41,599 nt of DNA from a virus: the IMG/VR virus record IMGVR_UViG_3300010885_059300, positions 1-41,599 of that record. One strand, written 5' to 3'. Positions 1 to 41,599 of the stretch are shown piece after piece; within the stretch, counting starts at the first letter, position 1, and each line of letters opens with the position of its first letter. The translations under genes and the position numbers were made by a program. The notes beneath the pieces were generated by a model. The model was not told the DNA's origin, did not search any database, and saw only the letters and a list, made by a program, of their open reading frames with translations.

Positions 1-207
1 CATCGCCTTGCTCATCGGAGCGTGGCCATACTGGACCTGGTTGAGGTAACCATACGAAACGCCAAGGTGCTTTGCAACCCAGCGTCGCTTGATGCCAGCC
101 TCGCGGATGATTTCCCAAACCTTAGCGGTCTGGCGTTTCTGCGCAAGACGGACAGTCTTGAATTGATCCCCGCTTTGCTTACTCAACTGGTGCCCCCTCT
201 GAAACAT
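1..207 (-). CDS. Helix-turn-helix DNA-binding protein (3' end outside window)
   Basis: Reading the complement from an ATG at 207 gives 69 codons without a stop to the window edge. The segment IKRRWVAKHLGVSYGYLNQV is a typical helix-turn-helix of the XRE/Cro type: an 'xxVAKxLGVS' first helix and turn, then a recognition helix. By family knowledge it should bind DNA, probably as a small phage regulator; its operator is unknown. The proposed start lies 29 bp inside the end of the upstream 82-residue gene, so the two would be translationally coupled. The ribosome binding site in front of this ATG is weak, so the exact start is uncertain. The HTH assignment rests on sequence pattern only. Confidence 0.72.
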   Translation of the reverse strand, partial: MFQRGHQLSKQSGDQFKTVRLAQKRQTAKVWEIIREAGIKRRWVAKHLGVSYGYLNQVQYGHAPMSKAM

Positions 208-427
208 TGCCGGTCTCAATCCATTGCTCGCCAACGCTTGAAATGCCCTCACAGATGGAAAGCCATTCGTCGTGGTCGTGAACATCTCGACCGCCAAGTG
301 ATTCCTTTGCCTGCTCAACCAATAGGCTGGCCAATTTGATTCGCTCATTTGGGTCAGCTGGGGCATCGGATGGAAGTACGCCAATTAGCGCACTTGCGCC
401 AAGAATATAGGCGTCAATGTAATCCAT
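179..427 (-). CDS. Hypothetical protein, 82 aa
   Basis: The ATG at 427 is preceded by a very good ribosome binding site (GGAAGGAG, about 5 nt spacing) and by a sigma70-like promoter at 467-496, which supports it as a real gene. The product is acidic and soluble-looking, with no signal peptide or membrane segment and no motif I recognise. It is the first gene after the promoter and overlaps the HTH gene downstream, so the two form an operon, perhaps regulatory. Function unknown. Confidence 0.7.
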   Translation of the reverse strand: MDYIDAYILGASALIGVLPSDAPADPNERIKLASLLVEQAKESLGGRDVHDHDEWLSICEGISSVGEQWIETGNVSEGAPVE

Positions 428-440
428 GCTTGCTCCTTCC

Positions 441-460
441 AGGTAGACTATTTCCTACCT
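441..460. promoter_or_regulatory. Inverted repeat at a transcription start (operator or 5' hairpin)
   Basis: The arms AGGTAG and CTACCT are separated by 8 nt. The dyad begins about 7 nt downstream of the -10 box at 467-472, so it covers roughly +1 to +20 of the minus-strand transcript, just before the ribosome binding site of the 82-residue gene. It could be an operator, possibly for the HTH protein encoded in the same operon, or a 5' mRNA stem. The position is seen; the role is inferred. Confidence 0.45.
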
Positions 461-466
461 GACGCA

Positions 467-496
467 ATTGTATCATACCGCCAAGGGGCGGGTCAA
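467..496 (-). promoter_or_regulatory. Sigma70-like promoter for the 82-aa/HTH operon
   Basis: On the minus strand a TTGACC -35 (496-491) and a TACAAT -10 (472-467) are separated by 18 nt. Each matches consensus at 5 of 6 positions. It overlaps the stop codon of the upstream 75-residue gene and faces the 82-residue gene. This is the clearest promoter in the window. A GC-rich dyad (CCGCC/GGCGG, 478-491) sits in the spacer. Confidence 0.72.
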
Positions 497-720
497 TCGC
501 GCTTTTCGGTCTCCATATTGCGAATAGAGTCAATAGACTTTTTGTTCTCTAGGCACTTGACATGATACCTCTTGTCGTTTACTTCAACCATAGTGCCAAG
601 GTGCCCAAAGTAGGCGGTCTTTGAAGCGGAACCGTCGCGCTTGTTTAGACACTCATGGAGGTCGCACGTAAGTTGGCCCATAAAGCCAACCTTGTCATAC
701 CAGCGGTTTCTAGATTCCAT
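493..720 (-). CDS. Hypothetical small Cys/His protein, 75 aa
   Basis: The start at 720 is chosen because GGAG lies 7 nt upstream of this ATG and it overlaps the end of the HNH gene by only 11 bp. A longer reading from 810 would lie deep inside the HNH gene. The product begins MESRNRWYDKVGF, carries CDLHEC and later YHVKCLENK, and ends in a charged tail. Two Cys/His clusters suggest a small metal-binding fold, but no family is recognised. It is the last gene before the promoter at 467-496. Confidence 0.6.
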   Translation of the reverse strand: MESRNRWYDKVGFMGQLTCDLHECLNKRDGSASKTAYFGHLGTMVEVNDKRYHVKCLENKKSIDSIRNMETEKRD

Positions 721-1006
721 AAAATTGCTCCAAGTATTCGTTGAGGGCGGCGCGCCAGCGGCGGCTTGACTCAGTTTTGATTCGATGATGGTAGCCGCAT
801 AGTAACACAATGTTTTCCTCTATCGAGGGTCCTCGTTTACCAAAGCCGGAACTGTTTACATGGTCGAGCTCAATGACAACCGAGCGCCCCGGGCCCCACT
901 GGCTACCGCACTCGCCCTCCATGCCAACAGAAGGGCCGACGCAATGCTGGTCTCTCAGCTTAACGGCGGCATGCACCTCCGGGGTGACAGGGTCTTTATG
1001 CGCCAC
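710..1006 (-). CDS. HNH endonuclease, 98 aa
   Basis: The product has the HNH (beta-beta-alpha metal) nuclease layout: Cys22 and Cys33 of a zinc site, ELDHVN around residues 46-51 with the general-base histidine H49, ENIVLLC with N65 and C70, and YHHRIK with H73/H74. Single-domain HNH proteins of this size in phages often help genome packaging next to terminase, or are free-standing nicking enzymes; which applies here is not shown. A GTG at 1006 is chosen as start. A TTG at 1072 in the same frame would add a Lys/Arg-rich extension, but that stretch is coding in another frame for the 48-residue gene. The gene overlaps its neighbours on both sides, as expected for a tight operon. Confidence 0.85.
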   Translation of the reverse strand: MAHKDPVTPEVHAAVKLRDQHCVGPSVGMEGECGSQWGPGRSVVIELDHVNSSGFGKRGPSIEENIVLLCGYHHRIKTESSRRWRAALNEYLEQFYGI

Positions 1007-1142
1007 GCTTTTTCTTCTTGGCCTTCTTGGCTGGCTCCTCTTCGGGCTCAGCCCTCTTTGCTGGCTTGGCAACTCCCTCAGTGCGCAAGGCGCGACAGGG
1101 AAGGCAGAAGCAAGTTGCTGGGTGATAGAACTTGTCGCTCAT
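996..1142 (-). CDS. Small Cys-motif, Lys-rich protein, 48 aa
   Basis: The ATG at 1142 overlaps the stop of the upstream glycosyltransferase gene in an ATGA, the classic sign of translational coupling, and the frame stays open for 48 codons. The product has a CFCLPC motif (Cys 11, 13, 16) near its start and a tail alternating Glu/Pro/Ala with Lys (PAKKAKKKKRGA), like a basic nucleic-acid-binding tail. Similar little genes are easily missed. Function unknown; a zinc-binding nub with a disordered basic tail is a reasonable description. Confidence 0.6.
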   Translation of the reverse strand: MSDKFYHPATCFCLPCRALRTEGVAKPAKRAEPEEEPAKKAKKKKRGA

Positions 1143-1906
1143 ACGCGGAAGTTTGGGTCAAAGACAATACGCTTGCCGTTGCACCTCATTTGCTCATGGA
1201 GGCCGACATGCTCGCACACTTTTCGGCCAAGCAGGTCAGCAGTTTCGTATTTCAATGGTTCCTCAAAGGCGTCTGCGCGATACAGAGCGGCGGCGTTAAA
1301 TGCCGACCAAACCTCCATTGGCTTTTCAACGGTTGGCATAAAATCTTTCCACCGCTCAATTGCCTGATACTCTGCCTCTTTTTTTTCCATCCCAGATTCA
1401 TTTACAAGTTTGTAGTATTGATCCCAGCAATCATATTCAAGAATCTCGGGAATCCGCAGCGCGTAAATGTCGTAATACCCACCATAGCCATTTGCGGTTA
1501 CCACGTCACATTCAGTGAGCGTGTTCATTGCTGAAACAAATGATTTGGCTTCAAGCGGTCGCGCAAAGACTTCGTCCATGTCTACATTAAGAACCATTTT
1601 TGCTGACTTTAAATCTACCCTAGACAAGGCAACGTTTCGGGCGTAGCAAATCCGGTCTACTCGGTCGGGAATGAACGCGGCGACTCCTTCTTCTACGCAA
1701 AAAGTTACGTTGGTTTTTGGCGCGGACCAATCTTGCAAAAGCAATCTGGTGTTGTCCTCAGAGTCGTTTTCGTAAAGGCTAAAATGGATATTGGGATAGA
1801 TTTTAGCAAGCCGGTCAAAGTTGGCAAGGACTGCAGGCAGGTGCTTCTCAACGTTTCTCGCAACGCCAGTAACCCACAGTTCATCCTGAAATGAAAGTGG
1901 CTGCAC
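1139..1906 (-). CDS. GT-A type glycosyltransferase, 255 aa
   Basis: The product resembles sugar-nucleotide transferases of the GT-A fold, closest in pattern to the CAP59/GT69 mannosyltransferase group. WVTGVARNVEKHLP at residues 11-24 is the first strand and nucleotide site, YENDSEDNT at 45-53 follows, and NVDMDEVF at 107-114 supplies the metal-binding DxD. It probably acts in the host cytoplasm on a cell-surface glycan, a virion protein or modified DNA; the acceptor cannot be told. The frame extends back to 2059 inside the portal gene, so a GTG at 1906, three codons past the portal stop, is taken as start, with only a weak purine-rich ribosome binding site. It is coupled by ATGA to the 48-residue gene downstream. 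Confidence 0.75.
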   Translation of the reverse strand: MQPLSFQDELWVTGVARNVEKHLPAVLANFDRLAKIYPNIHFSLYENDSEDNTRLLLQDWSAPKTNVTFCVEEGVAAFIPDRVDRICYARNVALSRVDLKSAKMVLNVDMDEVFARPLEAKSFVSAMNTLTECDVVTANGYGGYYDIYALRIPEILEYDCWDQYYKLVNESGMEKKEAEYQAIERWKDFMPTVEKPMEVWSAFNAAALYRADAFEEPLKYETADLLGRKVCEHVGLHEQMRCNGKRIVFDPNFRV

Positions 1907-1907
1907 G

Positions 1908-4034
1908 TTACTTGTCTTTATCTTGACGCGATACTTTTGTGGACCAGGACCTTCCAGCGTCTCCGCCCCACAGTGCCCAGGCAATACGTCCGTTGCTTGG
2001 GAATCCCTCTGAACCAGGAGCCCAGCCCTTACCCTTCTTATCAACTGCGTGACGGGCAAAATAGGCGCTCATCTTTCGGATTCGTGCAATCGTCAATCGG
2101 TTTCCAATAATCATTCTTGCGGTAGCCTGACCTGGGCCAATCCCGCCGCGACCAAACTCTTCTCGCCACTTCAGGCCCTTGCGGGCCTCGGCCTTAGCGC
2201 CAGCAGGGGCAACTGTGCTTGCGCCTTCCTTCTGGGCCTCAATCGGGTCATTCGCAATGTTTACCGCAACAAACGATGCGCCAATCTTCCTGTACTCATC
2301 GGCAAGTTCGTCAGTCTTTTCAATAATTTCCAACTCGCCATCGCGCAATAGCTTACTTGCCGCGTACAGGCGGAATCGGTTTTCTGTTCCCTCCGGCCAG
2401 GTGTTAATAATCAAATCGTCATATTGAATGTTATCCTGGGTAAGCCAATCGGCAATTTCCTCTTTGTCGTTCTTAAAGCCAACAACAATGGCGATGCGAC
2501 GGCCTAGCTCCTTAGCTTCGGCAATAGCCTCGGCTACCTTTGGTCGGAGTTCCCAGTCCTCGTCATACAGGGCTTCAATGCCAATCATTAAACCAAGCAG
2601 CGCTTTGCTAGTTTGCTGTTGTGGGTTCATGGTTTCGCCCTGATTTGGCTCTTCTCCTGGGTTGTCTGGCCCGCCTTGTGCTGGTGCCGCGCCGCCCTCA
2701 TCGCCATCTGGTCCGGTGTGCTCTGGCGTGGCCCCAAGCGCACTGTCAAGGTATTCCGAGTAGCGCGAAAGCGGGATATACCCCTTCGGTGAAGGGATAA
2801 AGATGTCGTCTCCCACGGGCCCAATCCCTTCGTGCCCGCGCTCCTGCAGTGCCTCATTGAGCTTCAGCCATGGCAGGCCGGAGAGGGCAGACTTGTAGTA
2901 AGCAGCCATCGCGCCTTGGCTCTCTCGGCCAACCTCAGTGTAAACAAAGCGAAGGTTCTTATCGTAACGCCAGATAATTTCCCGCGTCATGTATTCAGCA
3001 ATTAGGTCGAGTAGCGGGGCAATGCCAACGTCCTGGGTAAATGCGGCGCCGACATCTGCACTTGCGCGGTTTACGTCCATAGTGATGCCAATGTCTTGTG
3101 GCTGAACGGCAAACACGGCGCAGATCTTTCGCGCCAGATAAATTTGCCACTCCATAAACTGCATGTCTCGGTTTGAGGAGGCGAGCGGAATCCATTGCAC
3201 GCCCTTGCCGCCGCCAGTAATAGCAATCTGGCTTCTGCCGGAAATCTCTGTATCCCAGTATGCCTTAAAGGCGTCTACCTGGTCTGCGCGAATACCTTCT
3301 CCAAGATGCAGTACGCCGGGAGGCGCTGCCGCAGACACGGCCTTTGCGTTATAGGCAGCAGCGGTAAGGTCGGCCTCAATAGTGTCGGCTAGGACTTCAA
3401 GTGGCGACAAGCCGATAGGCGAATACGTAACCGGGTTTGAGATAAAGCAAATTAGCTCATGGTTTTTGAACTTACGAGCGATTCTGCCGGTGTCGTCAAT
3501 CTCGTAGTAGCGGGGGTCGACGTCGTTTTCTCCGGTCCACTCATTATTGAAGGCAATTGAGCCACCGTCCTTCGCAATAAGTTCTGCGACCGGCTTTGCG
3601 CTTTCAATGCCGATTGCGCCTCCGCGCGACTGAATAACTTCAATAGCACCCTGGTCAAGAACGAGGATATCCTCAACGACGGGCTCAATGAGTGAGCGCC
3701 ACGAATCCATTCGTCGGTTTGGTGCGCGCAGCAACTCTTTAATTTGATTGATTTTGCGGGTTGTTCCCCTAATCTCTTCCCCATCAAGAGAAACAATGTC
3801 CCACTTTGCGCGGCTCACCTGGGTCCGGCGCAAGTTAATTGCAGCGCGAATCCACGGGTTGCTTCGGGACCACTTGCGCAACTGCTGCACACTGCGGCGA
3901 GTCATTTGAACAGAGCCGACCCCTCGGGCGTATGGTCCAATGTCGTAATCGGGCACAATGGCGCTACCGCCAGCTTTTAGGCTAGTGTCTCCGCCGCCAA
4001 AAATTCGCTGGAAAAGTGATTGGTTCTCTGCCAT
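1908..4034 (-). CDS. Phage portal protein with two extra C-terminal domains, 708 aa
   Basis: Residues 1-430 follow the HK97/SPP1 portal pattern: WIRAAINLRRTQVSRAKWD early, VVEDILVLDQGAIEV at 119-133, LSPLEVLADTIEADL at 209-223, and the QIYLARKICAVFAVQPQDIG helix at 297-316. The dodecameric portal sits at one capsid vertex, acts as the DNA channel and docks terminase and connector. A Gly/Pro/Glu-rich linker (436-468) leads to residues 478-592. These look like a HAD-fold domain without its DxD nucleophile (RIAIVVGF, IADWLTQDNIQYDDLII, ADEYRKIGASFVAV). Residues 618-697 (GLKWREEFGRGG, YFARHAV, RIAWALWGGDAG) form a conserved domain that I recall from other phage head proteins. The gene lies opposite to the other head genes. 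GGGGG upstream of the ATG supports the start. Confidence 0.9.
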   Translation of the reverse strand: MAENQSLFQRIFGGGDTSLKAGGSAIVPDYDIGPYARGVGSVQMTRRSVQQLRKWSRSNPWIRAAINLRRTQVSRAKWDIVSLDGEEIRGTTRKINQIKELLRAPNRRMDSWRSLIEPVVEDILVLDQGAIEVIQSRGGAIGIESAKPVAELIAKDGGSIAFNNEWTGENDVDPRYYEIDDTGRIARKFKNHELICFISNPVTYSPIGLSPLEVLADTIEADLTAAAYNAKAVSAAAPPGVLHLGEGIRADQVDAFKAYWDTEISGRSQIAITGGGKGVQWIPLASSNRDMQFMEWQIYLARKICAVFAVQPQDIGITMDVNRASADVGAAFTQDVGIAPLLDLIAEYMTREIIWRYDKNLRFVYTEVGRESQGAMAAYYKSALSGLPWLKLNEALQERGHEGIGPVGDDIFIPSPKGYIPLSRYSEYLDSALGATPEHTGPDGDEGGAAPAQGGPDNPGEEPNQGETMNPQQQTSKALLGLMIGIEALYDEDWELRPKVAEAIAEAKELGRRIAIVVGFKNDKEEIADWLTQDNIQYDDLIINTWPEGTENRFRLYAASKLLRDGELEIIEKTDELADEYRKIGASFVAVNIANDPIEAQKEGASTVAPAGAKAEARKGLKWREEFGRGGIGPGQATARMIIGNRLTIARIRKMSAYFARHAVDKKGKGWAPGSEGFPSNGRIAWALWGGDAGRSWSTKVSRQDKDK

Positions 4035-4038
4035 CTAG

Positions 4039-4266
4039 CTATCTACCCCCACGCGCCGAACGCCGTAGCGCCGAGCGGAATATGTTGTTGGACATCTTCT
4101 GATTGACGTATTCCTGCATTTCTGCTCTGGTGCAGGATACCACTCTTCTGTTGTTTCTGAATGTAACTGTGCGATCTGCCATGTAAGGACTCCACCATAC
4201 AGGAACTACGCAGGTAATATCAACAAACTCAACCTCTACTGTTGAGGATACGTCAGGCGTCGACAT
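4039..4266 (-). CDS. Hypothetical protein, 75 aa
   Basis: This frame lies between the zinc-ribbon gene, which it overlaps by 14 bp, and the portal gene, from which it is 4 bp away. The product has a hydrophobic aromatic centre (VVPVWWSPYMADRTVTF) and a basic C-terminus (RSALRRSARGGR). There is no signal peptide or recognised domain. The ribosome binding site is poor, so expression probably depends on coupling to the gene before it. Function unknown. Confidence 0.55.
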   Translation of the reverse strand: MSTPDVSSTVEVEFVDITCVVPVWWSPYMADRTVTFRNNRRVVSCTRAEMQEYVNQKMSNNIFRSALRRSARGGR

Positions 4267-4693
4267 CGTCTAGGGTGGTTAGCGCCCACTTTTTTGCCTC
4301 TTCTTCGGCCTCCTCAATGGACGGAAGACTGGCCAGGTCCTCTATTTCCTGTTTATCCATAATCTCTGACAAGCGCTGATGGTACTTTCGCATCTGCGGG
4401 ACGCTCATTCTCATCTTTGCGTGGTGCTTATAGCAATCTGGGCAAACCATATAGCGCTTTTGACCCTTTGCCCGGGGAACCATCGGCTCCGGGACCAACT
4501 GGTTGTCTAGGTGGTCTGGCCCTATAAGGATAAGGCAGGAAGCGCACTTAAGGTGAGCCTTGCGCTGCTTGTCATATGAGTCAAGGACTGGTTGGATTTG
4601 GCGCTGGAGGCGCAACAGGGCATTCGAGAGCTCTTGGATCTCAGCCCCCGACTCTTTTATCTGCCGGCAAAGTTTACAGACGTCGTCTTTCAT
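4253..4693 (-). CDS. Zinc-ribbon-like protein, 146 aa
   Basis: Three CxxC pairs are visible (C6/C9, C50/C53, C84/C87). The last two pairs, about 30 residues apart with RYMVCPDCYKHH at the second, have the layout of a zinc ribbon. Between the first two pairs lies a predicted helix or coiled coil (residues 12-45), and the C-terminus is acidic and helical. It is the first gene of the leftward portal operon; a role in packaging, transcription or head assembly is possible but unproven. The frame is open back to 4762; the ATG at 4693 is preferred because the protein pattern starts there and a -10-like box ends only 12 nt upstream, implying a very short or absent leader. Confidence 0.68.
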   Translation of the reverse strand: MKDDVCKLCRQIKESGAEIQELSNALLRLQRQIQPVLDSYDKQRKAHLKCASCLILIGPDHLDNQLVPEPMVPRAKGQKRYMVCPDCYKHHAKMRMSVPQMRKYHQRLSEIMDKQEIEDLASLPSIEEAEEEAKKWALTTLDDVDA

Positions 4694-4705
4694 TGCACAT
4701 ATGCT

Positions 4706-4711
4706 ATCATA
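4706..4711 (-). promoter_or_regulatory. -10-like box for the leftward portal operon
   Basis: TATGAT on the minus strand lies 12 nt before the ATG at 4693, within the divergent intergenic region. No good -35 is seen at the right distance. If it is used, transcription would begin about 5 nt from the ATG and give a nearly leaderless mRNA, which would fit the lack of a Shine-Dalgarno there. Confidence 0.35.
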
Positions 4712-4778
4712 CGTCAATACGCGATGACACCTGACACGCAAATATGCGTAGAAATGCCACACATAGATTTGTAGTGGC

Positions 4779-4808
4779 TTGTAGGGCAGGATAAAGCACG
4801 CGTATTAT
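4779..4808 (+). promoter_or_regulatory. Promoter for the rightward head operon
   Basis: TTGTAG (4779-4784) and TATTAT (4803-4808) are separated by 18 nt. The -10 matches consensus at 5 of 6 positions. It sits 42 nt upstream of the protease-Dps-scaffold gene in the 156-bp divergent region and is followed by the palindrome at 4819-4834. Confidence 0.55.
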
Positions 4809-4818
4809 CTAGCGCAAG

Positions 4819-4834
4819 GGGCCGTGCACGGCCC
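4819..4834. promoter_or_regulatory. Perfect 16-bp palindrome before the head operon
   Basis: GGGCCGTGCACGGCCC is a perfect dyad with no spacer, starting 11 nt after the -10 box and ending 6 nt before the GGGGG ribosome binding site of the gene at 4850. It has the shape of a repressor or activator operator. As RNA it could form only a loop-strained stem, so an operator is more likely. The factor that binds it is unknown. Confidence 0.5.
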
Positions 4835-4849
4835 ATGCAAGGGGGATAA

Positions 4850-6604
4850 ATGTCCGACTTTAAGATTTACACGAATGCCCTTAAGGCCTTTGAGGCCGAT
4901 AATGGCGACCGTTATGTAACGGGCACCACTTCTTCAACGATTCGAGACCTCCATGGTGACGAGATGACGCTCGCCGCCTTGAAGAGCATGGAGGCAACCG
5001 CCAAGCAAAACATGACAATCTGGCTCAACCATGAGTACCAGGTTCCCGACGATCTGTTTGGTTCGGTCAAGGATGCACGCATTGTTAAGCGCATTGATGC
5101 ATCCGGGCAGGAAGTTTTTGACCTTGACGTCGACATCTCCGTCGTTTCCGAGGACGAAAACCCAGAGGCCATTCGCGCATACCGCGCAATCAAGCGCGGC
5201 GTTAAGCTTGGCCTTTCAATCGGCGCGCGGGTAGACCGCGTCAGCAAAAAGGTAGACAAGGCCACCGGAGAAGAGACATACGTTATTGACAGTGTCAAGT
5301 TGATGGAAGCCTCAGTTGTTGGCATTCCGGCAAACCAGCGTTCATATCTGCAGAATGCCGTCAAGAGCCTCCGTGGCGCCTCCCGGGCGGAAATGGATGA
5401 GCTTGTTGCTAAGGCTGTTGAGGTTGAAGGCCAGGCTGGGGCCGATAAGGCTCCGCTGACTGGCGCCTTGTATACATTGCTTGCTGAGGCTACGGCCTTC
5501 TACCTAAAGGCGCACGGCGCCCATTGGAACGTTGTTGGCGAAGAGTTTGCCCAATATCACGACCTCTTTGAGGAAATCTATGAAGACGTTCACGAATCAC
5601 TTGACCCAATTGCGGAAAACCTTCGCAAGCTAAACTCCGCGGCTCCTTTTGAGTTGAGGGATTTGGCGCGAATGACCAACGAAGCTCCTCAGGCGGAGGG
5701 CTACGAAGCGGAAGCCCTTGCCTCTAACCTTTATGCTGCCAACGAATCGTTGCTGGAAAACATCATGGTTGCCTTTGGGGCTGCTACGGATGCCAACCAG
5801 CAGGGGATCGCTAATTTCCTGGCCGAGCGTCAGGACATGCACCAGAAGTGGTCATGGCAGCTCCGGGCTTCTCTTGCTGAGGAGCCAGGTGAGGCTGAAG
5901 AGTCAAGCGAGGCAGAAGTACTGTCCTCTGCAATGAAGCAAAACAAAAGCCCACAGGGCAAATCATTGGAGGTAAAGAGCGTGGAAAACGAAAACGAGAT
6001 TATTGTTGACGAGGCCGTAGTGCCAGCAGCAGAAGTCGCCCCAGAGGCGCCAGTAGAGGCTCCGGCTGAAGAGCCGGCCGTAGACGCACCAGCAGAAGAG
6101 CCTGCAGCAGAGGACGAGCCTGCGCACGTTGTGGCCCTAGAGGCCCTTGGCGCAGAACTAGTCAAGGATGTTGATGGCGAGTCAGTTGCCGATGCCGTTG
6201 AAGCCCCCGCCGTCGCGCCCGAAGCGGAAGAGGTCGTTGAGCCCGTTGAGGTTCCGGCTGAAGCCGCCATTGAAACAGCAGGAGAGCCAATTGAGGCTGC
6301 TCCTGGTGGTCAGACCGCCGATACAGCAGCGATTGCCGAGGTCGCGGAAATTGCCAAGTCTGCACTAGATGCAGCCCTAGCCGCACAGGCTGAGGTAAAC
6401 GCCTTGAAGAAGAGCGTTGCCGAAGTCATTGCTGCGAAGGCCAAGGTCGAGTTGGAGTTGGAAAAGACATTGGACCTGGTCGGTCGATTGATTGACGTCC
6501 CCGTTGGTCATGTGCCGGCCTTTAAGCGTGCCACGGGAGAGATGGCGACATCTGCCCCTTGGCTAAGCCCATACATCCAGCGTGTGCTGGAGACTCAGGA
6601 GTAA
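4850..6604 (+). CDS. Prohead protease - Dps/ferritin-like - scaffold fusion, 584 aa
   Basis: Three modules are visible. Residues 1-170 are an S78/HK97 gp4-type prohead protease with the likely triad H61 (LNHEYQ), S123 (GLSIGA) and E153 (MEASVVGIPAN); it should cleave head proteins during capsid maturation. Residues about 203-343 are a Dps-type four-helix ferritin-like domain. H225 (AHWNVVG), H237 (QYHDLFEEIY), D252 and E256 (LDPIAEN) have spacings of 12, 15 and 4, the same as the E. coli Dps ferroxidase residues H51, H63, D78 and E82. Residues about 344-490 are Glu/Pro/Ala-rich and disordered. Residues 492-550 are a coiled coil followed by a C-terminal tail, as in scaffold or delta domains. 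The ATG has a GGGGG ribosome binding site, and the capsid gene follows directly. The protease and scaffold parts are the normal context; the Dps insert is unusual. Confidence 0.92.
   Translation: MSDFKIYTNALKAFEADNGDRYVTGTTSSTIRDLHGDEMTLAALKSMEATAKQNMTIWLNHEYQVPDDLFGSVKDARIVKRIDASGQEVFDLDVDISVVSEDENPEAIRAYRAIKRGVKLGLSIGARVDRVSKKVDKATGEETYVIDSVKLMEASVVGIPANQRSYLQNAVKSLRGASRAEMDELVAKAVEVEGQAGADKAPLTGALYTLLAEATAFYLKAHGAHWNVVGEEFAQYHDLFEEIYEDVHESLDPIAENLRKLNSAAPFELRDLARMTNEAPQAEGYEAEALASNLYAANESLLENIMVAFGAATDANQQGIANFLAERQDMHQKWSWQLRASLAEEPGEAEESSEAEVLSSAMKQNKSPQGKSLEVKSVENENEIIVDEAVVPAAEVAPEAPVEAPAEEPAVDAPAEEPAAEDEPAHVVALEALGAELVKDVDGESVADAVEAPAVAPEAEEVVEPVEVPAEAAIETAGEPIEAAPGGQTADTAAIAEVAEIAKSALDAALAAQAEVNALKKSVAEVIAAKAKVELELEKTLDLVGRLIDVPVGHVPAFKRATGEMATSAPWLSPYIQRVLETQE
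5981..6604 (+). CDS. Internal in-frame scaffold protein, 207 aa (nested)
   Basis: Codon 378 of the fusion gene is GTG, preceded by a perfect GGAGGT at 5968-5973 with 7 nt spacing. Initiation there would make the acidic Glu/Pro/Ala-rich region and C-terminal coiled coil alone, without protease or Dps. Lambda uses the same design, where scaffold Nu3 is an in-frame internal product of protease gene C. The start lies after the end of the Dps domain, at a sensible module boundary. The ribosome binding site and frame are seen; expression is inferred. Confidence 0.62.
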   Translation: MENENEIIVDEAVVPAAEVAPEAPVEAPAEEPAVDAPAEEPAAEDEPAHVVALEALGAELVKDVDGESVADAVEAPAVAPEAEEVVEPVEVPAEAAIETAGEPIEAAPGGQTADTAAIAEVAEIAKSALDAALAAQAEVNALKKSVAEVIAAKAKVELELEKTLDLVGRLIDVPVGHVPAFKRATGEMATSAPWLSPYIQRVLETQE

Positions 6605-6610
6605 TAAATC

Positions 6611-7837
6611 ATGAGCGACAACCGAGAGATCCTAGGCGGATTCGAGCAGGGTCTTGAAACCCTTAACGAGTCCGTAGTGACCCGAGATTCGGGCGCAGGG
6701 AAGACTTTCGACGCCGCCGAGGCCTATGCGATTCAGAAGGACCTTCGCACGAAGTTCCAGAAGATGAACACGTCCGACCTTCACGAGATGCTTGACATTC
6801 AGGCAGCTCGTCAGACCGGCAAGCAGGCTTCGTCCGACGTCCTTAATCAGTTGGCAGTTGCTAATCCCAACATTGCCAAGCTTCTTGACAGCAGCGGTGG
6901 ATCGGCCCTTATCCGACAGGACCTAGAGCCAATCCTTTACTCGCTTTTCGTAAAGAAGTTCCCATTCTTCGAGCGCATCCGCAAGGAGCCGGCAAACGGC
7001 CTCGTGCACGCGTTCAATCAGCAGAGCGCTTACGGCAGCGCAGTTTTCCAGACGGAAACTGGCACCGTAACCGATGATTCCTCGACCTATGCTCGCCAGA
7101 CGACTAACGTCGCCGTGCTTGCAACGCGCCGCGGGATCACGCTGAAGTCACAGTTCGCACTTGGTCAGGGTGGCGGGCCGTTCAACGGCCTTTCAACCGA
7201 GCTTGCGGGTGGCGTCACCGCTATCGCAGCAAAGCTTCAGACTGCCCTGTTCCAGGGTAACGCTGACACGACGGCTTCGGCTGGCGCTGCAACTGAGCTT
7301 GGCGCATACGACGCAAACGGCTTTACCGGCCTTCGCAAGCACCTTGGCTCCGGCGCTGGTGTTGCGCAGATCGTAAACAAGGGGGCAAGCGCGTATCTTG
7401 CAACGATCAACACGAACGTTGCTTCGATTCTTAACGCGGGCGGAAACCCATCGGCAGTCCTTTGCTCGCCAACGGACTACGCTGGTCTTGTTAATGAAGT
7501 GACGAGCCTCGTTCGTTACAATGCCCCATCGCAGGGTGGGCAGGCAATGGGCCTCACACTTGGCACCGTAGTTACGGCCGCTGGTGAGCTTCCACTCCTT
7601 CCAGTTCCAGGCGACAGCATTGGTACGTACACCATCAGCGCCCAGGGCCACCGCGACATGTATGTCGTGGACGAGGATACCTGGTCGATGCCATACCTTG
7701 GCTCGGACTCGATCACGACGTTGGAGATTCCAATTGGCGTGGCCGGTTCCCTCTCGCGCCTTTACATCATGTATGTGATGTTTGGTCTTGCGAACAAGGC
7801 ACCGCAGTTCAACGGCAAGATTCGCGTAAACGTGTAA
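6611..7837 (+). CDS. Major capsid protein, HK97 fold, 408 aa
   Basis: It follows the protease/scaffold gene after 6 bp with a GGAG ribosome binding site, the standard place for the major capsid gene. Residues 1-100 are a polar helical N-terminal arm. From about residue 105, LIRQDLEPILYSLFVKKFPFF and the following beta-rich region look like the HK97 N-arm/E-loop and P/A domains; FQTETGTVTDDSSTYARQT fits the E-loop region. It should assemble as hexamers and pentamers forming the icosahedral shell. Codon choice is more biased than in neighbouring genes, with many CTT and GTA/AAG codons, as expected of a highly expressed gene. The strong hairpin right after it supports a separately controlled high level of expression. 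Confidence 0.9.
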   Translation: MSDNREILGGFEQGLETLNESVVTRDSGAGKTFDAAEAYAIQKDLRTKFQKMNTSDLHEMLDIQAARQTGKQASSDVLNQLAVANPNIAKLLDSSGGSALIRQDLEPILYSLFVKKFPFFERIRKEPANGLVHAFNQQSAYGSAVFQTETGTVTDDSSTYARQTTNVAVLATRRGITLKSQFALGQGGGPFNGLSTELAGGVTAIAAKLQTALFQGNADTTASAGAATELGAYDANGFTGLRKHLGSGAGVAQIVNKGASAYLATINTNVASILNAGGNPSAVLCSPTDYAGLVNEVTSLVRYNAPSQGGQAMGLTLGTVVTAAGELPLLPVPGDSIGTYTISAQGHRDMYVVDEDTWSMPYLGSDSITTLEIPIGVAGSLSRLYIMYVMFGLANKAPQFNGKIRVNV

Positions 7838-7857
7838 TCTTTTCGATAGGAACGTAT

Positions 7858-7892
7858 GTAGAGGCGGGGCTTAGGCCCCGCCTCTACTATTT
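7858..7892 (+). terminator. Strong hairpin after the major capsid gene
   Basis: Two perfect 13-nt arms (GTAGAGGCGGGGC and its complement) with a TTAG loop are followed by TATTT. The stem is very GC-rich. The U-tract is short, so it may end transcription partly, lowering connector gene expression relative to capsid, or protect the 3' end of capsid mRNA. Confidence 0.8.
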
Positions 7893-7902
7893 AGAGGTAG
7901 GA

Positions 7903-8160
7903 ATGCCACGAAAGAAAATTGTCAAACCGGTAACCACGCAGGAACAAGGTGCGGCGTTTGCAAAAAGAATTATCCGCAACGTCGCCTTTGAGCAGTCCTC
8001 CGCATTGGTTGAAGTTGAATGGTACATGGACGGCACCATTATGCTTGGAGATGGCAACCATGTTAAATTTATAAATAAACGTGCTAAGATTGAAGCCAAG
8101 TACTTAAAAACCCTGAAAGAGCAGGGCTGTAAACTTGTTTCACGTGAAACCCCAGCGTAG
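7903..8160 (+). CDS. Small basic protein of unknown function, 85 aa
   Basis: The ATG is preceded by GAGGTAGG and lies just after the capsid hairpin. The product is basic (MPRKKIVKPV at the start, KFINKRAKIEAKYLKTLKEQG later), with a central VEVEWYMDGTIMLGDGNHVKF that could be two or three beta strands. By position between capsid and connector it could be a minor head protein, but no family is recognised. Its last codons contain the parS-like palindrome at 8136-8151, so this DNA may serve both as coding sequence and as a binding site. Confidence 0.72.
   Translation: MPRKKIVKPVTTQEQGAAFAKRIIRNVAFEQSSALVEVEWYMDGTIMLGDGNHVKFINKRAKIEAKYLKTLKEQGCKLVSRETPA
8136..8151. promoter_or_regulatory. parS: parS-like palindrome (ParB binding site)
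   Basis: TGTTTCACGTGAAACC matches the bacterial chromosomal parS consensus TGTTTCACGTGAAACA at 15 of 16 positions, and its inner 14 bp form a perfect palindrome. ParB binds such sites as a dimer and spreads along DNA as a CTP-dependent clamp. The site lies inside the end of the 85-residue gene, where it encodes VSRET. I see only one copy in the window. The match is seen; binding by host or phage ParB is inferred. Confidence 0.6.
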
Positions 8161-8207
8161 ACCCTTGCCGTCTGGCTATGAGCTATAGAATCTAGGAGAA
8201 TAGGCAC

Positions 8208-9143
8208 ATGGCAGTAAAACTAACAATCCACATTAGCGATATTACGACTGCTTCGGCGACGTACAACGCCATTCAGGTCGGTCGTGCGGCCACGTCCGCT
8301 GACGCCGCAGCGCAAACTGGCACTTTTGTTAACGCCGGGGCTGTCATATCCCTCAACAGTGTAGTTTCTACTTACGAATATGACGACAATAATTGCGCAA
8401 GCAACCAGTTTAGCACGTGGCGCCTGTACAACACGGGGACCTTGGCCAGCGGCTCTTGGGCCACTCCCTTCCAGGGGCAGCCACTTGGATACATTACCGT
8501 CGACGAGTTCCGCTCATACGAACTTGGCGACCTTAGCGGGCCGGACGGAGAATCGGTCAGCAACCAAAAGCTAGAACGTCTTATTAAAGCAGCCTGCGGC
8601 CTTGCTGATTCCTACGTTGGGTACTCGTTTGAGTATGTGCAGAACAAGGAAAAGCATCCGTGGAACCATAAGAACCGCCGCATCTACGTACGCCAGCGAC
8701 CGATTGTATCGGTGTCTTCCGTCGATGTGCATGTGAGCGCGCAGCAGAGCGCTTCATTTACAGTAAACGATTTCTACATTAACGAAGACCGCGGCTATGT
8801 TGAGATCACTTCGCTTGCGGCAGTTACCTACTCGCTGTTCCCGGCAATCGTAGCCCTGGGCATGATCGAGCCAGTGGTAGAGATTGTGTACACCCACGGC
8901 TACCAGGTTTCCCCGCAGCCAGTCAAGGACGCTGTTGCCATGATTGTTGTTGATTTGCTTTCAAAGGACAACCTTGTTAAGCAGGGCATGGGCGGCCTTT
9001 CCCGATTCCGCGTTGGAGAGATGGACATGTATAGCGCCTACCCGCAGGGCGAGCGCGAGGGTGGCAAGCTAGGGGCTAGTCTTCGGATTCCCCGCGCAGC
9101 CATGGCGCTGCTTGATCAATTCCAGGGGACTGCTATCCGATGA
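8208..9143 (+). CDS. Head-tail connector (adaptor) with N-terminal Ig/FN3-like domain, 311 aa
   Basis: Residues about 97-311 fit the HK97 gp6/SPP1 gp15 adaptor family that forms a ring under the portal: ITVDEFRSYELG, SNQKLERLIKAACGLADSYVGYSFE with its helical start, a beta hairpin region (IYVRQRPIVSVSSVDV), and the helix VKDAVAMIVVDLLSKDN. Residues 1-95 are an additional beta-rich domain (VSTYEYDDNNCASNQFSTWRL) resembling a fibronectin III or Ig fold, not part of the usual adaptor. Such add-ons decorate many phage structural proteins. AGGAG lies 9 nt before the ATG. The gene is coupled by ATGA to the stopper gene. Confidence 0.8.
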   Translation: MAVKLTIHISDITTASATYNAIQVGRAATSADAAAQTGTFVNAGAVISLNSVVSTYEYDDNNCASNQFSTWRLYNTGTLASGSWATPFQGQPLGYITVDEFRSYELGDLSGPDGESVSNQKLERLIKAACGLADSYVGYSFEYVQNKEKHPWNHKNRRIYVRQRPIVSVSSVDVHVSAQQSASFTVNDFYINEDRGYVEITSLAAVTYSLFPAIVALGMIEPVVEIVYTHGYQVSPQPVKDAVAMIVVDLLSKDNLVKQGMGGLSRFRVGEMDMYSAYPQGEREGGKLGASLRIPRAAMALLDQFQGTAIR

Positions 9144-9469
9144 GCCTACCAGGCTTTAACGCAGCCATTACCCTTGTCCGAGACGGACAGACATCCCAAG
9201 ACGCCATGGGAACGCCCGTAAAGACAAGGGCAACTGTCTGGACAAAGAAGGGTCACTATCAACAGCGTTACAACATTGAGAATCAAGACGGAGTTGGTCG
9301 TCGCGGCGAGGCGTTCTACCAATTCTATTTGCCGTTCATTACCGGAACGGATAGGCCGATACCAGATGACAAATTTGTCGTTCACGGCAGGACCTTCCTG
9401 GTCATCGGCATTCTGCAGGAAGCCCTTCGCCATCACCTCGTAGTCAAGGCAAGGCTGAGCGAGCGATGA
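9140..9469 (+). CDS. Head closure (stopper) protein, 109 aa
   Basis: Size, position and beta-rich pattern fit the SPP1 gp16/HK97 gp7-like stopper that seals the connector channel after packaging. The sequence runs from ITLVRDGQTSQDAMGTPV through VWTKKGHYQQRYNIE to DKFVVHGRTFLVIGI and ends in a short helix and strand, as expected for the small beta-barrel of these proteins. It overlaps the genes on both sides by ATGA, so adaptor, stopper and tail completion are translated as a coupled set. The assignment is mainly from context and pattern. Confidence 0.72.
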   Translation: MSLPGFNAAITLVRDGQTSQDAMGTPVKTRATVWTKKGHYQQRYNIENQDGVGRRGEAFYQFYLPFITGTDRPIPDDKFVVHGRTFLVIGILQEALRHHLVVKARLSER

Positions 9470-9993
9470 GCTACAACAAAATTACGGTGCGGGCTAGTGG
9501 TGTGCTTGGGGAGATTCGTCAATTTGCAAGCAGGTTGGAGCAGATTCCCAAGGCTCTTGACAACGAGTTCCGCCGCTCTGTAGCAAGGAATGCAATCGAC
9601 GCCTTATACGGTGGGGTTGGTCAGGAGATGGAGGATCAAGCACCGCAGGACTCTGGCGCATACGCAGCGGGTCTGGCTGGCGATAGGGGGACCTATGTTT
9701 CTGACAGCAAGAAATCTCCTGGTCGCGTCAGAAAGGCTAATCCTATTATGAATTTCCGCGCCAGCGGCAGCAATCTTTCCCTTGATTACGGGACAAACCC
9801 CGAGGACGTTGCGTACGAAAACTTTTATGGGAGACACGTAGAGTTCAGCGTAAATGATTACCGCCCGCAAATTAAGCAGGCGCTAATCAGTGCTGTTCAG
9901 GACGAGACGGCAAGATTTATTGCCGACCTTACCTCCAGAGCGATCAGGAATGCTGGTCGCTCCAGAGGTGTTCGGTTTAGGAAGTCAGCCTAA
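9466..9993 (+). CDS. HK97 gp10-like tail completion protein, 175 aa
   Basis: The first half (IRQFASRLEQIPKALDNEFR, then helices with RSVARNAIDALY) and the later DSGAYAAGL and VEFSVNDYRPQIKQAL follow the HK97 gp10/SPP1 gp16.1-type family, which joins the filled head to the tail. The C-terminus is basic (RNAGRSRGVRFRKSA). It is coupled by ATGA to the stopper gene. Its 3' end overlaps by 17 bp the end of the metallophosphoesterase gene on the other strand, so the two transcripts converge here. Confidence 0.78.
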   Translation: MSYNKITVRASGVLGEIRQFASRLEQIPKALDNEFRRSVARNAIDALYGGVGQEMEDQAPQDSGAYAAGLAGDRGTYVSDSKKSPGRVRKANPIMNFRASGSNLSLDYGTNPEDVAYENFYGRHVEFSVNDYRPQIKQALISAVQDETARFIADLTSRAIRNAGRSRGVRFRKSA

Positions 9994-11269
9994 TCAGGTA
10001 CTCCGCCGACACCCCAGTTGGGTGCTGGAATAGCAACCACTGGCATGGCTCACCAGCCGAAGCAAGTTGCTCCTGGGCGTAGGTGTTGCTGCTCTCTGTT
10101 GAGCCGCCGTTCCAATGCACAATGCCGTTCAGGTACATCCGCACTGGCGTGTGGAAGTGACCGGCAACGCTGTAATCAAACTGCGCCACGGTCATGTTCC
10201 AGCCCTGAATCTTCTTGCCAAAGCCGTACCAAGGGAATCCGGCAAAGCCGCCGCCAACCTGGTCGCCATGGAATAGGAACCAGCGCTTCCCGTAAATCTC
10301 GTCTGTACCAAACCAAGCGCGCTCGCCCTTGGAGATGGTCTCAACCCACTCAACGTGGGAGATGTCCTTTACCAGCATTGACGCAACCTTGTACATCATT
10401 GCGTCTGCATTTGACTCTGGGTGGAACGTGCCCTTGCGGCCAAGTCGTCCGTGGTTGCCGATGCAGCCCACAACCTTGATGTTCTCAAAGCTGCCTGCAA
10501 GCCTTCGGACAAGGCCAGCAAGAATTTCCGCGCCGCGGAATGTCTGGTTGTAAAGCGAAGCGTCAATCAAGTGTGCCTGGCCAGGGAAGATGTCTTCCCC
10601 CTCAACGAGATCGCCAAGCAGATAGACCCGAAGGTCAGTTACTGGATGGTCTGCACGCTGGATTGCAACAAGAGACTCAACCTTTTCGGCGAGAAGCTTG
10701 ATGCGCTCTGCGCAAGTGTCGCTGTTGTAGGTTGGGGTAATTTTGCCCAACTGCCAATCTGAGAGAAGAAGGATTGCCGTCTCCGGGTCTCCGTCTCTTC
10801 GGTCAAATATCCGTGCTGGTACCGCAGGCAACTCCATAGAGGCCGCTGCCTCAGTTGCTGCCTGATAGACAGCCTGGACGAGCTCTTGGGTTGCGTCCTC
10901 TCGCTGAGAAAGTTTCTTCATTGCTGCTCGGTAGGAGGAGCGAAGTTTTTCGATCTCCGCCTGAACCGTAACGGAAGCAAGCTCTTCTTCTGCGGCGGCC
11001 ATGACAGCCCGTGTGTCAACCTTCTCTTTGCTTCCGCTGAGGACCTTTGCCGCAAGGCTTCCGTCCGTAATAATTCTTGTCTTGCCATTATTGACGCGCT
11101 TATCCACAAAACTCGCGGCTCCAGACAGCAGGCGGTTTCGCTGAATGCGCCAGGAATCCTTGCTTCGATCTGGATATTTTAGAACAAATGATTCAAACTC
11201 TAAGGAAACGGCGTCAGCCTTTTCCTGTGACCCCCACGTGCGCGGTCGGGCCATGTTTTCGTTTGGCAT
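9977..11269 (-). CDS. Calcineurin-like metallophosphoesterase, 430 aa, antisense in the tail cluster
   Basis: Metallophosphoesterase motifs are in order: LLSDWQLG (D171, with Q173 where His is usual), LLGDLVEGED (G219-D220), GNHGR (N272, H273), FHGDQ (H334) and GHFHTP (H371, H373). These bind a two-metal centre that hydrolyses phosphodiesters or phosphomonoesters; the substrate is unknown and could be nucleic acid ends or a nucleotide. Residues 1-145 form a helical region with a possible DNA-binding start (ARPRTWGSQEKADAVSLEF) and a coiled coil (90-140). The ATG at 11269 has GGAGGG with ideal spacing; the frame is open back to 11338. It lies on the opposite strand to all neighbours, like a moron gene. 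Confidence 0.88.
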   Translation of the reverse strand: MPNENMARPRTWGSQEKADAVSLEFESFVLKYPDRSKDSWRIQRNRLLSGAASFVDKRVNNGKTRIITDGSLAAKVLSGSKEKVDTRAVMAAAEEELASVTVQAEIEKLRSSYRAAMKKLSQREDATQELVQAVYQAATEAAASMELPAVPARIFDRRDGDPETAILLLSDWQLGKITPTYNSDTCAERIKLLAEKVESLVAIQRADHPVTDLRVYLLGDLVEGEDIFPGQAHLIDASLYNQTFRGAEILAGLVRRLAGSFENIKVVGCIGNHGRLGRKGTFHPESNADAMMYKVASMLVKDISHVEWVETISKGERAWFGTDEIYGKRWFLFHGDQVGGGFAGFPWYGFGKKIQGWNMTVAQFDYSVAGHFHTPVRMYLNGIVHWNGGSTESSNTYAQEQLASAGEPCQWLLFQHPTGVSAEYLIRLTS

Positions 11270-11286
11270 TATTCCCTCCATAATCG

Positions 11287-11301
11287 GGCAGGTTTTCTGC
11301 C
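11287..11301. promoter_or_regulatory. Dyad in the leader of the metallophosphoesterase gene
   Basis: GGCAG and CTGCC arms flank a 5-nt loop. The dyad lies about 10 nt after the -10-like box at 11311-11316 and ends about 10 nt before the GGAGGG ribosome binding site. It could be an operator or a 5' stem. The arms are short, so confidence is limited. Confidence 0.35.
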
Positions 11302-11310
11302 ACTCCCCGT

Positions 11311-11316
11311 AGTATA
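11311..11316 (-). promoter_or_regulatory. -10-like box for the metallophosphoesterase gene
   Basis: TATACT on the minus strand matches the -10 consensus at 5 of 6 positions and is 42 nt upstream of the ATG at 11269. No good -35 lies 16-18 nt further upstream. A separate promoter is needed logically, because the gene is opposite to its neighbours. Confidence 0.42.
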
Positions 11317-11398
11317 CGCCACTTACGCTGCGTGGCACATTTTGCGTGTAGAAAGTTTAGACGTGGACTACGGGTTCAAGAGGGGATAATCTAACACG

Positions 11399-11797
11399 GT
11401 GATTGGTGTATACGAAGCTTTCTTTACGGCACTGAGCGGGGACGTTACCCTGCAAACTTTGCTGGGCGGCTCGGCTACCGATAAGAAGGTGTACCCAATT
11501 GCATATACAGGGCCAAGCGAGCTGCCGGCAATTAAAGTTGCCGTTGTAGCGGGCAGTAGCGATCTGGGGCTCAGTATTGACAGGCCGGTGGTGGATGTGC
11601 TCATTTCGAGCTTAGACAGCGCCAGTGAACTGAACAATATTGGAAATGCCGTAGATGCAATACTTAACCGCGAGCGTCTCTCTGGTCCAAACGGAGCGGT
11701 GTTGCACGTTGTGCGAAAAATTGCGCAACGCGATGACTACAATCCGAACGTCTTGGAATACCGGCGAGTAATCCGGTACATAGTAGTAAAAACATAA
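11399..11797 (+). CDS. Tail terminator protein, 132 aa
   Basis: MIGVYEAFFTALSGDVTLQTLLGG at the start, with a helix and short loop, then VYPIAYTGPSELPAIKVAVV and a beta-alpha-beta pattern ending in RYIVVKT, is typical of the SPP1 gp17/lambda gpU-like terminators. These cap the tail tube at its head-proximal end. It is the first plus-strand gene after the antisense phosphoesterase and lies just before the major tail protein, the normal place. The start is a GTG with GAGGGG about 12 nt upstream. A GATAAT box overlaps that region and could be a promoter -10, but no -35 is evident. Confidence 0.75.
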   Translation: MIGVYEAFFTALSGDVTLQTLLGGSATDKKVYPIAYTGPSELPAIKVAVVAGSSDLGLSIDRPVVDVLISSLDSASELNNIGNAVDAILNRERLSGPNGAVLHVVRKIAQRDDYNPNVLEYRRVIRYIVVKT

Positions 11798-11809
11798 GGG
11801 GAGCAAGAT

Positions 11810-12580
11810 ATGCTTACACTTGGTTCAGGAACAATTGACATTGCTTTTTACAAGCCTGGCGCAGTAGCAAACCAGTCCACTGGTAGCCGAACAGTTTCGT
11901 ACTTCAGCACAACGCTTGGGTACGGCGGAACGAACGAGCTGGTAACGATTGGCGAAATTGGCGGCGACGTCGAGTTCGACATTAACTTCCAGGAGCGCGA
12001 GTTCTACGGTCAGCAGAATTTCCCTGTCGCGAAGGCATACTTCGGTGGCAAGTGCGAAGTTCGCGCACGTGGTGTTGAGGTAAAGTGGGACAACCTAAAG
12101 AACCTCTTCCATAACGACCTTGGTCTTCAGCCTGGCCTTACAACGCCAGTGACCGCATCGGGCGCCATTTATGGTTACGCCGTTACGGGCCACGAAGACA
12201 ATCCAGGCAACTACCTGTTCCGTTCCTCAACGGGCGGCGGGTCAGTTGACTCGGCAGTCAAGGGAGCAGGAATGCTTCCAGAAGGTGGCACCAACTTTAC
12301 GGGTTACACCCCGCGAGTTGAAGGCCAGGGTGGCCAGACGGCCCCAATGGGACTGCCTCGCCCAATCTACGTTCGCTTTACGCACCGACGCTCGGATGAC
12401 CCGTCCCAGACGGTCCGCATCCACTTGCCAAAGGCGTACAGCATGGCCCTGACAATTCCGTTCACGCGCGAGGATATCTCGACGATGGACCTGGACTTCT
12501 CAGGCACCGTAGACCGCGCATGCAAGCTCAACGCCGCTATCGACACCCCGACCCCGTCGGTCGTGTTCGTACAGGCCTAA
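11810..12580 (+). CDS. Major tail (tube) protein, 256 aa
   Basis: It lies between the tail terminator and the chaperone genes and has a strong ribosome binding site (GGGGAG). The sequence is rich in beta strands: IDIAFYKPGAV, then LVTIGEIGGDVEFDINFQEREFYG and AKAYFGGKCEVRARGVEVKWDNLKNLF. This matches siphovirus tube subunits, which stack as hexameric rings around the tape measure. Length is in the usual range and there is no appended Ig domain. Like the capsid gene it is followed by a stable hairpin (12611-12643), consistent with very high expression. Confidence 0.85.
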   Translation: MLTLGSGTIDIAFYKPGAVANQSTGSRTVSYFSTTLGYGGTNELVTIGEIGGDVEFDINFQEREFYGQQNFPVAKAYFGGKCEVRARGVEVKWDNLKNLFHNDLGLQPGLTTPVTASGAIYGYAVTGHEDNPGNYLFRSSTGGGSVDSAVKGAGMLPEGGTNFTGYTPRVEGQGGQTAPMGLPRPIYVRFTHRRSDDPSQTVRIHLPKAYSMALTIPFTREDISTMDLDFSGTVDRACKLNAAIDTPTPSVVFVQA

Positions 12581-12610
12581 TCACCGTCTTTCGATAAAGA
12601 CTGAAGCGCA

Positions 12611-12643
12611 GGGGGATTGTCAAGCGAGACTTGGCAATCCCCC
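12611..12643 (+). terminator. Hairpin after the major tail protein gene
   Basis: Arms of 14 nt (GGGGGATTGTCAAG and CTTGGCAATCCCCC) pair with one G-U and a 5-nt loop. No U-run follows (CAGCGGCC), so this may be a 3' mRNA-stabilising stem or a factor-dependent terminator rather than a simple intrinsic one. The rest of the 221-bp gap (12581-12801) shows only a small CCCGT/ACGGG dyad near 12755-12775 and the AGGAG of the next gene. Confidence 0.6.
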
Positions 12644-12801
12644 CAGCGGCCGCCAGAAGCGCCGCAACCCCAGGCTAGGGACAAAGCCACCCACAAAACC
12701 ACCACGCTCCCCTGTGTGTACGTAGCGTTTTGTAGTACCATTCAGCAGTGCAATCCCGTTGCGTTGACGGGCTCTGCCAATAGCAGTAGTAGGAGTGAAT
12801 C

Positions 12802-13098
12802 ATGGCAAACCTCGCACAGGTCCGACCGACGAAGGTGCTGACCCTTAACGACCTCGCGGATATCGAGGAAAAGTACGGCTCGCTTGATCAGATCGACCTG
12901 ACCAAGTTCACCGTTATTCGCTACATTCTTTGGCTGGTTCTGAAGAAGGACGAGCCTATTACCGAGCGAGAAGTCGGTGATCGTTTCACCCTGGACACCA
13001 TGCGCGAAGAGATCGATAAGGTCATGCGCGCCAGCGGCTTGATTGGCGCTGACGAGGCTGCGGGTGCCGAGGGAAAAGAGGCGGAGGCAAAGGCGTAA
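12802..13098 (+). CDS. Tail assembly chaperone G, 98 aa
   Basis: A small acidic helical protein placed between the major tail protein and the tape measure, the fixed position of lambda gpG-type chaperones. It starts MANLAQVRPTKVLTLNDLADIEE, has a helical middle, and ends in a flexible Glu/Ala/Lys tail, where the frameshift site lies. By family knowledge G and the frameshifted G-T coat the tape measure and bring in tube subunits, and are not in the mature virion. AGGAG is well spaced before the ATG. Confidence 0.88.
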   Translation: MANLAQVRPTKVLTLNDLADIEEKYGSLDQIDLTKFTVIRYILWLVLKKDEPITEREVGDRFTLDTMREEIDKVMRASGLIGADEAAGAEGKEAEAKA

Positions 13099-13349
13099 GC
13101 TGGAACGAAATCGATTGGGGGAACATCATGGCGTCCTACGCGGACAGCTTTGGGTTCACCCCAACCGACTTCTTCAGCCTTACCTTGGCGCAATTGAACG
13201 CGTTTTCTCGTTATATCGAGAACCGAGACAAGGAAATGAAGAAGGCCTCCAAGAGTAAATCTAGCGGGAATGCAGGTGGCAAGAGCATTGACTCAGTAGA
13301 GCAACTTGTTGCAACATTCGGTAAGCCCGGCTTTGCTACGGGCGGCTAA
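12802..13349 (+). CDS. Tail assembly chaperone G-T, -1 frameshift product, 182 aa
   Basis: Slippage by -1 at GGGAAAA (13071-13077) after codon 92 continues through an open linker (RGGGKGVSWNEIDWGNI) directly into the downstream frame that starts MASYADSFGFTPTDFF, with no stop until 13349. The T part is helical, with LTLAQLNAFSRYIENRDKEMKK. In lambda-like systems this fusion is made at a few percent of G and links the chaperone coat to tube subunits. The unbroken open linker between the two frames is strong evidence that the fusion is real. Confidence 0.88.
13071..13077 (+). promoter_or_regulatory. Programmed -1 ribosomal frameshift site GGGAAAA
   Basis: The heptamer is in the correct phase: G GGA AAA, with GGA at codon 91 and AAA at codon 92 of gene G, fitting the X XXY YYZ rule. 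The zero-frame stop follows 19 nt later, and the -1 frame is open across it. The related GGGAAAG is used in lambda G/GT. Confidence 0.9.
13128..13349 (+). CDS. T-frame of the chaperone pair (possible separate product, 73 aa)
   Basis: This is the second frame of the G-T pair. It also has its own ATG with GGGGGAAC about 6 nt upstream, so independent initiation cannot be excluded. In most siphoviruses the T frame is expressed only as a fusion. It ends 23 bp before the tape measure gene. Confidence 0.55.
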   Translation: MASYADSFGFTPTDFFSLTLAQLNAFSRYIENRDKEMKKASKSKSSGNAGGKSIDSVEQLVATFGKPGFATGG

Positions 13350-13372
13350 ATCCACCCCTTCTAGGAGTATGC

Positions 13373-16300
13373 ATGGCGGAAGCTGGAAACCCAACAGGAA
13401 CGGTTCAGATTGGCTTGGACGCGACGCAGTTCCGTGCCGGGACTCAGGCCATCCTGTCGGATATCCGCTCCATCATGCAGGGCCTTACTCAGTTTGAAAA
13501 GGCCTCCAGCAAGACCGGTGGATCCCTTCGAGGGTTCGAAGACGCATCTCGTTCGCTGAAGTCGTTCCGAGCTGCTATTGACGGAGACGCCCTTCCGGCT
13601 CTCCGAAGATTGCAGAATCAGGCATCGGCTTCAGCGAACTCTCTTTCTAGGGTATTTCAGGTTGGTGCACAGTCAGCGCAGGCAGTAGGCGGTATCAACC
13701 GCATTACCTCTGCGTTGGCAGCCCAAGAACGCCAGGCGCTTCGCACAGCCGACGCTATGGCACGCGCAGCAACGTCCAGCCAACGTGGAGCGATGGCGTT
13801 CCGCAATGGTGGTCGAAGCAGCAGCGGTACTTCGGGACGTAGTGTCTCTGGTGGTACTCGCGGCGCGCGGTCGTCTCTTGACGACTCTGGCGCGGCTGCC
13901 CGTCGGTTAAACCAGCAGGCTGACGCCCTATTTGCGCGCGTCGGAAAACTTACTGGCGGGAAGGGCCAATCAAAGTGGCCGTTCCGCGACATGCCAGATC
14001 CACGCAATGACCCCAAGCAGGCCTGGAGATTTGCCACCCCCTCCGCCGCCCAGCAGGCAGCAAACCGTCGCAGGCTCCAGGAAATTGACCGCAAGTTCCA
14101 AGAGAGCATTGCCCGTCGAGGCGGCTGGAAATCTGTTTACGCTGCACGCGACGAAGACGACGAGATGTTCTCCCGACGTGAGCAATACGCTCGCAGGGGA
14201 TCACTCGCACCAAAAATTTCTAAAGCAACAAGAGAAAAACTTCGCGCTGCGGATAAAACGCGCGTGCGCCGATCTTCTGGCTACGGATACTCGGAGCCAA
14301 CTACGGGGACCGCCAGCCTAGAACAGGCTGCCGAGCTGTACGCACGAGCGCTGGCCCGCTCTTACGCTGCCGGAGTTCGCATCCGAGGGGCTTCGCCGCG
14401 CTCCGCTGCTGGGCGCGCGGTTGGCGCAAGGGCCCAGCGACTTACGGGCGAACTGGACACCGCCCTGTATTTTTCACCGACTGATGCTGGAACCCGAGCG
14501 CGCGCGCGGAATCGACCACGGGCATTTAACCGCGCAGATCAAAGCCGACGCCTAGAGCTTCTCCAGGCCGCGGTAGATCAGATGACGGACTCCCATTATC
14601 CTGGCCGTCTTGGTTCTACTTCTAAGCTGATGCGCGGCGGATTTGTTGCTGATGCGCCAAACCCGTATCGACGCAGCAGCATCCCCGCGCTTAGAAAAAT
14701 GCGCCGCCTACTTGTTGGTGCTTACTCAACCGCAGAAACCATGCAGCCGGGACAAACTGGATACCTTGGCGCCCTCGGTGGCGTAGGGGCTCCTGGGGTT
14801 GGCGCAGCACTGATCGCCCATGAGATTCGCCGTCGAGCAAGAGCAGGTCGCGCATTGCCGCTTACGGCGGTTTCAGACGCGCTGCCAATGTACCTTCGCG
14901 GCGGGTTTGGGCGTGGCCCAAGCGGAAAGCGTCGAATGAGTCGCAATGCAGCTGAGCGCGCTATGCAGCTAGGCGAACTTACCAGCCTTGGATTGAGCGC
15001 CGCGGACGCTCGTAAGTTGCTTCCGTTAATACGCGCGCAATTGAGGGAGCAAGAACGCGAGCTAGGTCTTCGCCCTGGAGAAGTGCAGTTTGCGAAGAAG
15101 GGCAAGCTGAGCGGTCTCAAAGATCTTCAGAAAAGATCAGCAGAAGCACGACTAGAAGCTGTTGAATCTAGAAACTCGGGTCGACCATCAACAGGTACGG
15201 CATCAGTGCGCGATGCATCTTCAAGATTCTCCAGATCTATTATCCGTTCTGCCGCGGCTGGGGTAAAGACACGAGAATTTGGCGGAAGAACAGGCGGAAG
15301 AAACGCTTCGGCTCGACAAAAAGCAGAACTTAACAAATTACTGCAATTCAATGAAGATTTACGCGACTATGGATCTCTTAGGCCCGTCTGGTCGAGTACA
15401 CCAACTGGAGGGAGAGTCCAGCGCAACCTAACGCGACTGCATCGCCGCAGCAGCAGTGGAGGGCTGGGTCGACAATTAACATACAGGCCAGTAAGGGGGC
15501 TTGACCCGACGACTGAAGACAACCAGTCAGCAATGCGCATGACGTCTTATGCCCTGGAACAAATGATACGCAACAATCCCGGCAGGGTGGCGCTGGCACC
15601 CAACCCCTACTACAAAAAGCGCGGCTACCCAAAGCAACTAACACGAATGCGCATGATGCCGGTGGGGGGGTACTCATCTAGCACTGGTGGCGGAACGCAC
15701 GGATATCTTGGCGCACTTGCTGGCACGGGCGATGGCTTTGCGGGAAGAGAAGCTCCGCTAGGGGGAGTTGGCGGCACCCTGATTGCTCAGGAGCTAAGAA
15801 GAAGAGATCGCTACCGGCGAAGTATGACGCCTTCCCAGCGCAAGGGTTTGACCAGGTCTGGCTCTACGGTAATGCCATACAGTGGATTTGGTCAACTCGA
15901 AATGTTTGGAATTGATGATGCGCTACCTGTGTATCAAAATTTTGGCGCCCAGCAGCGCCGCGGCAGTGGAAGAGTCAGAAATTATCGCCGCGGAGAAGAA
16001 ATTGACCAGCAAAGCGGACACCTTGCGTGGACGCCTTGGCGCACTAAGTCAATAGTTCGCGGCATCCGCCGCTCGCTTCCTGGCCAGATTGCAACGCTTC
16101 GAGCAATTGGCGGAGATGCAATTCCTTCAGACATTCGATTTGCTAAGAGGGGCAAGCTTGGCGGACTTGGAGCCATGCAGGGCGATAAGGCCGCAACGCG
16201 CCGTCAATCTGCGATGCGCGGCTTTGGACCCTCTGCTGGAACCGCAAGTGTTGGCGATGCTTCCGACCGTTTTGCCCGCTCCCTTGTCCGCGCTGCCGCA

Positions 16301-19300
16301 GCGGGCGTAGTCACACGTGAATTTGGTGGCAAAAAGGGAATTGGCGGACTTAGTGATCGACAAAAAGCACAAAACGCTAAATACGAACAGTTTCTGCAGG
16401 CGTTGCGCCAGTACAGCGAAGTTGATTCATCTGGAGTAACTAACCTTAGAACTAGAAATCGCTCCAGACGCCAGGGCATGACAAGAGACTATTACCGCTT
16501 TAAGCCAGTGAAGGGATTTGACCCGACGACCCCTGACAACCGCAGAGCATATGGCATGATGGGTCACGCGCTGAGTCAAATGACTTATGGCCAGCCTGGC
16601 AGAGTAGCCCTTGCGCCAAACCCGTATTACAAAAAGCCTGGCTATCCGCGCGCCCTGACGCAGCTGCGCATGATTCCAGTTGGCGCCTATTCGTCAAGCA
16701 CAAATGCCGATACGCACGGATATATCGGCGGATTGGCCGGCACTGCGGAAAATTGGGCGGGCGGAAAAGCTCCGCTAGGGGGAATTGGCGGAACACTTAT
16801 TGCCGGAGAGCTAAGAAGAAGAGATCGCTACCGTCGAAGTATTCCGCCACTTGCGCGCATGTCTTTGACTAGGTCTGGCTCTTTGTTGCAGCCATATGGT
16901 GGCTTTGGGCAGCTGGAAATGTATGGCATTCCTTCTGCTCTTCCCGCCTATCAGGCACTGGGGGCGGAAGAAAAGCTTGGTAACGGGAGAACAAGGCCAT
17001 ACAGACGGGGCGAAAGAGTTGAAGATCAAGACGGTTCACTAGCGTGGACCCCTTGGCGCACTAAGTCAATAATTCGCGGCATCCGCCGCTCGCTCCCCGG
17101 GCAGATTGCTGCCTTGCGCGAGATCGGCGGAGACGCTATTCCTTCAGACATTCGATTTGATCGCCGCGGTGGGCTACTGCCAAATCTGCGCGGCAAAGAG
17201 GCCATGTCCGGAGCAGAGGCTCTTCGCCAGGCAATTGTTCGAGCAACTGAAGACGGTCGAGAAGATGTGCCAAGAACTGCCAGCGTTGAAGACGCGGCAC
17301 GCATGCTTGCACGCGGAATTGTGCACTCTCAAATTGGCGGGGTGAGAATCCAAAGGGTTGCCGCGACTGGTGAGCGATCCACAGAAGCGCTTCTCAGCAT
17401 GGGTATTCTGGATGACCTAGTTGAGCGACACAGGGAATCGATACGTACTGGAACGCCTAGCCCTTTCCCATTTATTCCCGCTTCTACTGGCCGCGTCGGC
17501 ATGATGCGTTCTGGATTGCGACAAATGGGCAGTGGGGAACGTGGTGGATTTATTGCCACACTTGGCAACCAGGGAGTTCCTGAAGATCTTCGGCCGCTAA
17601 TCCCGCACATCCCGATTGGTGCCTACTCCACACGTGACCCAGGAGATTTCCATGGATACCTAGGATCGCTCACCGGCCTTGGAGTTCCAGGGGTAGGAAG
17701 TGCGCTTATGGGCGCAGAAATCAAGCGACGTGTTGCCATGGGTCGACGCAGCGCAATGACCACAGCCAGGGAAAGATTCCTACACCCTGGCGACATCATG
17801 GAGCACTACAGAAGCATTCTTCCGCGTCATATCCCTTCGCTTGAAGTAAGCGCCGCAGACAGCGGGAAGGGTTTTTACGCTTCAGCTGGTTTTACCGATG
17901 CAACGGGTTTCCCAATTGGGGGAACCCATGTAGGGGGAGTTCCAAGTCGTTTGGAACTTCAAGGACCAAAACAGCTTGCAATGCTTGCGGAGATCCGCAA
18001 GCAGATTGCAATTTTGGAAAAGGAATATGGGCTGCCACCTGGCAGCGTCAGATTTGCTAAGAGAGGTTCTCTTAGCTCTATAGCTGCATCCACCGGGGTG
18101 CGTGGTAAGGGGGGTGATTCTACCGTGGGCGCAACATCTAAGAGGGGGTTCGAGCCGCTTGCGGCAGCAATCGATACTTCCCTGGGCGCGTATATCAACG
18201 AGATGCTGCAGGGCTTAAAAGCCGGTCGTAATGGAACAGTTGGGCCACGCCAAGTGGCGAAAGCTCTTGGCAAATTCCAGGAAGATATTCTCGCAAGCTT
18301 TGGCATTGGTTCTGGTAAGGGTATTACCGGAATGCGTGCTGGCTTCAGTGCTCTTCCTGCGGATTCGCGCCGAAAGATTGCCAAGAGCGTTTCGGCAATC
18401 TTCGGAGACCTGCTTTCCGACTACACCGAACGGATGGCCCCAGCGTTTAGGCGCGGCGGTTCTAGCATCGCCTCATTGGGCGGCGTAAGCCACGCCGCCG
18501 ACCTTAAGGCCCTTCTTACTGGTTCCCAGGGCGTATTGCTTGAAGAGCTTGCCGCCGTTCAGGCTGCAGCAAGGCCTTCACGCCGTAGAAGCGGTGCCAG
18601 AATCCCCGCAGCGAATGCATCTAGGTTCCGAACGACCCCTCCTGGAACTGGCCTTGACTACGTCAACGGTCTTCCAGTTATAGGGAACGACTTCCGCAAT
18701 TCTCCAGCCATTCTCCAAAGCCTACAGAGTGGTGGGCAGGGTGCCTACAACAACTCTTTGGTTGCAACCCTTCTTGCCCAGCAGTTTATGCCACGGCTGC
18801 CTAAGAACTACGGATCTCTCACGATGTCCAATATCGTTGAGACACAAGGTGCCTTTGGCATTGCCGGAATAAACGAAAACAAAAACCTTCGCGGCAAGCG
18901 GCATCGCATGCCAGGCGGCGAGAACACGGGCTTTGGGCACGTTATGTTCGATCCGGCCGGAGGCGAACGCGCAACGATCACGCTCTTCAACACCGTCAAG
19001 ACAATGCTTCACGAAATCGAACACGTTCGAGAACGCGCAGCACAAATAGAGTCAATAAAAGCAACTGGCGGTAAGGCATCAGGACCAGCATACGAGGCGG
19101 AAATGAAGCGCCGCGGATTTGGTTCATCTGAGCTTCTCCCCGTATACGACCCAGGAACCGGCGAGCTTATGTATGTTCCAAAGGGCGCCCCTGGCATCAA
19201 GGTTGTAGAAAATGGCGTGCTAAAGCTCCCAGGTGGCGCACTCACCAAGAGTCAGTACATGGAACTGCCGATTGGGCAGCGCGGTGGGTTCCAGAGAGCA

Positions 19301-22300
19301 ACCATTACGCAAGCGCAGGCGGCAGAGTTTGACAAAAATGCCGGTGGATCACACGCAAATATTCAGCGCCACTTTATGCCACAAGCACGAATGGGCATGG
19401 AGTCAGGTTTTGGCATTGCCCAGATGGCAAGCTTGCTTGCATTCTCTAACAGGAACATTCTTCCTGGAGAAACAAGAGAGGAAGCTACGCTTCGAAGCCG
19501 AATCACTAACACTGGCTTCTTCCCTAGTGGCCAAGAGCAACAAATTATTGCGGCTGGCGGCATAAACGCTGTCAGGCCTGGTCTTGCTGGAACAGCCAAT
19601 GCGTATATTGCCGGTGCGCTTCCTGCCTATGAGCAGGTAGCCAAGGGCCCACAGCGGACCGCTGCGCTGTTCGGCGCGCGAGTACAGGCAGGGCTGACAA
19701 ATGCAGTGTCTGCACTGGCGGGGGGCGGCGACGACATGTCGCTTCTTGGCGGTGCCGCAAAGGCACTTGTCAGGGCAACGCAGGCAATCCCTGCCAAGGA
19801 GCTTAAGGCAACCTTTGGCTCACTGAGCTCTACGGCTCTTGCCGACTTTGGCATGATCCTTGACGCTGCTGTTGGCAGCGGCAGGAAGCTTACGAGAGAA
19901 GTGCCAATTGGCGACCCAGTAACCGAAGCGCCAGGAACAGCAAACTACGTTGATCCAGGCTATGCCACCGAGGGCAAGGGAAAGAGACGCCGCAAAGCGA
20001 ATGTGCCAGCCGCCCCAGTGGGCGGCGGAGCAACGGTACGAGCGCTGACCCCAGAGGGTCTACAGGCCGTATCCGCTGCCCTCCACGCGCTCACCCTAAG
20101 CACCGCTGGCGTATCCCCAGAGGCTCTGCCGCAGGCACGTGCAAACGTTCGACAGGCACGCACGGGGGCCCTTGGCTTGCCTGCGCAAGTAACGCCCAAT
20201 CTTGAAGCGGTTCGCAGGAGCCTTGCACTTGCAACGCTTGCCGCGGAAGTTGGCGCAATGCCAGAAGGCCCCCACAAGGAAGCCCTTAAGGGGATGCTTC
20301 GGCCGCACATGCCAAACAACCCACTCTTTGATTTGCCAAAGGGAACTAGGACCGGCCGAGGTAAAAATGCTGCCGTTGCGGCGCCAAGTACCTCTTCAAG
20401 CACGGCACTGATTCCTTACGAGCCACCACTCAGCGCATCGGACCATCTTGCCCGAATCCAGGCGTCTATCTTTGGTGACGCATTCGGTATGGGCGGCAAG
20501 CCACGCGGACCACAAATCCCAGGGCCAAACGTTCTCCCAAGTTACGCGGGCCTAGACGACAACCTTAAAGGGATGAGTCCGTCCCTTGCCGAAGTCGGCC
20601 AGAGATTGAAGGGGTACGTCACCAACAGCAGAATGGCTCTTGGGATCACCCAGGAGTTCTCTTCCGCCATGGAACGGGCACGCGCAGGAACAATCAACTT
20701 CGGCGAAGGCATGCGCAAGATTGCAGACAGCAGCAGGGGCTTGCTCTTTACGCTTAAGGACACCATTAAGTTCGCAACCGCAATCACGCTGACTCAAAAC
20801 GTTGCTGGCGCAATTAGCCAGGGAATTGGTCACCTCACCGGTGGATTTATCCAGTTCAACTCAATCCTGGAGCAGTCACGCGTAGGATTTACCACCCTGT
20901 TCAAGCAGGGCGGAGACGAGATGGGCGTTGCCGAGTCTCGTGCCGTAGGGATGATCGAGCGAATGAAGGAGTTCGCCAACATTACGCCGTTCCGCTTCCA
21001 GCAACTTGAAGAGGCTGCCATTCGAATGAAGGCGTTCGGCCTGGAGATGGGTAACATCATTCGACGCGATAGCAGCGGACAGCTTGTCGGCTACATGCGT
21101 AGCATTGGTGACGCAGTTGCGGCCCTTGGCGGCGGCGACGAAAAGATCATGCGTATTACGTACGCACTTGGGCAGATGAACTCTGCTGGTCGCGTCTATC
21201 AAAACGACATGATGCAACTCGCAAACGCGGGTATTGCTGGTTACGAAATCCTGGCAGAGAAGCTCATTCAGGAGCTTGAAGCCAAGGGAGAAAACATGAC
21301 CGCTGAGGATAAGAAGATCCTCAACGAAATGTACACAAACAGAATTGAAGCAATCCGCAGGCTGACGTCTAAGGGAGCAATCTCAGGTAAGGGTGCAGTG
21401 CAGGCCATCATGGCCGGCCTTGGCGAGCGCTATGGCGGCGGTATGGAGCGGCTGTCCAAGACGATGGCAGGTGCGTTCAGCACCATTGCCGACATGTCGC
21501 AATCACTGGTTGCCACCATGACTGGCCCGCTCTATGACGCGATTCGAGACGTAGTTGTTGATCTTGCTACATACATGCAAAGCGACGAATTGCTAGAAAC
21601 CTTTATGAAAATGCGTGATGGCATTTCAGGTTTTGCAAACGATTTGCGAACCGCAATTCCTGCGGCGGCAAAAGTAGCTGGGGACTCCTTTGGGTTCTTT
21701 ATCAGACTTATGCAAAACATGTTCGGTTCCGGAAACGGAGTCATGGGCGGCATTGACCTGCTCAAAAAGGGATTAGGCACATTGGCCGACCTGCTGAGCA
21801 ACGACGTGATTCGATCAATGGCTATGGCATCTGTTGCCGCAAAGATCCTCATGTCTGCTCTTACTTCGAACCCGCTTATTGCCACGGTTGGAGCAATCGT
21901 TGCCATACTCGGAGTAATGCGTACTGCCTATGAACAAAACTTCATGGGTATTAGGGACACCATTGACACCCTTGCCCCAAGGTTCAAAGAAATTGCCGAC
22001 ACGATTCAGGCGAATCTTGTCCCAGCTATTGCTGGTTTTATTAAGGGCGCTGGAACGTTTATCACTGGCGCGCTTTCAACCGCGATTAAAGTCCTAGGGC
22101 CAATCATTGCTGGCTTGGCAAGTGCCTTTGGCGGCATTGGCGGAGTCCTGCAGGTGTTTGCTCCAATCCTTGGCTTTGTTCTTGCCATGCTTATTACCAA
22201 GAAGCTTGCTGTCGATGGCTTCGCCATGGCATTCACCAGGCTTTCACAGGCAATTGCTGGCGCCGCTTCGCAGATGTCTGTGTTTGGCGCAAACACCAAG

Positions 22301-25300
22301 TACGCAGGTACAAGAAGCAAGGTTGGAAGCAACCTTGGGATGGTTGCGGTTGACGAGCAAACTGGTGCTCTTGCTGGCTCTTCGCTCGCCGATAGGGCCA
22401 AGATTGGCACTGCTGACGGTGGCTCTGAGCAGCTAAAGAACAAGGTCGGCACCCAGGTTATTACCCCGGCAAAACTCCGCGGCGCAAGCTTTGTCAGCGC
22501 TTATGGTCCAGTGGCCATTCCTGGCGGTTCTTTCACTCAGGATTTGCAGACCGGGCAGGTTATTCAACGCGAAGCGGAGACGGGACCAGTAGCCCGCACG
22601 TTTATCGGCGCAACGATGAACACCGAGATGTTCGGCGAAAAAGAAGTCCAAGAGTTCGGAAAGCTAAGAGACCGATCTATTGCTAAGGGTTACCTAGGGG
22701 TTGATACAGGTAGGGATGACGCTCTTCGGCACATGTCGAAAGACGAGATTAAAGAACTAGAGGCATTTGAAAAGAGAACCGGTCAGACAGTTCCAACGGA
22801 CCAGCTTCCAGGATACGCCCGAGCCGCGGCATTGGGCGAAGGGAGCATGAAGGTTGAGCAGGGGGGAACTGCATTCCTAGCCAAGAAGGCTCGCGAAGCA
22901 CGCAGGCAGGAAGCTGCCAGAAATAATGTTTCCGCTCGCACAATGGACAAGATCGTTGCAGACGCTGTTGCTGCCGGCGAACATCGCACCCCAGAAGTAA
23001 GAGACGCAGAGGGCAATGTTATAGATCCGGGCGGCGTGCTTAAGCCGCAGTATCGCAGACTAGTTGCGCCAGACAGCGGCAAGGGTGCGGTGTTGAGCCA
23101 AGAAGAGCGCCTTGCTCTTATTGATGAATACGAGCGTGAAGGGGCTACCGCAGAACCAGATAAGAGCCAAGAAGATCGCCTTCGTGAGGCTCAGGAAAAG
23201 CGCGCAGCCGCTGCGCGCGAGCGCAAGCGCATCCGCGATGCGCGGATTACCAAGGAGCAGCTTAGGGCAAATAAATTTATCCCAATTGATCAATTCAGCA
23301 CTGAGGGAGACGGCGCAACGGGCGTCATCCCCGGCTCACCACGTCTTAAGGGTACGCGTCGGATTCAGGAGTACTTGAAGAAACTTGGCAGCAGCATGTG
23401 GACTTTGGGCCGACGCAAAGTCACGGCGTACGATCAGGGTCAATTCAACACGGAACTTGGCATTGGTCCAACGGGGACAATGCCCGGAAGCTTGCGCGTG
23501 CCAACCCAGGGTCCAATCCCCCTTGGTGCGTTCAATACCGAGCTTAGCCCAGTAGGAAAGATTCGCAAGTACCTAAGCGGCCTGAGAGGCGCACGCGCGC
23601 CAATCTCTGCCTTCTCGACAGAAGGAGCCACACCAGGAGCACCATTGCGAATTCGGCCACTAGAGCGCCGAGATCTTTCTGCGTTCAACCTTGAAAACGA
23701 CCTCATGCCTGGCAGATTTACTAGGTTCCGAGAGAATCTTGGTGAGCGAGCCAGATCAATTGGTGGCGGGATTAAGGATCGCCTCACGTCATTCGCCACA
23801 TACTACAAAGACAAGCATGGCCCAGCGGCAATGCAGGCAGCGGCAGTTTCCGCCTCAGCATTTGCCACTGCGGCAGGCGCAACAACAATGGCACTTGGTG
23901 GACTTGTTGGAATTATCAACGCAGACCTTGGGGCATCGATTGCATCGGTGGGAGCCGGCCTTGTTGGCTTTGGTCAGGTTGTATCTATGGCCACTGCAGC
24001 AATGGCGCAAATTGGAAAAGCTAAATTCTCAAACATGCTGTCTTCTATCACCGGAGTCATGATGGGACCAGTGGGGATCATCGCGGCAATTGCGGCAGTT
24101 GGGCTTGCCCTGTGGGCACTTGACCAAGCAGTCAAGCAGTCTGTAACAGACATGAAGAGTTATTACAAGAAACTTGTTGAAGCAGACAAGAAGGCCAGCA
24201 CTGACATTGCGGACGTTGCCGGATTGCGCGTAGCCAAGAAAGACAACGATCCAACCAAGTATCGAATTACTGGAATGGACAAGGACGGCAATCTTCTTAA
24301 CACAGATTCTTCCCAGGCCACCATTGACGGGATGGTCGAGCGGGGAATCCTGGAGATGGTCACTAACCCATTGCTCTCTCCTGGGCAGCCGGGATATATA
24401 ACCTACAAACCAACGCAGGCTGGCCTAGAAGCGGGCTACTCCGGCGTTACGGAAAACTTTGACAATTACGACGCTCCAACGGCACCAATTCAAAGAACAG
24501 CATCAGAGATGGATGAATTCGCTTCAACTGTTCTGAATGGTCCTTTTGTTGGAATGAATATTGATGATTGGGATGAAAAGAAGAAACTTCTCCTTGAAAG
24601 ATTTACCAAGGGAACTATCGACCTTGATGAGTTTAAAAATGCCACAACTCAGGCTATGGGCGATACAAATAAGGCATGGGAGCTCTATTCTGACACGGGC
24701 GATGCGGGTAAGGCTCTCCGAAAAGAATACCTAGTAAGCCAGGGCTACACGGTGGACCAGGCCGACCGAATGTCTAGCGCAACGGCTGACGACATTTACT
24801 TTACTGGCGCAGATGTTGCGCGAGAAAAATTGGCTGGAGACAGCAACTACACAGACCTGCAACGCTACACCGACCTTAGCAAGTACCAAACAGAATCAGG
24901 AACAGGCTTTGATCTTAGCTACGGAAAACTTGGGAAGGAAGGCCTTATTGATGAAAGCATCTTTAACGTCTCTGAGAACCTAAAGCTTCTTAACGACAGT
25001 CTCGAAGATGCGCAAAAGGAAGCGGAAAAAGCAGCCAAGGCGTTTGCCAAGCTGTTTGATCCGTTTGCTACGGTCTTTGAACAATTCATGGCAAGGGCCA
25101 TGAAGATTGTTGGGGAAATCTTCAAGCAAGAGCAAGATCAGCTTGCCGCTCAAACTAGCGACGCCCTCTCTAACGTGACTGCGCTGCACAACGGCGAGGT
25201 TACCCGACTTGGCGTGCTTGAAGAGCAGTACAAGGTGCTTGAAGAGCAGCGAAAGGAGCAGGAGCGCATGAAGGCGCTTCAGGACGCACAGGAGGCTGCC

Positions 25301-28300
25301 GCACGGGCAACCCTGGGCTTGTTCGATGCGCAGGTTGACCCTATCGACGCAGCTATTGCTGCAAGAGAAGCCTCGCAGGCCCTGCAGGAAGAAGAGCAGA
25401 ACGCTGCTATGGACACGCTTGCATCTGACATTGAGCGAGCAAAGAGCAGCGTGGAATACGCAGAAACCGAAGAGTTCTACGCAGCAAGGAAGAAGCAGCT
25501 TGACGAGGACCAAGAGGAACGACAGCGCCAAATTACCGAGGCTGCCGCCAAGTTGATGAACGATATCAAGCTCGGGAAGATTACGCCAGAAAAGGCAAAA
25601 GCAGAGTTCTTCAAGATCTTTGGCGACGTTGGCATTGACATGGAGTCAATCCTTTCAACCGGGACAGTTGCTGGTCAGTCTTTGGCTGCAACGTTTGGCA
25701 CAGCATTTGTTGACTCGTTCCAAGCCTTTGGAACCACCATTGTTGACACAATTGGCGCGGTGGTCAGAGCTGGTATTAGAGCAGTAAACGCAGAGCTTAA
25801 GATTGACCAAATTGTTGCGGACATTGAAAGGATCGAGAACGCCAACGACAAGGTCAAGGGAAGCAAGATTATTGCCGAAAAAGCCCGGCTAAAAATGGTT
25901 GTAAAAGACACGGAATTCCAGCTAAAGGCTCGCGCGGCGAACGAAATGGACCCAGAAAAGGCCGCAGCTTACAACGAGCTTCTTGGGCAACTTGCTAAGT
26001 CGTTAACAGTATTTGACAAGATGCAGACTTTCGATCCCGATAAGGATTACACGCGCAAGCAATTTAACGATGCGTTTGACGATATCTACAAGATGTTTAC
26101 CAACTTGTATGACATTACTGGTCCGCTGTACAAGATTATTCGCACGGTCGGAACCGCACGCGGCGGTCAAGTTGGCGCAGGTCGATACCTTGTCGGCGAG
26201 CGTGGACCAGAGATGCTGGAAATGTATCCAAACGGTGGCGGAAACGTCATCCCAAACCACAAGCTTCCTACTTCCATGCGCTCCTCCTATGGCGCGCTGA
26301 AGGCAGGTAAGGGCAACCAGTATCAGGGCAGAGCCAATGGTGGCTCCGTTGGCTGGGATCGCAACGACTATGGCATGAGCGAGGCGGCGGGCAATTTCCA
26401 GGAAAGCCTGCAGTATCTCAACGACCCTACCGGGTTCCAGCAAATGTCGTTCAACCAGTTCATGGATAGCCCAAGCAAAACAAGAGCCGAGAAGAACGAA
26501 CTAGCCCGTAGGTTCCCAAAAAACTACGCCAAGTATGTTCGCTCGAAGATTTCTGGCGGGGCTGGCGGTAAGTTTGGATTTGGTCGCATGGGCGGCAGAG
26601 CTGCCGGTGGTCCTGTTTCAGCATCCCGAGGCATGGCGCCTACGGACTGGACAGACGATCCAATTGACTGGGACGATGATGACGATGATGGTGGAACGGG
26701 AACCGAAACTCCAAGTATCGTCTGCCCTCCAGGGTGGACGCCAGTTTGGAACGGCTTTGGTTGGACTTGTTACCAGACATCAACAACCGATCCAGACGAT
26801 CCAACTGACCCGGACTGGCCGGATGTTGTCGTGCCGGAATATCCACCGACGGAATCGTGCCCAATTGGAACATTCCCACGTTGGGACCCAGTAACTAAGT
26901 CATGGACGTGTGTCCCGCTGGATCTAATGTGGCCAGAGTTTGGCACGCCTGGGCTTCCAATTCCAAGAGCGTTGTTGCTCGACGGGCGAGCACACATGAT
27001 TGCAAACAACGAAATGCCATGGAAGATGAAGGATGGTGTTTGGACAAAGATTAAGGGACAACTTGCGCGCGCATACGCTCCGTTCGGGGCGGGCGAAGGC
27101 GGAAACCCAGACATCCTTGATAACTCCGGCAACACAAATGCTGGCAAAGCGAGTACAAAGCCAGGCCCACGGATGGGCGGCCAGCAGACTGCAGTAGTTG
27201 CAGGCGGCACCGGCTGGCAGAAGCGATGGGGCTGGTTCTCTAAGATCCCAGGCCTAGGAAGGTTTAAAAACCTTACCGCGATGCTGCAGGAAAACGTACG
27301 TCCTTTGGACTGGCTCAAAAAATATCAGCTTGGAACAATGACCCGAGTAGGCATGCCGGAATCAAAAAATCCAAGCAAGGGAATTGTTCGCAAGGGAATT
27401 GACAAGTGGATTCCTAAGGGAATGACGGGCAAGGGTATTCTCGGAAGGATTTTTGCAAACGGCAACCTAATGGACGCCTCTGCCAAGAGAATTTACCCAG
27501 CAATGAGGGCATTGTCAGCCTTTGCGGCTGTCGTTGTCTCTGCTCTCGATTGGAAAGAGCAAGAGAGCATGGGGGCAGACTATTGGCAGGATCAGCTAAA
27601 TGTTATGGCCAAGGAAAACGCCATTGAAGAATGGTGGGCAACAAAAAGAAAATCTGTTGTTCCAAGTTGGCTTGATCCCGTTATGGGTGTTGGCAATTTC
27701 TTTGCAAACCCAATTGGTGGGATTACCGATCTCCTTGGTTGGACAGACGCACCGCGGCTTCCCGACGCCCCTAACATTGTTAGCGGCATAGGAACCGCAA
27801 TAGACAGCTCGTACAAGATGCCGTTGGTTGATCAGGCTTTGAAGAATGGTGAGATTAAGTTCCCCCCTGACATTGTTCTTGACGACGCGCAACGGGAATA
27901 CTTTGAATCTTCAAAGGAGCCGTTCCCAAGGTTCGCCTTTAGAACGGGCGGTACTGCTCTTGCCCTATTGGTGCAAGGCGCTCTTACCGCATTCCTTGGT
28001 GTCGCATCTGGCGGACTTGCGCTCCCAGCGGCAATTGCAATCGGCTCTGTACTTTCCGCGGTGGGAAATGCGGCAGGCGGCTCAGCCTATGACTTGCTCA
28101 TGGGTACGGATACGCCGTTCCACGAAGTTCGCGGGATTGGAAAAGCTGGCGATAAGGGGATTCTTTCTAACATGGGCGATGTTGGTGCTGGAATCGCTGG
28201 GTTTATTAACGGCATTGCGGGCCTCCTTGACAGCGGGAAGAAGGTTGACCCTGCGTACTCTGAAAAGGTTTCGTACAAGGAAGGCCTGTTTGACCCTCAA

Positions 28301-28861
28301 CTGCTTGCGCAGCTGTCAAGCGGTTCAAAGACGCAGCTACACGGCGTGATTGAGGACTATCGGCCAACCGATGTCCAGTTGCCAAACCCACCAGGTGGGC
28401 ACCTTAATAGCAACTCTGCCCTGCTTTCACAGGGTTATACAAATCGTTGGTACAAGGACATTTGGACAAACGAGATTCCGGGCGTTCGCGAGGCACTGCA
28501 CTTTATCCAGATGCTCCCAGACGGGTTTAAGCCGTTCTCGCAATCTCCAGGCAGGTTCTCTCCAACGGCACGCGCCGCTGGTGGGTCCATTACTCCGTAC
28601 ATGCCGTACCTCGTGGGCGAGCGTGGACCGGAGTTAATGATCCCAAGCAATAGCGGGTACATGCTTCCGAACACAGGATTGAAAGCGTTGCAGGCTCCAG
28701 GGGACTTGCGCGCAGCGGGCGGTGCGGCGACAATCAATGCATCCGTCACCATCAACAACCCTGTTGTGTCGGATGCTGCCGATATTGATAAACTAGCCGA
28801 GAAGATAAGCGCAGCGCAGGTCCGCACCCTCCGTGCGGCAGGATTCCAAAGGCCAGGTTGA
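13373..28861 (+). CDS. Giant tape measure protein with GNAT-like units and zincin-like segment, 5162 aa
   Basis: Residues 1-165 are the helical tape measure start. Residues about 311-1571 hold four tandem units of 270-350 residues, each ending in a GNAT-like acyltransferase pattern. Residues about 1757-1896 contain MLHEIEHVRE (HExxH at 1880-1884), as in zinc metallopeptidases. The classic core is at about 2417-2723 (EFSSAMERARAG, LTQNVAGAISQG, ILEQSRVGFTTLF). Hydrophobic segments lie at about 2817-2957, 3482-3593 and 4858-4912, and a long coiled coil at 3864-4063. YLVGERGPE, a usual C-terminal tape measure signature, occurs twice (about 4272 and 5079), separated by an Asp-rich stretch and two Cys/Trp repeats. 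It sets tail length and is ejected with DNA. AGGAG precedes the ATG; the stop overlaps the next ATG. Confidence 0.93.
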   Translation: MAEAGNPTGTVQIGLDATQFRAGTQAILSDIRSIMQGLTQFEKASSKTGGSLRGFEDASRSLKSFRAAIDGDALPALRRLQNQASASANSLSRVFQVGAQSAQAVGGINRITSALAAQERQALRTADAMARAATSSQRGAMAFRNGGRSSSGTSGRSVSGGTRGARSSLDDSGAAARRLNQQADALFARVGKLTGGKGQSKWPFRDMPDPRNDPKQAWRFATPSAAQQAANRRRLQEIDRKFQESIARRGGWKSVYAARDEDDEMFSRREQYARRGSLAPKISKATREKLRAADKTRVRRSSGYGYSEPTTGTASLEQAAELYARALARSYAAGVRIRGASPRSAAGRAVGARAQRLTGELDTALYFSPTDAGTRARARNRPRAFNRADQSRRLELLQAAVDQMTDSHYPGRLGSTSKLMRGGFVADAPNPYRRSSIPALRKMRRLLVGAYSTAETMQPGQTGYLGALGGVGAPGVGAALIAHEIRRRARAGRALPLTAVSDALPMYLRGGFGRGPSGKRRMSRNAAERAMQLGELTSLGLSAADARKLLPLIRAQLREQERELGLRPGEVQFAKKGKLSGLKDLQKRSAEARLEAVESRNSGRPSTGTASVRDASSRFSRSIIRSAAAGVKTREFGGRTGGRNASARQKAELNKLLQFNEDLRDYGSLRPVWSSTPTGGRVQRNLTRLHRRSSSGGLGRQLTYRPVRGLDPTTEDNQSAMRMTSYALEQMIRNNPGRVALAPNPYYKKRGYPKQLTRMRMMPVGGYSSSTGGGTHGYLGALAGTGDGFAGREAPLGGVGGTLIAQELRRRDRYRRSMTPSQRKGLTRSGSTVMPYSGFGQLEMFGIDDALPVYQNFGAQQRRGSGRVRNYRRGEEIDQQSGHLAWTPWRTKSIVRGIRRSLPGQIATLRAIGGDAIPSDIRFAKRGKLGGLGAMQGDKAATRRQSAMRGFGPSAGTASVGDASDRFARSLVRAAAAGVVTREFGGKKGIGGLSDRQKAQNAKYEQFLQALRQYSEVDSSGVTNLRTRNRSRRQGMTRDYYRFKPVKGFDPTTPDNRRAYGMMGHALSQMTYGQPGRVALAPNPYYKKPGYPRALTQLRMIPVGAYSSSTNADTHGYIGGLAGTAENWAGGKAPLGGIGGTLIAGELRRRDRYRRSIPPLARMSLTRSGSLLQPYGGFGQLEMYGIPSALPAYQALGAEEKLGNGRTRPYRRGERVEDQDGSLAWTPWRTKSIIRGIRRSLPGQIAALREIGGDAIPSDIRFDRRGGLLPNLRGKEAMSGAEALRQAIVRATEDGREDVPRTASVEDAARMLARGIVHSQIGGVRIQRVAATGERSTEALLSMGILDDLVERHRESIRTGTPSPFPFIPASTGRVGMMRSGLRQMGSGERGGFIATLGNQGVPEDLRPLIPHIPIGAYSTRDPGDFHGYLGSLTGLGVPGVGSALMGAEIKRRVAMGRRSAMTTARERFLHPGDIMEHYRSILPRHIPSLEVSAADSGKGFYASAGFTDATGFPIGGTHVGGVPSRLELQGPKQLAMLAEIRKQIAILEKEYGLPPGSVRFAKRGSLSSIAASTGVRGKGGDSTVGATSKRGFEPLAAAIDTSLGAYINEMLQGLKAGRNGTVGPRQVAKALGKFQEDILASFGIGSGKGITGMRAGFSALPADSRRKIAKSVSAIFGDLLSDYTERMAPAFRRGGSSIASLGGVSHAADLKALLTGSQGVLLEELAAVQAAARPSRRRSGARIPAANASRFRTTPPGTGLDYVNGLPVIGNDFRNSPAILQSLQSGGQGAYNNSLVATLLAQQFMPRLPKNYGSLTMSNIVETQGAFGIAGINENKNLRGKRHRMPGGENTGFGHVMFDPAGGERATITLFNTVKTMLHEIEHVRERAAQIESIKATGGKASGPAYEAEMKRRGFGSSELLPVYDPGTGELMYVPKGAPGIKVVENGVLKLPGGALTKSQYMELPIGQRGGFQRATITQAQAAEFDKNAGGSHANIQRHFMPQARMGMESGFGIAQMASLLAFSNRNILPGETREEATLRSRITNTGFFPSGQEQQIIAAGGINAVRPGLAGTANAYIAGALPAYEQVAKGPQRTAALFGARVQAGLTNAVSALAGGGDDMSLLGGAAKALVRATQAIPAKELKATFGSLSSTALADFGMILDAAVGSGRKLTREVPIGDPVTEAPGTANYVDPGYATEGKGKRRRKANVPAAPVGGGATVRALTPEGLQAVSAALHALTLSTAGVSPEALPQARANVRQARTGALGLPAQVTPNLEAVRRSLALATLAAEVGAMPEGPHKEALKGMLRPHMPNNPLFDLPKGTRTGRGKNAAVAAPSTSSSTALIPYEPPLSASDHLARIQASIFGDAFGMGGKPRGPQIPGPNVLPSYAGLDDNLKGMSPSLAEVGQRLKGYVTNSRMALGITQEFSSAMERARAGTINFGEGMRKIADSSRGLLFTLKDTIKFATAITLTQNVAGAISQGIGHLTGGFIQFNSILEQSRVGFTTLFKQGGDEMGVAESRAVGMIERMKEFANITPFRFQQLEEAAIRMKAFGLEMGNIIRRDSSGQLVGYMRSIGDAVAALGGGDEKIMRITYALGQMNSAGRVYQNDMMQLANAGIAGYEILAEKLIQELEAKGENMTAEDKKILNEMYTNRIEAIRRLTSKGAISGKGAVQAIMAGLGERYGGGMERLSKTMAGAFSTIADMSQSLVATMTGPLYDAIRDVVVDLATYMQSDELLETFMKMRDGISGFANDLRTAIPAAAKVAGDSFGFFIRLMQNMFGSGNGVMGGIDLLKKGLGTLADLLSNDVIRSMAMASVAAKILMSALTSNPLIATVGAIVAILGVMRTAYEQNFMGIRDTIDTLAPRFKEIADTIQANLVPAIAGFIKGAGTFITGALSTAIKVLGPIIAGLASAFGGIGGVLQVFAPILGFVLAMLITKKLAVDGFAMAFTRLSQAIAGAASQMSVFGANTKYAGTRSKVGSNLGMVAVDEQTGALAGSSLADRAKIGTADGGSEQLKNKVGTQVITPAKLRGASFVSAYGPVAIPGGSFTQDLQTGQVIQREAETGPVARTFIGATMNTEMFGEKEVQEFGKLRDRSIAKGYLGVDTGRDDALRHMSKDEIKELEAFEKRTGQTVPTDQLPGYARAAALGEGSMKVEQGGTAFLAKKAREARRQEAARNNVSARTMDKIVADAVAAGEHRTPEVRDAEGNVIDPGGVLKPQYRRLVAPDSGKGAVLSQEERLALIDEYEREGATAEPDKSQEDRLREAQEKRAAAARERKRIRDARITKEQLRANKFIPIDQFSTEGDGATGVIPGSPRLKGTRRIQEYLKKLGSSMWTLGRRKVTAYDQGQFNTELGIGPTGTMPGSLRVPTQGPIPLGAFNTELSPVGKIRKYLSGLRGARAPISAFSTEGATPGAPLRIRPLERRDLSAFNLENDLMPGRFTRFRENLGERARSIGGGIKDRLTSFATYYKDKHGPAAMQAAAVSASAFATAAGATTMALGGLVGIINADLGASIASVGAGLVGFGQVVSMATAAMAQIGKAKFSNMLSSITGVMMGPVGIIAAIAAVGLALWALDQAVKQSVTDMKSYYKKLVEADKKASTDIADVAGLRVAKKDNDPTKYRITGMDKDGNLLNTDSSQATIDGMVERGILEMVTNPLLSPGQPGYITYKPTQAGLEAGYSGVTENFDNYDAPTAPIQRTASEMDEFASTVLNGPFVGMNIDDWDEKKKLLLERFTKGTIDLDEFKNATTQAMGDTNKAWELYSDTGDAGKALRKEYLVSQGYTVDQADRMSSATADDIYFTGADVAREKLAGDSNYTDLQRYTDLSKYQTESGTGFDLSYGKLGKEGLIDESIFNVSENLKLLNDSLEDAQKEAEKAAKAFAKLFDPFATVFEQFMARAMKIVGEIFKQEQDQLAAQTSDALSNVTALHNGEVTRLGVLEEQYKVLEEQRKEQERMKALQDAQEAAARATLGLFDAQVDPIDAAIAAREASQALQEEEQNAAMDTLASDIERAKSSVEYAETEEFYAARKKQLDEDQEERQRQITEAAAKLMNDIKLGKITPEKAKAEFFKIFGDVGIDMESILSTGTVAGQSLAATFGTAFVDSFQAFGTTIVDTIGAVVRAGIRAVNAELKIDQIVADIERIENANDKVKGSKIIAEKARLKMVVKDTEFQLKARAANEMDPEKAAAYNELLGQLAKSLTVFDKMQTFDPDKDYTRKQFNDAFDDIYKMFTNLYDITGPLYKIIRTVGTARGGQVGAGRYLVGERGPEMLEMYPNGGGNVIPNHKLPTSMRSSYGALKAGKGNQYQGRANGGSVGWDRNDYGMSEAAGNFQESLQYLNDPTGFQQMSFNQFMDSPSKTRAEKNELARRFPKNYAKYVRSKISGGAGGKFGFGRMGGRAAGGPVSASRGMAPTDWTDDPIDWDDDDDDGGTGTETPSIVCPPGWTPVWNGFGWTCYQTSTTDPDDPTDPDWPDVVVPEYPPTESCPIGTFPRWDPVTKSWTCVPLDLMWPEFGTPGLPIPRALLLDGRAHMIANNEMPWKMKDGVWTKIKGQLARAYAPFGAGEGGNPDILDNSGNTNAGKASTKPGPRMGGQQTAVVAGGTGWQKRWGWFSKIPGLGRFKNLTAMLQENVRPLDWLKKYQLGTMTRVGMPESKNPSKGIVRKGIDKWIPKGMTGKGILGRIFANGNLMDASAKRIYPAMRALSAFAAVVVSALDWKEQESMGADYWQDQLNVMAKENAIEEWWATKRKSVVPSWLDPVMGVGNFFANPIGGITDLLGWTDAPRLPDAPNIVSGIGTAIDSSYKMPLVDQALKNGEIKFPPDIVLDDAQREYFESSKEPFPRFAFRTGGTALALLVQGALTAFLGVASGGLALPAAIAIGSVLSAVGNAAGGSAYDLLMGTDTPFHEVRGIGKAGDKGILSNMGDVGAGIAGFINGIAGLLDSGKKVDPAYSEKVSYKEGLFDPQLLAQLSSGSKTQLHGVIEDYRPTDVQLPNPPGGHLNSNSALLSQGYTNRWYKDIWTNEIPGVREALHFIQMLPDGFKPFSQSPGRFSPTARAAGGSITPYMPYLVGERGPELMIPSNSGYMLPNTGLKALQAPGDLRAAGGAATINASVTINNPVVSDAADIDKLAEKISAAQVRTLRAAGFQRPG
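14302..18085 (+). repeat. Four tandem GNAT-like units inside the tape measure
   Basis: Units lie at about 14302-15120, 15187-16170, 16231-17190 and 17275-18085. Each opens with a helix of the form TASxxDAAxxxARxxxRxxAAGV, continues to GAYS and GYLGxL strands, then GVGxxLIxxExRRR (acetyl-CoA loop and helix) and a final xxYxxxGF-like strand and turn. Each closes with a RFAKRGKL-like segment. Unit 4 has an insertion before FYASAGF. The first basic/Gln position of the Q/RxxGxG loop is replaced by a small residue in all units, so activity is doubtful. Confidence 0.65.
15187..17190 (+). repeat. Recent tandem duplication of units 2 and 3 (period about 1018 bp)
   Basis: Matching DNA blocks recur at a constant spacing of about 1018 bp. 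Examples are the block near 15793 and 16810 encoding ELRRRDRYRRS, and the block near 16032 and 17050 encoding WTPWRTKSIIRGIRRSLPG with one or two base changes in more than 40. Units 1 and 4 match only at protein level, so the 2/3 copy is the youngest. Confidence 0.85.
18640..19060 (+). other. Zincin-like metallopeptidase segment within the tape measure
   Basis: HEIEH is residues 1880-1884, in a predicted helix following a beta-rich stretch (FGHVMFDPAG, then RATITLFNTVKTM). This is the strand-then-HExxH-helix order of zincins. No clear third zinc ligand can be assigned by eye. A role in clearing a path through the cell envelope, or as an injected effector, is inference. Confidence 0.5.
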
Positions 28862-31800
28862 TGGAAACTACCGAATCACTGATTGTCAAGATCCAGCCAA
28901 GGTTTGAGGGTGACCCCACGCCTGCTGCGTTCTATGACATCAGTGGTCGGATAGACTCGGACGGGTTTGAATTTACATCAAGCGCGGACGGCGCAACGGC
29001 CTCTGCTCAGATCAGCCTGTATACGCTGTTTCCACTTGAAGACAAAAGGTGGACTGAGTACGCAAGCGTACAGGAGGCCGTAGAGGACAGTAAATTCTAT
29101 TTTGACATTCCGGCTCGAACAGAAATCCAAATCTGGGAATCCACCCCCTACACCATTGAAAGCCCAAAGCTGTTGTTTGGCGGCCTGGTGATGCAGGTTG
29201 AGGAGGAGCGAATTGGCGGCGGCATTGTCCAGCGCCTGACCTGCTCTGACTACACCGCGCTCCTGGACGAACGCGTTGTGGAGCAGTATCGCGTACCGCG
29301 CGACACCTACGGCTGGGAAATGATCAAGGGTGGCGTGGCGTACGATGACGGCCTTGTTGGCATTGCCCAGATCTCATCGACCCCAGACCCAACTCCTTAT
29401 CGAAATTTCACGCACGTCTCCTATGACTCGACGCAAGACATCAATAAGGCAACGTCTGCAAGCCATGACTTTATTAAGGGGGAGCGCTTTAAACATCAAC
29501 CGACAGGAATAGAGTACGAGATTGTTGGCACCTCTGGTGATGCAGTGTTCTATCGCCGGTCTTCGGCCAGCGGCGCCCTGAGCCTAACTTCGGGATTCCG
29601 CGTGTGGAGTCACAAGATCCTTGTCACAACGGTTGAGGATCACCTGTATGCCAGGAATCAAACGTTTAACTTCCCAAACATTGCTCACTTCAACAGCAGC
29701 TTTTACGCTATTCACGAAATTACAAGCAACCTAAAATTCGTATCAATGCACCGGGTGTCCACGGCCACTGCCACGGCAAGCAGCCCATTTACCGACGTCA
29801 CAGTTGTGAACATCACTAGCATCGGATCGGTGGACCCAAACAACAACAAGAACAGTGCCGAGTTTGCTTTTGCCGAATGCTCGGTTGTGCACCCGTTTAG
29901 CGTTGGGCAGACTATTCGATTTACGGCAGACCAGGTAGACCTTCTCTCCCCCTGGCTAGACGCATTAACAGAAAGCCCTGCGTCCAGCGGGCTATACGCC
30001 GCAACCATAAGGTCGGTTACCTCGCCATACTCATTTGCTATTGATAATGATTTGACAACAGGAGACGCCCCAGTGGAAATTGCCGGATACGCAGACGGCT
30101 ATCCAATCCGAGCGCAGGCGTACACGCTCTCTATCTTTGAGGCCGTAAGAAACAATAATCCGTTCCAGGATTCGTACGACAGCATTGGTGTCAATTACAA
30201 GGACTATGTAAACGAGGTTGAGACCGCAAGGTACAACCCAATTCTCTACGGATACAAAGACTCCTACCCAAACGAGCCTGCCATTGAGGCTGACCCATTT
30301 GGTTCGCGCGCAAAAATTTGGATAGACTTTTCCCGAAAGGGTTCAGAGCTTGACGGCGTTGCTTTTGACCCAACAACCAACTCGGCCACCTCGCCCGTAA
30401 GACATCTTTCTAAGATTCTTAATCGGGCCACTGGGGACCGCTTGCTCGTTGTCAACGTACCAAACGTTACGGTTACATATAATAACTCCACAAACGTCCT
30501 TACGCTCGGCATCTCAGCTGCCGGTTCAAACATTTTTGCAGGTGACCGCATTTCTATTTCTAACATCAGCGGAGCTCCGACCGGAACAGACGCGGATACA
30601 ATTGCTAACCAAGAACTTGTTATCACTGCTATTCCCTCATCAATTGAGGTTGACCTAGACGATGAGGCAAACAGCGCAATCCCAAGTGACTTCACAATCC
30701 CCGCAAGCGCAACATGCACCGTGCGCCTGCTTTCGTCCTACGATGACGACACCGGCGACATCAAAATTTTTACGGCAAGGCCCCACTCTTTGATCGCAGG
30801 TGAAACTATTGACCTTGTTAACTTTAAGGCAAACACAAAAATCTCAGAGGTAGACGACGCAAACTTTACGATTACAGAAGTTTCAACTGCTAACGACATA
30901 AACGATGGAAAGTACAGCAGCATCAGTATTGACGTAGGTGGGATTGATCCAGACATCGAACTGTATCCTGACAACAATCTGCACAAAAGCGAAAAGGCAA
31001 CGATGATTTCTGAGGGGGCAGAGCTTTCGTCTCCGGCAAGGCGGCATAGAGTTATTCACGCAATGCGCAATGGTGGCGTAACAAAAGTGACGGTCGTTAC
31101 CGCCGAAATTATCAACTCCTACGAAGTTCTTGACGCAGACAATTTCTATGTGTTTATTGATGAAAACACCGGTGCTTTCTTTGAGAACAATCAAATTGTT
31201 AGGGTGCTTGGGCTTGCCGCTCCATTTTCTGGGAGATTCCGAGTTGTTGAAACCCTCTCGAAAAGGGTAACGCTCAATCGATCTGGCGCTTTTGGTGTTG
31301 GCGCCTATCGTTCAATAACAGCAGCCACATACTCTTCGCCAAACATTACGTACACCTCTACCGCCCACGGGTTTGTTGCCGGGCAGAAGGTTACCGCTTA
31401 TGGCGGAACGATTAACTGGAGCGTTACCGAAGCAGAAATTATTAGCGTAACGACAAACACATTTGTTGTCGCCCGCCAGAATGCAGCGCCGACTGTTCCT
31501 TTTGTGCCAAGCGGTTACGTAAAATTGGCAAAAGTAACTGAGGAAATTAGCATTAACTCATTCGGCAGATACAGGGACGTTTTTGACAACAAGTGGAAGG
31601 TGTATTTTATTTCCGCTAATCACGGGTTAACTGTTGGCGATGAAATCTACGTTGATATTTCCTTTGGGCCAGATGAAGTGTTGTGCGAGGCTGGCGTTGC
31701 AAAAATTACTAAAGTTATCGGCAGTGAATTTCATTTTGAGGCCAACGGTTCCGGCCAGATACTTCCGCTCGCCTCGCCAGGGGACATTTTGGCAACTGTT

Positions 31801-34800
31801 ACCAAGGCGTTCCCATCGACCACGGGAACGTCCGGTAGCGTTGGGCTCATGATCAGCAGGGCTGACGACGTGTATCAGGAGCAAGATGCGTTCTTTATTT
31901 CTGGAATCGGCCACACAAACTTTGACTCATCTGTACCAATGCGAGCCGGTCGGATTAAGCGCGTTGAGTATCGCTCTGCGTCTGGTTCTGAAAGAATTCA
32001 CTGGGGAGACAACGGCATTATTACGCTCTATTTCAATAAGAGTCTTGGAGTGGACCTAACGACAGCTTTTGGCGAGGGGCGTTCTGCATACTTTGACATT
32101 ACATCAAGCTCAACTTACGACCCCACTTACATTAATACATTCTCTGGCATCTACACCGTTTTTGACTCTGGCGACACGGGGACAGTGGGCGAGCACATTG
32201 ACCTCGGGATTACGCCTGCAACATTTTTTGTAAGGTTTATTGGAAGGCCAAGGCCTTCCGGCGTGCTCGCCGCAAACCTGCATTCCCTAGCTATAGGATC
32301 AGTCATTAGCGCAGACTACCTTGAATATGTTGATGGTCGCGCAAATGTGAGCAACACTGAACCGTACATAATTGGAGCCCCCGGGACAAAGAAATATAAG
32401 CCAAAGGTAAGAAAAACTCCTATTACCTTTATGCAGTATTTTGATACCGGTTATGCAAAAATTACTACAAGCGTTTCCTCAACAGTCAAAGACGGAACAA
32501 AGGTCTACTTTTCATCTTCGGATACTGGGCTAGGTCAACACGCAACTGCAAAACGGGCAATCAATGTAGATCAGTTGGAAGCTACTAAATTCCGATACAA
32601 GATTGGGGCATCGTCAGTAAAGGCTACAAAGGTTGTTTCTGCGGCCGGGAGCACGACTTGGCAAATTTACCTAGCCTCGGTACCGCCGCAGGCATATTAT
32701 TCCGGATGGAACATTCCGTTTAAGCTGATTGGCATTCAAAACCTTATCCCTGGACTTAACACTGCTCAGAGAAACGCAATAAAGGCACTCAACAAGTCGG
32801 CAGGATGGGCTCATTCTAGCTACTCCTACGACGCAACAAAAAAGATAATTACGCTTACCGGCGGACCGTCTCACGCACTTGCCATTAATAAAAGCCCCGG
32901 TCCAAACGCCAAGGTTTCCTTTATGAGCGGGGCGCAAATTGCTCCACCAGCGGGCAGCTTCGTAATTTCCCCGAATACAGATAAGGCCGTAAAGAAATCT
33001 GATTGGTCAATTGACAAAATTCTTAACGTATTTACCAAGCCATCAGCGGGAATTTCAGAAAGAAATTATGCAAGCGATTTGAGAATTAAGCGACAGGGCG
33101 GAGCCATTGTTCAAATCAAATACTACGAGTGGCTAGAAGCAGTTACCGTTGGAACCTATGCGGTCACAGTGGGGGCCAGCGCAACATACACCGTTACCAC
33201 CACAGAGCCGCACAACCTAGGCACATACCAGCCCGCAGTTGAGTTCAAGGGAATAAGTGGAACCTACGTAGATATTGGCTCGCCAGATTCCGGCCTTGTA
33301 AACGGCATAAAAGTGACCTCGCCAACGACGTTTACCTTTGTGCGCACTGCAGCGGCAACAGAAAGCGGCGCCTGTCAGATAAGAACAAGGAAAGCGTACG
33401 TGCCGGATTCTACGCATTTGACTATGCCAAGAAACCCTGGAGTGTATGTAAGCGGAAGAACTGCAATAAAGTTTGTTGCCAGCCAATGGACATCCCTGCG
33501 CGGAGATCGTTTCTATCTAGATGGCAGCGTGCCAACGGCCGGCGCTGGAACGTCGAAGCTAAGCTCTACCTGGACCATTGCAATGCAGGCAACTGAGCTT
33601 CCTACTGCTCCAATTGCAGTGAGCACTGTAGCTCGCACCTCAACTACCGCAATAGTCAACACGTCAGTGGTGCATAACTTTGCAGTGGGCCAATCAGTGA
33701 CTATGGCGCTATCGGCAGGGCCATCTGGCTACACGGCATTGAATGGCACCTGGGTAATTACTGCAATAACCAGCACTACCCAATTCAGATTCACTACCGT
33801 AACCAGCGGCACCATTACCTCAGGCGCAGCTACTGGCACCGCAGATGTGGAAAACTACGCAGCAATATTCCAGCATGGAACACCCGCTGGCGCACCTTAC
33901 CTATCCTTTGGTATTGACAACAACGGTCACCCCTGGGCAAGCTTTGTAACCACCGGGGGCAGGGTAAAATACACCGCCACAAACATTACGCTTGTTGCCG
34001 AGGAAGATTGCGTATTGCAGCTAAGGGTCGCCTACTCTACGTCGACGGCGGCTACCGTATACATCTCGAAAAACACTGGCCCGGAACAAGCGCTTTCTGT
34101 TACAAACATTGACCGCAATATATGGGATAGCGAATTGCCGATTGCCTGGAGCAGTTCTGGCGCGGGCACGCTTGTTTTGGGGATGGAGCAAGACAGCGCC
34201 TCTGAGTATAGATACCCAATCACCGCGCACATCGGTGAAATTATTGCCTACGACACGGACCTTGGCGCAGCACCGGCGCTAAAACTTCGCGCATGGATGA
34301 TGCACAAGTGGGCGCTTGTTAACTTCATTGACAGCGACCTGGTTCCAGACTACAGAGATTTACGCAACGTCCCAAACAGCGAGCTTTCTGATTCTAGCCA
34401 AGTAAAGAACGCACAGTTTGGCGGGCGAACCCTAAAGCAGGTCCTAGACGCTATCGCAAAGACCACCGGCGCTAGGTTCTGGGTAGATAAAAACAAGAAC
34501 TTGCAATACAAAGAACTCAACACCAAGAACCTTGTTAAGAACTCTATCTTGCAGGATGAACGGGCCGTCTCTTCTTCTAGGTATTGGAACCTTACTAACT
34601 TTGCCGTCGTTACACAGGACCCAGCAGACGCAACAAAGCAACCAGGCCCGTATGGCTATGGCTACGCATTGGGCTTCTCTGGCACTGCTGCTGGGGAGGC
34701 TCACACCGATTTCATCACAGAGAACCCAGACAAGACAACCGTCTCGGCGAACAAATACTACTTTGTCTCTGCCTACATGAAGACATCCGACACGACTAAG

Positions 34801-36486
34801 GCAGCCCTGCGCGTGCACTTCTACGCCTCAGGGACTAACACTGTTGGCTCGTCACACGACATCTCGTTTGTAGACGCAACCCCATTGACGCGCAATAACG
34901 AGTGGCAGAGAGTCTGGTCTATTGTAAAGACCCCAGCAACTACCGCAAAACTTAGCGTTGGGGTTATCAAGCTTTCTTCTGCGACGGCAAAAAACGTCTA
35001 CGCAACTGCTTTTTCGTGCGTACAGCTGACAGGCACTTATGGATTTGCCGATGAGGGGCTGGCCTACGAGACTGCCCCCGCAAGGCGTTTCTTGAACAGC
35101 GGCGATACGGCCAGCAGCTTTATTCCAATGGCAACATACCCCTTTGAATCCCCCGACACGATTAGAAGCGGCGGTGCCGTTGCAAACAGACTGTACCTCT
35201 ACGCATCAACTGTGAACTCAGACGAAAACGGCAACACTATTACCAACGAAACCCTTGGCCAATCTGTTCTTGAATACACATACGATTACGTTCAGGGTAT
35301 TTGGAAGTCTCATGGGAAAATCATTGAGGCAAGCCAGGCAGAGGATAAGGCCTCAACGCAATATGAACTCACCGGCAAGGCAGAGGCCTTCTTCAAAGAT
35401 AGCGGGGACACTATCAACTCATACGAGTTTGATCATCCCTATAACGGATCGGACGCAATCCTTGAAGTTGGCTCTGTAGTCCCATACATCTGGTCAGAGG
35501 TGGGAGTTGTTGAGCCAATGATCGTGAAGAGCCACAAGACATCCCTCATTGGTTCTGAGCTGTATCATCACGTTTCCTTGGAGCAAGAGCCCGACTATCA
35601 GAAGAATGCCCTTGTTCTTATTAGCCGAAGGCAGATGCAAGTTGACCTTGCGACCGCGCCAGAGGCAAGAGACAGGCCGCCTGCTGTAAGAAATTTCCGC
35701 ATTGAAAGCGTTGACGCAGATGGTAAACTATCTACCATTGCCAATGAGTTCCGCATGTCTTGGCAGTACCCATTTGATGATCCGCTTGCCCGAGGCGTGC
35801 GCGAGTCCGGCTTTGAAGTTCAGGTCAGGTGGCGCAAGAGAACCGTCAAGGATATGAACAAGAAGAAAATGGGTGTGCTTCCCGCAAAAACGCACATTTC
35901 CGTCGGCGCCAGCACTGGTGGTGAGCCAGTACGGATTGTAATTTATTCCAAAACAACGAAATTTACTGGGCTCAAAGTTGGGCAGCCTGTGGTTATTTCT
36001 GGAGCCCCCTACAACGCAGCGGCATCTACGGAAGTTAATCCAAACGGTAGCTACCGCGTTTCTTACGTTGCATCAAACGGGCTGTCGTTTGCGTATGAGG
36101 TACTGGCACCAAAGACCACCACCCCAGACGGGCAGGTTACTTACGTAACGAGAAAAGCAGTAAACATCCTGGCCAAGGCCGTTGCTGTCGGCTTTATGGT
36201 TACGTACACCGCTAAGCAGGGCGGCACATTTGGCGAGTGGAAAAACATCAACACCAAGATTCTTGGGACAAGCTTTGCCTGGGACCCTGTGGCGAGCGGC
36301 CCGATTAGCGCGGCAACTGCCTCGGAAATCAGCAGCATTAACGGGCAGGCAGACCTGGACTTCCAGTTCAGAATCCGCGCAGTGGCTACAAATTCATCTA
36401 ACGTATCGGTTTACTCAGTGTATACTGTATACCCATCTGGCGATGATTTCCTAACAATCGCTATAACTAAGACCCTGGAGGGGTAA
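28861..36486 (+). CDS. Tail hub/tip protein with large inserted beta-repeat region, 2541 aa
   Basis: The ATG at 28861 overlaps the tape measure stop. Residues 1-160 look like the start of a tail-hub/Dit-like minor tail protein (LLFGGLVMQVEEERIGG, VQRLTCSDYTALLDERVVE). A second hub-like part returns at about 1811-1886 (WALVNFIDSDLVPDY, VLDAIAKTTGARFWVD, then KNLQYKEL). Between them are about 1,600 residues, mostly repeated beta modules and a LamG-like region (about 1560-1810). Residues 1887-2067 look like a carbohydrate-binding jelly roll (YYFVSAYMKTSDTTKAALRVHF). About 2274-2537 is fibronectin III-like (PPAVRNFRIESVDADG), itself interrupted by a module. It probably forms the tail tip, contacting host glycans. 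The stop overlaps the next ATG. Confidence 0.82.
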   Translation: METTESLIVKIQPRFEGDPTPAAFYDISGRIDSDGFEFTSSADGATASAQISLYTLFPLEDKRWTEYASVQEAVEDSKFYFDIPARTEIQIWESTPYTIESPKLLFGGLVMQVEEERIGGGIVQRLTCSDYTALLDERVVEQYRVPRDTYGWEMIKGGVAYDDGLVGIAQISSTPDPTPYRNFTHVSYDSTQDINKATSASHDFIKGERFKHQPTGIEYEIVGTSGDAVFYRRSSASGALSLTSGFRVWSHKILVTTVEDHLYARNQTFNFPNIAHFNSSFYAIHEITSNLKFVSMHRVSTATATASSPFTDVTVVNITSIGSVDPNNNKNSAEFAFAECSVVHPFSVGQTIRFTADQVDLLSPWLDALTESPASSGLYAATIRSVTSPYSFAIDNDLTTGDAPVEIAGYADGYPIRAQAYTLSIFEAVRNNNPFQDSYDSIGVNYKDYVNEVETARYNPILYGYKDSYPNEPAIEADPFGSRAKIWIDFSRKGSELDGVAFDPTTNSATSPVRHLSKILNRATGDRLLVVNVPNVTVTYNNSTNVLTLGISAAGSNIFAGDRISISNISGAPTGTDADTIANQELVITAIPSSIEVDLDDEANSAIPSDFTIPASATCTVRLLSSYDDDTGDIKIFTARPHSLIAGETIDLVNFKANTKISEVDDANFTITEVSTANDINDGKYSSISIDVGGIDPDIELYPDNNLHKSEKATMISEGAELSSPARRHRVIHAMRNGGVTKVTVVTAEIINSYEVLDADNFYVFIDENTGAFFENNQIVRVLGLAAPFSGRFRVVETLSKRVTLNRSGAFGVGAYRSITAATYSSPNITYTSTAHGFVAGQKVTAYGGTINWSVTEAEIISVTTNTFVVARQNAAPTVPFVPSGYVKLAKVTEEISINSFGRYRDVFDNKWKVYFISANHGLTVGDEIYVDISFGPDEVLCEAGVAKITKVIGSEFHFEANGSGQILPLASPGDILATVTKAFPSTTGTSGSVGLMISRADDVYQEQDAFFISGIGHTNFDSSVPMRAGRIKRVEYRSASGSERIHWGDNGIITLYFNKSLGVDLTTAFGEGRSAYFDITSSSTYDPTYINTFSGIYTVFDSGDTGTVGEHIDLGITPATFFVRFIGRPRPSGVLAANLHSLAIGSVISADYLEYVDGRANVSNTEPYIIGAPGTKKYKPKVRKTPITFMQYFDTGYAKITTSVSSTVKDGTKVYFSSSDTGLGQHATAKRAINVDQLEATKFRYKIGASSVKATKVVSAAGSTTWQIYLASVPPQAYYSGWNIPFKLIGIQNLIPGLNTAQRNAIKALNKSAGWAHSSYSYDATKKIITLTGGPSHALAINKSPGPNAKVSFMSGAQIAPPAGSFVISPNTDKAVKKSDWSIDKILNVFTKPSAGISERNYASDLRIKRQGGAIVQIKYYEWLEAVTVGTYAVTVGASATYTVTTTEPHNLGTYQPAVEFKGISGTYVDIGSPDSGLVNGIKVTSPTTFTFVRTAAATESGACQIRTRKAYVPDSTHLTMPRNPGVYVSGRTAIKFVASQWTSLRGDRFYLDGSVPTAGAGTSKLSSTWTIAMQATELPTAPIAVSTVARTSTTAIVNTSVVHNFAVGQSVTMALSAGPSGYTALNGTWVITAITSTTQFRFTTVTSGTITSGAATGTADVENYAAIFQHGTPAGAPYLSFGIDNNGHPWASFVTTGGRVKYTATNITLVAEEDCVLQLRVAYSTSTAATVYISKNTGPEQALSVTNIDRNIWDSELPIAWSSSGAGTLVLGMEQDSASEYRYPITAHIGEIIAYDTDLGAAPALKLRAWMMHKWALVNFIDSDLVPDYRDLRNVPNSELSDSSQVKNAQFGGRTLKQVLDAIAKTTGARFWVDKNKNLQYKELNTKNLVKNSILQDERAVSSSRYWNLTNFAVVTQDPADATKQPGPYGYGYALGFSGTAAGEAHTDFITENPDKTTVSANKYYFVSAYMKTSDTTKAALRVHFYASGTNTVGSSHDISFVDATPLTRNNEWQRVWSIVKTPATTAKLSVGVIKLSSATAKNVYATAFSCVQLTGTYGFADEGLAYETAPARRFLNSGDTASSFIPMATYPFESPDTIRSGGAVANRLYLYASTVNSDENGNTITNETLGQSVLEYTYDYVQGIWKSHGKIIEASQAEDKASTQYELTGKAEAFFKDSGDTINSYEFDHPYNGSDAILEVGSVVPYIWSEVGVVEPMIVKSHKTSLIGSELYHHVSLEQEPDYQKNALVLISRRQMQVDLATAPEARDRPPAVRNFRIESVDADGKLSTIANEFRMSWQYPFDDPLARGVRESGFEVQVRWRKRTVKDMNKKKMGVLPAKTHISVGASTGGEPVRIVIYSKTTKFTGLKVGQPVVISGAPYNAAASTEVNPNGSYRVSYVASNGLSFAYEVLAPKTTTPDGQVTYVTRKAVNILAKAVAVGFMVTYTAKQGGTFGEWKNINTKILGTSFAWDPVASGPISAATASEISSINGQADLDFQFRIRAVATNSSNVSVYSVYTVYPSGDDFLTIAITKTLEG

Positions 36487-37430
36487 TGGCCGAAGAGTAC
36501 CTGGCAAAACGCAAGATACGGAGAATTGTTTCTGCGCCAATCCCTGGCGCTGAAAACCCCGTAAGCGCGCTCACCGTTGAGAACGGAGAGATTCGTATTG
36601 TTAACCCGACCGACGTCACAGATTCCTCTGGCAAGCAGGTTGCCGCTGGCGCCGGAACCCTTCTCTCTGCTGGTAATGGCGATGCCTCAATCAATGCTTC
36701 CTACATTAAGACTGGCGTGCTTGATGCCAACCTGGTCCGTACTGGCCAGCTGCAAACCATTGCTTCCTGGAACAACAAGACCTATGGCTCTGTAGAAGAT
36801 TCTATTGAGGCCCAGCAGGGATACACGGGCGGATACCTTTACCTGACTGATTGGTTGACCGTATCGCCAAACGTCGTATATGCCGCGTTCGCTACCTGGG
36901 GAGACTACCTAAGCGGCACCACGACTGGCACTACCGCTGCCGCAACATACTTCTCTGTTGGTGACTACATCCGCGTCACTGGCGCAAACTTCGGCACACC
37001 TGGCGACAACACGCAGGCAGATGGAGAGAATGCAAACGTCGGTGTTGTTGACCAAGATGACGGCCCAGTTGCATACGGGCGAGTCGTTGCCGTGGACACG
37101 GCTGGTACGGGAGTATTTTACACGGTCGACGACACTGGCAAGACCGAACTTGAAGCGGGCAAGGTGGCAAGAAGCCAGGCGTTTATTCCGACAATGTCTA
37201 AGGCTCATAAGATTATTAGCGTTACCTCTGCCCAGTTGCCTTCTCCAAACCCAGCACAGGTCTACGAGGTTATTGTCACCACATCAGATGCCCATTACTT
37301 TGTGCCGGGCGATTACATAGAGCTTTACAACTGCGGAGCAATATATAGCGGCGTTTGGTACGTTGTAAACACACCCGCAGAGGATGTCTTTACCTTCCGC
37401 CATCGCTTTGGCGTTGATTCAGCGGCGGCA
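29404..37430 (+). repeat. Dispersed beta module in two tail tip proteins
   Basis: A recurring 60-90 residue module has a strand, then xxHxFxxGQxV or HGLxxGDxI, a short loop often ending in NGxWxI, and a final xxxxFxF strand. Copies are near 29404-29575 (SHDFIKGERF), 29755-30050 (VVHPFSVGQTI), 30715-30910 (PHSLIAGETI), 31309-31495 (AHGFVAGQKV), 31525-31755 (NHGLTVGDEI), 33145-33390 (PHNLGTYQPA), 33610-33850 (VVHNFAVGQSV), 35886-36165 (FTGLKVGQPV) and 37201-37430 (AHYFVPGDYI). Weaker copies lie near 30445-30660 and 32270-32350. The last clear copy is in the next gene. Confidence 0.7.
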
Positions 37431-39125
37431 CTTAACGGGGCAGAGCTTCCGTCAATTGAGACCCCCGTTGCTATCCGCGTGCGAAAGACGTTTGCAGTAT
37501 CTGTCAACGGCGACCTCACGGCTGCATCACTGAACATCCAGACCGCCCGCACGCAGGAAGGCGGCGACCCAATCTTTCAGGTGCTTAACGACAGCGTCAT
37601 CATCCGCAAGCCAGACGGCACCATCCTCCTTAGCGCCAACACCGTCGGCTCATCTATTGACATTGGCACGGTAACCGCAGACGAGATTACTGTTGGTGGA
37701 GACATTGACGCAAACCAGGTTGTGCGCGTCGGCAACTACCCAGACGCTACTTCTCCAGCGTTCCAGGGTATCTGGGCAGGCAATGCTACGCCGGCCTCCG
37801 CAGAGTTCTCCGTTGACCTAGACGGCAACCTTGTGGCGACTAACGCCACCATTACAGGGGCAGTTCGTGCCTCTTCTGGTCAGATTGGTGGCTTCACCAT
37901 TGGTGCAACTGCACTCACCGCCACCAACATTGTTGCCGATAGCTCTGGTTTTGTAAGCGTTGGCTCTGGCAATAACGTGGCGGTGATGAGCGGCGCGGAT
38001 GCTAACTATCGTATCTGGGCTGGGAATTCCTCTCCTGCCTCAGCCAAGTTTGTTGTTGACAAGGCAGGAAACGTTACCGCCAGCGGCACGCTATATGCAA
38101 ACAACGCAAATATTACTGGAGCAGTCAACGCTACGAGCGGCTCGTTTACTGGAACAGTTACCGCAAGCACTGGTCGCATTGGTGGGTTTACCATTGGCGC
38201 AACTGCCTTGACCGCCACCAACATTGTTGCTGATAGTTCTGGCTACGTCAGCGTTGGCTCTGGCAATAACGTGGCGGTGATGAGCGGCAACTCTTCCTAC
38301 GCAACAACAGCCAATCTCGGCCCAGGCCAACCAGCCGCCAACGAGGATGGGTATAGGTTCTGGGCAGGAAACGCAGACCCTAGACTTTCTGCATTTGTGG
38401 CAGACAAAGCAGGCAACGTTACCGCTAAACAGATATTCATTACCGGTGGATACCTGAACGCTACCGACTTCATTAACGTAGACAATGCAGATACGGTCAT
38501 TGGAACTGCCGCGATTAATGGCGCTAAGATTGTGGACGCCACTATCACTAACGCAAAAATTCAAAGCCTAAGCGCAGATAAGATTACCGCAGGAACAATT
38601 GACGCTCGCGATATTAACGTCGTTAATCTTGATGCTAACCAAATTCTTGCTGGCGACATTGGTCTTTTTGCCTTTGGTGGTAGCCGATCTTCTGGGCTAT
38701 CCCAGCTTATATTCTTTGGGCCCGGCGAAGGAAACACCGCAAGGGGTGTGGTCTGGGACATAGATAGATTAACTCTTAACGACTTAGACACGTACCAGTA
38801 CGGTACACTTCCTGGAGCAGTTGTTAGGACTGATGCTTCAACTAAACGAATAGAAATTGAGAACGGTGCAATTAATGTTTATGAGGCCAACGTACCAAAA
38901 GTTGCAATTGACGGCAGTGGGATTAATGCGTCAGCAATTACCCTTGGCGCCATGCCAGGCGGATCTAACATGATCCCAAACTCTTCTTTTGAGCTGTCTG
39001 GTTTTTCAACGCCATCAACCTCTGTCAGGACGTTGACCGTGGATCTTGCAAACTGGTTGACTAGCTCTAACATCAATATTACAGCCGTTAGCGACGCGCT
39101 AACGATGACAACATACGGATACTAA
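36486..39125 (+). CDS. Tail tip/fibre protein with internal repeats, 879 aa
   Basis: The ATG overlaps the stop of the hub gene, with GGAGGGG upstream. The N-terminal part (SINASYIKTGVLDANLVRTGQL) and later DKITAGTIDARDINVVNLDANQI have the 'AxxIxAGTIxAxxI' spacing of phage central tail fibres, built as a trimeric beta-helix or shaft. One dispersed beta module (about residues 239-315) is inserted. Residues about 467-503 and 565-601 are a duplicated shaft unit (GGFTIGATALTATNIVADSS), each followed by WAGNxxPxxAxFxxDxxGNVTA. The C-terminus looks like the start of another beta domain (SNMIPNSSFELSGF, as in many carbohydrate-binding modules), then stops; that domain may be truncated or continue in spirit in the next gene. 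Confidence 0.8.
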   Translation: MAEEYLAKRKIRRIVSAPIPGAENPVSALTVENGEIRIVNPTDVTDSSGKQVAAGAGTLLSAGNGDASINASYIKTGVLDANLVRTGQLQTIASWNNKTYGSVEDSIEAQQGYTGGYLYLTDWLTVSPNVVYAAFATWGDYLSGTTTGTTAAATYFSVGDYIRVTGANFGTPGDNTQADGENANVGVVDQDDGPVAYGRVVAVDTAGTGVFYTVDDTGKTELEAGKVARSQAFIPTMSKAHKIISVTSAQLPSPNPAQVYEVIVTTSDAHYFVPGDYIELYNCGAIYSGVWYVVNTPAEDVFTFRHRFGVDSAAALNGAELPSIETPVAIRVRKTFAVSVNGDLTAASLNIQTARTQEGGDPIFQVLNDSVIIRKPDGTILLSANTVGSSIDIGTVTADEITVGGDIDANQVVRVGNYPDATSPAFQGIWAGNATPASAEFSVDLDGNLVATNATITGAVRASSGQIGGFTIGATALTATNIVADSSGFVSVGSGNNVAVMSGADANYRIWAGNSSPASAKFVVDKAGNVTASGTLYANNANITGAVNATSGSFTGTVTASTGRIGGFTIGATALTATNIVADSSGYVSVGSGNNVAVMSGNSSYATTANLGPGQPAANEDGYRFWAGNADPRLSAFVADKAGNVTAKQIFITGGYLNATDFINVDNADTVIGTAAINGAKIVDATITNAKIQSLSADKITAGTIDARDINVVNLDANQILAGDIGLFAFGGSRSSGLSQLIFFGPGEGNTARGVVWDIDRLTLNDLDTYQYGTLPGAVVRTDASTKRIEIENGAINVYEANVPKVAIDGSGINASAITLGAMPGGSNMIPNSSFELSGFSTPSTSVRTLTVDLANWLTSSNINITAVSDALTMTTYGY
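37884..38288 (+). repeat. 111-bp direct repeat in the fibre gene
   Basis: Copies at 37884-37994 and 38178-38288 are nearly identical; the last 39 bases of each (from AGCGTTGGCTCTGG) are identical. Both encode GGFTIGATALTATNIVADSS and SVGSGNNVAVMSG. The spacing is 294 bp, a whole number of codons, so unequal recombination could add or remove one shaft unit without a frameshift. Confidence 0.9.
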
Positions 39126-39128
39126 GAT

Positions 39129-41599
39129 ATGGCTACAAGAACATTTACCGCCTCCAAAGACTCCATAATTGCGATCCGCGGAATAGACGGCGCGTCGTTT
39201 GGCGCAGGAAAAGATTATCACAACTACGTTGGTGATAGCGGAGACTACACGATCCGCTCGCTTATTCAATTTAACGTAGACTTTTCAAACGTAGGCTCTA
39301 TTAATAGCGCAACTCTGTATCTTAAAACTCCACGTTCCAGCGATGGGACTGTTAACGGCGTCTTAAGAGATACGCACGGTACATGGAATTCCGGCTCAAT
39401 AAAATTTAGCCGCGTTACAACTACGTGGACAGAAGGAATTTACGGAACAGACGAAGGTTTCAACGGCGTTAACTCCGTAGAGTGGGACAACCAACCTAGC
39501 ACAACGGCAACTGGCGCAGTCAACTTTACCACCAGAGCCTCTCGACCATCAAGTCCTGCCGTAGACACCATTGTCATTACGGACATTGTTAAGGCTTGGG
39601 CGCCAACCTCTGTTACCGGCGGCGGAAACGCAACTAACTACGGCATTCAAATTCGCAACAACACCGAAGGCGGATCTGACTACTGCGAGTGGTACAGCCT
39701 TGAAGGTGGTGCCAGCGGTATTTCTGGCGCTGTTGCTCCGTACATTGTTATTGACTACAACGCAGCTGCACCAACCGTAACTATTGGCTCGCCAAGCACA
39801 CCTGCAAGCGCCGGGATTGCAAAGCTTGTCAACATTACCGATACAACGGAATGGTCTGCATCTACACAGTTGGCTCGACCACAACTTGGCTGGAACTACT
39901 CCAGCGCAGCAAGTCTTGCTCAATCGTCTTGGCGGGTAAGGATTTATTCTGCATCCACTGGTGGGACAAAATATTACGACTCGGGATTGATCACGGATAC
40001 CGCCCATAAAGCCGATACCTACTTCGAGGTTCCAGGGACAACCAACGTTCCAACCTGGGTTTCATCGGCTACTGGATATACTGGCTGGGACACTATTACT
40101 GGTCTGGTTAACGGCACAGAATACTGGTGGACCATTGAGGTTGTTGACTCCTCGGGGAACACTTCCTCGGAATCTGCTCGCTACGCCTTCAAAGTGCGAT
40201 GGGGGCAGGTTATCCACGTATGGGACTCCACCTCTACATCCTCTTCTCAGTGGGACATTACCTACCCCGCACCGCCAGCGGGAACCCAAGCGGCAATGTT
40301 TTACCGATCAACAACAACTACAACCGCCACCACTGGAACTTGGTACTCGTCTATTGGCGCTGTTGTTTCCGGAAGAAGATACTTGCAAACTATGTTGCGC
40401 CTTTCAACAGATGCTGGGGTGCAACCAACTGTTGGAGACATAACTTTTAGCTACCTGACGGGAACTGTTAGCCCAGACAACTGGGAAGTTGATGCAAACG
40501 GCACACTTATTCTTAACAACTCAACTTATCGCTTTGGCACAAAGTCGGGTTTGCTTTCGACAGCAAGCTCTGCGGCCACAATTATCCAGCCAAAAAGAGA
40601 TACCACGCAATACGACGTTGCGGTTATTGCCGGGCAGCCTTACATTTTTTCAGCCTACGTTAAGCCGACGCCACAAACCCTTCTCACATCTAGAACAATT
40701 AAGCTTAGGGTTTATGCGGCAAGCGGAGTAAGCGCAACCTTGGGCGCAGAAATAGGAACTGGCTCAGACGATTACAGTATTTATGAGCAGCAAGATGGAT
40801 GGTACCGACTTTTCTACAAGTTTACCGCAACTGGTAGCTGGGTAAAACCAGTCATTGAGTTTGGGACCGGAACAGGCGCGGCAGCCGGTGATGCAATTTA
40901 CGTAGACGGCGCTCAGATTGAAGAGGGAAATGTTGTGCGCTCCTGGACCCCGGGGTTTGTAACGCAGGCTATCACCATTGAGGGCTCCGGGATCACCGTT
41001 GACAAATATGGCGGCGGATCTTTGCGGCTTCGTGGCTCAACGGGCGGCGCTAGGGATGTTATTGAGCTTGGCGCAAACGGCCTTAACTTTGGCGGCTCTT
41101 CCGTGGCAAGCCTTTACTCTGGCGCCGCTTCGACTCTAAACGTTACTGGAGACTTGTCCGTCTCAACCGCAATTAGAACTGCAACTGGAGGGGCGGACCC
41201 AGCCGTGTATATTGGCGAAGACTCACTTATCTTTGACGCGGACATTTCGGACACCATGGGAATCCAGGGGCAGCAAACCGCTGCAAACGGCGCCATTGTC
41301 TTTGGCTCTGGTAAAGATACAAACTTGTATCGTGGTGGAGCAAATCTTCTTAAAACCGATGACGCATTTGATGCTGGCTCTTACATCAAAAGCGGCATGT
41401 CGGCTCAGCGATACAGCAATGGTGGATCTTCAGTTAGCACCACTAGCGTTGGTACCGATTACGTTGATATTTCTGGTTATACCGTAACATTCACGCCAAA
41501 CTATGTTGGTCAGCGGTGGCTGATTACATTTACTGGATCATCTTATACAAATACAAACACCGACCAATACATCTTGTATCAAATTTATGTTGACGGGGG
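39129..41599 (+). CDS. DNRLRE/FN3/carbohydrate-binding-type tail fibre protein (3' end outside window), >823 aa
   Basis: From an ATG at 39129, 3 bp after the previous stop, the frame is open to the window edge. Residues about 1-210 follow the DNRLRE (CBM96-like) pattern: TFTASKDSIIAIRG, then YTIRSLIQFNVDFSNVGSIN and SATLYLKT, later IVITDIVKAWAP. Residues about 215-360 are FN3-like (TRPxLGWNYSS-type strands, NGTEYWWTIEVVD). About 450-600 is a jelly-roll carbohydrate-binding type (YIFSAYVKPTPQT, YEQQDGWYRLFYKFTATG, IYVDGAQIEEGN). From 600 the shaft-like repeats begin (SLRLRGSTGG, LNVTGDLSVSTAI, GAIVFGSGKDTNLYRG), as in receptor-binding fibres. The ribosome binding site is weak, suggesting coupling to the gene before it. 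Confidence 0.8.
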   Translation, partial: MATRTFTASKDSIIAIRGIDGASFGAGKDYHNYVGDSGDYTIRSLIQFNVDFSNVGSINSATLYLKTPRSSDGTVNGVLRDTHGTWNSGSIKFSRVTTTWTEGIYGTDEGFNGVNSVEWDNQPSTTATGAVNFTTRASRPSSPAVDTIVITDIVKAWAPTSVTGGGNATNYGIQIRNNTEGGSDYCEWYSLEGGASGISGAVAPYIVIDYNAAAPTVTIGSPSTPASAGIAKLVNITDTTEWSASTQLARPQLGWNYSSAASLAQSSWRVRIYSASTGGTKYYDSGLITDTAHKADTYFEVPGTTNVPTWVSSATGYTGWDTITGLVNGTEYWWTIEVVDSSGNTSSESARYAFKVRWGQVIHVWDSTSTSSSQWDITYPAPPAGTQAAMFYRSTTTTTATTGTWYSSIGAVVSGRRYLQTMLRLSTDAGVQPTVGDITFSYLTGTVSPDNWEVDANGTLILNNSTYRFGTKSGLLSTASSAATIIQPKRDTTQYDVAVIAGQPYIFSAYVKPTPQTLLTSRTIKLRVYAASGVSATLGAEIGTGSDDYSIYEQQDGWYRLFYKFTATGSWVKPVIEFGTGTGAAAGDAIYVDGAQIEEGNVVRSWTPGFVTQAITIEGSGITVDKYGGGSLRLRGSTGGARDVIELGANGLNFGGSSVASLYSGAASTLNVTGDLSVSTAIRTATGGADPAVYIGEDSLIFDADISDTMGIQGQQTAANGAIVFGSGKDTNLYRGGANLLKTDDAFDAGSYIKSGMSAQRYSNGGSSVSTTSVGTDYVDISGYTVTFTPNYVGQRWLITFTGSSYTNTNTDQYILYQIYVDG

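Follow-up and report, generated by a model that had tools for sequence, protein, structure and literature searches.

In bacteria, Dps oxidizes iron and shields the DNA. Why would a tailed phage carry a Dps-like domain inside a putative head-maturation protein? In the DNA analyzed here (the window: positions 1 to 41,599 of IMG/VR virus record IMGVR_UViG_3300010885_059300), a single open reading frame (ORF) links a prohead protease, a Dps-like domain, and a probable scaffold (Table 1). Is the Dps domain intact, is it a fixed part of this protein, and what might it do in or near the phage head?

Table 1. Features of the head polyprotein and the adjoining capsid gene, in window coordinates.
Feature	Position	Strand	Basis
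Whole head polyprotein ORF (584 aa), from S78 protease through Dps and acidic linker to scaffold-like coil	4850..6604	+	one open ORF
S78 (HK97-type) prohead protease domain, residues 1-175	4850..5374	+	PF04586, invariant columns, beta-rich model
Cassette, swapped for a TUDOR cassette in L128/L129	5374..5889	+	blastn breakpoints versus L128
Junction peptide VAKAVEVEGQ around K188 (residues 186-195), running into the beginning of the Dps match	5405..5434	+	conserved motif
Dps/ferritin-like domain, residues 194-343	5429..5878	+	Pfam, PHROG, PDB match, model, alignment
H225 (E. coli Dps H51), ferroxidase ligand; followed by W226 (W52) and N227	5522..5524	+	125/125
H237 (E. coli Dps H63), ferroxidase ligand	5558..5560	+	125/125
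E241 (position of E. coli Dps D67), variable	5570..5572	+	E in 42/125
D252 (E. coli Dps D78), ferroxidase ligand	5603..5605	+	125/125
E256 (E. coli Dps E82), ferroxidase ligand	5615..5617	+	125/125
Linker (residues 346-491), acidic and rich in Ala/Pro/Glu, with predicted disorder	5885..6322	+	pLDDT < 50
Scaffold-like C terminus: a long helix (493-548), then a terminal helix (574-583)	6326..6601	+	model, conservation
Major capsid protein, SU10 type	6611..7837	+	PF17236, E = 3.5e-8; PHROG 752, E = 8.6e-11

A protease, a Dps domain, and a putative scaffold in one ORF

The N-terminal part of the ORF matches the S78 protease family (PF04586 in Pfam; residues 48-170, E = 3.6e-7, 30.9 bits versus a curated cut-off of 21). 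Three residues of this domain, H61, S123, and E153, are invariant across the aligned relatives, and we consider them the likely catalytic residues. A model of the full ORF has a beta-rich protease up to about residue 158 and a confident Dps domain at residues 198-342, with residues 160-195 at pLDDT below 50. Overall, the confidence of this model is low (mean pLDDT 63, pTM 0.33), which is expected because the modules sit on flexible linkers.

The C-terminal helical part is kept in relatives with or without Dps, and the SU10-type capsid gene is the next gene, just 3' of the ORF. In gpO of P2, an N-terminal protease and a C-terminal internal scaffold are combined in one chain (PMC7552001). The window has the same arrangement, with an N-terminal maturation protease, a C-terminal helical and putatively scaffolding part, and an adjoining capsid gene; given its position and this precedent, the C-terminal part presumably acts as a scaffold. 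The two proteins differ in the middle, which in gpO is about 50 residues (142-194), whereas the window's ORF has a foreign, enzyme-like domain of 150 residues there. A preliminary description of this DNA had proposed both the S78 fusion and the scaffold-like part, and the Pfam match and the full-ORF model agree with it.

Three other genes in the window deserve mention. The portal protein (708 amino acids, 1908-4034, - strand) and the capsid protein are encoded on opposite strands; the portal's match to its Pfam family stops at residue 398, and about 300 further residues have no assignment. The portal gene overlaps at its end with a gene at 1139-2059 (- strand), whose product resembles a CAP59-type mannosyltransferase family, but only below the threshold. 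In the position of a tape-measure gene, one ORF (13373-28861, + strand) encodes 5162 amino acids with internal repeats and takes up more than a third of the window.

The Dps domain retains its fold and four ferroxidase residues

Residues 206-343 match the Ferritin/Dps family (PF00210; E = 7.8e-11, 42.5 bits versus a curated cut-off of 24.5), and the domain also matches the phage Dps family PHROG 3636 (E = 8.7e-24). The top match by sequence in the PDB is 8ff9, the Dps of Pseudomonas aeruginosa (PA0962; E = 1.2e-18). An AlphaFold2 model of the domain, built from 38 phage sequences (mean pLDDT 89.8), is a four-helix bundle with the short BC helix that is typical of Dps (helices at 8-34, 40-67, 76-82, 94-121, and 125-149 in the numbering of the cut piece). 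With this model as the query, 8ff9 headed the Foldseek matches (TM about 0.8, rmsd 1.7-1.9), and the matches listed were of the Dps family. The preliminary description had read a Dps-like domain from the letters and had left its fold to structure prediction; the four-helix Dps fold that we obtained, with 8ff9 as its closest structural match, bears this out.

When aligned to the Dps of E. coli K-12 (reference sequence from NC_000913), residues 225, 226, 237, 241, 252, and 256 fall on H51, W52, H63, D67, D78, and E82, so the spacing of H225, H237, D252, and E256 is exactly that of E. coli Dps, as had been claimed. These four ligands are present in every one of a set of 125 phage ORFs with Dps. 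One of our search patterns contained HWN, so the conservation of H225 is partly ascertained; the other three ligands lay outside that pattern. An acidic E241 had also been highlighted as the equivalent of D67. Its position is correct, but of the 125 ORFs only 42 have E there; 30 have G, 15 have A, and 12 have L, with Q also among the common residues. Because the site varies among relatives, E241 is not a family trait, and we do not count it as a conserved fifth ligand.

Between close members near the window, dN/dS for Dps was mostly 0.05-0.1, which are rough figures since many of the synonymous values are near saturation. We conclude that the domain retains the Dps fold and all four ferroxidase residues and that purifying selection acts on it.

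The window's domain thus resembles bacterial Dps proteins (PF00210, 8ff9, and E. coli Dps) in its fold with a BC helix, its ligand spacing, and its equivalent of W52. It differs from them in lying inside a head polyprotein, in its strong acidity, and in its variable fifth ligand position. It also lacks a Lys-rich DNA-binding tail, which only some Dps proteins have. Given the net charge of the domain (about -14), the acidic flanks, and the missing tail, protection through DNA binding is unlikely. DNA binding by a basic tail is unsupported, and the earlier description of the domain as DNA-protecting is weakened insofar as it meant binding DNA.

Dps is one of several cassettes in an exchangeable slot

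A search with the protease domain alone brought up the contigs L128 and L129. Their S78 domain is 100% identical in protein sequence to the window's over residues 1-175, but their ORFs have no Dps: a TUDOR domain (PF11160) takes its place. By blastn, the DNA of L128 is 90.5% identical to the window up to 5373, and similarity returns at 5890. An identical protease with a different domain behind it, and clean breakpoints in the DNA, indicate that the gap is an exchangeable cassette slot.

Across the 81 ORFs of this protease family (the window included, and some cut off by contig ends), 53 contain TUDOR, once or twice, but lack Dps. Dps alone is found in 12, of which 5 are half-deleted, and another 12 combine Dps with TUDOR, a PHROG 2859-like module, or both, in varying orders. 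The remaining four have neither Dps nor those other modules. TUDOR is the commonest cassette (L128, L129, L132, L134, L143-L157, and others) and is sometimes doubled. In L179, the slot holds a DUF5824 module. Separately, DUF5824 is fused to Dps, with no recognized protease, in L057, L066, L076, L097, L101, L112, L118, and L122. The presence of DUF5824 both in these fusions and in the slot of L179 points to a shared pool of modules.

The cassette can also be lost. Compared to L187, L178 is missing about 465 bp, corresponding to the Dps part, while the flanks are 79% and 87% identical. L178 still has a junction peptide that resembles that of its Dps-bearing kin, so loss of Dps does occur. No cassette was recognized in L178, L196, or L210, nor in a distant relative from a contig of an Anaerolinea metagenome-assembled genome, which has the protease and the scaffold and no Dps. 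(This single related gene was too thin a basis for naming a bacterial host from the genome collection.) L161, L164, L166, and L167 have half-deleted Dps domains that are still in frame: only the second half is present, without the iron ligands or the ferroxidase helices. For L161 and its near relatives, this implies that any iron role is gone in that lineage. Complete Dps cassettes keep the iron site.

Between the window and L001, dS is 2.2 for the protease and 0.49 for Dps; between L007 and L010 the pattern is reversed, with Dps more diverged at silent sites than the protease. Opposite disagreements in different pairs of genomes are best explained by exchange of the cassette between genomes. 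Overall, the cassette has been gained, lost, and swapped while the protease and the coil changed little.

Dps recurs beside head proteases of several families

A recognized part of a head protease accompanies Dps in 61 of the 125 Dps ORFs, from contigs that are partly redundant and that were sampled by similarity to the window. In another family, Dps is N-terminal to S78 (for example, L043, L056, L058, L111, and L125). Dps also follows an S78 protease of PHROG 80 (L054), proteases of PHROG 2753 (L047) and PHROG 9427 (L050), and portal/protease proteins (L038 and L105). In L044 and L073, a free-standing Dps gene overlaps the end of the protease-like gene directly upstream of it. UniProt also contains entries named "Prohead protease" from uncultured Caudovirales phages that have a Dps fold within them, as in the window (A0A6J7XDU5, A0A6J7WPK9, and A0A6J7WIS1). 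The combination of S78 with Dps, for which the preliminary description had proposed a database search, is recurrent in contigs of uncultured phages.

In a tree of 88 Dps sequences, the groups mostly follow the architecture, and the window's type forms one supported group (SH-aLRT 97); the alignment has too few columns for an exact count of the fusion events. Three ORFs of 627-688 amino acids (L095, L098, and L124) have Dps in mid-protein, with flanks that do not match any well-supported family.

The other free-standing phage Dps genes that we sampled have no single preferred neighborhood, and most are without head genes nearby. Among the proteins encoded near free-standing Dps genes, 5 of 82 match PHROGs 4689/10346, which are also matched by L050, a protease-Dps fusion, in its DUF6321 region. 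In two isolated phages, Salmonella phage 7-11 and Aeromonas phage LAh_6, Dps lies amid genes for nucleotide metabolism. This suggests an intracellular role, and it counts against a role for Dps as cargo of the head.

A candidate cleavage site at the module junction

Of the 32 type A ORFs, 28 carry the junction motif around K188; outside type A, no Dps ORF has it. The linker around it is otherwise variable. The conserved peptide may be a cleavage site or may merely mark the edge of a module. The capsid protein of HK97 is cut at K103-S104, and its sequence has these residues there. In the window, K188-A189 at the junction and IAK-LLDSSGG in the capsid protein look alike, but this likeness is suggestive only.

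What is the Dps domain for?

With moderate confidence, we favor the explanation that Dps is an optional internal cargo of the head, which would be taken into the prohead by the scaffold, freed there, and then oxidize iron. In its favor are the intact fold and ligands, the swappable slot, the recurrent joining of Dps to head proteases, the disordered linkers between the modules, and the precedents of P2 and T4. Against it count the variable fifth position of the metal site, the lost iron site of L161 and its near relatives, and the putative 12-mer, which would have to assemble with a further domain at each end of Dps. The mechanism that we infer has steps of packaging, cutting and release, oligomer formation, iron oxidation, and a benefit to the phage. 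The C-terminal coil would co-assemble with the capsid protein and so pull many protease-Dps copies into the prohead. As the head matures, the protease would cut the disordered linkers, with the Lys-Ala junction at K188 as one candidate site, and the released Dps would remain in the head beside the DNA. There it would oxidize ferrous iron, probably using peroxide, which would limit Fenton damage to the packaged genome. Dps might also act early in the next infection. An assembled Dps dodecamer is about 9 nm across, which would be too wide for a tail tube, so it would need to dissociate or unfold before entering the next cell.

Could Dps work in the infected cell instead? If it were cut off and left in the cytoplasm, it could lower free iron and peroxide there. 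In publications, phage Dps is seen as a protein that works inside the cell (PMC8008677, PMC6669764), and the scarcity of head genes around most of the free-standing genes fits with this. But a free gene would do for this purpose, and the repeated fusion of Dps to head proteases or scaffolds, in several orders, would be left unexplained. Also, a domain between the protease and the scaffold should reach the prohead unless it is cut off earlier. We think that a purely cytoplasmic function is rather improbable.

Another possibility is that Dps multimerizes the head protein: its dimers or dodecamers would cluster protease-scaffold chains and help to nucleate the prohead, and the metal site would only stabilize the dimer. 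The ferroxidase site of Dps is located at the dimer interface, so conserved ligands could reflect conserved dimerization, and L161-type members retain a helical half without the ligands. On the other hand, relatives with an identical protease and a similar coil lack Dps, and L178, L196, and L210 manage with no recognized cassette. We consider this structural role unlikely. Because near-identical relatives are without Dps, the cassette seems dispensable for heads. This disfavors Dps as an essential part of assembly, and the comparison of sequences supports its being cargo instead of a required part.

Since Dps is fused directly to a protease and has an intact site, it might also be a sensor, in which bound iron or peroxide alters the timing of the attached protease. 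We consider this very improbable in view of the long, disordered linker and because Dps can be replaced by TUDOR, by other modules, or by nothing at all. Finally, although our evidence is from metagenomic contigs only, we rule out an assembly artefact or a chance similarity, whose probability is negligible given dozens of independent contigs from many samples, low dN/dS, and a strong fold match.

If Dps is an optional cargo, then the slot between the prohead protease and the scaffold could be a general loading dock in a large group of uncultured tailed phages. Its cassettes, which would include Dps, TUDOR, DUF5824, PHROG 2859-type, and other, unknown modules, would be swapped or lost, loaded by the scaffold into every prohead, and released by the protease; the Dps version would be an iron-oxidizing enzyme of the head. 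We put forward this broader reading tentatively, as a realistic possibility.

Relation to known systems

The internal proteins of T4 are diverse cargo proteins that share one targeting sequence (PMC3012670), and they are the nearest functional precedent. In both cases, a diverse and exchangeable cargo (putative, for the window) is tied to a single shared packaging feature. They differ in that each T4 cargo is a protein of its own that bears the conserved targeting sequence, while the window's putative cargo is fused inside the protease-scaffold chain.

Dps proteins encoded by single phage genes are known from Gratiaviridae (PMC8008677) and Lactobacillus phages (PMC6669764). These proteins, like that of Salmonella phage 7-11, belong to the same superfamily as the window's domain and are phage-encoded, but they are single-domain genes, and the ones that we inspected lie outside the head module, unlike the window's.

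The preliminary description knew of no described system of this form. Consistent with this, we did not find any paper describing a fusion of Dps with a prohead protease in the literature that we searched, which included few subscription journals. Also, none of 50,697 phage records matched at least 80% of the Dps query or of the Dps-S78 query, so we found no such fusion in an isolated phage. But the claim needs qualification, as UniProt's prohead proteases already include the Dps fold; those entries are database names only and leave the function of the fusion undescribed. The parts are known, then, while their arrangement as an exchangeable slot appears to be undescribed in the literature and databases that we searched.

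Implications

If the cargo explanation is correct, then some phages ship an enzyme acting on iron and peroxide along with their genome. This would be relevant both to virion survival in the environment and to phage-iron chemistry. The slot would also offer a natural way of bringing foreign domains into phage heads, with release by the protease. The TUDOR, DUF5824, and PHROG 2859 cassettes would become candidate internal head proteins, with roles that can be tested.
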